NCBI GenBank assembly: GCA_948567375.1
Contig: OX419759.1
Span: 55,642,593-55,706,592 of the forward strand
Direction of reading: 5' to 3'
DNA from: Lunularia cruciata
Taxonomy: Eukaryota > Streptophyta > Marchantiopsida > Lunulariales > Lunulariaceae
DNA length: 64,000 nt
The position numbers were made by a program, and so were the translations under genes. Below, one piece after another: positions 1-64,000 of this stretch. Below the pieces are notes generated by a model. The model made no database searches and was not told the origin of the DNA. It saw only the letters and a list, made by a program, of their open reading frames with translations. Positions within the stretch are counted from its first letter, which is position 1. Every line of letters starts with the position of its first letter.

Positions 1-131
1 AGGATCAAGAGGTGTTGCCCAAGAGAGCGGATCACCCCTCTTGGAAGAACATGGGCTACTAAGATTGAGTAACTTTGAGGAGAGACAATATGGTGTAATT
101 GGTAAATTAGGAGTGCTAGAGGGAGGATGGA

Positions 132-555
132 ATGGAGGCTCCAAGAGGACAATATCCAGCACTTCACTATCCATTCTTGAATCCATTCCACATCAAGATT
201 ATGTACATTCAGTGTGAGCAAGTGAGAGTGTATCTAGTTTTTCACTTCGGAGCAGAGTTCATAGATATAGTAGTGAATTTGCCATACTCAATGATTCTAC
301 CTATAGTGATTTATGATAGAGAGTGGGATTTGATAATTTACATTTTGTTGTGATGGATTTGAATGTCCCATATCCTTTCCCTTTTAACACTCAAGTAGAA
401 ATTCGTTATGTAGTGAGACCGAAAGTGATGTTTAGAGATTTCATGGTCAAGAATTTTGGTGAGGAATATTATCAACAAGTGGTAGCTTCTGAGGTCCCAA
501 TGGTAGTTCCAATAGTTCATGCGCCCTCCAGAGTGATCATATTAACTCTCTATTG
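132..555 (+). pseudogene. Possible extra ORF upstream of Gy-D1 gag
   Basis: Two overlapping open frames (132-353 and 323-556) can be read as one frame of about 140 codons with a single frameshift near 330. The translation is rich in aromatic and aliphatic residues, with no zinc knuckle, protease or other motif I know. It lies between the missing 5' LTR and the gag start at 591, so it may be a 5' ORF or merely leader sequence that is open by chance. No function can be assigned. Confidence 0.25.
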
Positions 556-590
556 AAGTAGACAATAGCAATTGAGTGTTACAACAACCA

Positions 591-1711
591 TGGATCCGCA
601 ATTGCAGGAGTTGGTGCAAGGAATGCGAGGGATGTTGAACATTTTGAGAGATTAAGATGACCATAAAGGCATTACAAAATCAATTGTAGATCCTCAGGAA
701 TGATCAAGCAATGCAAGAAGAAGAGCCATCTCAAAACCCAATACCTACGATTGAAGTTCTTGGAGAGGCACCCGTGCCTACAAACCGTATCAACGATGAA
801 GCCACATTCTTACTCCGGATGAAGAAGACCTACAACATCAAGCCTTACAAGGAGCAACATACGATGGGAGTAGTGGAGAACAGGATCTTGAGAATGAATC
901 AATATTTCCAGTTGTTCTCAACAGAGATCACCGAGCATACTGCAAGCGTGTTTGCATGTGGGTACTTGACTGATAAAGCTCTCATATGGTATGATGCTTG
1001 GGAATGATCCATGTTAGCAGAGAGAAGGGAGGTCACACGGACAACAATGCAAGAAGGATTGCTGAAAAATTTCCAATCGGTGGATTTTTTGTAGATGGCC
1101 CGGATCTGACTATGTGGATTGAAACAAAAGAACAATGTGCAAGAGTATGTGGAGGCATTTTTGTATCTACAAGTCACAATAACCAACATGAGTCCAGTAG
1201 AGGTTATTGACAATTTCAAATGAGGCTTGAAGGAGCGGATTCGCCAAGAAGTCATGGTACAAAATGCTCGCATAATATTTGAAGCCATTGCTTGTGCACA
1301 AAGAGAGCAAGAGCATTGAGTGGAGGTGAAGGAGTAGTTCCACCTCAACATTATCAAGCAGAAATGCCACCCATGGTTGGACCAATACCAATGGAACTGG
1401 GCAACCTTTGGTTTCAAGACCAAGGAGCACAACTGCTTCAAGGAGAATGGGGACGGATAGAAGAATGGAGAGATGGAGTCCCACAAGGAGAAGGAACTCG
1501 AGAAGAACAACGTCATTGTTACAATTGTGGTTGTATTGGGTATATATCTACCAATTGTCATGCTCGGCTTCCTAGAGGCCCTTGGCCTTCATATAGGCGA
1601 TCTTGGAACAACATGGAGAGATGCATTGAAGAGGAGGAGGTGGAAATCACTCAGAAAATGAAGATCACCAGTAAATGTACCTCGTGCATTACTAGCTCAA
1701 TAAGGAAATAG
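591..1711 (+). pseudogene. gag: Gy-D1 gag, broken
   Basis: Structural capsid/nucleocapsid protein of the retroelement. A plausible start is the ATG at 591. The stretch at 711-1007 has the helical Gag pattern ending in a TDKALIWYDAW-like motif, typical of plant Gypsy Gag. Frames are then shifted near 1007 and again before 1292. A zinc knuckle is visible near 1518-1560 as CYNCGCIGYISTNC, where the His of CX2CX4HX4C has become Tyr, which a CAT to TAT transition would explain. The gene is non-functional as it stands. Confidence 0.7.
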
Positions 1712-1756
1712 AAAAGCAAGGGAAGGAAGAAGACGAGCGCACAAAGGTACTAAAAG

Positions 1757-2220
1757 GCAACCTCACAATTGATTGTAGTGAATGGAGTCCTAGAAAGCAA
1801 TCAAGTGAGAGTGTTAATAGATTCAGGAGCAATAGAGAATTTCTTGTCTCACTCTATTGCAATAAGATTGGGAATGGATCTAGAGAGAGATGAGAGTGAA
1901 GAAGTAGAGTTATCTAATGGGCAAATAGAGAGGATTGAATCATTACCTAGATGGGTAACTCTCTCTATAGGAAAATATCAGGAAGCAATTGAGTGGTGAG
2001 TGATACAATTAGCTATGATGATGCAATCTTAGGTATGCCATGGATAGAGCATTACAACCCTATGGTAGATTGTAGGAAGAAAGTAGTGAGAACCCACCAA
2101 TGGTCGATCATTGGGGTTAAAGAAAAATCACACATGCAAGAATTGCCTCTCTATGTCATAGGAACAATAACTATTTGTAAGAACGATAGGTGTTTCATGG
2201 GTCTAATAAGAGAAGTCTAG
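1757..2220 (+). pseudogene. Gy-D1 aspartic protease (retropepsin)
   Basis: The frame from 1769 contains VLIDSGAIENFLS, the retropepsin active-site signature with DSG intact, followed by the expected IRLGM segment. After a stop near 1997 the flap-distal half continues at 1993-2220 with the ILGMPWIEHYNP motif, the usual end of plant Gypsy proteases (ILGMPWL..HNP). The enzyme would process the polyprotein, but the frame break inactivates it. Confidence 0.75.
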
Positions 2221-2235
2221 AGTGCATACCTTGAT

Positions 2236-3050
2236 GGAAAAATTCTTGAGAAATTGAAGGATGTGGTGAATGAGTTTCAAGATGTCTTTCCTGATGATCT
2301 ATCCTCAAGATTACCACCAAAAAGGAGAGTAGATCATAAAATTGAGACAATCCTAGGGAAGGCACCTCCTTGTAAGGCCCCATATCGCCTATCACCTCAT
2401 GAGTTGGAGGATTGCAAGAATCAAATTGAGGATATGTTGTAGAAAAGGTTCATCCAATCTAGCGTATCACTATATGGGGCTCTGGTCTTGTTTGTGAAGA
2501 AGAAGGACGATACAATGTGCATGTGCATTGACTATTAGGGTCTCAATCAACAAATAATGAAGACCAAATAAATACCCCTTACCTCGCATGTATGATGTAT
2601 TTGATCAACTCAATGGAGCAAGACACTTCACTAAACTAGATTTGCATAGCGGTTACAATCAAATCCAAATTGTAGAGGAGGAGATGTACAAGACTGCATT
2701 TCAAACCAGGTATGGCCACTTTGAGTATCTCGTGATGCCTTTCGGTCTCAGAACGCACCTGCCACTTTCATGAGTTTAATGAATGATATATTTTGTCCAT
2801 ATTTGGATAAGTCTATCATTGTCTTTATGGATGACATCTTAGTATATAGTAGTACAATGACGGAACACAAACAACATCTACAAGAAGTCCTCCAGATTCT
2901 AAGACAAAATCGATTGTATGCCAAAATCTCAAAGTGTGAGTTTGGCAAGTCTAAAGTAGACTACTTGAGGCATAGAGTAAGTGCAGAGTGTATTCAAATA
3001 TTGATAAATAAAATAAAGGTCATTCAAAATGGAGTGTGCCAAAAGATCTG
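2236..3050 (+). pseudogene. Gy-D1 reverse transcriptase
   Basis: RT fingers and palm are recognisable: a FQDVFPDDL entry motif, the [11 protein letters not shown] motif near 2634, the [13 protein letters not shown] motif near 2710 and the catalytic FMDDILVY near 2824. In-frame stops (for example in the CIDY.GLN segment near 2535) and frameshifts near 2570 and 2750 disrupt it. All hallmark RT motifs are present in the right order, so identity is secure although function is lost. Confidence 0.85.
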
Positions 3051-3061
3051 ACTCAACTCAA

Positions 3062-3640
3062 GAGCTTTTTGGGGTTGACGGGATTCTATTGTCAATTTGT
3101 CAAGGACTTCTCTAAGGTTGCACAGCCTTTAACAACACTAATTGGCAAGGGAAGAAGTGGACATGGGGAACCGCACAAGAGTTGTCCTTTCAAGAATTGA
3201 AAGCCACCTTGCTACATGCACCAATCTTGAAGTGGTATGACCCAAAACGTCCAATCAAGTTGGCTACAAATGCATCAGGTGTAGCAATAGGAGTAGTCCT
3301 ACAACAAGAGTGGCATGACGGATGACATATAATTGCATATTTCTCTCAAAAGTTGTTACTAGTAGAACACAACTACCACACCACAAAACAAGAAGAGTTG
3401 GCCATTGTCCTTGCAACCAAGCATTGGAAGCACTATTTGGGTGAGAAGGCATTTGTAGTAGAGATAGACCACAAACCTCTAGTCTACCTCAAGACACAAA
3501 AGGATCTATCTCGTCGCCAAATTTGATGGGCAGAGTGGCTACAACACTTCAACATGATAATCACCTACGTGGAAGGTAAGAAGCAACTTGCAAATGCATT
3601 CACTCACATGCCAATGGCAAACAACTTGGTGGCAGAGGTT
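3062..3640 (+). pseudogene. Gy-D1 RNase H and connection
   Basis: After RT the frame resumes as KSFWGLTGFYCQFVKDFS, the tether region. The RNase H core follows: LATNASGVAIG (the first Asp of the usual TDAS is Asn here), QEELAIV carrying the Glu, and IDHKPLVYL carrying a third acid. It ends with the ANAFTHMP segment, where the family usually has ADALSR. Several in-frame stops are present. It would degrade RNA of the RNA-DNA hybrid during reverse transcription; this copy has lost a catalytic acid. Confidence 0.75.
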
Positions 3641-3739
3641 AAGATTAACCTTGAATTCTGGCTAGAGATTTGGCTACTACAAAAATTGACCCATAGATTG
3701 TAGAAGCGCAATCATCCAAAGGCATCACTAGCACCCAAG

Positions 3740-4850
3740 GACTCACCTTTTGTGATGGCAGATTATGGATCCCAAATGTCCCAAAAAATTATGCACCACC
3801 ATTCTAGCGGAATGTCATGATTTGACCATTGTAGGTCATGTCGGAGTGGACAAGACCTTGGATGCAGTCCAACACCATTACTATTGGCCCAAGATGAGCA
3901 ACAACGTAATGGACTATGTGCACAATTGCCTTATTTGTCGACAGAACAAAGCTCTTGCATGGCTCCTGCATGGCTCTTGCAACCTCACCCCACTCTTACA
4001 CAATGTTGGGAACAAGTGAATATGGATCTCATCTGTGAATTACCCAAGACCATATTAGAGTTTGACTCCATCTTGGTCTTTGTGGATCGGCTCAAAAAAA
4101 TGATTCATGTACACCCTACCACCAAGGATGTGACCGATCCACAACTAGCTCAATTATACTTAGATGCAATCTTCTCTCACCATGGCTTGTCTCAAGTACT
4201 CATCACCTATAGAAGCACTCAATTCACCAATTTGTTTTGGCGAACCTTCTTTGGTTTCTTCAAAACCAAGTTGACCATGTCCACATCTTACCACCCACAA
4301 ACAGATGGACAAATAGAGTGGGCTAATTGCACTATTGAAGACATGTTACACGACTTCACCTTAGAAGAGCAAGAGAGGTGGGACACCCTACTCCCGTTGG
4401 TGGAATTTGCTTATAGCAATTTAGTGAATGCATCCACCCAGGTCACTCTATTCTTCCTCATGTATGGTGAGCATCCCTTCACACCTTCTACCTTGTTGAA
4501 GATCCGTCCGGTGGCTACCAAGGTTGATGTAATCAACACATTTGTTTCTAGAATCCAACAAGGTGTGGATTATTACAAATTGCACAAAATCAACAGAAGC
4601 AGTATGTTGATGCACACCGTAAGCACATGGAATTCAATGGGGATTAGGTGTGGCTATTGAAAACCAACCTCACATTTGTTGGACCTCATAAACTCAGACC
4701 TTGTTTTATTGGGCCTTTTTCAATTCTTTGTCGAGTCAGCACTATGGCCTAGCACCTTGAGCTACCACCACACATGAAGATCCATCTAGTGTTCCATGTT
4801 TCCCTACTATGCAAATATGCTCCCCAATCAGGCATGTGTCATTAATGCCA
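3740..4850 (+). pseudogene. Gy-D1 integrase, catalytic Asp lost
   Basis: The N-terminal HHCC zinc-binding domain reads through VGHVGVDKTLDAVQHHYYWP and CLICRQNK (about 3830-3945). A frameshift follows, then the catalytic core at about 4015-4420: NMDLICELP with the first Asp, ITYRSTQFT where the second Asp of the usual SDRDTQF has become Tyr, and YHPQTDGQIEWAN with the terminal Glu. A GPF segment (about 4710-4800) follows. The damaged DDE triad and the frameshift make it inactive. Confidence 0.82.
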
Positions 4851-4859
4851 CACAAGACA

Positions 4860-5093
4860 TTCGACCTTGTCCGACACTCATTGATGGCATGGAGGAATAT
4901 GAAGTAGAGCGTATTCTCCAAAAATGCATGTGTGGTACTCGCCATCCACGGGTGGACTATCTAGTCTAGTGGAAAGGTTACCTCCTCTGTGAAGCAACCT
5001 GGGAGCTTGCTGCCAATTTGACACATGCACCAGTGTTGGTGCAAGCATTTGAGCAACAACTGCACAACGAGGGCGTCTCAAAAGGAGTAAGGT
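4860..5093 (+). pseudogene. Gy-D1 chromodomain
   Basis: The translation around 4887-5050 reads YEVERILQKC, then VDYLV-stop-WKGY, then EATWELAANL. This is the classic chromodomain pattern (E.E.IL, Y.VKWKGY, TWEP..NL) found at the C terminus of chromovirus integrases, where it binds methylated histone tails or chromatin proteins. One TAG replaces the residue before WKGY. It places Gy-D among the chromoviruses. Confidence 0.85.
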
Positions 5094-5094
5094 T

Positions 5095-5841
5095 TGTAAT
5101 ACCAAGAGCTAGCCATATGATCTAGATTTGAAATTTGGTTTGGTAACATCTAGAATAATGTTATACATGATGGTAAAAATAGATCAGATAAAAGTATCAC
5201 CAAAAGAGTCCTTCTACTAATAAGGTAAAAATCAAAATAGATTTGAAAACCTTAGAACCAATAACTAAACATATTATTTAAAGGTGAGAATTGGGTTGGA
5301 AACATCTAGAGTTACACATGATAGACTGAATAGATCAGAAAGAAGTATCACCAAAAGAGTATTTTTACTAATAGAGTTGGAACCAAAAATGCCTAAAATC
5401 TTTGAAAGCAATTTTGGAAGCCTAAACGGATGAATTAGACCTCAAAAATATGCAAATCCTTCTCCTAATGGAGAAAAGGTTGGCATTCTCTCCCCCTTGC
5501 TTTGTCTCATAGAGAGCTTTCCAACGGTACCTCACCCACGTGATTCTGAGATTCCTACAAGAAGATTCTCTAAAAGATTCCATCTGGTCAAAGCTTATTT
5601 GACCAACCAGATAGGACCAGGTTCTTCATGTCACCCATCCAAGTAAGTAATCCAAGGGTGGAGCTTGTTGACATGTCCTCTATTTGTGTGCCTAATCCTA
5701 TGGTGGAGCTTCATTGGAGGAGATCTTCTTTGTCTTTATAATAAAGAGAAGGTGCTCCATTGGAGCACGGAGTTTGAGTGTGAAAATGTGGGTTTCTCAT
5801 TGTGTGTTTCTCTATAGGTCTCCTATCCTTGGAGTATGACA
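5095..5841 (+). repeat. Gy-D1 3' LTR (747 bp) with upstream purine tract
   Basis: It begins TGTAATACCA and ends GGAGTATGACA. The boundaries were set by comparison with the inverted solo LTR at 9886-10639, which shares the same start, middle and end. Immediately upstream AAAAGGAGTAAGG (about 5080-5092) is a purine-rich second-strand primer site. The right flank is Gy-A LTR sequence, so the element lies within Gy-A1. The target duplication cannot be checked because the left end is outside the window. Confidence 0.85.
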
Positions 5842-6037
5842 ACAAGCCAAGTTAACCATTTTCAAGAAGTTGCTCACTTGGCGTGCAAGCTCAACTAGCT
5901 GGAAGCTTCTAGAAGTTACCTACTCGGGATGCAAGCTAAGCTAGCATACATGCTTTTGGAATATTCTAGGCTAATTTGTCCTATTTGCTATCTTGTTAGC
6001 TCAAATAAAATTTGTCATTAAATTCCATATTGTTACA
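5842..6037 (-). repeat. Gy-A1 3' LTR, truncated by Gy-D1 insertion
   Basis: Only about 196 bp of the LTR remain. The plus-strand text ends in CCATATTGTTACA, the reverse complement of the conserved Gy-A LTR start (TGTAACAATATGG). The rest was displaced by Gy-D1 and lies left of the window. Adjacent TATTCCCCCGCAG (6038-6050) is the reverse of the G-rich polypurine tract. Confidence 0.85.
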
Positions 6038-6054
6038 TATTCCCCCGCAGCTAG

Positions 6055-7300
6055 TTGGTGACGTCCTCATCGCCATTGAAGTTTCAAACTCTTGGATGGT
6101 CATTTGTGCATTTTGGAAATGAGAAAGAGGTTCCCATATGGCATCATGAAAGAGATACCTTTTCTAAAGGACCTTTTACTCTGTATGTTGTCGAAGGCCT
6201 TGTTGAATGTAGCAACGTGCAAGGATACAATCAACTTCATACTCCTCATGATCATTGATAGGGACAAGAGGAGAAGGAGGTTGGACTCAATAGGAAAAAG
6301 AAGATGGATTAAGGACAAAGGGTTTCAACTTGGAAATATGAAAGATAGGGTGGATGCACATATGAATGTTGCTTATCAAGGCAAGTTGATAAGCAACAAG
6401 AGAAATGATTTGTGTGACCTCAAAGGATCTTATCCAACTAAGAGCAAGTTTACGAACTTGGGTATCAAGTGGGAGGGGTAGGTTACTAGACAAGAGCATG
6501 ACTTTAGCACCAACTTGAAAGGTGAGATCACGATGATGGTGGTCTGCATATTGTTTTTGATGATTTTGGCAACAAGGAGGTGAGATTTGGCTTGTTGGAG
6601 GGATTGGGAAATGGTGGTCAAGAACATTGAAGTATGAGGGACATGAGATGGAAGAGGAGCAAGAAGGGAATTTGGAACAAGTGGATCTTGGCCAAAATTG
6701 AGGAAGAAAGGAGAGAATCTAGTGCTTGTTTATTTGGAATTATTGCATGCAAACTCCACAACTACAAGATAGTCATCCCAACCGGTATGATGAACATTGA
6801 CAAAGGCACAAAGCATATCCTCCAAGGTGCAATTAGCACATTCAATTTACCCATCAGTTTGAGGATGATAGGCCATGGACAAAGCAAGCTTGGGGCCAAG
6901 TATTTGGAAGAGTGCTTGCCAAAACTACCCAATGAAGCAAGGATTACAGTCAAAGATGAGTACATGCGGCATCCAATGATGCTTGAATACATTGTTGAAT
7001 AGATCTATGCCAAGGTTGGAGCATCCATAATATCAACAATTAGTGCCAAATGGATTTTCTTACTTAGCTTATCCACAAACACCACAATGGTTGTGTGACC
7101 TTGCTTTGTCTTGGGCAAGGACGTGATGAGATCTAAGCTTACATGTTCCCAATGAGTAGATGGAATGGAGAGTGGTTGGAGGAGTCCACTTGGTTTTTGG
7201 TTATTGGCTTTGTTGCATTGGCAACTCCTCACATGATGGGACAAACTCTCAAACATCTCATGTCATTTCGGGCCACCACCATTTGCATTGGAGGGTACCC
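6055..7300 (-). pseudogene. Gy-A1 integrase and chromodomain
   Basis: Read on the minus strand, 7256-7005 carries the entry to the integrase core, with VSLDLITSLPKTKQGHTTIVVFVDKLSK containing the first catalytic Asp. The core and C-terminal region continue to about 6490. A chromodomain follows at about 6300-6080, with EEYEVD, a stop-interrupted VLWKGY-like segment and WEPLSHFQNA. The same domains are cleaner in Gy-A2 (51779-52833). Stops and frameshifts abolish function. Confidence 0.75.
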
Positions 7301-7559
7301 AAGGTCTTGTCCACACCCATATGACTAACAATTGGTAAGTTATAGGCTTCTTGAAGGCACACAAGTCAAAGATCACCTTTGGCTAGAATATAGATTTGGT
7401 CTTCATGGAGTAGAAGGCCTTCCTTGTAGGAGAAGATATTGTACTCCTTGTTGTATGCTGCAAGATGACCTTATACCATCTGAAAGAAAGGATCTTGTTG
7501 TATAGCTATTTGAAACTCAATTTGGACTTTTGAGTCAATGGATACCATCAAAATTGCCA

Positions 7560-9104
7560 CTATGATGAGAGGAAGAGACTTCAAATCAAGTCATTGTGAT
7601 AGGGCATTAGGGATGACATGAAACAAACCAAGTTTGTACTCAAGTTTGATGTCAAACAATTGTATTTGTTCCTCCCATCGATGATGTCGACTCTTCATGT
7701 GTTCCAAATGTAGTGTCTACAACAAATCTTGTGATCAGTTTGCATGACCTCTTGTTTCCCCAAAAGATAATGCCTCCATGCCTTGGTGACATATACCATC
7801 GCTAGTTGTTCTTGATCCCAAGCAGAGTAATTTCTTTCTGCTGTATATAGTCTATGAGACACAAAGGCCATGGGATGCAATCCATATGTGAATTCCTGTT
7901 GGAACACGACTCCAATTGCGAAGTTAGACGAATCAAAATCAACCACACATGGTACTTGAGGATCATATGGTTGAAGAATTGGTCTTGAAGACACCATATG
8001 TTTTAGCTTTTGGAATGCTTCTTTGTGCTTGTTAATCCATTGAAAGCTTGAGTTCTTCCCCAAGAGATCAGTCAATGGTGCAACCACATGAGCATAATAA
8101 TGGATGAACCATTGGTAAAAGCTAGCTAATCCATTAAATGCCCGTACTTCAATAGTATCCTTTGGAGTAGGCTAATCAATGATGGCCTTGATTTTCTCCT
8201 CTTCCATCTTGATCCTCTTTGATGAGATCTTGTGACCTAAGAAGGTAACTTCCTTTTACCAAAAGGCACATTTCCACTTCTTGCAATAAAACTTCCACTA
8301 TTGTAGTCATCTTAGGACTTTTTGCATGTGATTCACATGTTCTGTCTTTGTCTTGCTGTAGATTAAGATATCATCTAAGAACACCACCATGTACCGGTCC
8401 AACAGTCCATCCAACAACCAATACGTTTGATCCATGAAGATTAACGGAGCATTAGTGAGCATGAAAGGCAAAACTCTCCATTCAAAATGTCCATACCTTG
8501 TGCAAAAGGCAGTCTTTTGCACATCCTTCTTATCAATAGGAATTTTCCAGTAGCTGGTATGAAGATCCAACCTGGAGAAGTATCATGCTCCACTCAATTG
8601 ATCAAACAAGTCATCAATTTGAGACAAGGGGTATGCATTCTTCATTATTTGTTTATTGAGCCCATGATAATCAATACAAAAACAAAATCTTCTATCCTTC
8701 TTTGGAACAAATAGTACTAGTGCTCTCCAAGGAGATGTTCTATGTTGTATGAAATCCTTCTCCAACAACTCCATGAGTGTTGTTTCCAACTCCTCAAACT
8801 TCTTTGGTAAGAGCCAATAGATTGGTCTACTCATTAGAATACTCCTGGGTAATAACTCAATCTTGAAGGGCATACTATGATTAGAGGGTAATCCCTTTGG
8901 TAGATTATCCAGAAACACATCTACAAACTCTTGAACTATTTGATCAACCATTGTGCAATGAGGCTCCTTAGATTCTCCTTGTGCAATCGGCTTGATCCAC
9001 ACTATAAAAACAGACTTATCTTCCTCCAAAGCTTGCTCTATAGCTACTTCATTGACAAACTTCCCATCTAGGGACTTATCTTCCTTTCTTGACAAACTTC
9101 TCAT
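7560..9104 (-). pseudogene. Gy-A1 reverse transcriptase and RNase H
   Basis: On the minus strand, 9104-8583 covers the RT fingers ([50 protein letters not shown]), and 8570-8307 covers the palm, with LDLHTSYWKIPI, YGHFEWRVLPF and the catalytic VFLDDILIYS. RNase H lies at 8087-7695, with VVDFDSSNFAIG, DQEQLAMV and TDHK. The frame breaks near 8580 and again between 8307 and 8087, so no continuous pol exists. Confidence 0.85.
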
Positions 9105-9230
9105 CTTGGGACTTCTCTTCCTTCAAAGCTTACTCTCTGGTTGCTTTCTTTACAAATTTCCCATCTTGGGGCTTCTATTCTTCCAAAGCTTGCTTTATGG
9201 CTGCTTTCCTTACAAACTTCTCATCTTGGG
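9012..9230 (-). repeat. Gy-A1 60-bp coding repeat between protease and RT (4 units, one partial)
   Basis: Four head-to-tail copies of a unit of about 60 bp. On the minus strand each encodes a variant of KSQDGKFVNKAAIEQALKED. One unit near 9069-9105 is shortened by about 23 bp. Homologous arrays occur at 40865-40975, 45270-45330, 49681-49920 and 56775-57076 with different unit numbers. Confidence 0.8.
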
Positions 9231-9289
9231 ACTGACTATCCTTAGGTGTCTTACTCAAAGGTGCCTGACAACCTAATCAAAAATTTCTA

Positions 9290-11340
9290 CCTTGGTATTG
9301 TACTTGAATTTGTCATCATGTCCAATCAATTGAACCTTATTAGATTCAAGCCAAGGTAGTCCTAGAATGAGATCATAGTGTAGAGATACCACTACAAACC
9401 TCATACACTCCAAATACTATTTCCCAATCTTGAAAGTAATAGGATGTGATGTATAGAATACAAAACCCTTTCTACCATTTGCCATCATCAATCTACTTCT
9501 AGTTACTGGCTTGATAGGAAGACCCTATTCCTTTGCTAATTGCATAGACATGCAATTCTTTGAATTTCCAAAATCAACCAAAATCCTATAACCACGATTA
9601 GATATTGCACCTTGCCAGTGAAGCAAACTTGCATAGGTCAAGCCTTCAATCCCATAGGAACTAATCAAGCTCCCAATAGGCGGCTCAAAACTCCTACTAG
9701 GATTTCTCATTTCTCCAATCATTTGGAATCATCTAGGCAACTTGTCAAGGTCACCCATTTTTGAGTGGACATTTAATGATGCGATGTCCTAATTGGTGAT
9801 AATAAAAAAAACCACCATTTTGTCATAATTTTTCTTTATCTATTATGCCAAGTGGTCTCTATTGAATGGCATCAATTTCCATTAGTGTAATAATCCAAGG
9901 ACAAGAGAACTCTTCAAAAGAGATACAAGAGAGAAAATACAGATTTCACACTCAATCCTCCGATACCCCAAACTAGCACCTTCTCTTTATTATATAGCCA
10001 AGGAGGATCTACTCCAAGGAAGCTCCACCATAGGATTATATACATGGATAGGTGACCTATCAACAAGCTCCACCCTTATATTACTTGCTTAGATGGGTAA
10101 CATGTTGGTCTTGGTCCCATCTGGTTGGTCAAACAGGCTTTGACTAGAGGGAATCTTTTAGGGAATCTTCTTATAAAAATCTCAAAATCACGTGGGTGAG
10201 GTATTGTTGGAAAGCTCTTGGTGAGACAAACCAGGGAGAGGGCAACCTTTTCTCAAGTTTGGGGGGGGGGGGTTAACACATTTTTGAGATCTAATTCATC
10301 CGTTAGGTCTTCCGAAATGGCCTTTGAAGTTTTCAAGCCTATTATGGCTTTTGCCCTATTAGTAGAAGTGCTCTTTTGGTGATACCTTTATCTGATCTAT
10401 ATTCTCCATTATGTGTAACATTCTTCCAGATTTCATTACCCCAAGTTTCACCTCTAGATCCTATGCCTAGTTATTGATTCTAAAGTTTTCAAGCATGTTT
10501 TGGTTTTTGGCCTATTAGTAGAAGTACTCTTTTGGTGATACCTCTAGTTTATCTACTTAGTTCATCATGTATAAAATTCTTCCAAATTTTACCAAACCAA
10601 ATTTCATCTCTAGATCATCTATTTAGCTTTGGTATCATAGTTGGTGTCGGCTCCTCCACTCGTGTGTAATGTATTGGTAGGTTCTATGGAGGTTAAGGGT
10701 GAGACCAAGTTGTTGCAACCAAGGAATCAAAACATTTGGCCAACCGCATGGCTTGCTCCAAGTGTTGTGGCTCTTGCATAGTTACCTCTAATTTGGTTCT
10801 TGACTTCAAGTCCCTCACAAATTGATCCAGAGCTTCAATATATATCTGGAATTTGCATGATGGTGTTCTAGTGTATGATGTAACTTCTTATAGAGCCAAT
10901 GTGTTTCAACTTTGCCAACCTATCCCATGTAGCTTGTGTGGCATTTATAGCTTGGAATTGACTAATTATTGCACTCTTGAATTCTACCCACTCAAGATTA
11001 GTGTAACAATTTGCTATTTAGCTCTCTCCATTTGGAATTGCCACCATAGCTTTGCTAGTCCATCCAATTAGCTAGAAGCCAAAATAATCTACTTTCGCTC
11101 ATTTTGAAGATTGGTAGCTTCAAAATATCATTCACAATCAAACACAAATTCTCCACTACACTTGAAAGATTCTTGCCTTCAAATACCTTATGTATAGGGA
11201 ATTAGATTCAATCTTCTCCTTCTCGAAGTGGTACCCTCTCCACGTGCTCTTGTCATTGATGATCTCGTTCATCCAACAATCAAGTAAAGTGTTTAATTTT
11301 TTTTGCATAGCAATGATAACTCCGGGTATTGCCACCATGG
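9290..11340 (-). pseudogene. gag: Gy-A1 gag and protease, split by a solo LTR
   Basis: The gag N terminus reads on the minus strand from 11338 (MVAIPGVIIAMQKK), followed by degraded Gag to 10640. The solo Gy-D LTR interrupts it at 9886-10639. The zinc-knuckle remnant HQLGHRIIKCPL lies near 9830-9780 with its first cysteines altered. The protease at 9722-9330 contains YRILVDFGNSKNCMS, where the family DSG is changed to DFG. The whole is non-functional. The matching Gy-A2 gag begins at 48318. Confidence 0.75.
9886..10639 (-). repeat. Solo Gy-D LTR (754 bp) inserted in Gy-A1 gag
   Basis: This is the reverse complement of the Gy-D LTR seen at 5095-5841, with clear similarity from start to end but many mismatches. 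There is no internal Gy-D sequence beside it, so it is a solo LTR left by LTR-LTR recombination. Flanks ATTAG (left) and GTTGG (right) are a possible diverged 5-bp target duplication, since uninterrupted Gy-A copies read CCATTGGTGTTGG here. A run of 12 G lies at 10261-10272. Confidence 0.82.
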
Positions 11341-11590
11341 TTGCTACTCTATTACGCCACCTCTAATCTATCTAATTTATTAACACATAGAAGCAACACA
11401 TCCATTATTCTCAATAAGTTACAACCAAAAGCACCAAGGGTTCCTCAAGTATGGTGATCATAGAAAATCTTGCTCAAAGTATGAGTTGATGAATTGTGTG
11501 AAATGATGCTTGGGTAGAACCTGAACACGAAAATCCCAATGGTTTGGCAAAAGTGGATTTGGTAGTCCATAAATTCCATCTATCCGATTC

Positions 11591-11604
11591 TTGCTTTGAT
11601 ACCA
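11591..11604 (-). other. Gy-A1 primer binding site (initiator tRNA-Met type)
   Basis: The minus strand reads TGGTATCAAAGCAA directly inside the 5' LTR. The standard plant initiator tRNA-Met site is TGGTATCAGAGC, so there is one mismatch. Other Gy-A copies carry TGGTATCAGAGC exactly. Confidence 0.85.
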
Positions 11605-12014
11605 TGTAAAGATTGAGACCAAGAGAAATAGAAGAATGGAAGTTCACATTGGGACACTTGAATAAGGGAAACTCCAAATGTCTAGCATCAACTTCGGCTT
11701 TGGTATTTATAGGGAGTATACAAGGCTCTTGAGAAGATTCTCAAGAAACTTCCTTCAACCACTTTCTTGGAGTGCAAGCCAAGTTAACCAAGAAGCTTCC
11801 TTCTAGAAGTCATTTATTTGGCATACAAGCTAAGCTAGCTGGAAACTTCTAGAAGCTTCTTTCTAGAAATTATCTACTTGGGGTGCAAGCTAAGCTAGCC
11901 GGGAAGCTTCCCAAAAAACTTCCTAGATACTATTGGAGTATTCTAGGCTAATTTGTCCTGATTACTACCTTGTTAGCCCGAATAAAGTTTATCGCTAAAC
12001 TCCATATTGTTACA
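11605..12014 (-). repeat. Gy-A1 5' LTR (410 bp)
   Basis: Bounded by TGTAAAGATTGAG (plus-strand low end) and CCATATTGTTACA (high end). On the minus strand it has a CCTATAAATACC TATA box. Upstream of that is a GAAgtTTCttGAG run, close to a three-unit heat shock element. It contains the short AAGCTT/TTCTAGAA modules seen in all Gy-A LTRs. Confidence 0.85.
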
Positions 12015-12467
12015 ACCATGCAACCTTTGTGTTGAAGGTGCTCTGGCAAGAGATCTCACCTTCAAAGAGCAACTATTACAAGCCATGCCAAAACATGCAA
12101 GTATTTTTTTCCAAATACCTCCTTTGAGATATCCACAACTTTTCCTTGCTCTTGCCCTAATGGATTTCAATCCCAAGCACCCTTTTTGAAGAACTCAAGT
12201 CCTTTTGTGGCTTCTGTGCCTCCTATTGCAGATTCTTGTATTCTTTTTGGGTGCAATTGAGTGACTACCTAGGTTAGGTTCACATTAGCAATTAGGATTT
12301 AGAACTTGTAGCCCAACCCTACAAGAGATATTTTAAAAATATGCAATCAAGGAGATATTATTGGAGTGTAGCCTCCCATTGATGGAATTACAATCACAAC
12401 CATGGTGATGATGGTCCTCCCAAGACCATGAGAACACAACCACTATCATAGTTGCAGGTACGGGATG
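12015..12467. other. Spacer between Gy-A1 and Gy-A3
   Basis: About 450 bp not recognisable as any of the four families. A short open stretch (12007-12189, plus) has no recognisable motif. It may be host sequence or an older unrecognised repeat. The last bases before 12468 (GGATG) match GGGTG at 43075-43079 with one difference and form the target duplication of Gy-A3. Confidence 0.5.
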
Positions 12468-12623
12468 TGTAAAAGACCAAGAAGAGAAATAGGAGAACGG
12501 AGATCAAGGTGAAAGATCACATTGGGACTCTTGAATAAGAGAAAACTCTAAATGCCTAACATGAATTTGGGCTTTGGTATATATAGGGAATATATAAGGC
12601 TCTTGAGAAGCTTTTCAAGAAGC
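12468..12623 (-). repeat. Gy-A3 3' LTR, low half (split by Gy-C)
   Basis: Starts TGTAAAAGACCAAGAAGAG, the conserved low end of minus-strand Gy-A LTRs, and stops at CAAGAAGC where Gy-C begins. The other half lies at 22999-23303. The bases AAGC occur on both sides of Gy-C as a 4-bp duplication. Confidence 0.88.
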
Positions 12624-13765
12624 TGTCACGCCATTTGTAGTTCCGCATCTAGCTGCTCAGACACTGGAGTTCCCGTGATAGTAGTTAGAGTTATTTCAGC
12701 AGTATCTCAGAGACTACTTTCCGACGGTCAGATTTGGTGTTCGGGGTACTATAACACCCATTTGTGCATGTGTGTGGTATTGTGATATTTAGCTTGGTAT
12801 TACAAGTACTTAAGAGATATTATTTATAGAGATAAAGGATGGTTCTATTTTAGTCATGGTTAGCTAAAGTTAGTCATAGCTAAGATAGAGTGGACCTTAC
12901 TTTAGAGGAAGTAGAAAAGATGAGCACCACTATTTTGGATTTTAGTGTGTTGACTTGGCATTATTCCTAGGTGTTTGGCTTTGAGGAAAGAGTTGAGAAC
13001 TCTTGGGCCCGCAAACCTTTTTCTTTTGGATTCTTCTTTATTCCAAGGATAGCCCATGTGAAGGAATCCTTGACTTAGTGGTTGGGTCAAGATAAGACCA
13101 CATGCTTAGGGGAATATGCCCATGTGAATGGATATTCCTTTCTACTTTTTGACTTTACTTGACTTTTAGTCTAGTAACTTGAGTTACTACGGTAATTAGT
13201 AACTTTGGTACGTAACTATTTCACAAGTATATAAACAAGGGGCGAGGAGGTACTCACCATCCTTTCATTTGCAACTATCTCTCTCTCATTGAGTTCTCTA
13301 GTGAGCAATGTCTTGAGTCTTGGAGTGTTAGCCTTGGAGGAGTATGATGGATTTGGGGTTCCTTGCCTTCTTAGTCCATGGTGCGCTACCATAATAGCCA
13401 TCAGAGGTTCATCCTGAGTGAGAGACATGCCGGCTCACAGTACTGACTTCATGGTGGGGCCCACCGTCACTTTGCACCGTTTGCACCGTCGAGTGTGCCG
13501 TCAGTGGGATCGTTAGGGTTTCAGTGCTAGCTCGAGTCCAGGGGGTATAGTTTCAAAGTGAGCTCCAGAGAGCTCACTTCTCTGATGTTGAGCCTTCGAG
13601 TTCTTGGCTATGGTGGACAGAGGCCGGCGAGCATCACCTGGATTCTCTATGCTTGAGTGGGTGTGGCTTGACTATAATCAATGCCCAGTTGCTGGCAGTT
13701 TATAGAGTGACAGATCAAGTACTAATCTGAGTTGAGTTGAGTAGAGAGTGTTAAGCAATCTGATT
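12624..13765 (+). repeat. Gy-C outer low terminus (arm b, about 452 bp plus solo LTR)
   Basis: Begins TGTCACGCCATTTGTAG. It is inverted relative to 13859-14347, with which it pairs along its length to form a large palindrome. By eye about 7-8% of positions differ. The homology stops near 13765, leaving a loop of about 93 bp (13766-13858). The solo Gy-B LTR at 12750-13439 interrupts this arm only, so it arrived after the palindrome formed. Confidence 0.85.
12750..13439 (+). repeat. Solo Gy-B LTR (690 bp) inside Gy-C
   Basis: Starts TATAACACCC (family start TGTAACACCC) and ends CGGCTCACA. It matches the LTRs of Gy-B-inner and Gy-B-outer along its length and keeps the 13-bp ACCACATGCTTAG-type segment missing from Gy-B-inner. 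GTAC at 12746-12749 is repeated at 13440-13443, a 4-bp target duplication. The inverted arm at 13859-14347 shows the uninterrupted site with one GTAC. Confidence 0.92.
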
Positions 13766-13848
13766 ACATCAGAGAAGTGAGGTCAGGGGGAAATTGGATT
13801 ACATCAAAGAAGTTTTCGTAGACTTGCAAATGACTTTCGCAAATGACA

Positions 13849-13876
13849 GTGTTAAGCAAATCAGATTGCTTAACAC
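13849..13876. repeat. Short perfect hairpin at the Gy-C palindrome centre
   Basis: GTGTTAAGCAA and TTGCTTAACAC form an 11-bp perfect inverted repeat around a 6-bp loop. It overlaps the point where the two arms of the large palindrome meet. Confidence 0.8.
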
Positions 13877-14456
13877 TCTCAACTCAACTCAACTCAGATC
13901 AGTACTTGATCTATCACTCTATAAATTGCCAACAACTGGGCACTGATTACAGTCAAGCCACACCCACTCAAGCATAGAGAATCCAAGTGACGCTCATCGG
14001 CCTCTGTCCACCATAGCCAGGAACTCGAAGCTCACTGAGCTTCGAGTTCACTGGCTATGGTGGCTTCGAGTTCACTGAGCTTCGAGCTTCGAGCTCAGAG
14101 AGCTCACTTCGAAACTATACCCCCTGGACTCGAGCTAGCACTGAAACCCTAACGGTCCTGCTGATGGCACACTCGATGGTGCAAATAGTGCAAAGTGACG
14201 GTGGGCCCCACCGTGAAGTCAGTACCCCAAACACCAAATCTGACCGTCGGAAAGTAGTCTCTGAGATACTGCTGAATTAACTCTAACTACTATCACTGGA
14301 ACTCTAGTGTCCGAGCAGCTAGATTCGGAACTACAAATGGCATGACAACTGTCATGCGTATATACATCGCTACACAACATTCATCGCTATGAACATCATA
14401 CACTATAGAAGCACAACTCACACATAAGTCATACATAGACTTTAAAGTGCCACAAT
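13859..14456 (-). repeat. Gy-C internal complementary region (b' plus a')
   Basis: Composed of b' (13859-14347, inverted copy of the low terminus) and a' (14350-14456, inverted copy of the high terminus 22892-22998), separated by AC at 14348-14349. The junction reads GCATGACA-AC-TGTCATGC. Thus the bases flanking AC are exactly the two outermost bases of the whole insertion. DIRS-family retroelements carry a comparable internal region used, in current models, to circularise the cDNA. That role here is inference. The minus strand reads AGGGGCGCAAT just before a', resembling a polypurine tract. Confidence 0.75.
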
Positions 14457-14623
14457 TGCGCCCCTAGCTGGCGGTTAGGTCCCTCTAACTCCAGATAGCC
14501 ATCTACTCTAAGTATATGGTGTCCCTTCTAATGGGCAAAGATCAGGAGGCCGGGTGCTATGGAGCCCCATCGTTAGTCGCCTGTCTGCAATCTATACCAT
14601 ATAAAGAATGAACTAGCTATAAG

Positions 14624-14848
14624 TCAAGTACATCTAGGACATAACCGCTGTCCCTGAGGAACCACCGTGAGGGGAGGCGTCATACATGCCATATGCCATC
14701 CTCTCGAACAGCTATCACACACTAACATAGTAGCAGCTCCACCAGAAGAGCCACATAACATACACCTCAAGCCTGCACATACAAGTGCCAAGCTTGGGTC
14801 CATAGTACCATCAATGTTTGGAAGGTGGCATGGCGCACAATTGTGCAC
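14624..14848 (-). pseudogene. Gy-C PHD finger at the Pol C terminus
   Basis: The 74-codon stretch ends in a complete C4HC3 zinc-binding pattern: C29, C32, C44, C47, H52, C55, C70, C73, with the aromatic Trp before His (GWH). This is the PHD-finger signature. PHD fingers read histone H3 tails, so by analogy with chromodomains of chromoviruses it could tether integrase to chromatin. An NCAPCHLPN segment precedes it. It follows the integrase C-terminal region after a frameshift near 14850 and ends at a stop just after the last Cys. Confidence 0.85.
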
Positions 14849-15910
14849 ATGATCCTTCCAAACAACACCATCACGTCCTTCAACACAAGGACTCTAGATG
14901 GCAAAACCTCACGCACTCTCAAGATAGTGTGGCATGTAGAAACATCAAGTGTTGTCGGTGCTGTCTGCTGTAGATATACATAGTCGCCTTGATGAAATTG
15001 ACGGATCAAGGGTCTATAACCTCCTCCTCAAATGGTAGTATAGCGTAAAGTATCTCTATGTTGAGCAATCGCCAAGTTCTCAAAGGCCATCGGCATCACT
15101 CTCCGAAAGATCTCTGCCCGCTGAGAACATGCGCTCATCCATACATCGGGGTCATCCAAGTCCAAAACTACAATAGCATCTTGACAAATGACTGCAGGTA
15201 AATCTGGATCTTGTCCATAGAGTAGAAAGTATGGAGAGAAGGATGCTAAGGAGGCTTGCTGGCTGAACCGATAGCCCATGGCCAACCAAGGTAACTGGAG
15301 ATCCCAATCTCCCAAGTGGCCTCTACGCAAACCATACTTTTGCAATCCTCTCTTCACCGTCTGAACCACTCTCTCTGCTAAACCATCTGCCTTAGGGTGA
15401 TCTCGAGATGTAGTACAATGATCAATCAAAGCCTTGTCACACAAGACCTAAAACTCCCAAGAACTTTGTACCCTGATTAGTCAAAACCTCAGCTAGTGTA
15501 CCAAAATGACTAAGAACGCAATCCAGGAATGAGTAAGCTGTCCCTTCACTAGACTTGTCAGGAAGTGCCACCAACTCAATCCACTTGGAGAAGTGCTCCA
15601 CCATCACCAAAACATACCGATGATGTCTCACAGTCAGCGGTAAAGGTCCGGCAAAGTCCAAACTCCAATGGTAACCCAATCCCATGATAGGTAATGGGTG
15701 TAATTGTGGCGTAGGAGCATTGAATGATGCTCTAACTTGGTCACAAACCACACATCTAGCAACAAACTGCTGTACCTTGGTCTGCATACCGCGCCACCAA
15801 TAATGACTCTGGAGTAAGCTATATGTATGCTTTACTCCAAAATGTCCTGGCTCCTCATGAGCATGACGGACCAACTGTGGTCTCTGTGATGGAAGTGGTA
15901 CTACTTGCAC
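14767..15910 (-). pseudogene. Gy-C integrase, second catalytic Asp changed to Asn
   Basis: The HHCC domain is clear near 15860-15740 (HAHEEPGHFGVKH, then CVVC). The core has LDFAGP with the first Asp, then VLTNQGTKF, where the usual VLTDQGTEF Asp is Asn, then after a frameshift near 15440 HPKADGLAERVVQT with the Glu. The C-terminal part (about 15009-14850) reads QFHQGDYVYLQQTAPTT and a RVREVLPS segment. It integrates cDNA in the living family. This copy is inactive by a frameshift, a stop near 15030 and the Asp change. Confidence 0.85.
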
Positions 15911-15922
15911 TCTACTATCCTC

Positions 15923-16828
15923 CTATACACGCAAAAGGTGTCTACCCTCCAATCTGAACCGTCTGGCTCGCTGAAGAACACGGTCTCTCTCCTTGGCCCC
16001 AATTGTGCCACCCACAACACCAGTGCAAAGATAGTCCATCACTAAGACATCATCATGAATGTCTCGCTGAACTGTACCAATATCCTCACTCTCTGGATTT
16101 ATGGGCTCAATAACTCCTCCTGTATGCGCTGAGAGAGATACCACCAAAGCCTTTGCAAATATACACAAAAAGGCCGATGCATGCCAACCTGGAACCATCT
16201 CCTCATCTGTCTCACCATGCCAACTTGCTCCGGTCTGATCCTGCTGGCTAGGACATGGGTTTCTACTCAACCCATCTGCATCATGGTTCACCACTCCAAG
16301 TCTGTGAACCACCATGAAATCATACTCCTGTAAAATCAGAGCCCATCGTGCAAGCTTCCCTGAAAGCTTGTCGGACTCCATCAACCACTTCAGCGGCTGA
16401 TGATCAGTGATGAGAGTGAAGGGGTTACCAAATAGGTAACATCGGAAATGTGCTACTGCCCAAACTGCTGCCAAGCACTCTCCCTCATATGAACTATACT
16501 TCACCTCCGCTGAATTGTTGGAGCGACTAGCATAGGCCACCACAAACTCCTTCTCCTCATCATCATGCTGGGTGAGCACCGCTCCAAGCCCCAACATACT
16601 CCAATCAGTGTGAACCTGAAATGGTCGTCCCCTAATTGGTCTCCTCAAAATAGGAGCAGATATCAACCTCTCCTTGAGCTCTACAAAAGCTCTCTCCTGC
16701 TCATCTCCCAAACACCACTCTTGTGTAAGCTTGGTCAGCTTTATCAAGGCCTTTGCAATGGCACTAAATCCTCTAACATAGCGGCAATAGAAGTTTGCCA
16801 ACCCAAGGAATGCTCGCACTCTACTCAC
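15923..16828 (-). pseudogene. Gy-C RNase H
   Basis: A 301-codon open stretch. It begins with the tether (VRAFLGLANFYCRYVRGFS), then RNase H: VHTDWSMLGLGAVL with Asp, SSYEGECLAAVWA with Glu, ITDHQPLKWL with Asp, and HDADGLSRNP with the final acid. All expected residues are visible. A TAG separates it from RT upstream (near 16839) and another TAG separates it from integrase (near 15920). Confidence 0.88.
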
Positions 16829-17690
16829 ATCCGTAGGCTAAGGAATATGTGCAATAGCCTCCACCTTGGTCTGCTGAACACCAAGTCCTCCGGGGTAGAT
16901 AGTGTGACCCAAATACTCAACCTGCTCGTGGAAGAACCTACACTTCCCATGATGTTATTTGAGTCCATGAGATCTCAACCTCTCAAACACCTCCAACAAC
17001 TGTCGCTCATGCTCCTCCACAGTAATGCTTTAAACCAAAATGTCATCAAAATAGCACCAAGCAAAATCCAATCTAGCTAGGATCCTATCCATGACCCTCT
17101 GGAACTCAGCAGGAGCGTTCTTTAACCCAAATAGTAAGAACCTCCACTGATATAACACGTCCTTACCGTGAGGATCAATAGCCCAAAATGTTGTCTTGGA
17201 CTTATCCTCCTCTCTGATCGGCAACTGATGATATCCCGCTCGAAGATCCAAAGTACTGAAGACCTTTGCATGCCCAATCGCATCAAAAATCTCCTCCGGT
17301 GTAGGCATGGCATACCGATCAGCCCTGGTCTGTTGGTTGATAGGACGGTAATCTCCACACATCCGCCTATCTGTATAGTTGCCATGCGTATCCTTCTTGG
17401 CTGGCATCACTGTCGCTGATGCATACTCTCCATGTGAAATCTCCACCAAACCAACCTCAAAAAGGTCACTACTCCGACTCTGAATCAATGTCCTCTCCAT
17501 CTCACTATATTGATAAGGACGTCTGAAAACTGGTGTGTCGCTAGTCAGCTCAATCCGTATACCAGGTCCCTTCAGAGCACCCAAATCCTTCATACTGAAG
17601 GAAAAACAACTCGTGTGACTCCTCAAGAACCTCCAAACCCTCCGTCTTTCCTCTCCAATAAGCTTGGGTCCAAGATCTGGCTCCCAAGTA
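16829..17690 (-). pseudogene. Gy-C reverse transcriptase
   Basis: The open stretch 17626-17030 carries the RT motifs MPAKKDTHGNYTDRRMCGDY, STLDLRAGYHQLPI, FLLFGLKNAPAEFQRVMD and catalytic YFDDILV, then a TAA at about 17028 where YS is expected. The thumb continues to 16840 (HHGKCRFF, VEYLGHTIYPGG) across further stops. Upstream the frame extends to about 17690 (EERRRVWRFL), joining the linker after the methyltransferase. The YFDD box and overall layout are Gypsy type. Confidence 0.88.
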
Positions 17691-18059
17691 TCCTCTGTAA
17701 CTGTAGTAGGAGTGGAAGACGTACTGACTGATTGCTACATCAGGCCCTTGGGAGCAATAGTATCATGCTCCCGACCACTAGAGGTCCCAACCTCTGTGCA
17801 AAAAATCCCTCCACTCTAGCTGCAAGCTCCACATGTCCTCTGGCTGCATCCCATGTGGACCAAGGGTGTAATCCAAGTAGCCCACGCTCACCTGGATGGA
17901 CTCCAAGTAGACCACTCTCCCTAGTAGCTACTGGATTGTCCCAAGAATACCATGTCCATTTGGTCCATCGCCCCCAGCATGTGCTTGAATCGTCTCGATA
18001 GGCACAGGGCTCACAAGTGTCCGAGTGGTGATGCCTATCAAACGCATCCTATGCTGCTC

Positions 18060-19030
18060 TGCCAAGCCAAGGCTCACAATCCAGGTCAAACAATTCAGGT
18101 CCATAGCCTATCCTAACACCTGACGCCTGGATGCCTCTGACACTACTGGAACAGCGGTAATACCGGTGCAAAAACCCATCGCCCGCTCTCTCTCATCAGC
18201 ATTGGGCTCCACCAACTGCTGTAACTGTGAGTCCTAAACAAGTCCAGGTCCTCCCTCTTGAAAAGCATGAGAGCCTAGGAAACTCATGAGTGTGGGAAAT
18301 GCAGCTGTAGGCTGTCCAACTAGGTTCACCACTGCCATAGGTGACCTATCAGCCACTACCACTATTTGAGACTAACGCCCAACATCCAAGATATCATCAA
18401 CAAGAATGTGGTCCAGTTGCTAAATCCCATCATAAGCACACTGTAGAACCTCTCTGGGTAAGAGATTCATCCACCAAAGACGAAGACGATGAGCCCGTGA
18501 TCTCACTCTGGCTGCATCTAACAATACAGTAGGTCCTATCCAAGAATGGAACTGATGTGTACTCGCCACCACTCTAGTGCGAGAATCACCCATCAAAGGA
18601 ACGTTCTCCAAAAGGTAAGTTGGAGAAATGGACTGATGAACCTGGAGATGTTGTAGTATCCGTAACATCTCCCAAAACACACCAGAACGAGGATCCTAAA
18701 GACCCAAACCGCGGCCCGCACGTGTATGTCCCTGACATGGCCATCCAGAAATCACCAAGTGAATAGGCCCATGTCTCTCTAGGTCATGCGCCCCCCCCCC
18801 AGTAAGGAAATGTCTCCTGGTAGGGCCTTTTGGTAACCTTTGACTGCTGACATTGGTAATAACTCCGGATACTGATAGGCCAAGTGTGCCACATGATGTA
18901 GAGAGACTTGCCTAGCAGTCTCATCTCTCTCTACATACAAGTACCTCTGTACTCGGATACCCGCCTGTAACACCGCAGCTAGTCCGGTGTTGATCCCACC
19001 AAACAACTCCAATAGGCTATCCCGTCTACT
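18060..19030 (-). pseudogene. Gy-C C5 cytosine DNA methyltransferase domain within Pol
   Basis: Located between protease and RT. Motif I reads LLELFGGINTGLAAVLQAG (near 19012-18955), motif II YVERDETAR, and motif IV GWPCQGHTRAGRGLGL, with the catalytic Cys codon at 18735-18737 intact. DPRSGVFWEMLRIL follows, then motif VI LLENVP (near 18600), a motif VIII-like RVRSRAHRLRLWW, and a motif IX/X-like ERERAMGF and LG-stop-AMDLN (near 18190 and 18110). Damage: a one-base deletion near 19005, a G10 run frameshift at 18791-18800, and about five TAG stops. It would methylate cytosine in DNA. The subclass is unresolved; the DPRS and RLRLWW segments lean toward the DNMT3/DRM side. No targeting domain is seen. 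Confidence 0.88.
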
Positions 19031-19248
19031 GGATATTGCCAAGCAATGAGTGTGGTATCCAGAGGTGTCAAAGCAATCGCCTCTGGAGGCTCATCCTCAC
19101 ACTCATCTCCTGATGGTACGAAGGCTCCACTCCAAGCCTACTGCACCAACTGATCTGCATGCTGCTGCAATGCCTCCTTTGAACTCCATAATGGAACATC
19201 CAAGGTGGATGGAACAATCCTTCTCGTACTCCAAAGCCGAGTGATCTC

Positions 19249-20391
19249 CTATGGTACTGGAGTATCCTTTCCATGGGCGTTCCCCTCCAACAAGTCACCA
19301 GGCCAAGTAACTGCACCACTGAAAGCTAAAACTGATGCTGCCATGGTCCCGGACGGTAGTGAGCCAAGACTGCCACTACTAAAGCGTACTAGTAGGCAAC
19401 ATATCCGTCCCTCACCAGACTGCCAACCAGGTCTATAAGAGGTTGTCTCCTCCCAACAGTCAATGCTGAAACCCATGGGGTATAACACTGCTCTCCCAAC
19501 TAGCACATCATATGACTCAACTATCGTCGCAATAGCCTGAGCTCTCACCACCGAGCTATCAGTCGGATGACCAGGCTGAACCTGGACAACAAGCTCCTCA
19601 CGTGTAATGTACTATGTCGAACCACCACCTAGAGATGTCTGGATCTGAAATGGACACCTCTCCACATCGGTCTTCCGTAACTCCAGACCGACAACTGCAG
19701 CCTTCCCCAACATAAGGGGCTGCGCACTAGAGTCTAACAAGACTCTCTGTGGTGTATAGACTTTCCTTGAAGGTCCCACCAAACAAAAATTCCCCCTCTG
19801 GTTATCCATCAAGACAACACCAGGTGTAAACCGCGCTCTCTCAAAGGCTGGTCTAGCTGGCAACTCCTCCAATCTAGCCGCTGCTGCTTGCCATAAACCA
19901 TTGGTCGCTGAACGGATCCCATGCTCCTCAACCAAGTCAACTCCACTACCAACCACCTCTGCTCTAGTAGTAGGAACTGCACCATCCCTACTCTCACACA
20001 ACGTGGCAGCCAACCGGAATACTGGGGCTGGGTCAACTCCCAATGTAAACATGTCACTGGCTGAAAACAAAGGATGCCGCATAATCAGCTGAGCCGCCCC
20101 CAACATCATGCTAGACTCAGTCTGTGTAGTAGCAGGTGGTTGACTAGCAGGTAATCCATCATGTACTCCATCACCACCTACCATACCTGCACTGGGACGT
20201 CTAGGAACCATGGATGTCGTCTGTGATGCCTCAGATAGCATGAAAGACTGGGGAAGTCTGACCTGTCTCCCAACCTCTCCTCTCTCCGGGTCCAACTCCA
20301 CTGATGCTCTTCTAGGCTCTGGAGCACGTACTGCACTCCTAGTCACTGCTGCAGATGCATCCACCTGTGCTGCTCCGCACATGAAGTCCAA
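19249..20391 (-). pseudogene. Gy-C aspartic protease with long N-terminal linker
   Basis: The open stretch 20391-19612 holds a Pro/Ala/Ser-rich linker of about 170 codons, then RVLLDSSAQPLMLGKAAV, the retropepsin active site with DSS in place of the usual DSG. After a TAG near 19611 the C-terminal half continues (YDVLVGRAVLYPMGFSIDCW, near 19510-19440), matching the end of Gypsy proteases. A TAG near 19247 then leads to a spacer (including EDEPPEAIAL) and the methyltransferase, all apparently in one original polyprotein frame. Confidence 0.8.
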
Positions 20392-20449
20392 AGCATCTCT
20401 ATCACCAGCATATGAGGTGGAAGCCTCAGCACCCGAATCTGATCTCCTC

Positions 20450-22020
20450 TAAGCAATAGCCATACTAGCCAATCTCTGCTCCAACTGCTCAATCCGAGTA
20501 GCCATAGCTGTGTCAAAAGTAAGGGCAGGTACTGCACCCCTACTAGGTTTAGATCCTCTACCACCACCTCTACCATCTCATCCTCCATGAACTGGAGCTC
20601 GTCTACTACCTGCCATAGCAACCCTACCACTCCGTAACTTCGGGTGTAGGTCAAAACACCGGTCACTAGTGTGACCAAATCTGTGGCAGTGCTCACATTG
20701 CCTCTGTGTTGGCTGTGATGCACCAAAGGTATCAGGTCGGATGCCCTGGGTACACTCTCTCCTATGGTGAGGTCCACCACAAGTCCAACAAGCAACACCA
20801 CCACTCACTGGCTGCTGCTGACTCAAAAATGAGGGTAAGGGTCTAACTCCACTAGGCCCTCCACTCGCTCCATAGGATCTGGGCTGTCCACCCTGTCCTC
20901 GAAAACCAACTGGGTGTGGTGCACTCTATTGCACTGTAGAAGAAGTCACAACCGTGGATGAGGTCTCCCTACCGAATCCAGATGTCACCACTCTCTCCTC
21001 CACCATATTGAGCTCAATACACTCAGCCAAACAAAAGACTACTGCCAAAGTGGGCGAAGTAGCCTGCAACAACGTAGCATCACAAACTCTACGTCGCAAC
21101 TCCCTATCCAATATCCCATACCAAAACTGGACTGCCTGGGCCTCAGTAACCTCCTGAGTGAAACTGATCAGCCGCCTCATGCAAGTGTATACCTCACGTA
21201 GGCTCTCTCTAGCCTTCCGCTGGAACTCTTGCAAGCTCCTCAGCTTGTCAGTCCGCACTCCCTGGTAGTTCTGCCTCAAAAATAGAAAGAACTCCACCAT
21301 GGGGTTAAACCCCGGTACCACACCACCTCTTGCAGCGGTACCTCCACTCGTAGTAGCACTATCTCCAGCTAGTGCACCTCCACTAGCTCCACCTACACTA
21401 CTTGAGCTAGAACTTGTGGGTACAGCTGATCTACTCTTGGCCACCGAGCCTGAAGTGATGGAGACATAGTGTGAAAACCAATATTGTCTCCATAACTCAA
21501 TCTCCTCCAAATGAGCTCTCCTGAACTCATGGTAGTCATCCATCGGCGGACCCTCCAAGTGCTGAAAAAACCCCTTCCATGCCATGAAGGGTGTGAACAA
21601 AGTCGGGTTCCGCATCTGCTACAGATCACACCAACTGTCTAACTCCTGGATGAAGTCATCCAACTCAATGGTACCCATTGTACTAGAGTAACGCCTAGGG
21701 CCTTTGGAGGCCCCATAAATCTCGTCCATGTCCCACAACAATGGTGCGGACACACCAAGTGCACTCTCAACTGAATCAGCTCCTGTGTCAAACTCCAACT
21801 CAGAGTCAATCTCCTCCCTCATTGGGACCTGAGATACAGGCTGATATTGAGCACCACTCTGAGTAAACCCACTGCGTACTGTAGGGCTAACTCCTCTGGA
21901 ATCTCCAAAGAACTCCGTCGTGACAAAGCAACCACAACAACAAACCCGAACCACCAATTGCAACCGCAAGTCACAACCGCAAGTCACAACCGCAAGTGCC
22001 CCACCAAGTGCCAACACCAA
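20450..22020 (-). pseudogene. gag: Gy-C gag with two zinc knuckles
   Basis: Starts at about 22020. The first 133 codons are acidic in their C-terminal half and end at a TAG near 21617. The next 229 codons (21615-20926) contain the Gag core (FTPFMAWKGFFQHLEGPP to FWYGILDRELRRRV). After a second TAG, zinc knuckles CWTCGGPHHRREC (spacing atypical) and CEHCHRFGHTSDRC (perfect CX2CX4HX4C) lie near 20790-20660. A TGA at about 20579 sits in an Arg/Gly-rich tail, as expected from CGA decay. A short coiled segment IEQLEQRLASMA follows. It would bind genomic RNA and build the particle. Confidence 0.82.
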
Positions 22021-22891
22021 CTAAACACCACCCACTAATGTAACTCTAACCAAGATAACTACACTAGGGGAAAGGGCAACTTGTAACCTGCCATCATAAC
22101 ACGCACTCTCACGGTCTACAGGTCATCACTTCCTGCCTCACCGGAGAGATACAAAGGTAGTCTGACTGGTCATCACTCCAGCCTCACCACCGAGAGCACA
22201 CCAGAGCACCAACGCTCAAAAGTCAGGGCACCTCACATATACGTGGTGCACAAATAGGAAGCAAAGAATGGAAGGGATCCAATCACAAGAAATCTAAACG
22301 AAAACCCTCCATCTCATAACACAACACGGGACTGACTCTGCCACCATTTGGCATTTAACATAAGACCAGTTCGTATCTAAGTCCTAGGCTACCAAGATCA
22401 CCAAGAATGGGATCAAACTGCCTCTCCTAGCCAAAGCTACATGTGTATAGATAACAGTGGCACAGTCACTATGACAACAAGTGAGGGTGGACCAGTTGGC
22501 TAGGGCACCAAGGAACAAGAGATCTAGGGGTCAAACCTTGTTGCGCACAATCTAGTAGGAAAGGCAGATTTTGCCAACCAATGACCAAGATCTACTCTAA
22601 ACTAGCTAGCCTCACGCCAGCAAGTTGGCTTGCTGGCCCTTCTAGGCCTTCGTAGCCTCTCATAGCCCACAGCCCTATGCCTCGAAGCCTCTAAACGCCA
22701 AAATTCAGCCGAAAGGCCTTTCTTGTTGCCACTTTGAACCTCCTCCAAAATTGGCAAAACTTCTCCAAATCTGCAAAAGTCCTCCAAACTAGCAAAACTC
22801 CTCCAATTCTGGCCAAAATCTGACATAAATCTGAACCTCCTCCAAAATTGGCAAAACTTCTCCAAATCTGCGAAAGTCCTTTGCAAGTGTC
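22021..22891 (-). other. Gy-C 5' leader
   Basis: Non-coding on the minus strand. A candidate primer site is TGGTGGCAGAGTCAG (about 22345-22331), which resembles the initiator tRNA-Met site TGGTATCAGAGC with three differences, so it is uncertain. Near 22734-22880 there are two copies, about 70 bp apart, of a segment containing CTCCAAAATTGGCAAAAC. I find no direct-repeat LTR here that matches the 3' end. Confidence 0.5.
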
Positions 22892-22998
22892 ATTGTGGCA
22901 CTTTAGAGTCTATGTATGACTTATGTGTGAGTTGTGCTTCTATAGTGTATGATGTTGAAAGCGATGTATGTTGTATAGCAATGTATATATGCACGACA
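22892..22998 (+). repeat. Gy-C outer high terminus (arm a, 107 bp)
   Basis: Ends GTATATATGCACGACA. It is an inverted copy of 14350-14456 with roughly 10 differences in 107 bp. Immediately to the right AAGCTTCCC resumes the Gy-A3 LTR. Confidence 0.88.
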
Positions 22999-23374
22999 AA
23001 GCTTCCCAAAAGCCACCTCCTTGGATTGCAAGCCAAGCTAACCAAGAAGTTTTCTTTTAGAAATCACTTACTTGTCATGCAAGCTAAACTAGTCAAGAAG
23101 CTTCCCAAGAAACTTCCTTCTAGGAACCACCTATTTGGCATGCAAGCTAAGCTAGTTGGGAAACCTCCAAGAAGCTTTCTCCTAGAAGGTACCAAGTAGC
23201 TTCTTAGATACTTCTAGAATATTCTTATAATTCTTGGCTTATTTGGCCAATTTGCTACTTCATTAGTCTTGACAAGCTTGTCTTTAAATTCCATATTGTT
23301 ACATATTCTATTACCACTAGTTGGTGATGTCCTTGTCACCGTGGAAGCTTCAAACCTTGGATGGTTGTTTGTGC
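22999..23374 (-). repeat. Gy-A3 3' LTR high half and 3' internal end
   Basis: 22999-23303 completes the LTR begun at 12468 and ends CCATATTGTTACA. 23304-23374 is the internal 3' end (ACTAGTTGGTGATG and the tail of the chromodomain region), which is cut at TTTGTGC by Gy-B-outer and resumes at 39002. Confidence 0.88.
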
Positions 23375-24066
23375 TGTGAGCCGACCTGTCTCTCACTCAG
23401 GATGAACCTCTGATGGCTATTATGGTAGCGCACCATGGACTAAGAAGACAAGGAACCCCAACTCCATCATACTCCTCCAAGGCTAACACTCCAAGACTCA
23501 AGACATTACTCACTAGAGAACTCAATGAGAGAGAGATAGTTGCAAATGAAAAGATGATGAGTACCTCCTCACCTCTTGTTTATATACTTGTGAAATAGTT
23601 ACGTACCAAAGATACTAATTACCGTAGTAACTCAAGTTACTAGACTAAAAGTCAAGAAAAGTCAAAAAGTAGAAAGGAATATCCATTCACATGGGCATAT
23701 TCCCCTAAGCATATGGTCTTATCTTGACCCAACCACTAAGTCAAGGATTCCTTCACATGGGGTATCCTTGGACTAAAGAAGAATCCAAAACAAAAAGGCT
23801 TACGGGCCCAAGAGTTCTCAACTCTTTCCTCAAAGCCAAACACCTAGGAATAATACCAAGTCAATACACTAAAATCCAAAATAATGGTGTTCATCTTTTC
23901 TACTTCCTCTAAAGTAAGGTCCCCTCTATCTTAGCTATGACTAACTTTAGCTAACCATGACTAATATAGAACCATCCTTTATCTCTATATAAATAATATC
24001 TCTTAAGTACTTGTAATACCAAGCTAAATATCACAATACCACACACATGCACAAATGGGTGTTACA
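23375..24066 (-). repeat. Gy-B-outer 3' LTR (692 bp)
   Basis: Plus-strand text runs from TGTGAGCCGACCTG to GGGTGTTACA, the reverse of the family LTR. The adjacent plus text TTTACCCTCGGACTAAG (24067-24083) is the reverse of the G-rich purine tract. Confidence 0.92.
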
Positions 24067-24270
24067 TTTACCCTCGGACTAAGTTTTCACTTTGTCCTCA
24101 AAGTGAAGGTCTCTCTACCTTCTATGGTACATCTTCAACTTATCATGGTTAATCCTATCAAAGTGTCTTCCTCCCAACTCCTTGAGATCATAGGTGTAAT
24201 TGCCCCACACCTTCTCCGATATGAAAGGTCCAAAGTACTTAGGTAAAAACTTCTTTTGCACTCTCTTGAA

Positions 24271-25226
24271 TCAAATGGAATCAAACAACATTACCCAATC
24301 ACCTTCTTTGAAAGTCTCCACCTTCTTCTTGCCTTGACTCTTGTCATAGCTCTCCTTTTGTTTCCTTTGGGCTTGCTCCACTCGAACCAGAGCAATTGCT
24401 CTTGCCTCTTCCAACTCCATGAGTTGATCCTTCCTTGACTTCTCTACATCACCTCCTTGTGCTTTCTTCAATCTCCTTTGAATGCTTTGGAAGGTAGGAA
24501 GATCAAAGTGAAGAGGTAAGGTAGACTCAATACCATACACCAATTGAAATGGAGAATATCCGGTGGAAGTCTTCATGGTTGTCCTATACTCCCACAAAAC
24601 TGCATGAATCCTCTTGTCCCAATGATGTTTAGCCCCCTCCATTTCTGCATCTTTGGCCAACATCATGCACAAGGTCTCATTGGTTCTCTCTGCCAAGCCA
24701 TTGGAATTTGGCTTATAGGATGTAGTTACTCTATGTGTGATAGAGAAATGTTGTAGCATGGCTGTAGTAATGCTTCCTGTAAACTCTCCTCCTCTATTAG
24801 AAACCAACTCCAAAGGGCATCCAAACCTAATGATAATGCGTTCATAAAGAAATCTACCCACTTCATCTTCATTCTTGTCCCTCAATGGTCTAGCCTCAAC
24901 CCACTTTGTAAGGTAATCAATAACTACCACAATGTACCGTTGTTCCTTGGGGTTCTATTGAGAGGACCTACAAAATCAATTCCCCTCTTCTCAAAAGGTC
25001 CTAGCAATGGAATTGATCTAAGTGGTGGAGTGGATGTAGACTTTCTAGCAAAAGCTTGACAAACATGACAAGTTTTGCAATAATCAAGACAATCCTTGAA
25101 AATCCCTCTCCAATGGTAACTTGCATCTAGAATCTTGAAAGCAGTCACCTTTCCTGCAAAGTGTCCTCCACATACTAAACCTTCATGAAACTCCTTTATG
25201 AGTAGAATAGACTCTTCCTTACCCAC
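24271..25226 (-). pseudogene. Gy-B-outer integrase
   Basis: Closely matches the intact Gy-B-inner integrase. The zinc domain lies in 25226-24924 (FHEGLVCGGHFAGK, YCKTCHVCQ), with GIDFVGP carrying the first Asp. A frame break near 24925 follows, then 24930-24271 has LVSNRGGEFTG, where the second catalytic Asp (SDRGGEF in the inner copy) is Asn, and NGLAERTNETL with Glu. The C-terminal GPF region is truncated by a further frameshift near 24270. Confidence 0.88.
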
Positions 25227-25232
25227 TGCTCT

Positions 25233-26915
25233 TCAAAGTAGACCATCTGCTCCTTGGTGAAAAAGAATATCCTCCACCATTGTGTAAAATCTAGATCTTG
25301 CTGCAAGGGCCTTCCTCTCCCTAGCATGCATCCCTTCTGGATAGTTACCTCTTGTCACAAAATCCACAATCTCCTTGTACTCCATTGGAACCTCTTGAGT
25401 GACTGAGATTGTCATGAGCTCCTCATCAGGGAACCAATCATCCACTGGCTCATCTCCATCATGATCATAGGCTCTAGATAACAAATCAGCGTTTGCATGT
25501 TTCTTTCCTGGCCTATCCTCAATGGTGTTTTCATACTCAGACAAGAATATCATCCACCTTGCTAGTCTCTCTTCAACATTAGGCTTGTTGAAGATGTACT
25601 TCAAAGCCTTGTGATCCACGACAATGGTGGCTTTCCCTCCAATCAAGTAGTGTCTAAACTTCTTGAGACCAAAGATCATTGCCAACCCTTCTCTCTCCGT
25701 GATAGAGTAGTTCTTCTCTGCTGAAACCATCTGCCTACTAGCATAAGCTATTGGATGATCATGCCCATCTTGGTCTAATTGACTAAGAGTGCATCCTATA
25801 GCTACATTAGAAGCATCAGTGTAGAGGATGAAAGGCTTACTCCAATCAGGTTTAGCAAGAATTGGAGCTACAACAAGGGATTGCTTGAGCTCCTCAAAAG
25901 CTTTGAGAACCTCCTTGTCCTCCAAAATCACCATGTAATCTACACCCTTCTTCATGTAGATGGTCAATGCATAAGCCTTGTTGGAAAATGAGAAGATGAA
26001 CCTCCTATAGTATCCAACCATCCCCAAGAATTGGCATAACTTTGTCAAGCTTGAAGGGAATGGGATGTTTGAGATTTTCCTCACCTTCTCAGGATCAACT
26101 ACTATTCCATCCTTGGAGATGATGTGCCCCAAAAGTAGATCTTCTTCACATCCAAAAATGCACTTCTTTGGGTTGAGTGATGCATTTACCTCATCCAAGC
26201 GTTGCAAGACTTTGATTAGGTGCTCAAAGTGCTCCTCTTTGCTCCCATAGACACAAAAGTCATCAATGAAATCTCTCACAAATTTCCCAATGAAAGGTTC
26301 AAATACCTTGTTCATGAACCGTTGGAATGTGGCTAGAGCATTGCAAAGCCCAAAAGGCATAACCTTGAAAGCATAAGTTCCCCAAGGTGTGGTGAATGTG
26401 GTGAGTTGTTGATGCTCTGGTGCAATCTTGATTTGGTTATATCCACTATAACCATCTCCAAAATTGTACCTCTCATGACCTGCAACTTCCTCCAAGATCT
26501 CATCAATGAATGCCAATGGGTAGTAGTCCTTCTTGGTAACAGCATTGAGCTTCTTGTAATCCACACATACCCAAAGCTTGCCATTCTTTTTCTTCACAAT
26601 GACAGTTGGAGACACCCATTCTGAATTCTCTACCTCAAAGATAAATCCAGCCTCCTTGAGCTTATCAATCTCCTCCTTCACAACCAAAGATATTGGTGGG
26701 CTAATGCGACGTTGCTTTTGGCGGAGTGGTCTTGCATGTAGCTCTACCTCTATCTTGTGCTCCTCCAAGGTGACTTCCTTCAAATCCTTGTAACTAAAAG
26801 CAAACACATGGATGAACTTGCGGAAAATCTCCTCAAATCTCACCTTCTCCTCCTTGGTAACATTTGGACCATACTTGAGGGTAGATAACCTTCTCTCTAC
26901 CTCCTCAAGTGTCAA
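25233..26915 (-). pseudogene. Gy-B-outer reverse transcriptase and RNase H
   Basis: A 560-codon open stretch nearly identical to the corresponding part of Gy-B-inner. RT motifs include VCVDYKKLN, VMPFGLCNALATFQRF and FIDDFCVYGS. RNase H has LYTDASNVAIG, REGLAMIFG, VDHKALKYI (Val for the usual Thr) and ANADLLSR. The frame is lost at both ends by stops near 26940 and 25230. Confidence 0.9.
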
Positions 26916-26935
26916 TGGTGATTTATCTGGGTCCT

Positions 26936-27993
26936 TCTAAACCTCTGACTTAGGTGAAAAATCCATAGCACACAAAGGATACACATCTGAATTAGATTCA
27001 GATTCATCCTCCTCCATGGAAGTCTCTTCTTCCATGCTTGTGTCCACACCTGAAGCTCATGCTTCAAAATCTGATTCCCAATAATCAGAAGATGGTGTAT
27101 CTGAATGTGAAGTGTTGGTGGTGTTAGTCATAGGAATTGTGACTCTATGGTTTGATGGCCCAATCCTCAAGTACCTTTTGTGCCATCGATCAGTTGTGCG
27201 TGCTGCTCTCAACCATGGGCTCCCAAGAAGTAAGTTATAGCTTGAATCCTTCAAGACTTGGAAAGTCATGAGATTTTGAACTCCCATAACTGAAACTATC
27301 ACTTTATCCATCACCCCTACTGGTCTAACTTGTTGCTTGTTTGCCATGCTCACCACAAATGTTGAAGGTCTTGAGGGTATCATACCCAACTTCTTCATCA
27401 ACCTTTGACATGGCATTTACTATTGATCCTCCATCAACCAATGCATCCTTGATGTTGTGACCATTCCCTCTCACATCAATCTTGGAGGCATATTCACAAG
27501 CCTCCTATGGTGCTGGCTTGGCATCCACCACCCCCATTGATACTAGAACTTTTGCCTTCTTCTTCCTCTTGCTCCTTGTAGAACTCAGACCACCTCTAAG
27601 CTCCTTTCTCAAGGTAGGGTTCAAAGCAATCAATTGGCCCACTTTGATGTTAGCCTTGTGACTACCAACATCTTCCAACACATTGTAGTTCCATTGTTGC
27701 TTTGAAATCAAGAAATCCTCCATCCCCAACTTCTTCCTTGGAGTCTTTGTTGTTGATGGTGTTGAGGTGCAAGTGCTCCTAGTAGACATAGGAGTATCCT
27801 TGCTTGGAGTAAATCCTTGAGAAGAGTGAACATCCTCTGCAAAATAAGCTCTCTTCTTCACTTGTGCCAAAAGCTCCAAATTAAGACTCTTGGAGTTTGA
27901 GCACTCTCCTTTCTCATACTTGCTCTTCATCACATCTATGGATGCTATCTCCTTACCTTTGTCTGGATTAGGACCCACTTGGGTTTCACTACC
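26936..27993 (-). pseudogene. Gy-B-outer protease and linker
   Basis: 27978-27505 is the linker (KLGMEDFLISKQQWN), and 27416-27057 follows the active site (MKKLGMIPSRPSTFVV to LLLGSPWLRAA). The active-site DGG is readable near 27435 in another frame, so a small indel lies close to it. Compare the intact protease of Gy-B-inner, residues about 495-590. Confidence 0.85.
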
Positions 27994-28937
27994 TCACTCT
28001 TTCCCTCTATTGGCTCTCTCATAACCCCTTCCTCCATGGTAAGTGGAATTTGGGCAATTCTTTTGGATATGGCCTCTTCCTCCACAACCAAAACAATTTC
28101 TCTCATTGAAATTGTTGGCTGGTTGACCTCCTCTATATGGATAGTTTCTATAACTCTTAGGCCCTCTCCCTATATTCTGATCCACCTCTCTCTTCTCCCA
28201 TAGTTGCACCACATTGATCTTGAGATCCGCAAGTTGTTCTATGATGGTTTGAAGTGGATCCTTTGGTAGAGGTGCAAGAATTGGAGCAACTACTACTTGT
28301 GGTGCAACCCTTGCCACCAAAGTATCAGAAGTTCCACCATACTTGTAGCCTTGAGGAGGATGCACAACCTCTTTCACCACCAAATCACTCTCATCCCCTT
28401 CCAAGCTCTCCTCCATACGAATTGCAATTTTGATAGCTTCAACCTTGGAAGAAGGTTTTTCATATCTCACCTTGCTTCTAATTTGTGGTCTCAACCCTCC
28501 CACAAAATTCTTGGTGAGCATGGCCCCTAGCCAATCATAGTAGTTTCCACATCATCCCCATCCTTCCTCAAGACTATGCGAAATCTAGACTCTAACTTTT
28601 CCACTCTTTCCACATAGACTCTCACTTTCTCTCCATCCCCTTGCTTGAGAAAGGTAACCTCACTCATCAATCTCTCATAACTCTCATCAGAAAGAAAGTT
28701 TGCAATGAGTGTTGAAGTCAAATTCTCCCAAGACTCTTCTTGCCCATCTCTCCTCTCTCTCTTTTGGTATTCTGACTCATACCATGTAAGTGCTGCATCC
28801 TCAAAGAAATCTGGTAATAATGAGGTCCACTCATTCTTCCTCCTCTCATTGTTTCCTATGCAGAATCTCTTGAAGTCTCTCACAAAGGCCTCCACATCTT
28901 CTCCATCCTTGCCAAAGAAAATTGGAAGTTTCCCCAT
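27994..28937 (-). pseudogene. gag: Gy-B-outer gag
   Basis: The start MGKLPIFFGKDGEDVEAF at 28937 matches the inner copy. A one-base deletion at ATTGGCTAGGGG (near 28529) breaks the frame. The rest (28521-27994) includes the zinc knuckle CFGCGGRGHIQKNC. It is otherwise very similar to residues 1-315 of the inner polyprotein. Confidence 0.9.
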
Positions 28938-29159
28938 CTTAACCTCTCACTATCTTTCTTTTCTCTCAATTTTTCATTTTCTCTTTTCTTTTCTCTCACT
29001 CTATAACTAATAGAGTATATACATGACTAACACCATTTGAGAGTAATCCACCCTAGGGAACACAAAAGGCTCATGTTGCTTCAAGATTTCTATAGCTACA
29101 TCAAATCCTAGAGAGCATATTAATCGAACCCTCATGGATAGTTTATCCATAAGTTGAAA

Positions 29160-29644
29160 GATTATCTCCATCACTAATCTTGAGAACTAGCTGATGAGGT
29201 GGTAGTATTTATGTAGCTGTACTAAGACTCTCTCCAAGATCCTTCACCAAAGTCTCCAAAAGTGATTTTACTCCACTACACTCATGTCTTTTTGGAAGTC
29301 TTTCAACTCCACAAACCTCACACAACTCCTTGGTCTTAGATCTTTACCCTCCCAATCTTGGTGAAGAAGGTCCAACATGCAAACCCAAGTCAAGTAAGCC
29401 TATCCTTTCTCAATCTCTTGCTCTCAAAGGTCAATGGACATGAACTTGCCTTATGTCCCTTCTCTCCACACAGAAAGCACTTAGACTCACTCTTTCCTCC
29501 AAGTGGTGTAGGTTTTTGGATCCTCTCAACACTCTCTTCAAATTCTATTGTAAACTCTCTTTTCCTCAAATCCACCCCTACAATCATCTCAAACCCTTGG
29601 AGAACCTTGCATAATCTCAATTTCCACTCTTGATGACCCTCCAT
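29160..29644 (-). pseudogene. Gy-B-outer upstream zinc-knuckle ORF
   Basis: Starts at 29644 with MEGHQEWKLRLCK, as in the inner copy, and keeps the zinc knuckle CFLCGEKGHKASSC. The frame is lost near 29395 by a small indel, after which the inner frame can be followed weakly to about 29190. Presence in both copies shows that this ORF belongs to the family. Confidence 0.85.
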
Positions 29645-30301
29645 GTTCCCTAGATGAATCTAAACACTCAAACATGCTTTTTGTTGAACTCAAACTCCTC
29701 ATGCATGAGATCTCCACTCTGCAAAATTGACACTTCCTCACAATGTCACTCAAATCTCCTCACCAGTATGTCATAATACTCTGAAATTTTTCACACTTGA
29801 TCACAACTCTAGGGTGTCTTTCCCTGTAAAATTTTAGATCTTTTCATCAAGCCATTTGGCTTTGACATCTTTCTATTCAGCACACATATTTCAGATTTGG
29901 TATGAAAACCACCCCCCTAACTTCAAAAACTCATAACGTCCTGTGCAAGAATGATCTCTCTCTAATTTTTGTGGCAGCAGGTATGATACAATGCACTTAA
30001 TTTTCTTGGAAATTTTCAGGACAATTCACTGAAAATTAAAGAAATGGAAGACTATGTACAATTTTCCAAAGAGCATGCAGTTGCGGGAGCACTTTACCCT
30101 ATCAACTTTCAAAAATTCTAGCCCAGTGCGCATAGTAGCTCTCACAATAATTTCAAGTGTGCTAATTGAAAGATAACCCAAGCTATCATGTGTAGAAATT
30201 TCATGTCCAGATCTCAAACTTGAGATTTTACCCAAAATCACCTTAATCCCCAAAATCTACAATCCACCTCACACAATCTCTCCAATTCCTCTCATGTGTA
30301 C
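29645..30301 (-). other. Gy-B-outer 5' leader, inner part
   Basis: Non-coding leader matching 31190-31816 of Gy-B-inner in reverse. It is interrupted at 30301 by the inner element; the remaining leader with the primer site is at 38104-38309. Confidence 0.85.
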
Positions 30302-30980
30302 TGTAACACCCATTTGTGCATGTGTGTGGTATTGTGATATTTAGCTTGGTATTACAAGTACTTAAGAGATATTATTTATATAGAGATAAAGGATGGTTCT
30401 ATATTAGTCATGGTTAGCTAAAGTTAGTCATAGCTAAGATAGATAGGACCTTACTTTAGAGGAAGTAGAAAAGATGAGCACCACTATTTTGGATTTTAGT
30501 GTGTTGACTTGGTATTATTCCTAGGTGTTTGGCTTTGGGGAAAGAGTTGAGAACTCTTGGGCCCGCAAGCCTTTTTGTTTTGGATTCTTCTTTAGTCCAA
30601 GGATAGCCCATGTGAAGGAATCCTTGCTTTAGTGGTTGGGTCAAGATAAGGGGAATATGCCCATGTGAATGGATATTCCTTTCTACTTTTTGACTTTACT
30701 TGACTTTTAGTCTAGAAACTTGAGTTACTACGGTAATTAGTAACTTTGGTACGTAACTATTTCATAAGTATATAAACAAGGAGTGAGGAGGTACTCATCA
30801 TCCTTTCATTTGCAACTATCTCTCTCTCATTGAGTTCTCTAGTGAGCAATGTCTTGAGTCTTGGAGTGTTAGCCTTGGAGGAGTATGATGGAGTTGGGGT
30901 TCCTTGCCTTCTTAGTCCATGGTGCGCTACCATAATAGCCATCAGAGGTTCATCCTGAGTGAGAGACAGGCCGGCTCACA
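30302..30980 (+). repeat. Gy-B-inner 5' LTR (679 bp)
   Basis: Starts TGTAACACCC and ends CCGGCTCACA. It differs from the 3' LTR at about four bases (near 30450, 30716, 30765 and 30955). Both LTRs of this copy lack a 13-bp segment present in the other Gy-B LTRs. Confidence 0.95.
30769..30776 (+). promoter_or_regulatory. Candidate TATA box in Gy-B-inner 5' LTR
   Basis: TATATAAA followed by CAAGGAG, about 205 bp before the LTR end. It is the only good TATA match in the LTR in a suitable position and is conserved in all Gy-B LTRs here. Confidence 0.6.
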
Positions 30981-30984
30981 TTTT

Positions 30985-31002
30985 TGGTTCCGTTGCCGGG
31001 AC
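30985..31002 (+). other. Gy-B-inner primer binding site, tRNA-Glu type
   Basis: TGGTTCCGTTGCCGGGAC lies 4 bp inside the LTR. From memory of plant tRNA-Glu (3' end CCCGGCAACGGAA plus CCA), this is complementary over all 18 bases. The outer copy has TGGTTCCGTTGTCGGAAC at 38305-38288. Confidence 0.75.
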
Positions 31003-31816
31003 CTCTCTAGAAGGCAAGATAATGTTCCGCGTCCAATTCTACATTAGGCAGAAGGAGGCTATGAGAGCTCACTTGGAGAGAACATTAGGAGAGGAGAGGG
31101 CTGAACTTATGTTAGAGAACCAAGATACATTTGTATACCCTGTAGTCCATTATGATGTCTTTGAGGTGATTTTGTACATCTTGTACACATGAGAGGAATT
31201 GGAGAGATTGTGTGAGGTGGATTGCAGATTTTGGGGATTAAGGTGATTTTGGGCAAAATCTCAAGTTTGAGATCTGGACTTGAGATTTCTACACATGATA
31301 GCTTGGGTTATCTTTCAGTTAGCACACTTGAAATTATTGAGAGAGCTTCTATGCGCACTGGGCTAGAATTTTTGAAAGTTGATAGGGTAAAGTGCTCCCG
31401 CAACTGCATGCTCTTTGGAAAATTGTACAGAGTCTGCCATTTCTTCAATTTTTTGTGAATTGTCCTAGAAATTTCCAAGAAAATTCAGTGCATTGTATCC
31501 TACCTGGTGCCACAAAAATTAGAGAGAGATCATTTTTGCGCAGTGCGTTATGAGTTTTTGAAGTGAGGAGGGTGGTTTTCAGACCAAATCTGAAATATGG
31601 GTGCTGAATAGAAAGGTGTCTAGGCCAAATGGCTCGATGAAAAGATCTAAAATTTTGCAGGGAGGGACGCCCTAGAGTTGTGATCAAGTGTGGAAAATTG
31701 CAGAGGACTGTGACATATTCGTTGGGAGATTTGAGTGACATTGTGAGGAAGGGTCAATTCTGCAGAGTGTAGATCTCATGCATGAGAAGTTTGAGATCAA
31801 CAAAAAGCATGTTTGA
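31003..31816 (+). other. Gy-B-inner 5' leader
   Basis: About 0.8 kb without a convincing gene. Short open stretches (31222-31458 and others) have no motif and are not preserved as frames in the outer copy. The site matching the insertion point in the sibling is near 31187 (GTACACATGAGAG). Confidence 0.7.
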
Positions 31817-31840
31817 GTGTTTAGATTCATCTTTGGGAAC

Positions 31841-32314
31841 ATGGAGGGTCATCAAGAGTGGAAATTGAGATTATGCAAGGTTCCCAAAGGGTTTGAGGTG
31901 ATTGTAGGGGTGGATTTGAGGAAAAGAGAGTTTACAATAGAATTTGAAGAGAGTGTTGAGAGGATCCAAAAACCTACACCACTTGGAGGAAAGAGTGAGT
32001 CTAAGTGCTTTCTATGTGGAGAGAAGGGACATAAGGCAAGTTCATGTCCATTAACCTTTGAGAGCAAGAGATTGAGGGAAAGGAGAGGCTTACTTGACTT
32101 GGGTTTGCATGTTGGACCTTCTTCACCAAGATTGGGAGGGAGAAGATCTAAGACCAAGGAGTTGTGTGAGGTTTGTGGAGTTGAAGGACTTCCAAAAGGA
32201 CATGAGTGTAGTGGAGTAAAAGCACTTTTGGAAACTTTGGTGAAGGATCTTGGAGAGAGTCTTAGTACAGCTACAGAAATACTACCACCTTCATCAGCTA
32301 GTTCTCAAGATTAG
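31841..32314 (+). CDS. Gy-B extra ORF upstream of gag, zinc-knuckle protein
   Basis: The natural start is the ATG at 31841 (MEGHQEW), matching the outer copy; an in-frame ATG also exists at 31817. The product is about 157 residues. It contains a perfect CX2CX4HX4C zinc knuckle (CFLCGEKGHKASSC), then a second Cys/His cluster CEVCGVEGLPKGHEC with unusual spacing, and a Ser-rich tail. CCHC knuckles bind single-stranded nucleic acid, so a nucleocapsid-like or regulatory role is plausible. It is separate from the gag zinc knuckle encoded downstream. Extra ORFs before gag are known in Ogre-type plant elements; homology to those was not tested. The ORF ends 235 bp before gag. Confidence 0.8.
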   Translation: MEGHQEWKLRLCKVPKGFEVIVGVDLRKREFTIEFEESVERIQKPTPLGGKSESKCFLCGEKGHKASSCPLTFESKRLRERRGLLDLGLHVGPSSPRLGGRRSKTKELCEVCGVEGLPKGHECSGVKALLETLVKDLGESLSTATEILPPSSASSQD

Positions 32315-32549
32315 TGATGGAGATAATTTTTCAACTTATGGATAAACTATCCATGAGAGTTAGATTAATATGCACTCTAGGATTTGATGTTGCTATAGAA
32401 ATCTTGGAGCAACCTGAACCTTTTGTGTTCCCTAGAGTGGATTATTCTCAGATGGTGTTAGTCATGTATATACTCTATTAGTAATAGAGTGAGAGAAAAG
32501 AAAAGAGAAAAAAAAAATTAAGAGAAAAGAAAGATAGTGAGGGGTTAAG
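32315..32549 (+). other. Non-coding gap between the upstream ORF and gag
   Basis: A purine-rich AGAGAAAAGAAAAG stretch (32490-32540) directly precedes the gag-pol ATG. No coding potential is seen. How the downstream frame is translated (second transcript, reinitiation or internal entry) is not shown by the sequence. Confidence 0.6.
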
Positions 32550-35500
32550 ATGGGGAAACTTCCGGTTTTCTTTGGCAAGGATGGAGAAGATGTGGAGGCC
32601 TTTGTGAGAGACTTCAAGAGAGCTTGCATAGGAAACAATGAGAGGAGGAAGAATGAGTGGGCCTCATTATTACCAGATTTCTTTGAGGATGCAGCACTTA
32701 CATGGTATGAGTCAGAATACCAAAAGAGAGAGAGGAGAGAGGGGGAAGAGGAGTCTTGGGAGACTTTGACTTCAGCACTCATTGAGAACTTTCTTCCTGA
32801 TGAGAGTTATGAGAGATTGATGAGTGAGGTTACATTTCTCAAGCAAGGAGATGGAGAGAAAGTGAGGGTCTATGTGGAAAGAGTGGAAAAGTTGGAGTCC
32901 AGATTTCGCATAGTGTTGAGGAAGGGTGGGGATGATGTGGAGACTACAATGATTGGCATAGGGGCCATGCTCACCAAGAATTTTGTGAGAGGATTGAGAC
33001 CACAAATTAGAAGCAAGGTGAGATATGAGAAACCTTCTCCCAAGGTTGAAGCTATCAAGATCGCAATTCGTATGGAGGAAAGTTTGGAAGGGGATGAGAG
33101 TGATTTGGTGGTGAAGGAGGTTGTGCATCCTCCTCAAGGCTACAAGTATGGTGGAACTTCTGATACTTTGGTGACAAGGGTTGCACCACAAGTAGTAGTT
33201 GCTCCAATTCTTGCATCTCCACCAAAAGATCCACTCCAAACCATCACAGAACAACTTGCGGATCTCAAGATCAATGTGGTGCAACTATGGGAGAAGAGAG
33301 AGGTGGATCAGAATGTAGGGAGAGGACCTAGGAGTTATGGAAACTATCCATATAGAGGAGCCCAACCAGCCAACAATTTCAATGATAGAAATTGTTTTGG
33401 TTGTGGAGGAAGAGGCCATATCCAAAGGAATTGCCCAAATTCCACTTACCATGGAGGAAGGGGTTATGAGGGAGCCAATAGAGGGAAAGAGGGAGGTAGT
33501 GAAACCCAAGTGGCTCCTACTCCCAACAAAGGTAAGGGGATAGCATCCATAGATGTGGTTGAGAGCAAGTATGAGAAGGGAGAGTGCTCAAACTCCAAGG
33601 GTCTTAATTTGGAGCTTTTGGCACAAGAGAAGAAGAGAGCTCGTTTTGCAGAGGATGTTCACTCTTCTCAAGGATTTACTTCAAGCAAGGATACTCCTAT
33701 GTCTACTAGGAGCACTCGCACCTCAACACCATCAACAACAAAGACTCCAAGGAAGAAGTTGGGGATGGAGGACTTCTTGATCTCAAAGCAACAATGGAAC
33801 TACAATGTGTTGGAGGATGTTGGTAGTCACAAGGCTAACATCACAGTGGGCCAATTAATTGCTTTGAACCCTACCTTGAGAAAGGAGCTTAGAGGTGGTT
33901 TGAGTTCTACAAGGAGCAAAAAGAAGAAGAAGGCAAAAGTTCCAGTATCAATGGGGGTGGTGGATGCCAAGCCAGCACCATGGGAGGCTTGTGAATATGC
34001 CTCCAAGATTGATGTGAGAGTGAATGGTCACAACATCAAGGATGCATTGGTTGATGGAGGATCAGCAGTGAATGCCATGTCAGAAAGGTTGATGAAGAAG
34101 TTGGGTATGATACCCTCAAGACCTTCAACATTTGTGGTGAGCATGGCAAACAAGCAACAAGTTCGACCAGTAGGGGTGATGGATAAGGTGGTAGTTTCAG
34201 TTATGGGAGTTCAAAATCTCATGACTTTCCAAGTCTTGAAGGATTCAAGCTATGACTTACTTCTTGGGAGGCCATGGTTGAGAGCAGCACGCACAACTGA
34301 TCGATGGCACAAAGGGTACTTGAGGATTGGGCCATCAAACCATAGAGTCACTGTTCCTGTGACTAACACCACCAACACTTCACATTCAGATACCCCATCT
34401 TCTAATTATTGGGAATCAGATTCTGAAGAAGGAGCTTCAGGTGTGGACACAAGCATGGAAGAGGAGACTTCCACGGAGGAGGATGAATCTGAATCTGATT
34501 CAGATGTGTATCCCTTGTGTGCTATGGATTTTGCACCTAAGCCAGAGGTTTTGAAGGACCCAGATAAATCACCATTGACACTTGAGGAGGTAGAGAGAAG
34601 GTTATCTACCCTCAAGTATGGCCCAAATGTTACCAAGGAGGAGAAGGTGAGATTTGAGGAGATTTTCCGCAAGTTCATCCATGTGTTTGCTTTTAGTTAC
34701 AAGGATTTGAAGGAAGTCACCTTGGAGGAGCACAAGATAGAGGTGGAGTCACATGCAAGACCAATCCGCCAAAAGCAACGTCGCATTAGCCCACCAATAT
34801 CTTTGGTTGTGAAGGAGGAGATTGATAAGCTCAAGGAGGCTGGATTTATCTTTGAGGTGGAGAATTCAGAATGGGTGTCTCCAATTGTCATTGTGAAGAA
34901 AAAGAATGGCAAGCTTCGGGTATGTGTGGATTACAAGAAGCTTAATGCTGTTACCAAGAAGGACTACTACCCATTGCCATTCATTGATGAGATCTTGGAG
35001 GAGGTTGCAGGTCATGAGAGGTACAGTTTTGGAGATGGTTATAGTGGATATAACCAAATAAAGATTGCACCAGAGCATCAACAACTCACCACATTCACCA
35101 CACCTTGGGGAACTTACGCTTTCAAGGTCATGCCTTTTGGGCTTTGCAATGCTCCAGCCACATTCCAACGGTTCATGAACAAGGTATTTGAACCTTTCAT
35201 TGGGAAATTTGTGAGAGATTTCATTGATGACTTTTGTGTCTATGGGAGCAAGGAGGAGCACTTTGAGCACCTAATCAAAGTCTTGCAACGCTTGGATGAG
35301 GCAAATGCATCACTCAACCCAGAGAAGTGCATTTTTGGATGTGAAGAAGGTCTACTTTTGGGGCACATCATCTCCAAGGATGGAATAGCAGTTGATCCTG
35401 AGAAGGTGAGGAAAATCTCAGACCTTCCATTCCCTTCAAGCTTGACAAAGTTACGCCAATTCTTGGGAATGGTTGGGTACTATAGGAGGTTCATCTTCTC

Positions 35501-37376
35501 ATTTTCCAACAAGGCTTATGCATTGACCATCTACATGAAGAAGGGTGTAGATTACATGGTGATTTTGGAAGACAAGGAGACTCTCAAAGCTTTTGAGGAG
35601 CTCAAGCAATCCCTTGTTGTAGCTCCAATTCTTGCTAAACCTGATTGGAGTAAGCCTTTCATCCTCTACACTGATGCTTCTAATGTAGCTATAGGATGCA
35701 CTCTTAGTCAATTAGACCAAGATGGGCATGATCATCCAATAGCTTATGCTAGTAGGCAGATGGTTTCAGCAGAGAAGAACTACTCTGTCACAGAGAGAGA
35801 AGGGTTGGCAGTGATCTTTGGTCTCAAGAAGTTTAGACACTACTTGATTGGAGGGAAAGCCACAATTGTCACGGATCACAAGGCTTTGAAGTACATCTTC
35901 AACAAGCCTAATGTTGAAGGGAGACTAGCAAGGTGGATGATACTCTTGTCTGAGTATGACTACACAATTGAGGATAGGCCAGGAAAGAAACATGCAAATG
36001 CTGATTTGTTATCTAGAGCCTATGATCATGATGGAGATGAGCCAGTAGATGATTCCTTCCCGGATGAGGAGCTCATGACAATCTCAGTCACTCAAGAGAT
36101 TCCAATGGAGTACAAGGAGATTGTGGATTTTGTGACAAGAGGTAACTATCCAGAAGGGATGCATGCTAGGGAGAGGAAGGCCCTTGCAGCAAGATCTAGA
36201 CCTTACACAATGGTGGAGGATATTCTTTTTCACCAAGGAGCAGATGGTCTACTTCGAAGAGCAGTGGGTAAGGAAGAGTCTATCCTACTCATAAAGGAGT
36301 TTCATGAAGGTTTAGTATGTGGAGGACACTTTGCAGGAAAGGTGACTGCTTTCAAGATTCTAGATGCAGGTTACCATTGGAGAGGGATTTTCAAGGATTG
36401 TCTTGATTATTGCAAAACTTGTCATGTTTGTCAAGCTTTTGCTAGAAAGTCTACATCCACTCCACCACTTAGATCAATTCCATTGCTAGGACCTTTTGAG
36501 AAGTGGGGAATTGATTTTGTAGGACCTCTCAATAGAACCCCAAGGAACAATCGGTACATTGTGGTAGTTACTGATTACCTTACCAAGTGGGTTGAGGCTA
36601 GACCATTGAGGGACAAGAATGAAGATGAAGTGGGTAGATTTCTTTATGAACGCATTATCACTAGGTTTGGATGCCCTTTGGAGTTGGTTTCTGATAGAGG
36701 AGGAGAGTTTACAGGAAGCATTACTACAGCCATGCTACAACATTTCTCTATCACACATAGAGTAACTACATCCTATAAGCCAAATTCCAATGGCTTGGCA
36801 GAGAGAACCAATCAGACCTTGTGCATGATGTTGGCCAAAGATGCAGAAATGGAGGGGGCTAAACATCATTGGGACAAGAGGATTCATGCAGTTTTGTGGG
36901 AGTATAGGACAACCATGAAGACTTCCACTGGATATTCTCCATTCCAATTGGTGTATGGTATTGAGTCTACCTTACCTATTCACTTTGATCTTCCTACCTT
37001 CCAAAGCATTCATAGGAGATTGAAGAAAGCACAAGGAAGTGATGCAGGGAAGTCAAGGAAGGATCAACTCATGGAGTTGGAAGAGGCAAGAGCAGTTGCT
37101 ATGGTTCGAGTGGAGCAAGCCCAAAGGAAACAAAAGGAGAGCTATGACAAGAGGCAAGGCAAGAAGAAGGTGGAGCCTTTCAAAGAAGGTGATTGGGTAA
37201 TGTTGTTTGATTCCATTCGATTCAAGAGAGTGCAAAAGAAGTTTTTGCCTAAGTACTTTGGACCTTTCATAGTAGAGAAGGTGTGGGGCAATTACACCTA
37301 TGATCTCAAGGAGTTGGGAGGAAGACACTTTGATAGGATTAACCATGATAAGTTGAAGATGTACCATAGAAGGTAG
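32550..37376 (+). CDS. Gy-B-inner gag-pol polyprotein (1608 aa, intact)
   Basis: One open frame. Gag spans residues 1-315 with zinc knuckle C282-C295. Retropepsin is around 495-590, with active site ALVDGGSAVN (D502-G-G instead of D-S/T-G). RT spans about 680-960, with FIDDFCVYG at 891-899. RNase H has TDAS (D about 1041), REGLA, TDHKAL and NADLLSR. Integrase has an HHCC domain about 1252-1294, then GIDFVGP (D1322), SDRGGEF (D1382) and NGLAERTN (E1418). A GPF domain near 1575-1600 ends with HDKLKMYHRR. All catalytic residues seem present apart from the unusual DGG. Gag and Pol share one frame without a shift. There is no chromodomain, envelope or extra domain after integrase. Confidence 0.96.
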   Translation: MGKLPVFFGKDGEDVEAFVRDFKRACIGNNERRKNEWASLLPDFFEDAALTWYESEYQKRERREGEEESWETLTSALIENFLPDESYERLMSEVTFLKQGDGEKVRVYVERVEKLESRFRIVLRKGGDDVETTMIGIGAMLTKNFVRGLRPQIRSKVRYEKPSPKVEAIKIAIRMEESLEGDESDLVVKEVVHPPQGYKYGGTSDTLVTRVAPQVVVAPILASPPKDPLQTITEQLADLKINVVQLWEKREVDQNVGRGPRSYGNYPYRGAQPANNFNDRNCFGCGGRGHIQRNCPNSTYHGGRGYEGANRGKEGGSETQVAPTPNKGKGIASIDVVESKYEKGECSNSKGLNLELLAQEKKRARFAEDVHSSQGFTSSKDTPMSTRSTRTSTPSTTKTPRKKLGMEDFLISKQQWNYNVLEDVGSHKANITVGQLIALNPTLRKELRGGLSSTRSKKKKKAKVPVSMGVVDAKPAPWEACEYASKIDVRVNGHNIKDALVDGGSAVNAMSERLMKKLGMIPSRPSTFVVSMANKQQVRPVGVMDKVVVSVMGVQNLMTFQVLKDSSYDLLLGRPWLRAARTTDRWHKGYLRIGPSNHRVTVPVTNTTNTSHSDTPSSNYWESDSEEGASGVDTSMEEETSTEEDESESDSDVYPLCAMDFAPKPEVLKDPDKSPLTLEEVERRLSTLKYGPNVTKEEKVRFEEIFRKFIHVFAFSYKDLKEVTLEEHKIEVESHARPIRQKQRRISPPISLVVKEEIDKLKEAGFIFEVENSEWVSPIVIVKKKNGKLRVCVDYKKLNAVTKKDYYPLPFIDEILEEVAGHERYSFGDGYSGYNQIKIAPEHQQLTTFTTPWGTYAFKVMPFGLCNAPATFQRFMNKVFEPFIGKFVRDFIDDFCVYGSKEEHFEHLIKVLQRLDEANASLNPEKCIFGCEEGLLLGHIISKDGIAVDPEKVRKISDLPFPSSLTKLRQFLGMVGYYRRFIFSFSNKAYALTIYMKKGVDYMVILEDKETLKAFEELKQSLVVAPILAKPDWSKPFILYTDASNVAIGCTLSQLDQDGHDHPIAYASRQMVSAEKNYSVTEREGLAVIFGLKKFRHYLIGGKATIVTDHKALKYIFNKPNVEGRLARWMILLSEYDYTIEDRPGKKHANADLLSRAYDHDGDEPVDDSFPDEELMTISVTQEIPMEYKEIVDFVTRGNYPEGMHARERKALAARSRPYTMVEDILFHQGADGLLRRAVGKEESILLIKEFHEGLVCGGHFAGKVTAFKILDAGYHWRGIFKDCLDYCKTCHVCQAFARKSTSTPPLRSIPLLGPFEKWGIDFVGPLNRTPRNNRYIVVVTDYLTKWVEARPLRDKNEDEVGRFLYERIITRFGCPLELVSDRGGEFTGSITTAMLQHFSITHRVTTSYKPNSNGLAERTNQTLCMMLAKDAEMEGAKHHWDKRIHAVLWEYRTTMKTSTGYSPFQLVYGIESTLPIHFDLPTFQSIHRRLKKAQGSDAGKSRKDQLMELEEARAVAMVRVEQAQRKQKESYDKRQGKKKVEPFKEGDWVMLFDSIRFKRVQKKFLPKYFGPFIVEKVWGNYTYDLKELGGRHFDRINHDKLKMYHRR

Positions 37377-37410
37377 AGAGACCTTCACTTTGAGGACAAA
37401 GTGAAAACTT

Positions 37411-37424
37411 AGTCCGGGGGTAAA
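37411..37424 (+). other. Gy-B-inner polypurine tract
   Basis: AGTCCGGGGGTAAA sits directly before the 3' LTR. The GGGGGTAAA core fits the plus-strand primer. The outer copy shows the reverse complement TTTACCCTCGG at 24067. Confidence 0.7.
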
Positions 37425-38103
37425 TGTAACACCCATTTGTGCATGTGTGTGGTATTGTGATATTTAGCTTGGTATTACAAGTACTTAAGAGATATTATTT
37501 ATATAGAGATAAAGGATGGTTCTATATTAGTCATGGTTAGCTAAAGTTAGTCATAGTTAAGATAGATAGGACCTTACTTTAGAGGAAGTAGAAAAGATGA
37601 GCACCACTATTTTGGATTTTAGTGTGTTGACTTGGTATTATTCCTAGGTGTTTGGCTTTGGGGAAAGAGTTGAGAACTCTTGGGCCCGCAAGCCTTTTTG
37701 TTTTGGATTCTTCTTTAGTCCAAGGATAGCCCATGTGAAGGAATCCTTGCTTTAGTGGTTGGGTCAAGATAAGGGGAATATGCCCATGTGAATGGATATT
37801 CCTTTCTACTTTTTGACTTTACTTGACTTTTAGTCTAGTAACTTGAGTTACTACGGTAATTAGTAACTTTGGTACGTAACTATTTCACAAGTATATAAAC
37901 AAGGAGTGAGGAGGTACTCATCATCCTTTCATTTGCAACTATCTCTCTCTCATTGAGTTCTCTAGTGAGCAATGTCTTGAGTCTTGGAGTGTTAGCCTTG
38001 GAGGAGTATGATGGAGTTGGGGTTCCTTGCCTTCTTAGTCCATGGTGCGCTACCATAATAGCCATCAGAGGTTCATCTTGAGTGAGAGACAGGCCGGCTC
38101 ACA
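37425..38103 (+). repeat. Gy-B-inner 3' LTR (679 bp)
   Basis: Same ends and length as the 5' LTR. Followed by GTACAAGATG, where GTAC is the duplicated target. Confidence 0.95.
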
Positions 38104-38309
38104 GTACAAGATGTACAAAATCACCTCAAAGATATCATAATGAACTACAGGGTATACAAATGGATCTTGGTTCTCTAATATAAGTTCAACACTCTTCTCT
38201 CCTAATGTTCTCTCCAAGTGAGCTCTCATAGCCTCCTTCTGCCTAATGTAGAATTGAATGCGGTACATTGTCTTGCCTTCCAGAGAGGTTCCGACAACGG
38301 AACCAAAAA
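38104..38309 (-). other. Gy-B-outer 5' leader, outer part, with primer site
   Basis: Reverse complement of 30985-31190 of the inner element. The primer site is at 38288-38305 (minus strand TGGTTCCGTTGTCGGAAC). It joins 30301 once the inner element and one GTAC are removed. Confidence 0.9.
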
Positions 38310-39001
38310 TGTGGGCCGGCCTATCTCTCATTCAGGATGAACCTTTGATGGCTATTATGGTAGCGCACCATAGACTAAGAAGACAAGGAACCCCAACTCC
38401 ATCATACTCCTCCAAGGCTAACACTCCAAGACTCAAGACATTGCTCACTAGAGAACTCAATGAGAGAGAGATAGTTGCAAATGAAAAGATGATGAGTACC
38501 TCTTCACTCCTTGTTTATATACTTGTGAAATAGTTACGTACCAAAGTTACTAATTACCATAGTAATTGAAGTTACTAGACTAAAAGTCAAGAAAAGTCAA
38601 AAAGTAGAAAGGAATATCTATTCACATGGGCATATTCCCCTAAGAATGTGGTCTTATCTTGATCCAACCACTAAGTCAAGGATTCCTTCACATGGGCTAT
38701 CCTTGGACTAAAGAAGAATCCAAAACAAAAAGGCTTGCGGGCCCAAGAGTTCTCAACTCTTTCCTCAAAGCCAACTACCTAGGAATAATACCAAGTCAAT
38801 ACACTAAAATCCAAAATAATGGTGCTCATCTTTTCTACTTCCTCTAAAGTAAGGTCCACTCTATCTTAGCTCTGACTAACTTTAGCTAACTATGACTAAT
38901 ATAGAACCATCCTTTAGCTCTATATAAATAATATCTCTTAAGTACTTGTAATACCAAGCTAAATATCACAATACCACACACATGCACAAATGGGTGTTAC
39001 A
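38310..39001 (-). repeat. Gy-B-outer 5' LTR (692 bp)
   Basis: Plus-strand text TGTGGGCCGGCC to GGGTGTTACA. Same length as 23375-24066 but with visibly more differences than seen between the inner LTRs. Confidence 0.92.
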
Positions 39002-42000
39002 GTGCATTATAGATATGAGAAAGAGATTTCCAAGTGCCATCATGAAGGAGATACTCTTTCCAAAGGACTTTGTAGTCAGTATGTTGTTGGCGGTCACATT
39101 GAATATGGCCAAACATCTAGTGCCATGTTAAGCCACCACCATTGGCATTATAAGGTACCAAAGGTCTTGTCCACACCCATGTGACCAGGAATTCTTGAAG
39201 GCATACAAGTTGTAGATCACCCTTAGTTGGAATATAGATCTGGTTTTCATAAAATAGAAGGACTTCTTTGAAGGAGAAGATGTTGTTTTCTTTTTCATTT
39301 GCTGTAAGATGACCTTGTACCATCTGAAAGAATGGATCTTATTGTAAAGAGGTCCTAAAATTGATATGGACTTTTGAATTTATGACATTGTTGTAATTGC
39401 CATCGTGATGAGAGGAAGAGTATTCAAATCAGGTCATTGTGATAAGGCATAGTTGATGATATGGAACCTATTGGGTCTATACTCAAGTTTGATGTCAAAA
39501 AACAATAGTTTTTCATCTTATTTTTTATGTATAACCATTCATGTGCTCTAAATATAATGTCTAAAACAAGGATTTGTGATTAGTTCATATGATCACTTTT
39601 TTTCCTAAGAGATATTGCCTCCATACCTTGGTGGCATATACCATTGCTAGTTGTTCTCAATTTCAAGTAGAATAATTCCTTTTTGTGGTATTTAGTTGGT
39701 GAGACACAAAGGCAATGAGATGCAATCCATCTCAAAATTTCTATTGCAACATAGCTCCTTTGGCAAAGTTAAAAGCATTGAAATCAACCACATAAGCTAG
39801 TTGAGGATCATATAATTGAAGAATAGGTCTTGAAGACACCATATGTTTTAGCTTCTAGAATGCTTCTTTGTGCTTGGTGGTCCACTAAAAGCTTGAGGTC
39901 TTCCCCAAGAGGTCAATCAATGGTGCGGCCACATGAGCAAAATAATGAATAAACTATTAGTTAAAATTACAAATCCATTAAATGCCCGTACTTTAATTGC
40001 ATCTTTCAAAGTAAGACAATTAGTAATGGCCTTGATTTTCTCCTCTTCCATCTTGATCCCTTCTCATGAGATCTTATGACCCAAGAGGGCAATTTCCTTT
40101 TGCTAAAAACACACTTTGACTTCTTGCAATAAAACTTCTATTGACGAAGTTGTCTTAGGACTTCTCACACATGATTTGCATGTTCTACCTCCATCTTGCT
40201 ATTGATTAAAACACCATCCAAGAACATCACCATGTACCTATCCAATAACATATCTAACACCTGATGCATCTAATCCATGAAGAGACTATTGGAGCATAAG
40301 TGAGCCCAAAAGGTAGAACTCTCCATTCAAAATGCTCATACCTTGTGTGAGAGGTAGTCTTTTGCACATCCTCTATATTAATGGGAATCTACAAATAGTT
40401 GCTTTGGAGATTCAACTTGGAAAATTATCGTGCTCTACTCAATTGATCTAACAAATTATCAATTTGAGACAAGGGATATGCATTCTTCATTATTTGTTTA
40501 TTGAGGCCATGATAATCAATACAAAAGCAAAGTCCTCCATCTTTCTTTGGAACAAATAGTATTGGTGGTCCCTAGGGAGATGTACTATGTCATTTAAAAC
40601 TATTCTCTTACAACTCACTCAATGTTATTCAAGGTTCATCCAACTCTTTTGGTGAGAGCCAATAGATTGGTCTCTTAGGTATTTCTTAGTAATAACTCAA
40701 TCTTGAAAGACATACCACAATTGGAGAGTAATCTCCTTGGTAGATCATCCAGAAATATATCTATAAACTCCTAAACTATTTGATCAACCATTGCTTGATG
40801 AGGCTTTTGGCCATTGTCAAATTCTCCATGCACAATTGGCTTTGATACACATTGCAAAAATAAGCTTATCTTCATTCAAAGCTTGTTTTATTGATAAACT
40901 TCACACAATAGACTTATCTTCATCCAAAGCTTGCTCTATGGTTGCATTATTGATAAACTTCCCATCTTAGAAGTGACTATCTTAGGTGTTTTACTCAAAG
41001 GTGTGAGGTAATCTAATTGATCATTTGTATCTTACTGTTATACTTGAATTTATTATTGGGTCCAATCAAATTGAACCTTATGACATTCAAGCCAAGATAA
41101 ACCTAAAATGACATTATAGTTGTAAAGGTGCCACCACAAACCTCATACATCCAAATACTCCTTTCCAATCTTGAATGTAAAAAGATAAGATGTACAAAAT
41201 GCAAAGCCCTTTCTACCATCCACCATTCATCAATCTATTTCCAATTATCGGTTTGATAGGAATACTTAATTCCTTGCTGATTGCATCAATATGCAATTCT
41301 TTGAATTTTTTGAACCAACCAAAATTCTACAATCACGATTAGACATCATACCTTGCAAGTTAAACAAATTTACATTGATCAAGCCTTCAATACCATTGGA
41401 ACTAATCAAGGTCTCAATAGGTTGCTCAAGTTCTCCTATTGGGTTTTTTGTGTTTCTCTAATCATCACGCTGCACATCTCCATTTGGGCAATTTGTCAAG
41501 GTCATCCATTTTTAAGTGGACATTTAGCAATGCAATGCCAATTTGGCAATAATAAAAGTAACCACTATTTTACCACAATCTTTCTCTATATGTAAGGCCA
41601 AATGGTTTCTATTGAATGATATCAATCTCCATTGGTACTGGCTCTTCCACCCATGTGTAGTGTGTGGACAAGTTTTTTGAAGGTCAAGGTCAAGACCAAG
41701 TTATCACAACCAAGGAATCAAAGTGTTCAACCAATTGCATGACTTCTTCAAGTGTTTGGGCTCCCACATAGTAACTTCTATTTTGGTGCATGACTTTGAG
41801 CCCCTCACAAATTGATCCAAAGCTTCATGTTTGAATATATTTGGAATTTGAATTATGATATTCTAAAATTAAATGATGTAGCTGATGGTTCTATAAGAAG
41901 CTACAGCTTCTTATAGAACTAATTTTCTTCAATTTTTCCAATCTATCTCATGTGGCTTGTGTAGTATTAATAGCTTAGAATCTCCCAATTATTGCACTCT

Positions 42001-42616
42001 AGAATTTTTCCATGTTGAGATTGGTGCAACAACCCGCCATTCAGCTCTCTCTACTCAAAATTGCCACTATAGTTTTACCACTCCATCCAATTGATTTGAA
42101 GCTAAGAGAATATATATCCATTCACCTTGAAGATTTGTAGCTTCAAAATAACATTCAAAATCAAACATAAAATTCTCCATTGCACTCGAGAGGTTCTTGC
42201 CTTCAAACACCTTGGGATTTGGAAATCAAATTTTCTCTTTGCCTTCTCAAAATGATGCTCTTTCAACATGCTCTTGTCATTGATGATCTTGTTCTTCCAA
42301 TAATTGAGTAAGGTGTTTCATTTGTTGTTGCATAACAATAATAACTCCAAGCATTGTTACCATGACTAGTACTCTATCAAATTACCTACACTAATCTGAG
42401 TTAACACATAGATGTAACACATCCACCATTCTGTGTAAGTTATGATTAGAAGCACCAAGGGTTCATCAAACAAGGTGATTGTATTCAAAAAACTCTATCC
42501 AAAGTGTGAGATGATGAACTGCATGAAGTGATGCTTGGGTATTATATGGAAACAATTTCCCAATGGTTTTGCGGAAATGGATTTAGTGGTCCATAAATTT
42601 CATCCATCCCATTTTT
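39002..42616 (-). pseudogene. Gy-A3 body: degraded gag-pol with integrase deletion
   Basis: Continues the chromodomain region from 23374, then jumps near 39115 from the chromodomain end to the integrase N-terminal part, so most of the integrase core is deleted. RNase H traces follow (39560-39960), then RT (39960-40800, with a degraded LDDILIYS region near 40215), the 60-bp repeat (40865-40975), protease (about 41050-41400) and gag (41460-42390). Almost no open frame remains. Assignments rest on nucleotide similarity to Gy-A1, A2 and A6. Confidence 0.75.
40865..40975 (-). repeat. Gy-A3 60-bp coding repeat (2 units)
   Basis: One shortened and one full unit of the family repeat (plus-strand text CTTATCTTCATCCAAAGC and so on). 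See the larger arrays in Gy-A2 and Gy-A6. Confidence 0.7.
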
Positions 42617-43074
42617 GCTCTGATACCAATGGAAAAGATCAAAGAGAGAAATAGAAGAATGAAAGATCAAGGTGAAAGATCACATTAGGACTCTTGAATA
42701 AGGGAAATTCTAAATTTCTAGCATGAACTTAGGCTTTGGTATTTATAAAGAACATACAAGGCTCTTGAGAAGATTCTCAAATAGCTTTTTAAAAACCATC
42801 TTCTTGGAGTGCAGGCCAAGCTAACCAATAAGCTTTCTTTTAGAAACCGCCTACATGTCAAGTTAGCTAAGCTTCCCAAGAAGCTCCCTTCTAGGAGCCA
42901 TCTACTTGCCATGCAAGCTAAGCTAGTTAAGAAGTTTTTCAACAAGCTTTCTTTTAGAAGGTACCAAGTAGTTTCCTAGATACTTCTAGAGTTTTCTTAT
43001 AACTCTTAACTAATATGGCCAATTTGCCACTTCATTCATTTTGACTAATTTGTCTTTAAACCCATATTATTATA
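42617..43074 (-). repeat. Gy-A3 primer site and 5' LTR
   Basis: The minus strand reads TGGTATCAGAGC (42628-42617), an exact initiator tRNA-Met site. The LTR runs 42630-43074, with TGTAAAAG changed to TGGAAAAG at one end and TTACA to TTATA at the other. GGGTG follows as the right target duplication. Confidence 0.82.
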
Positions 43075-43427
43075 GGGTGCCATGTTAGCATTTGCCTATC
43101 ATACTTCCATGTTTTTTGACTTCCCTTGAGTAATGGTTGCCACGTCAAGAAAGAATGAGTTTTGGTCACCATCAACCCATGTGCTACTTCACATATGGTG
43201 GAATAACTACATTTCACCATTGATGATTGACAAAAATTTGTAACAAGCCAACTGAAGAATATAAATATCTCATTGCAAGGAGAGGGTGAGTTTTCAATCA
43301 ATTGAATTTGGATCACCTCTAAATTTCACAAGGCAATGCTTTGAGGCACATTAGGTAATATCACAATATAGATTTTTGAGTTGTGAGTGTAGCATGAGAG
43401 GCTATGTGAGTGGGTGATCAAGATTTG
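43075..43427. other. Spacer between Gy-A3 and Gy-A4
   Basis: About 350 bp not similar to the four families. A short minus-strand open stretch (43056-43316) has no recognisable motif. I see nothing further in it. Confidence 0.5.
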
Positions 43428-46400
43428 TGTAAAAGATTGAGGAGAGAAATAAGAGAATGGATATCAAAAGTGAAAGATCACATTGAGACTCTTGAATGAA
43501 GGAAACTTTGGATGCCTAGCATGAGCTTGGGCTTAGGTATTTACAAGGAACATACAAGGCTCTTGAGAAGCTCTGTGGAAGCTTTCTAAGAGCCACCTCC
43601 TTAGAGTACAAGCCATGTTAATCGTGAAGGTTCTCAAGAAGCTTCCTCCTAGAAGCTATCTAGAAGCCTACAAACTAAGTTAAGCTAACCAAGAAGCTTC
43701 CCAAGAAGATTCCTCCTAGAAGTGAACATTTGGCATACACGTTACCCAATACTTGGAAGATATCAAGAAGCTTCTTAGATGTTTCTAGAATATTCTTATA
43801 ATTCTTGGCTAATTTGGTCTATTTTCTACTTTGTCAGTCTTGACTTACTCATCCATAGTCTCCCATATTTGTTACATATTCCTCTCTTACTAGTTGGTGA
43901 TGCCCTCATCTACATGGAAGCTTTGAACTCTTGGATGGCCGTTTGTGCATTTGGAGATGATAAAGAGACTTCCAAGTGGCATCATGAAGGTGATACCATT
44001 TCCAAAGGACTTTGTACTCAATATGTTATTGGCGGCCATATTGAATATGCCAATGTGCAAAGATATAATCAACTTCATTCTCCTCTTGATTTTTGATAGG
44101 GACAGAGAAGGAGAGGGTTGGACAGAAGTGGAAAAGGAAGATGGATTAGAAACAAAGGTTTCAACTTGGAAACATGAAAGATAAGGTGAATTTGCATATG
44201 ACAATGCAAGGCAAGTCAATAAACAACCTGAGAATGAGTTGGGTGACATCAATTGGACCTATCCAATTAAAAACAAGTTTACTAACTTGGGTACCAAGTG
44301 GGAAGGAAAGGTTATGAGAAGACCTTATCACCAAGTTGAAAGGTATGATCACAATGATGTTGATCTGCATATTGCTTTTGACAATTTTGAACAAGGATAT
44401 AAGATTTGGCTTGTTAAAGAGAGTGAGATATTATGGTCAAGAAAATAGAAGTATGAAGGCCATGAGATGGAAGAGAAGCACAAAGGGAATTTGGAACAAG
44501 TAGATCTATGCCAAAGTTAAGGAAGAAGAGAGAGAATTTATTGCTTGCTTGGAGTTATTGTAGACAAACTCAAGAACCACAAGGTATTCATCCTAGTTAT
44601 TGTGATGAACATTAGTAAAGGCATGAAGCATATCCTCCAAGGTGAAATTTTTATGTTTGGTTTGCCCATCAATTTGAGGATGATAGGCCATGGAAAAAGA
44701 AAGCTTGGTGCTGAGTAGTTAGACGAGTGCTTGCCAAATTTAAATGAACCAAAAAGGTAGAACTCTTTATTCAAAATTCAAATATATTGTGTGAAAGGTA
44801 CTCTTTTGCACATCCTCTCTATCAATGAGAATCTGCAAATAGCCACCTCAAAAATCCAACTTGGAGAAGTAATGTGCTCAACTCAATTGAATAAACAAGT
44901 CATCAATTTGAGGTAAGGGATTTGCATTCTTCACTATTTGTTTATTGAGGTCTTGGTGATAAAAATAGAAGCAAAGTCCTCTATTCTTTTTTGGAACAAA
45001 TAGTACTAGTGCTCCCTAAGGAGATGTACTATATCATATTGAATCCTCTCCCAACGACTCAGTCAATGTTGTCCAACTCTTTTGGTGAGAACCAACAGAT
45101 TGGTCTACTTGGTCTACTCACTAGAGTACTTCCTAGCAATAACTCAATCTTGAAGGGATGCCATGATTGGAGGGTATTCTTGAAGTATTTGATTAACCAT
45201 TGCTTGATGAGACTTTTGGCCCTCGTCAAATTCTCCATGCACAATCTGCTTGATCCGAACCACTAAAATAAATTTATCTTCCTCCAAAGCTTACTCTATG
45301 GTTGCTTTATTGATAAACTTCCCATCTTGGGATTGTTTATTCTTAAATGTCTCACTCAAAGGTGTTAGACAACCTAATTGGTAATTCTTTACCTTGGTAT
45401 TGTACTGGAATTTATCATAGGGTCCAATTAATTGAACCTTATATGATTGAGCTAAGATAAACCTAGAATGACATTATAAACTAGACATGCCACTATAAAC
45501 CTCACATACTCCAAATACTCCTCAATCTAGAACTTAACAAGATGTGAGGTATGAAATAGAGAACATGTTCTACCATCCACCATCATCAATCTACTTCTAA
45601 TTATTGGTTTCATAGGAATACTTAATTTCTTTGTTAATTGCATGGGTATATAATTTTTATCTTAAAATCAACCAAAATCCTACATCCATGATCAGATATC
45701 ATACCTTGCAAGTAAAGTAAACTTGCATAGGCCGAGCCTTCAATTCTATTGGAACTAATCAAATTTTCCTTTTGGAATTCTTTGTTTCTTTGGTCATCCC
45801 ATTCTATGAACTCCAATTGGGCAATTTGTTAGGGTCATTTATTCTTGAATGTACATTAAACAATGTGATATCCAATTTTGCAACAATAAAAGTAACCACC
45901 ATTTTCTCATAATCTTTCTCTATCTATCTCTATCTATGATGCCAAATAATCTCTATTGGATGACATCAATCTCCATTGGTGTTCGCTCTTCCACCTGTGT
46001 GTAATGTGTTGGTAGGTTCTATGAAAGGGAGGTTGAGACTAAGTTGTGGTAACCAAGGAATAAAAATGCTCAACCAATTGTATGGTTTTTTCTAAGTGTT
46101 TGGGTTTCCATATGGTCACTTCCAGTTGGTATATGATTTTTAACTCTTCACAAATTGGTCTAGAGCTTCACTTTCTAGTATATTTGGAATTTTGATTATG
46201 GTATTCTAGAATTGAGTGATGTAGCTTCTCATATAACCAATTTACTTCAATTTTGCAAATCTATCTTGTGCAACTTGTATGTAATTTATAGCTTAGAATC
46301 ATCCAATTTATTACACTCTTGAATTTTTCCCATGTTAAGATTGGTGCAACAAATTACCACTTAGCTTACTCCACTCATAATCACTACCATAGTTTTGCAA

Positions 46401-47484
46401 CTCATCCAATTGGCTTGAAGCTAAGAGAATCTATCCTTGTTCATCTTGAAGATTTGTAGCTTCAAAATAATATTTGTAATTAAACATAAAATTATCCATT
46501 GCACTCAAGAGATTCTTACCTTCAAATACCTTAGGCTTTGGAAATTGGATTTGCTCTTCTCCTTCTTGAAATGATGCTCTCTCTATATGCTCTTGTCATT
46601 GATGATCTTGTTTTTCTAACAATTGAGTAAGGTGAGTAATTTTTTGTTACATGGTAATGATAACTTTGACATTGCTGCCATAGTTACTACTTCATCAAAC
46701 TACCTATGCTTATTTGAGTTAACACATAGATGCAACATGTCTACCATTCTCCATAAGTTACAATTGGGAATACCAAAGGTTCATCAAACAAGGTGATCAC
46801 ATTCAAATTTTTTTTACCAAAAACATGAAATGATGAACTTCATGAAATGATGCTTGAGTAGTATATGGATATAAAAATCCTATGGTTTGGTAGAAATGGA
46901 TTTGGTGGTCCATAAATTCCATCCATCTCTTCCTACTTTGATACCAATATAAATGGTGAGAGAAATAGGAAAATGGAATATCATACTGAAGGATCATATT
47001 AAGACTCTTGAATGAGAGAAAACTCTAGATGCCTAACATGAGCTTTGGTTTTGGTATTTATAGGGAAGCATACAAGGCTCTTGAGCAGCTTCTCAAGAAA
47101 ATTCCTTAAAGCCATCTTCTTAGAATGCAAGCCAAGCTAATCAAGAAGCTTCTCAAAAGCTTCCTTCTAGAAGTCATCTACTTGGCATACAAGCTAAACT
47201 AGTTGGGAAGCTTTCTAGGAAATTCCCTTCTAGAAGCCATCAATTTGGTGTGCAAGCCAAGCTAGCTAGGAAGTTTCCCAATAAACTTTTTCTTAGAAGT
47301 CACCATTTGGCATACACATTACCTAATACTTGCAAGGTACCAAGTAGGTTCATAGATGCTTCTAGGATATTCTTATAATTCTTGGCTAATTCTTAGATGC
47401 TTTTAGAATATACTTATAATTCTTTGGTCTATTTGCAACTTTGTTAATCTTGACTAACTCATCGGTAAACTCCATATTGTTATA
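43428..47484 (-). mobile_element. Gy-A4: minus-strand Gy-A copy with internal deletion
   Basis: 3' LTR 43428-43876, 5' LTR 46948-47484 and primer site 46945-46934 (one mismatch). The chromodomain and integrase end occupy 43877-44760, then the sequence jumps to RT (44790 onward), so the integrase core and RNase H are deleted. One 60-bp repeat unit lies near 45270-45330. Protease and gag remnants follow to 46900. No matching target duplication was found (ATTTG versus TCTCT), so one end may be recombined. All frames are broken. Confidence 0.75.
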
Positions 47485-47642
47485 TCTCTCTACATGTTCT
47501 TATCATTGATGGTCTCTTTTGCTCAACAATTGAATAAGATGTTCAATTTTTTATTGCATAAAAATGATAACTTTTGCATTATTGTCATAGCTACTACTCT
47601 ATCAAATTATCTATACTTATCTAAGTTAACATAAAGATGCAA
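47485..47642 (-). mobile_element. Gy-A5 fragment: gag leader (low part)
   Basis: Matches the Gy-A gag start and leader (compare 46580-46740). It is cut at GATGCAA by Gy-A2 and continues at 53362 with TGCAACATGTCC. Confidence 0.75.
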
Positions 47643-47836
47643 TGTAACGATATGGAGTTTAGCAATGAAGTTAGTCAAGGCTAATAAAGTAACAAATGTG
47701 CCAAATTAACCTAGAATATTCTAGAAGTATCTAGGAAGCTACTTGGTACCGTTTCAAGTATTGGGTAACGTGCATGCCAAGTGCAACTTCTAAGAAGAAG
47801 CTTCTTGGGAAGCTTCTAAACTTGCTTAGCTTGAGC

Positions 47837-47904
47837 TTCTAGAAGCTTCCAATTAGCTTAGCTTGCATGCCAAGTAGGCAACTTCTAGAAGGAAGCTTCT
47901 TGAA
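47837..47904 (+). promoter_or_regulatory. Heat-shock-element-like array in Gy-A2 LTR
   Basis: TTCtaGAAgcTTC at 47837-47849 and GAAgcTTCttGAA at 47892-47904 are both perfect three-unit nGAAnnTTC arrays. A further TTCtaGAA lies at 47883-47890. The last ends about 28 bp before TATAAATA. Heat stress factors bind such arrays. Function here is predicted only. Confidence 0.6.
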
Positions 47905-47932
47905 AACCTTCTCAAGAGCCTTGTATGCTCCC

Positions 47933-47940
47933 TATAAATA
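47933..47940 (+). promoter_or_regulatory. TATA box of Gy-A2 LTR
   Basis: TATAAATA in CCCTATAAATACC, conserved in all Gy-A LTRs in the window. Confidence 0.7.
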
Positions 47941-48046
47941 CCAAAGCCAAAGCTCATGCTAGGCATTTGGAGTTCCCTATACACGTAAGTGTCCCAATGT
48001 GATCTTCCATTCTCCTATTCTTCTCCTCGATCTTGGTCTTCTACAT

Positions 48047-48058
48047 TGGTATCAGAGC
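48047..48058 (+). other. Gy-A2 primer binding site (initiator tRNA-Met)
   Basis: TGGTATCAGAGC, exact match to the common plant site, 1 bp after the LTR. Confidence 0.92.
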
Positions 48059-48317
48059 ATGAATGGAATGGATGGAATTTATGGACCACCCAAATCCATT
48101 TCCACCAATCTATTGAGATTTTTGTGTTTGGGTATTATCCAAACATCATTTCACATAGTTCATCAACTCATGCTTTGGGCAGAATTTTTTGAATACAATC
48201 ACTTTGTCCGATGAACCCTTGGTACTTTTGGTTGTAACTTATGGAGAATGGTGAATCTATTGCATCTATGTGTGAATAAATTAGATAAATTGGGAGTAGT
48301 GTGATAGAGAAGTAGCC

Positions 48318-49165
48318 ATGGCGGAAATGCTTGAGGTTATCATTGCTATGCATCAAAAAATTGAGCACCTTATTTGATTGTTGGATGAACGAGACCATCA
48401 ATTGCAAGAGCATGTAGAAAGAGCACCAGTTCAAGAAGGAGAAGACAAAATCCAATTTCCAAAATCCAAGGTATTTAAAGGCAAGAATCTTTTGGGTGAA
48501 ATGGAGAATTTTGTATTTTATTGTGAATATTATTTTGAAGCTACTACTCTTCAAGATGAGCAAAATAGATTCTCTTGACTTCCACCCAATTGGATGGAGT
48601 AGCAAAGCTATGGTGGCAATTACAAGTGGAATGAGCTGAATGGCAATTTGTTACACCAATCTTGACTTGAGCAGAATTCAAGAGTGCAACAATTGGTTGA
48701 TTCCAAGCTATAAATGCCACACGAGTTGCATGAGATAAGTTGGCAAAGTTGAAGCATATTGGCTCTATAAGAAGTTATATCATGCAATTCCAAAACACTA
48801 TCATACAAATTCCAAATATACTAGAATGTGAAGCTTTGGATCAATTTGTCAAGGGCTTGGAGTCAAAAACCAAATTAGTTGTAACTATGAAAGAGCCACA
48901 ACAGTTGGAAGAAGCCATGCGGTTGGCTGAATGCTTTGATTCCTTGGTTGCAACAACTTGGTCTTGACCTTGACCTCCATATAACGTACCAATACACTAC
49001 ACACAAGTAGAGAAGCTAGCACCAATGGAGATTGATGCACCTCAACAAAGACCACTTGGTACCATAGATAAAGAACAATTATGATAAAATGGTGGGTGTT
49101 TCTATTGTTGCCAAATTGGACATTGCATTGTTGAATATCCACTCAAGAATGGGTGACCTTGACAA
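48318..49165 (+). pseudogene. gag: Gy-A2 gag
   Basis: Starts at ATG 48318 (MAEMLEVIIAMHQK). A stop follows near 48375, then 48378-48578 carries the Gag core start (IQFPKSKVFKGKNLLGEMENF). The rest is stop-ridden. A zinc-knuckle remnant lies near 49085-49150 (the frame with CYCCQIGHCIVEYPLKNG-like text, last Cys changed to Tyr). Confidence 0.75.
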
Positions 49166-49229
49166 GTTGCTCAGATGGAGTTTGTGGAGCAAAATGATCA
49201 AGGAAACAAGGAATCCCAATAAGAGATTT

Positions 49230-49640
49230 TGAGCCACCTACTAGGAACTTGATTAGTTCCAATGGGACCAAAGGATTGACTTATGCAAGTTTGCTTCACT
49301 TACAAGGTATGACATTTGATCGTGGTTGTATGATATTGGTTGATTATGGAAATTCAAAGACTTGCATGTCCATAAAATCAGCAAAGGAATTAAATATTCT
49401 TATCAAGCCAATAATTGGAAGCAAATTGATGATGGCGGATGGTAGAACTGGTTTTGCATTTTGTACTTCACATCTTGTTACATTCAAGATTGGGAAGGAG
49501 TACTTGGAGTGCATGAGGTTTATAGTAGCACCACTACATTATGATATCATTCTGGGTTTACCTTGACTTGAATGTCAATTTGATTGGACACGATGACAAA
49601 TTCAAGTACAACACCAAGGTAGGAATTTTTGATCATGTTC
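49230..49640 (+). pseudogene. Gy-A2 aspartic protease
   Basis: 105 open codons at 49249-49566 with RGCMILVDYGNSKTCMS, where the active-site DSG has become DYG, followed by KPIIGSKLMMADG and DIILGLP near the C terminus. The same site is DFG or DSR in other copies, so the protease of each Gy-A copy here is dead. Confidence 0.78.
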
Positions 49641-49680
49641 TTTAGCACCTTTTATTAAGACACCTAAGAGTAGTCAGTCC

Positions 49681-49920
49681 CAAGATGGGAAGTTTGTCAA
49701 GAAAGCATCTATAGAGCAAGCTTTGAAGGAAGATAAATCTCAAGATGGGAAGTTTGGTAGGAAAATAGCCATAAAGTAAACTTTGAAGGAAGATAAGGCC
49801 CGAGATGTAAATTTTGTTAGGAAAGCAGCCATAGAGCAAGCTTTGAAAGAAGATAAGTCCCTAAATAGGATGTTTGTCAATGAAGCAGCTATAGAGCAAG
49901 CTTTGGAGGAAGCTAAGTCT
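49681..49920 (+). repeat. Gy-A2 60-bp coding repeat (4 units)
   Basis: Four units each encoding about 20 residues of the pattern SQDGKFVKKASIEQALKEDK, with 60-bp spacing and substitutions between units. It lies between protease and RT and is highly charged. Confidence 0.85.
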
Positions 49921-49990
49921 ATTTTTTGTGGTGTAAATCAAGGGAATTGCACAACGAGAATCTAAGGAGGGTAAAGAGCATGATGAAGCA

Positions 49991-51260
49991 ATGGTTGATC
50001 AAATAGTTCAGGAGTTTTTGGATGATCTACCAAAGGGATTACACTTCAATCATGGTATGCCCTTCAAGATTGAGTTATTGCCAAGGAGTACTCTTGTGAG
50101 TAGACTAATCTATCTACTCTCACCAAAGGAAATGGAAGAGTTGCGATCAACACTTACGGAGTTGTTAGAGAAGGATTTCATATGAAATAGTGCATCTCCT
50201 TAGGGAGCATTAGTATTATTCATTCCAAAAAAGTATGGAAGACTTTTTTTTATGTTGATTACCATGGGCACAATAAACAAACAATGAAGAATAGATATCC
50301 CTTGCTTCACATTGATGACTTGCTTGATCAATTGAGTGGAGCATGATATTTCTCCAAGTTGGATCTTCACAATGGCTATTGGCAAATCCTCATTGATAGA
50401 GAGTATGTGCAAAAGACTACCTTTCACACAAGGTACGGGCACTTTGAATGGAGAGTTCTACCTTTTAGGCTCACTAATGCTCCAACAGCCTTCATGGATT
50501 AGATGCATCTAGTGTTGGATAGACTATTGGATTGGTATGCGGTGGTGCTCTTGGATGACATTTTAATCTATAGCTAGATGGAGGTAGAACACGCAAATCA
50601 TGTGCAAGAAGTCTTAAGGCAACTACGTCAATGGAAGTTTTATTGCAAGAAGTCAAAGTGTACCTTTTGGTAGAAGGAAGTGGTCTTCTTGGGTCACAAG
50701 ATCTCATCAAAAGAGACTAAGATGGAAGAGGAGAAAATCAAGGCCATTATTGATTGGCCTACTCCAAAGGATACCATAGAGGTGGAAGCATTTAATGGAT
50801 TGGTAAGTTTTTACCGATGGTCCATCTACCATTACACGCACTTGGCCATACCATTGATCAACATCTTGAGAAAAAACTCAAGCTTTCAATGGACCACCAA
50901 GCATGAAGAAGCATTCTAGAAGTTGAAACATATGGTATCTCCAAGACCCATTCTTCAACCATATGTACCTCCACTACCTTGTGTGGTTGACTTTGATGTT
51001 TCTAACTTTACCATTGGAGTTGTGTTGCAACAAGAAGTCCTAGATGGATAACATCTCATTGCGTTTGTGTCTTGCCAATTAAACATTGTAGAAAGGAATT
51101 ACTCCCCACGAGATTAAGAACAACTAGCAATGGTATAGGCCACCAAGATATGGAAGCATTATTTCTTGGGAAAATAGGTGATCATGTAAATTAATCATAA
51201 ACCCTTATTGTAGACATTACATTTGGAACACGTGAAGAGTTAACATCATTGATGGGAGGA
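49991..51260 (+). pseudogene. Gy-A2 reverse transcriptase and RNase H
   Basis: RT begins [18 protein letters not shown]. The palm has KLDLHNGYWQI (near 50360), GHFEWRVLPF and VLLDDILIYS (near 50545). The tether continues at 50680-50919 (FLGHKISSKETKMEEEKI). RNase H follows from about 50930 (VVDFDVSNFTIG). Frequent stops such as TGATATTTC near 50345 break the frame. Confidence 0.82.
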
Positions 51261-51569
51261 GCAACTCCAATTTTTTGACATCAAACTTGAGTTACAAACC
51301 TAGTTGGTTCCATGTCATCCTTGATGCACTATCATAATGACTTGATTTGAAGTCTCTTCCTCTCATCAGAGTGGTAATTACAATGGTGTAAGTTGACTCC
51401 AAATTGAATTTAGGACAACTCTACAACAAGATCTTTTCTTTCAGATAGTACAAGGTCATCTTGCAACATGCGACAAGGAGTAAAACACCTTCTCCTTCAA
51501 GGAAAGCCTTCTATTCCATGAAGACCAAATATATGTTCTAGCCAAGGGTGATCTCTGACTTCTGTATCT

Positions 51570-52860
51570 CCAAAAGGCCCATGACTTACAATAGCTAGTC
51601 ATATGGGTGTGGACAAGACTTTGGGTACCCTCCAATGCCAATATTAGTGGCCCAACATAGCACAAGATGTTCAAGAGTTTGTCTGATTGTGTGAGAGCTA
51701 CCAATGTAACAAGGCCAACAACCAAAACCGAGTTGACTCCTTCAACTACTCCCCATACAATCTGCTCAATGGGAACATGTGAGCTTGGATCTCATTACAT
51801 CTTTGTCCAAGACAAAGCAATGTCACACAACAATAGTGGTGTTTGTGGATAAGCTTAGTAAGCAAAATCATTTGTCACCAACTTTTGATACCATGGATGC
51901 TCTAACATTGGCATTGATGTACTTAGACATTATCTTCAAGCATCATGGGATGCTTGATGTACTCATCTCCAACCATGATCTTTGATTCATATGAAAATTT
52001 GGGCAAGCACTCTTCCAAAACTTGGCACCAAGCTTATTTTGTCCATTGTTGTCATCCTCAAACTAATGGAAAAATTGAATGAGCAAATCACACCTTGGAG
52101 GATATGCTTTGTGCCTTCATCAAAGTTCACCATACCAACTGGGATGAATGTCTTGCAATTATAGAGTTTGCATAAAATAATTCCAAATAGGCAAACATCG
52201 GATTCTTTCTTTTCTTCCTCAATTTTGGCCAAGATCCACTTGTTCCAAAATCTCTTCTTGCTTCTTCTCCATTTCATATCTCTCATACTTTCACCTTCTT
52301 GACCATTATATCCCAATCCCTCCAACAAGCCAAATCTCATCTCCTTGTTGCTCAAAATCATCAAAAAGAATATGAAGACCACCATCTCATGATCTCACCT
52401 TTCAAGTTGGTGATAAAGTCATGCTCTCATCCAATAACCTACCCCTTCCACTTGATACCCAAGTTTGTAAACTTGCTCTTAATTGGATAGGAGACTTTGA
52501 TGTCACCCAAATCATTTCTCCTATTGCTTATTGACTTGCCTTGCCTTGCCTTGTCATATGTGCATCTACCCTATCTTTCATGTTTTCAACTTGAAACCCT
52601 TTGTTTGTAATCCATCTTCTTTTTCCTCTTATGTCCAACCTCCTCTTCCTCCCATCCTTGTCAATGATAATGAAGAGTATGAAGTTGATTGGATCTTTGC
52701 ACAACACCACATTCAACAAGGCCGTCAACAACATATAGAGTACAAAGTCCTTTGGAAAGGGTATTCCTTTCATGATGCCACTTGGGAGCCTCTTTCTCAT
52801 CTACAAAATGCAAACGGCCATCTAAGAGTTTGAAGCTTCAATGGCAACAAGGATGTCACC
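51570..52860 (+). pseudogene. Gy-A2 integrase and chromodomain
   Basis: The integrase entry is at 51660-51985 (VSLDLITSLSKTKQ with the first Asp, then VLISNHD near the second). The core is broken after 52000. The C-terminal frame at 52531-52833 is open and contains the chromodomain: EEYEVDWIF, then IEYKVLWKGYSFHDATWEPL. This is the clearest Gy-A chromodomain and defines the family as a chromovirus. The frame ends just before the purine tract GGTGGGATAATA (52868-52879). Confidence 0.85.
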
Positions 52861-52879
52861 AACTAGTGGTGGGATAATA

Positions 52880-53361
52880 TGTAACAATATAGATTTTAGT
52901 GATGAAGTTAGTCAAGGCTAACAAAGTAGAAAATGGGCCAAATTAACCTAGAGTATTCTAGAAATATCAAGGAAGCTACTTGGTACCCTCCCAACTAGTG
53001 GGTAACATGCATGCCAAGTGGTAACTTTTAGGAGAAAGCTTCTTGGGAAGCTTCCCAGTTAGCTTCGCTTGCACCCCAAGTAGGTAGCATTTAAAAGATT
53101 CCAAAAGCTTCCAACTAGCTTAGCTTGCATGCCAAATAGGCGACTTCTAGAAGAAAGCTTCTTGAGAAGCTTCCCTATTAACTTCTTGGCTGGTTTGCAT
53201 TCCAAGAAAGTAGCTCAAGGAAACTTCTCAAGAGCCTTGTATGCTCCTTATAAATACCAAAGCCAAAGCTCTTGCTTGGCATTTGGAGTTTCCCATACAT
53301 TCAAGTGTCCCAATGTGATCTTCCATTCTCTTATTTCTCTCTTTGGTCTTGGTCTTTTACA
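52880..53361 (+). repeat. Gy-A2 3' LTR (482 bp)
   Basis: Begins TGTAACAATATAGA and ends GTCTTTTACA. It has more copies of the GAAGCTTC module than the 5' LTR, plus the TATAAATA box near 53250. Confidence 0.88.
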
Positions 53362-54073
53362 TGCAACATGTCCACCATTCTTTGTATATTACATCAAAAT
53401 TATAAAGGGTTCATCAGATAAGGTGATCATATTCAAAAAAATTTACCCAAAGTGAGAGATGATGAATTATATGAAATGATGCTTGCATAGTACCTGGATA
53501 TAAAAATCCTAATGGTTTGGAGAAAATGAATTTGGTGGTCCATAAATTCCATCCGTCCCATTCTTACTTTGATACCAGTGTAAAAGACCAAGGAGAGAAA
53601 TAGGAAAATGGAAGATCATAATGAAAGATCACATTGGGACTCTTGAATGAAGGAAACTTCAAATGCTTAGCATGAACTTGGGCTTTGGTACTTATAGAGA
53701 ATATACTTAGCTCTTGAGACATTTCTTAGGAAGGTTCCTAAGAACCACCTTCTTAGTGTGTAAGCTAAATTAATCGTGAAACTTCCCAAGAAGCTTCCTC
53801 TTAGAAATCACCTACTTTGAGTGCAAGCTAAACTAGTTAGGAAATTTCCCAATAAGTTTCCTTCTAGAAGCCACCTACTTGGCATGCAAGTTAAGCTAGT
53901 TGGGAAGCTTCCTAAGAAGCTTAATCTTACAAGTGGCCAGTCCGCATACACATCACTTAATACCTGGAAGGTACCAAGAAGCTTCATAGATGCTTCTAGA
54001 ATATTCTTAGAATTCTTGTTTGGTGTATTTACTACTTTGTAAGTCTTGATTAACTTGTCTATAAATTTTTACA
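53362..54073 (-). mobile_element. Gy-A5: leader, primer site and 5' LTR
   Basis: Resumes from 47642 after Gy-A2. It contains the primer site (minus strand TGGTATCAAAGTAAG, near 53578-53564) and an LTR from 53579 to about 54073. The LTR high end is damaged (AAATTTTTACA instead of CCATATTGTTACA). The remainder of Gy-A5 is missing. Confidence 0.72.
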
Positions 54074-54782
54074 ATTTAGGAGAGTGGAAGGAATTTGAGA
54101 GAGAGCTTAATTTTGCATCATTGTGTAATGCAATGTCACCCAAGGAGAAGAAGACTCCAACCACACTTTCCCTCCAAACTCTAGGAGTGAAGAAATGGGC
54201 ACACTATTGCTACACAAAGTATCTCAATTCCAAGCACTTTATGGTTCTTGCTATGCATTATGGATTTTACTTATCCCCAATGGTGCTAAACATAAAGGAG
54301 AAGAAGAACCCAAAATTTACCAACCTGCATGATACTATGATTTCATGGACAAAAGAGCATTGACAAAAGGTGCTCAGGTTGGATTCTACACTAGGAGCAA
54401 TTTACCTCAACCAAGAGTGGCCTCAATTGACAAAAGAAATGATTAGGAAGTTTGAGGCCTTGTTTAAGTATGCTAAGGTGGAGAACGGTTAGAAGGTAAA
54501 TGGGTATAGTGATCCTACTTATTGTATGGTGGTGACCTTGCTTATGAAGCTCTTCAACTCAACAAGGACAATTTATGTAAAAAATGGATAGTCCACCTTC
54601 TTCTAGCTACTACATGAAGGAAAACTCATGGATTGGGTGAAGATGTTCTATCATCATGCTCGGGAGATGATAGAGAAACTCCAAATGCACAAAGGAAACA
54701 CCTTCCTCTCTTCATTTGTCTTGCATATTTTCATCAGGATATGGTTTCTAGAAAAGGAGGAACAAACACTTCCAAATGGTGG
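54064..54782 (+). pseudogene. Decayed coding sequence of unknown function, 5' part
   Basis: One frame can be followed for about 240 codons from 54064 to 54782 with only four stops (TGA near 54361, TAG at about 54490, 54588 and 54604), unlike the surrounding LTR debris. Segments include EWKEFERELNFASLCNAM, WPQLTKEMIRKFEALFKYA and LLHEGKLMDWVKMFYHHA. I do not recognise the family. It is not gag-pol of the four Gypsy families. The frame continues beyond Gy-A6 at 59280. It could be a host gene fragment or part of another transposon. Confidence 0.55.
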
Positions 54783-54858
54783 TGTAAAAGACCCAAGACC
54801 AAGGAGAGAAAATAGGAGAATGGAAGATCACATTCAGACACTTGAATTGGGAAAATTC

Positions 54859-56706
54859 ACCATGATTGTCATGTGACCTTGCTTTTTCTTGGGCAAGGAT
54901 GTGATGAGATCCAAGCTCATATGTTCCTATCGAGATGATGGAATGGGAAGTGGTTGAAGGAGTCCACTTGGTTTCTGGTTGTTAGTCTTGTTGCGTTGGT
55001 AGCTCTCACATGATAAGACAAACTCTCAAACATCTCATGTCATGTTAGGCCACAACCATTGGTGTTGGAGGTTACTCAAGGTCTTGTCCACACCTATGTG
55101 ACCAACAATTGGTAAGTCATGCACTTCCTCAAGGTGCACAAGCCAAAGATCACCCTTGGCTAGAACATAAATTTAGTTCTCATAAAATAGAAGGCCTTCC
55201 TTGTAGGAGAAGGTGTTGTACTCCTTGTTGCATGTTGCAAGATGACCTTATACCATTTGAAAGAATGGATCTTATTGTAGAGTTGTCCTACTAAACTTGG
55301 TTTGGACCTTGGAGTTGACTAACACCATCATAATCACTGTTGTGATGAGAGGAAGAGACTTCAAATCATGTCATTATGATAGGGTATCAAGAATGACATG
55401 GAACCAACCAGGTTTGTACTTGAGTCTGATATCAAGCAATTATAGGTGTTCCTCCCATCAATGATGTCGACTCTTCATGTGTTCCAAATATAATATCTGC
55501 AACAAGGGCTTGTGATTGGTTTGCATGATCACTTGTTCCCCTAAGAGATAATGCCTCTATACCTTCATGGCATAAACGATTGCTATTTGTTCTCAATCCC
55601 AAGTAGAGTAATTCATTTCTGTTGTATTAAGTTTGCAAGACACAAAGGCCATGGAACGCAATCCATCTGTGAATTCTTGTTGCAACACGGCTCCAACTGC
55701 AAAGTTAGAAGCATCAAAATCAACCACAAATGGTAATTGAGGATCATATGGTTGAAGAATTGGTCTTAAAGATACCATTTGTTTCAACTTTTGGAATGCT
55801 TCTTTGTGCTTTTTGGTCCATTGAAAGCTCAAGTTTTTTCCCAAGAGATCAATCAATGGTGCGGCTACATGAGCATAGTAGTGGATGAATTGTAAGTAAA
55901 AACTTGCCAATCCATTAAATGTGCGTACTTCAGTAGTATCTTATGGAGTAGGCCAATTAGTGATGGCCTTGATTTTCTCCTCTTCCATCTTGATCCACTC
56001 TGATGAGATCTTGTGATCTGACAAGCCAACTTCCTTCTGCACTTTGGTATCTTGCAATAAAACTTCATATTCACTTTAGCACTTCTTGCATGTGATTCAC
56101 ATGTTCAGCCTCTGTCTTTTTATAGATCAAGATATTATCCAAGAACACAACCATGTATTGATCCAACAATCCATCCAACACTTGATGCATCTAATCCATG
56201 AAGACTATTGGAGCATTAGTGAGCCCAAAAGGCAGAACTCTCCACTCAAAATGTCCATACCTTCTACAAAAGGTAATCTTTTGCACATCCTCCCTATCAA
56301 TAGGGATTTGCCAATAGCCATTGTGAAAATCTAACTTAGATAAGTATCGTGCTCTACTCAATTGATCAAGCAAGTCATCAATTTGAGGTAAGGGGTATGC
56401 ATTCTTCACTGTCTGTTTATTGAATCCATAGTAATCAATACAAAAACAAAGACCTCCATCCTTCTTTGGAACTAATAGTACCGGTGTTCCCTTAGGACAT
56501 GTACTATGTCATATGAAATCCTTCTCCGTAATTGTAATTTGCAACTCCTCCAACTCCTTTGGTGAGAGCCAATAGATTGGTGTACTCATTAGCGTATTCC
56601 TTGGTAATAGCTCAATTCTGAAGGGCATACCATGATCAGAGGGTAATCTCTTTGGTAGATCATGTGGAAACACATCCTTAAACTCTTGAACTATTTGATC
56701 AACCAT
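54859..56706 (-). pseudogene. Gy-A6 pol remnant (integrase N-terminal part, RNase H, RT)
   Basis: Read on the minus strand. RT is at 56706-56191 ([49 protein letters not shown]). The LDDILIY region near 56150 is stop-damaged. RNase H is at 55910-55593 (VVDFDASNFAVGAVLQQ). The integrase zinc domain and first-Asp region run to 54859. Frames are interrupted in several places. Confidence 0.8.
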
Positions 56707-56774
56707 TGCTTGATGAGGCTCCTGACTCTCCTCAGATTCTCCTTGTGCAATTGGTTTGATCTACATTGCAAAAA

Positions 56775-57076
56775 TAGATTTATCGTCTTCAAAAGCTTGC
56801 TCTATAATTGTTACATTGAAGAACTTCCCATCTAAAGACTTATCTTCCTTCAAGGCTTGCTTTATGGTTGTTTTCTTGACAAACTTCCCATCTTGGGACT
56901 TTATTTCCTTCAAAGCTTGCTCTATGGTTGCTTTCCTTACAAACTTCCCATCTTGGGACTTCTCTTCCTTCAAATCTTACTCTATGGCTACTTTCCTTAG
57001 AAACTTCCCATCTTGGGGCTTCTTTCTTTCAAAGCTTGCTCTATTGTTGTTTTCCTTGTGAACTTCCCATCTTGGG
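56775..57076 (-). repeat. Gy-A6 60-bp coding repeat (5 units)
   Basis: Five units, the longest array in the window. The minus strand encodes repeated KSQDGKFV.KATIEQALKE variants (open at 56973-56761). Plus-strand units share CAAACTTCCCATCTTGGGAC. Confidence 0.85.
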
Positions 57077-57129
57077 ACTGACTATTCTTAGATATCTTAC
57101 TCAAGGTGCAAGACAACCTAATCGGAAAT

Positions 57130-58700
57130 TCTTACTTTGGTGTTGTACTTGAATTTATCATCAGGTCCAATCAAATTGAACCTTATGACGTTCAAGCCAA
57201 GGTAGTCCTAGAATGACATCATAGTGTAGAGATGCCCCTACAAACCTCATACACTCCAAATAATCCTTCCCAATCTTGAAGGTAACATGATGAGAGGTAC
57301 AGAATGTAAACTCTTTCTACCATCCGCCATCATCAATCTACTTCCTATTATTGGCTTGATAGGAATATCCAATTCCTTTGCTAATTGCATAGACATGCAA
57401 TTCTCAAAACTTCTAGAATCAACCAAAATCATATAATCATGATCAGATATCATAACTTGCAAGTGAAGCAAACTTGCATAGGTTGAGCCTTCAATCCCAT
57501 TAGAATTAATTAAATTCCTAGTTGATGAATCAAAATCCCCTTTTGGGATTCCTTGTTTCCCTAATCATTTTGCTCCACAAACTCCATCTGGGTGACTTGT
57601 TGAGGTCACCCTTTCTTCAGTGGACATTCAGTAACGCAATGTACCAATTGGTGACAATACAAAACAACCACCATTTTGTCGTAGTTTTTCTCTATCTATA
57701 GTGCCAAGTGGTCTTTGTTGAATGGCATCAATCTCCATTGGTGTTGGCTCCTCCATCTATGTGTGGTGTTTTGGTAGATTTTGTGGAAGTCAAGGTCAAG
57801 ATCAAGGTGTTGCAATCAAGGAATCAAAGTGTTTGGCTAATTGTAGGGCTTCCTCTAAGTGTTGTGGCTCTTGCATGGTTACCTCTAATTTGGTTTGTGA
57901 CTTCAAGTTGCTCACAAATCAATCCAAAGCTTCACCTTCTTGTTTATCTGGAATTTGCATGATGGTGTTCTAGAATTGCATGATGTCACATAGCCAATCT
58001 TACAAAGCCAATTTGTTTCAACTCTGCCAACCTATCTTATGCAGCTCATGTGGTATTTATAGCTTGGAATTGACTAATTATTGCACTTTTGAGTTTTGCC
58101 CATGTCAAGATTGGTGCAACGATTTGCCAACAGCTTGCTCCACTCAGAATTGCCACCCTAACTTTACTACTCCATCTAATTGGCTAGAATCCAAGAGAAT
58201 CTACTTCTGCTCATCTTCAAGATTGGTAGCTTTAAAATAATTTTCACAATCAAACACAAATTCTCCACTACACTTAGGAGATTCTTGCCTTTGAATATCT
58301 TGGGTTTAGGAAATAGGATTTGGTCTTCTCCTTCTCAAACTAGTACCCTCTCTACATGCTCCTATTGTAGATAATCTCATTCATCCAACAATCAAGTAAG
58401 GTACTCAATTTATTATTTCATAGCAATGATCACCTCAGGCATTGCTGCCATGGTTACTACTCTATCACACCACCCCAAATCTATCTAATTTATTAACACA
58501 TAGATGCAACACGTCCATTATTCTCCATAAGTTACAACTAGAAATATCAAGGGTTCCTTGGACAAGGTGATTGTATTCAAAAAATCTTGCCTAGAGCGTG
58601 AAGTGATAAACTATATGAAATGATGCTTGGGTAATACTTGGACACAAAAATCCTAATGGTTTGGTGGAAAAAGATTTGGTGGTCCATAAATTCATCCATC
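57130..58700 (-). pseudogene. Gy-A6 protease and gag remnants
   Basis: Protease lies at 57530-57240, with YMILVDSRSFENCMSMQLAKEL, the active site changed from DSG to DSR. Gag lies at 58460-57560 with a frameshifted zinc knuckle near 57650 (YCHQL and CPLKKG in different frames) and a degraded core. The leader and primer site follow to 58720. Confidence 0.72.
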
Positions 58701-58721
58701 CAATTCTTGCTTTGATACCAA

Positions 58722-59274
58722 TGTAAAAGACCCAAGACAGAGGAGAGAAATAAGAGAATGAAAGATCACATTGGGACACTTGAATGGGAGAATGCCTAGC
58801 ATGAGCTTTGACTTTGGTATTTATAGGTAGCATATAAAGCTCTTGAGAAGCTTCCCAAGAAGCTTCCTTTCCTTGAGCCGCTTTCTTAGAGTGCAAGCCA
58901 AGTTAACCAAGAAGCTTCCTTCTAGAAGTTGTCTACTTGGCGTGAAAGTTAAACTAGTTGGAAGCTTCTAGAAGCTTCCTTCTAGAAGTTACCTACTTGA
59001 GATGCAAGTTAAGCTAGTTGAGAAGCTTCCTAGATATTTCCAGAAAAAATTTCATGTAGGGACACCAAAGGGAAAGCCGCGCACGCAGCGATTCGGCCCG
59101 AACACTTTTTTTGTCAAACTGTGGGTTCGAAGGGGCTCGTATTCAACTCCCTGAGAACAGAAATAAACCTTCTAGGGTTATATACCCACTAGAAGAATAT
59201 TCTAGGCTAATTTGGCCTATCCTCTTCTTCATTAGCCCTAACTAACTTCGTTGCTAAACTCCATATTGTTACAG
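58722..59274 (-). repeat. Gy-A6 5' LTR with an insertion of about 148 bp
   Basis: Typical Gy-A LTR ends (TGTAAAAGACCC and CCATATTGTTACA). It is about 150 bp longer than its siblings because of foreign sequence at about 59047-59194. The HSE-like GAAGCTTC modules and TATAAATA are present near 58820-58880. Confidence 0.85.
59047..59194. repeat. Short GC-richer insertion inside the Gy-A6 LTR
   Basis: Absent from all other Gy-A LTRs in the window. It has the text GCCGCGCACGCAGCG and GGGTTCGAAGG, the latter close to a Pol III B-box (GGTTCGANNCC). It could be a SINE or a small non-autonomous element, but no clear A box, tail or target duplication is visible. Confidence 0.4.
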
Positions 59275-59279
59275 GTGGG

Positions 59280-59420
59280 TTACAATATGGCCCAACCCAA
59301 ACATGCAATAGAAACTAGGAAGCCTTCTTGTTTTATCAAAAGATCAAGAAATGGGCTTCACTAGACAGGGTTGCAGGAGCAAGTACAAGCAAATGAAAGG
59401 CGACCACAATCTCAACCTAG
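59280..59420 (+). pseudogene. Unknown decayed coding sequence, continuation after Gy-A6
   Basis: Removing Gy-A6 and one GGTGG joins QTLPNG at 54780 to GLQYGPTQTCNRN at 59280 in the same frame, followed by a TAG and then EAFLFYQKIKKWASLDRVAG. The kept frame supports that Gy-A6 inserted into a coding sequence. Confidence 0.5.
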
Positions 59421-60760
59421 TCAGGAAAGAGACACCGGCCTAATCCTCAACTCGTGAGTTTCTCCAACAAAGAGAATTCATAATCCATGGGTGGGTTATG
59501 GTTGTGAAGCAAGGAGGGAAGTGACCATCACCTACATAAACTCTCCATGTTGAGGAAGCCAAAGTGAGTGGGGAGAAGGAATTAGTGAACAAGGAGACAC
59601 CTCTAGAACGGGAGACTGGTTTCTTTCATATTGAAGTGTCCTGCAAAGGAAACGGAGGCAAGGTAGATTTGGGTGTGGAAGTGCAATCCAACCTATGGCC
59701 ACAATGGTGTTGGAAGCATTGGATCAGCCCACCATCAAGAGAGAATATGACATTGAAGTAGATGAGGAGGAGGATATTCTAATATCACAATTGCAACTCA
59801 AGAGACTCCTCCTCTAACACCGAAAGTCAAGATAGTGTGGAGCTCACCTATGATGCCTTCAAATGGGCAATAAGTGGTGACTCCACCCCATGTATCTGTA
59901 CTTTAGGACATCTGAATGGCACCCTCATGATTGCCAGAGAGGAGGTTCTTAAGTGCAGAGAAGGGGAAGGGTTTAAGGAGATAACTCTCCTTAGACTTGG
60001 ATAAAGTGATTGCGGGTTCAACAGCTATTGCTAACACTATAGTGGCATCTAAAGTGTTGGGGGAAAAAGATTGGTGAGGGAGAAGGGAATGTCAGGTTCT
60101 CCACCAAGACTCCATGAGGACCACACCTCAATGGCCACAACACATGTTTGTGACCACCCCCAAAACCAAGAAGCAGCCTGACACCGCAATAGGGAGAAAT
60201 AAGGGCCAGCCCGATCCCACCATCCTACAAAGAGCCAAGATTGGACTACCTTATAAATTATCTTGTTACATGTTGGGGCCAGGATTGCACCACCTTGTCT
60301 ATAAATTATCTTGTCACAGGTTATCCACAACCAAAGCGCCAAAGACAAGCATGCCCTTTACGTCAAGGTGGAGAAGGCCTGGATGCGTATTGAGGAACTA
60401 ACCATGATCATTGGTGGCCACAAAGACCATGAGCAGATCAGGCAGGAGGTGGACATGGAAATGCAATCCATCCAAGATACCCTGGATGAGGAGCGGACGC
60501 AAGTGACCAGAATAGTGGAGGACACCATGAACCAACTAACAGCACTAGTGTGAGAAGGACGCAAGTGACCAGAATAGTGGAGGACACCATGAACCAACTA
60601 ACAGCACCAGTGTGAGAAGCGGCGCTGACCAAAGTTCATCACATGAAGCTCCGGGAGTTGAAGTTGGAGATACATGCCTTGGAACAAAGAAGTATTCATT
60701 GGAGCAATTGGCCAAGCAATTGATGCTTTGTTATCACACGAAGGTAGATCTAAGTGCATA
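59421..60760 (+). pseudogene. Degraded coding-like region with a coiled-coil segment
   Basis: Scattered open stretches on the plus strand: 59564-59761 (VNKETPLERETGFFHIEV) and 60311-60553. The latter is a charged, heptad-like stretch (VDMEMQSIQDTLDEERTQV) likely to form a coiled coil, ended by a 62-bp tandem duplication at 60495-60618. No family was recognised. It may belong with the sequence at 54064-54782. Confidence 0.35.
60495..60618 (+). repeat. 62-bp tandem duplication
   Basis: Two copies (60495-60556 and 60557-60618) starting GGACGCAAGTGACCAGAAT, with one visible difference (CACTAG versus CACCAG). The unit is not a multiple of three, so it shifts the reading frame. Confidence 0.9.
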
Positions 60761-61994
60761 GTATCCGATACTTAATACCCACTAGAGTCGTAATTGAAAG
60801 GTGGATTGGCAACAGTACAGCTAGGGGTGGCAGACAATTTTTGGAGTGCAACAACATAGCTCCTTCATAATAAAGTCAAAGTACCAAGTCCAGTGTTTGA
60901 CGCACAGCAGAACCTAACATCAGCATAGCATAAAATCGTAGTCTTCTTTATCCGGAGTATCTAGGGTAGTGGACGCCTGATCATTTGTGTCAATCTGATA
61001 CAATGAATTTCAACTACATCTCTTCATGGCTCTCTTCGATGCTCTCAAATATTCCTGCTCGGTGGACAAATCAGAACACAAGTGTAAAGCACCTTTATGA
61101 CCCGTCATACATAACTTTACGATCAATTGTATCGTAAATAACATGGTGCAAAAATTAAAAAGACAAGTATTGTCAACGACAAGTTTTCAACAATACTGTT
61201 GAAATTGTATTTTAATTTCACTAAAATTTAAAGTAGAAAATAAACTGACATGATTGAAGGTGGGTCACGGACATGTGTAAACGTAAACCAGGCCAATCGG
61301 GACATTCCGGTTGCCATATGCAACTGATCTCCAACGTAGTAGTTGTTGAATGGCATCTTAGGATTACACTCGTGGACGTGGTCCTTCTAGTAGTGACTCG
61401 ATCCAGCTACGACCTGATGCAACTTTCCAGTGCTTCGAGATCGGATGTCAATTCCATGCGTCATCATTACGTATCGCCTACTCCCACCGCTCCCAAAACA
61501 GCTGTCTTCAGCTGGAGCTGCTCTTTGCCAAGTGCATTTGTCCTAAAGCTTCCTTATATTTTATGGAATTAGGGCTTAGCCCCATGTAACCATTTTTTCT
61601 CTCCCTTGTACGCCTTGATAGAGGTTTACCATCTTTCGCTTTTCTTCGTTTTTCCTACGTGGTCGCCTTTTCTCCTCCTTCGCTTTTCTTACACGATTAC
61701 CTATTTCCCTTCTATTTTATAGAATTTGATGGAAAAAATTAAAAAAAAGAAAGTTAAAAAGCTATACTTCTTTTCTGTTGTTGTTCGAAAATCTTCAACA
61801 AAATCACTACTATGTAACAAAATAAAACGCATCTCTTTACCATTGAAATGTTAGGTTGTTTCTCATTTTAAAATAGAAAGTTTTGAAATGTTTTAAAATG
61901 CATTTTAAAATAATGTGACTTTTTTTAAAATGTTTTATCTATTGTATGGAGAATGTCACATTTCATGGAGGCAAAAAGAAATCTATCTGAAATA
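60761..61994. other. Non-LTR stretch with no recognised gene
   Basis: Unlike the Gypsy families here. 61273-61572 is open on the plus strand without a recognisable motif. 61700-61950 is A/T-rich. I see no RNA gene or clear terminal repeats. Confidence 0.45.
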
Positions 61995-62520
61995 TTTCAA
62001 TAGTGTCAGTGTAGATCAAGAGATGTAGTTGGAGAGCTTCCTGCTCCTCAACTTCTCCCATACTGAGTAGAAGGCTGATGGCATCAGCATCCACATCAAT
62101 CTGTTTGTTTCCGAGCTGGGCAATCTCTTCTTGGAATTCAATTGTTGCAACCAGAAGCTAATCTGGGCCATTCTCATCAAAATAGTCACCCGAGCATAAA
62201 AAAGTGATTTGAGACTGCTCAAACCGATGCCGCTTTGTGGTCAACTGACTACCCATAATGGCAATGTTGTGCACAATTGCTACTTGGTGTTTGACTTTGC
62301 CTCCACCGACGTGATTGCTACGCTGAGTGTGAACATGCTTGCCAACCTTGTGATGCTGCTCAACTCCAATAGATGATGGAAGGCTGGTATAGATCTTGAT
62401 AAGGAAAGCGGCCAAAGTCACATATTGAATCAAAACCTCACTCCACATCAAGCAAGGGTGGTAATCGATGAAGTCCTGGAACATCTACTCAAACTTCACC
62501 TCACTCATGCAGAATATCAT
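61995..62520 (-). pseudogene. Probable hAT-type transposase C-terminal remnant
   Basis: A minus-strand frame from about 62520 to 61995 with two TAG stops (near 62487 and 62158). The segment LIKIYTSLPSSIGVEQHHKVGKHVHTQRSNHVGGGKV resembles the hAT dimerisation region (pattern LA..LL.IP.SS...ER.FS..G...T.RRN.L....V). The downstream part is acidic (DVDADAISLL, GEVEEQEAL). A remnant only. The N-terminal part and terminal inverted repeats were not found. Confidence 0.5.
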
Positions 62521-62547
62521 GAATTCAAACACGACAAAGTCATACTA

Positions 62548-62753
62548 CTTGCCTACTTGGCGTGCAAGCTAAGCTAGTTAGAAGCTTCTAAAAGCTTCCT
62601 TCTAGAAGCTATCGGCTTGGGATGCAAGTTAGCTAGTTGGGAAGCTTCCCTAGAAGCTTTGTAGATGGTTGTAGAATATTTTGGGCTAATTTGGCTTATT
62701 CTCTACTTTGCTAGCCTGACCAACTACAATGCTAAACTCCATATTGTTACATT
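62548..62753 (-). repeat. Gy-A LTR fragment, minus strand
   Basis: 206 bp ending CCATATTGTTACA, matching the start half of a minus-strand Gy-A LTR. The low part is missing. It abuts a plus-strand LTR tail at 62754. Confidence 0.8.
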
Positions 62754-63800
62754 CTCATACTCAAGTGTCCTAATATGATCTTCCTTTCTCCTATTTTTCT
62801 CCTTGGTCTTGGTCTTTTACATTGGTATCAGAGCATGAATGGGATGGATGGAATTTATGGACCACCAAATCTATTTATGCCAAACCATTGGGATTTTTGT
62901 GTTTGGGTACTACCTAAGCATCATTTTACATAGTTCATCACCTCAAGCTTTGGGCACGATTTTTTGAATATAATCTCCTTATCCGAGGAACCCTCGGTAC
63001 TTCTAGTTGTAACTTATGGAGAACAATGAACATGTTTCATCTATGTGTTAATAAATTAGATAGATTGGGGGTGGTGTGATAGAGTAGTAACCATGGCAGC
63101 AATGCTTGAGGTTATCATTGTTATGTTGCAACAAATTGAGCTCCTTACTTGATTGCTAGATGAACAAGATCATCAACTATAAGAGCACATAGAGAGAGTA
63201 CTAGTTTGAGAAGGAGGAGACTAAATCTGATTTCCAAAACCCAAGGTTTTTGAAGGTAAGAATCTTTTGGGTGCAATGAAGAATTTTGTGTCTGACTGCA
63301 AATGTTATTTTGAAGCTATCAATCTTCAAAATGAAGAAAATAGATTCTTTTGGCTTCTAGCCAATTGGATGGAGTAGCAAAGCTATGGTGACAATTCCAA
63401 GTAGAGCAAGATGAATGAAAAATTGTTGTACCAATCTTGACATGGGTAAATTTCAAGAGTGCAATGATTGGTCAATTCCAAGCTATAAATTTTACACAAG
63501 CTGCACAAGATAGGTTGGCAGAGTTGAAGCAGATTGGCTCTATAAGAAGTTATCATGCAATTCCAAAACACCATCATGCAAATTCTAGATATACTAGAAA
63601 GTGAAGCTCTAGATTGATTTGTGAGAGGCTTGAAGTCACAAACCAAATTAGAGGTAACTATGTGAGAGCCACAACACTTGGAAGAAGCCATACGGTTGGC
63701 CAAACACTTTGATTCCTTGATTGCAACAACTTGGTCTTGGTCTTGACCTTGACCTCCACAAAACCTATCAATACACTACACGTGGGTGGAGGAGTCGGTA
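62754..63800 (+). mobile_element. Gy-A7: plus-strand fragment (LTR tail, primer site, gag)
   Basis: 62754-62821 is the last 68 bp of a Gy-A LTR (ends GTCTTTTACA). The primer site TGGTATCAGAGC follows at 62823-62834. Then come the leader and a gag start (near 63094, AAMLEVIIVMLQQ) with many stops. It breaks off at 63800, where a minus-strand LTR begins. Confidence 0.8.
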
Positions 63801-64000
63801 TGTAAAAGACCGAAACCAAGGAGAGAAATAGGAGAATGAAAACTCACATTGGGACACTTGAATGAGGGAAAACTCCTAATACCTAGCATGAGCTTTAGCT
63901 TTGGTATTTATAGGTAGCATACAAGACCCTTGAAGCTTCTCAAGAAGCTTCCTTCTGGAAGCCGCCTACTTGGCGTGCAAGCTAAGCTAGTTAGAAGCTT
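63801..64000 (-). repeat. Gy-A8 LTR, minus strand, runs off the window
   Basis: Begins TGTAAAAGACCG, the low end of a minus-strand Gy-A LTR, and carries TATAAATA (reverse) near 63905 and GAAGCTTC modules up to the window end. Confidence 0.82.

Follow-up and report, generated by a model that had tools for sequence, protein, structure and literature searches.

A Gypsy-type retroelement with a DNMT3-type cytosine methyltransferase and an integrase PHD finger in Lunularia cruciata

Introduction

Retroelements that carry a DNMT3 domain have been described as KnitGypsy-Dnmt3 in the charophyte Klebsormidium and as SymbioDIRS-Dnmt3 in Symbiodinium (de Mendoza et al., 2018; PMC5890265), and the presence of DNMT3 in retroelements of streptophytes and dinoflagellates is restated in PMC12344493. 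DNA methylation is shown in the 2018 report for SymbioDIRS-Dnmt3 and not for KnitGypsy-Dnmt3, the domain of which gave no methylation in yeast, where human DNMT3B likewise failed (PMC5890265). Cytosine methylation is one of the main plant weapons against transposons, and a thriving family of transposons that bears a methylase reverses the arms-race story.

Here we describe an element of this type in a 64,000-nucleotide stretch (64 kb, the window) of the Lunularia cruciata genome. A first-pass annotation had proposed that the window holds a Gypsy-type element with a C5-cytosine methyltransferase between protease and reverse transcriptase (RT), and this is supported by the analysis below. It also pointed, correctly, to earlier reports of methyltransferases in retroelements (PMC5890265), and guessed that the element methylates its own cDNA or insertion sites, which is similar to the self-methylation of cDNA proposed in that paper.

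The Lunularia element has the order RT, RNase H and DDE integrase of the KnitGypsy kind (Pfam matches in the window and in a related element, L007, and 20 of 20 sampled copies). It may be assigned to the KnitGypsy-Dnmt3 kind, within which its PHD finger and the second domain order of its relatives might make a separate variant. Shared with KnitGypsy-Dnmt3 are the Gypsy type, a DNMT3-type domain in the Pol region, DIRS-like repeats, purifying selection and the absence of introns (PMC5890265). The Lunularia element is set apart, by description only, by its two open reading frames (ORFs) and by its nearest named relatives, which are in liverworts and mosses. Its copy number is probably higher, as judged from candidate places only. 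It also has a PHD finger at the integrase end, whereas the word PHD is absent from the main text of PMC5890265.

Other described systems are more distinct. SymbioDIRS-Dnmt3 likewise has a DNMT3-type domain in a retroelement polyprotein and DIRS-type repeats (PMC5890265), but there a tyrosine recombinase is used, as in the DIRS order, while the Lunularia element has a DDE integrase (PF00665 with an H2C2 domain) and duplicates 4 bp at its target. DIRS elements with Dam-type adenine methylases (PMC5890265) also resemble it in repeat layout and in carrying a methylase, but the fold of that methylase is unrelated and the recombinase differs. Animal DNMT3A and DNMT3B have the same catalytic fold and motif order, but the Lunularia enzyme is fused to retroelement proteins and aligns with PCQ in motif IV where the animal enzymes have PCN. 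The PWWP and ADD domains of animal DNMT3 (PMC12344493) were not seen in the Lunularia element.

Three features are added to the 2018 report: the PHD finger, another domain order, which is found in a methylase clade of its own, and ends that look circle-derived. In the open-licence PMC literature we found no report of bryophyte members, of a PHD finger on a Gypsy integrase or of the second domain order. The known range, one charophyte and dinoflagellates in 2018, is extended to liverworts, mosses and, for the second order, a Volvox protein. Any gain that a transposon draws from DNA methylation thus becomes testable in tractable plants (e.g., Marchantia).

Results and Discussion

The methyltransferase domain

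We identified a C5-cytosine methyltransferase of the DNMT3 type on the minus strand of the window, at approximately 19033-18042 (18042..19033). Its translation contains the motifs ELFGGINTG, YVERD, GWPCQGHTRAG, DPRS, LLENVP, RVRSRAHRLRLWW, ERERAMGF and AMDLN in the canonical order, on the strand and at the position first reported. The PF00145 profile matches the largest piece significantly (E 1.1e-7; 32.1 bits, Pfam cut-off 22), and the absence of such a match had been named beforehand as a refuting outcome. Searched alone, neither the first nor the last piece has a Pfam match. The RT, RNase H and integrase are located downstream on the same strand, and gag, zinc-knuckle motifs and protease upstream. 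The single apparent polyprotein frame that it described did not hold up: the methyltransferase changes frame near 18,790 and carries several in-frame stops, and the neighbouring domains are spread over several frames.

The class of the enzyme is DNMT3, as judged from sequence, profile and predicted fold, each of which places DNMT3A first in the PDB. A search with the read-through domain returned DNMT3A chains (E 2.1e-10) and then DNMT3B, with weaker matches to HaeIII (0.0041), DRM2 (0.062) and HhaI (0.19). A profile of 23 relatives matched DNMT3A with E 5.6e-23, followed by 4onj (4.8e-13; an entry titled only 'DNA methyltransferase', which we take to be a plant DRM), DRM2 (1.8e-9), HaeIII (2.3e-7) and HhaI (5.9e-7). 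The predicted structure of one relative (mean pLDDT 76) has DNMT3A as its best match (TM 0.81 by target length). In the alignment, the order agrees with that of DNMT3A all the way from motif I through the C-terminal motifs, and there is no DRM-type rearrangement. Homology is far beyond chance because a search with the domain found 176 proteins, the best of which is 71% identical over 98% of the query.

Structure of the window copy

The element spans 12624-22998 and is flanked on both sides by the target-site duplication AAGC (12620..12623 and 22999..23002). It is inserted in one copy of a degenerate repeat family, and an uninterrupted copy of that family at 42630-43072 represents the empty site. 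Most of the coding region can be recognized on the minus strand. Gag (20926..21984) was located by its similarity to ORF1 of another copy, L023 (92% identity over 21984-19018); identity to L007 ORF1 over gag and protease is 26%. Two zinc-knuckle-like motifs (20578..20826) were read from the translation and have no Pfam match above the cut-off. An aspartic protease with its C-terminal part (19324..19770) was identified from the translation and by alignment of L007 ORF1 (26-660) to 21315-19324. In the window copy the active-site Asp-Ser-Gly of this protease has become Asp-Ser-Ser, and the piece has no Pfam match of its own.

Beyond the methyltransferase are a Gypsy-type RT (16846..17563; PF00078, E 1.2e-15), which is 61% identical to L007 over the block 17692-15449, and RNase H (16322..16708; PF17917, E 7.5e-37, and PF17919, E 1e-31). 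The integrase, with an H2C2 zinc finger and a DDE core (14878..15892; PF17921, E 1.6e-17, and PF00665, E 4e-8), is broken here and is 61-66% identical to that of L007. At its C-terminal end is a PHD finger (14630..14764; PF00628, E 2.8e-10, above the cut-off), with 58% identity to the end of L007 ORF2. The PHD finger had not been mentioned in the first-pass annotation.

Chromoviruses are Gypsy elements in which the integrase has a chromodomain (PMC3350952). The Lunularia element likewise has a domain of the histone-reading type at the integrase C-terminus, but a PHD finger replaces the chromodomain of chromoviruses. No chromodomain family was detected in L007 ORF2 at E values up to 0.1.

The ends of the window copy are complex. 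The left terminal repeat, B1, is on the plus strand. Its outer part (12624..12749) starts with TGTCACG, a start shared with B1 of nine genomic copies, and matches 14221-14350 in inverted orientation. The inner part (13444..13765) was recognized from inverted matches (13440-13565 with 14100-14225, and 13594-13765 with 13859-14030). Between the two is a solo LTR of another Gypsy element (12750..13443; 95-96% identical to the LTRs at 23375-24066 and 38310-39001), a later insertion that is not part of the element. Internal copies of two repeats follow on the minus strand: B2 (13859..14348), found from repeat matches within the window, and A1 (14351..14456), separated by two bases (14349..14350) that are GC in copy L028 and in L007. 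The right terminal repeat, A2 (22892..22998, plus strand), ends with CACGACA, as established from repeat matches and by comparison of ends. A1 and A2 are inverted with respect to each other and 92.5% identical, compared to 0 to 3 mismatches in 107 bases in nine other copies, and the window copy is therefore older. It is a broken, internally inverted member of a family that has many other, nearly identical copies in the genome.

Other copies in the genome

The genome (G000; 566 Mb in 74 contigs) was searched with the PF00145 profile, which gave 2161 candidates; 123 matches were scored, many of them in long frames. A search with the 3' end of the element gave 3137 candidate places. Scores were obtained for 40 of these: 100% for the window and 96-97% for the 39 others. 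Both 2161 and 3137 are candidates from a loose first pass rather than verified copy numbers. The methyltransferase of the window copy is 89-91% identical to that in the ORF of L023. Both L023 and the relative L007 have two long ORFs, one for gag, protease and methyltransferase and one for RT, RNase H, integrase and PHD finger.

In a sample of 20 copies selected for long frames, protease, methyltransferase, RT, RNase H, integrase and PHD finger occur in that order in all 20, and gag was detected in 18. To lessen the selection bias, we also took the 12 places ranked directly below the window by the 3' end alone. The methyltransferase is present in ten of these, and for nine of the ten the start of RT is also inside the retrieved stretch. 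In the exceptions, another repeat is joined just past the expected end of the domain (L060) or the place lies within another Gypsy element (L061). No clean protease-RT junction without the methyltransferase was found among these 12 copies. Copies that lack the domain at this position had been named beforehand as the sign of a one-off insertion; with the domain in 20 of 20 and 10 of 12 copies, it is part of the Gypsy coding region in most copies and is not a one-off insertion.

The copies also refute the idea that a fragment of a host methyltransferase lies by chance, or through a chimeric artefact, beside an unrelated retroelement. The domain adjoins RT in copies on eight different contigs. 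It also continues directly into RT in a Riccia protein and follows the protease in Sphagnum and Marchantia proteins. We found nothing in support of an artefact, to which we give practically no credence.

Selection and mutation

In this sample, which is biased toward long frames, purifying selection seems to act on the methylase. Pooled over the 20 long-frame copies (19 with a near-full methyltransferase), pN/pS is 0.40 for the methyltransferase, compared to 0.37 for protease, 0.28 for RT, 0.38 for RNase H, 0.46 for integrase and 0.36 for the PHD finger. Neutral simulation using the mutation spectrum of the noncoding end of the family gave an expectation of 0.89 for the methyltransferase, and 0 of 60 runs were at or below 0.40. 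The observed values were also reached in 0 of 60 runs for protease, RT and the PHD finger, in two for RNase H and in one for integrase. The simulation used a star tree of 14 sequences and the copies were selected for long frames, so we take the direction of the difference and not its size. Ranges were wider in a smaller, earlier run.

These values bear on whether the domain is a mere passenger, captured by a chimeric template switch and persisting without function. The window copy is broken, and 9 of the 19 near-full methyltransferase stretches have an in-frame stop whereas the shorter protease and PHD stretches have none (20 of 20 stop-free for each), as a passenger might show. However, the other long domains are no better preserved: stop-free stretches number 10 of 19 for the methyltransferase, 10 of 19 for RT, 11 of 19 for RNase H and 6 of 18 for integrase. 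A passenger is also hard to reconcile with a pN/pS lower than in every neutral simulation and with a domain that is still open in relatives about 50% apart, as in L007. We thus consider a passenger very improbable.

The noncoding ends record a second pattern. Transitions per site, pooled over pairs of 11 copies (among L020-L039), are 0.069 in CG, 0.057 in CHG and 0.012 in CHH contexts. This is as expected of DNA that is methylated in CG and CHG in the host and fits silencing by the host. The CHG signal suggests that integrated copies are modified by enzymes of the host rather than by the element's own enzyme. The window copy has a CpG observed/expected ratio of 0.40, and four other copies have 0.44-0.47, compared to 0.12 for the ORF of the neighbouring Gypsy element and 0.19 for the window from 40 to 64 kb. 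The element is thus less depleted in CpG than these two stretches, and its own enzyme has left no trace of additional CG mutation.

It has been suggested that such an element silences its own integrated copies, so that damage to the host is limited and the lineage is favoured (PMC5890265). Methylation of copies in CG and CHG fits this idea, as does a methyltransferase kept under selection like the other domains. Against it are the CHG share, which points to host enzymes, and the apparently wide spread of the family (3137 3'-end candidates, with all 40 that were scored at 96% or above), which is unlike the prediction from strong restraint. On these grounds self-restraint is an unlikely role for the enzyme.

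Relatives in other organisms

Among the best 120 of the 176 proteins that match the methyltransferase domain are plant proteins from Calypogeia, Sphagnum, Marchantia and Riccia, and one labelled as from a bacterial MAG. Relatives are also present in metagenomes. The most complete relative that we used for comparison, L007, is a 9285-base contig that was binned with a cyanobacterium; it has identical ends of 127 bases and long open frames. Its methylase is 47-50% identical to that of the window copy, and the region from RT to integrase 61-66%. A search with L007 ORF1 (7994 best candidates scored) found 35 longer proteins, among them Marchantia Mp_4g09160 and a weakly matching Closterium protein (25% of the query covered). 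The corresponding search with the L007 integrase-PHD region (7994 best candidates scored) found 462 proteins. Haematococcus and Volvox are represented among the best 120, the Haematococcus protein without a methyltransferase in the same protein. No Klebsormidium nitens sequence is among the named matches listed in the three homologue searches.

L007, P0025 and P0246 have the labels Synechococcales, Obscuribacterales and Spirochaetia, probably due to contamination of bacterial MAGs. A bacterial or phage origin of the domain was considered and rejected. Six viral-contig loci and four Streptomyces loci align with no more than a portion of the query (27-53% identity), and the seven of these ten that were placed in a tree fall outside, where long branches meet. 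L007 was likewise rejected as a prokaryotic source, as the sole strong locus with a prokaryote label is this retroelement contig. One relative of the RT-integrase-PHD ORF, P0160, is from a transcriptome assembly (a eukprot TRINITY contig), and some family member thus seems to be transcribed.

Two domain orders

We use class I for proteins with the methyltransferase before RT, as in Lunularia, and class II for the order RNase H, methyltransferase, integrase, PHD finger. Among the best 120 of the 462 integrase-PHD proteins, 46 have a methyltransferase in the same protein. It is located between RNase H and integrase in 21, before integrase with no RT in view in 22 (including the Volvox protein) and before RT in 3.

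In a tree of methyltransferase domains, 24 class I and 24 class II sequences are on opposite sides of one branch with support of 100; two further sequences belong to neither group, and this and the other trees are quick trees. In the RT tree, 13 class II sequences form one group (96) but class I sequences do not, and two of the seven class I sequences are nearer to class II, at a fork with support of 80. The integrase tree has a single group (100) of seven class I sequences and ten that lack a methyltransferase in the same ORF, and class I is scattered within this group. When host exons and bacterial enzymes are included, both classes cluster with the DNMT3-like exons of the host and apart from the bacterial enzymes (93). 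Within that cluster the tree does not separate host, class I and class II, which makes one capture followed by a move indistinguishable from two captures. Two loci in the Lunularia genome, L012 (G000:C7:31989837) and L015, have exons with the motif GFPCQDLS, and look like the host's own DNMT3 gene.

The classes also differ in the catalytic motif. In class I, the residues are Pro-Cys in 25 of 31 proteins and Glu-Cys in one, five were unrecognised by a simple pattern, and the EN motif is present in 31 of 31 (10 of 41 proteins without a near-complete domain were left out). In class II (P0150-P0274), the residue before the catalytic Cys, counted by eye, is Glu in 21 of 36 proteins, Pro in 9 and unclear in 6; a stricter pattern gave 13 Glu-Cys, 9 Pro-Cys and 14 unclear (11 of 47 proteins without a near-complete domain were left out). 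Because Glu replaces Pro in many class II relatives, their activity is uncertain.

Ends and integration route

The copies start with TG, end with CA and lie between 4-bp target duplications, and their split direct repeats are DIRS-like. Matching 4-bp duplications and TGTCACG...CACGACA ends are present in all nine copies for which both ends were retrieved. The direct repeats A1-B2-A2 were identified at the 3' end of 18 of the 20 long-frame copies (the exceptions are L029 and L034), and B1 upstream in nine of the ten copies with upstream DNA retrieved (none was found in L036). The layout in nine copies is B1-coding-A1-GC-B2-A2, where A has 107 bases and B about 448 bases, and B2 meets A2 without a spare base in 9 of 9. 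The junction GACAGCTGTC, which is palindromic, is also present in L007, at 7051. A G-rich tract immediately before A in L028, L025 and L007 looks like a polypurine tract. No tRNA primer site could be named from the sequence after B1, and self-comparison of the window copy revealed no conventional LTRs.

The layout suggests integration by way of a circular form, an uncommon route for a DDE integrase. The LTR formed by reverse transcription would be A + GC + B, and the integrated form would arise if integrase cut a two-LTR circle within one of its LTRs, at the palindrome GACA-GC-TGTC.

On the plus strand, the window copy consists of B1, then the inverse of coding-A1-B2, then A2, and its target duplications still match. 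The inverted core looks like the product of autointegration before the final integration. We considered the palindromic left end as DIRS-1-type inverted repeats and rejected this, as the split repeats are direct in other copies and the window copy has undergone an inversion. Inverted end-repeat matches were also seen in copies L034 and L026.

The inverted core bears on a role in which methylation, or mere binding, shields the cDNA or RNA from nucleases, deaminases or autointegration, with no meaning for chromatin. An inverted internal segment is what autointegration would leave, and the position of the domain in the polyprotein beside protease and RT would suit such a role, as would the adenine methylases of DIRS elements with a similar repeat layout (PMC5890265). 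However, EN in 31 of 31 and Pro-Cys in 25 of 31 class I proteins argue for catalysis over binding alone. Protection of the intermediate is a rather unlikely role for the enzyme.

Proposed function

The reading that we prefer, to which we assign a probability of about 0.45, is that the enzyme acts on the cDNA or circle of its own element and methylates it ahead of integration, that the putative PHD tether directs integration, and that the ends arise by the circle-opening route. The methylase would be packaged with RT and could act on the double-stranded cDNA or circle before integration. A new copy would then arrive already marked like the silent repeats of the host. The PHD finger, at the place of the chromovirus chromodomain, may tether the integration complex to nucleosomes with a given state of histone H3. 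Together, methylase and PHD finger would seed copies in silent, methylated chromatin, where little harm is done.

A wider reading is possible, but we regard it as doubtful. Under it, the elements would constitute an old green-lineage Gypsy superfamily in which DNMT3 as writer is coupled to PHD as reader, with two stable orders (protease-methyltransferase-RT and RNase H-methyltransferase-integrase) that lie on two sides of the methylase tree, the second being one RT clade. Members would integrate from a two-LTR circle at an internal palindrome and would act as a portable kit for chromatin silencing, in perhaps thousands of copies in the genome of a land plant. The Glu-Cys of class II would hint at a changed chemistry or substrate.

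Surroundings of the element

Another Gypsy element is present in the window at 30302-38103 (plus strand). It has a single open gag-pol ORF of 1608 aa and LTRs that are 99.4% identical, and lies within an older copy of itself that has the opposite orientation (23375-39001). The element at 30302-38103 gave no methylase match, and its intactness implies that the enzyme is not needed for success here. The regions 1-12600 and 39000-64000 contain several copies of the degenerate repeat family, which includes Gypsy-like fragments of RT as well as tandem repeats spaced by about 60 bp.
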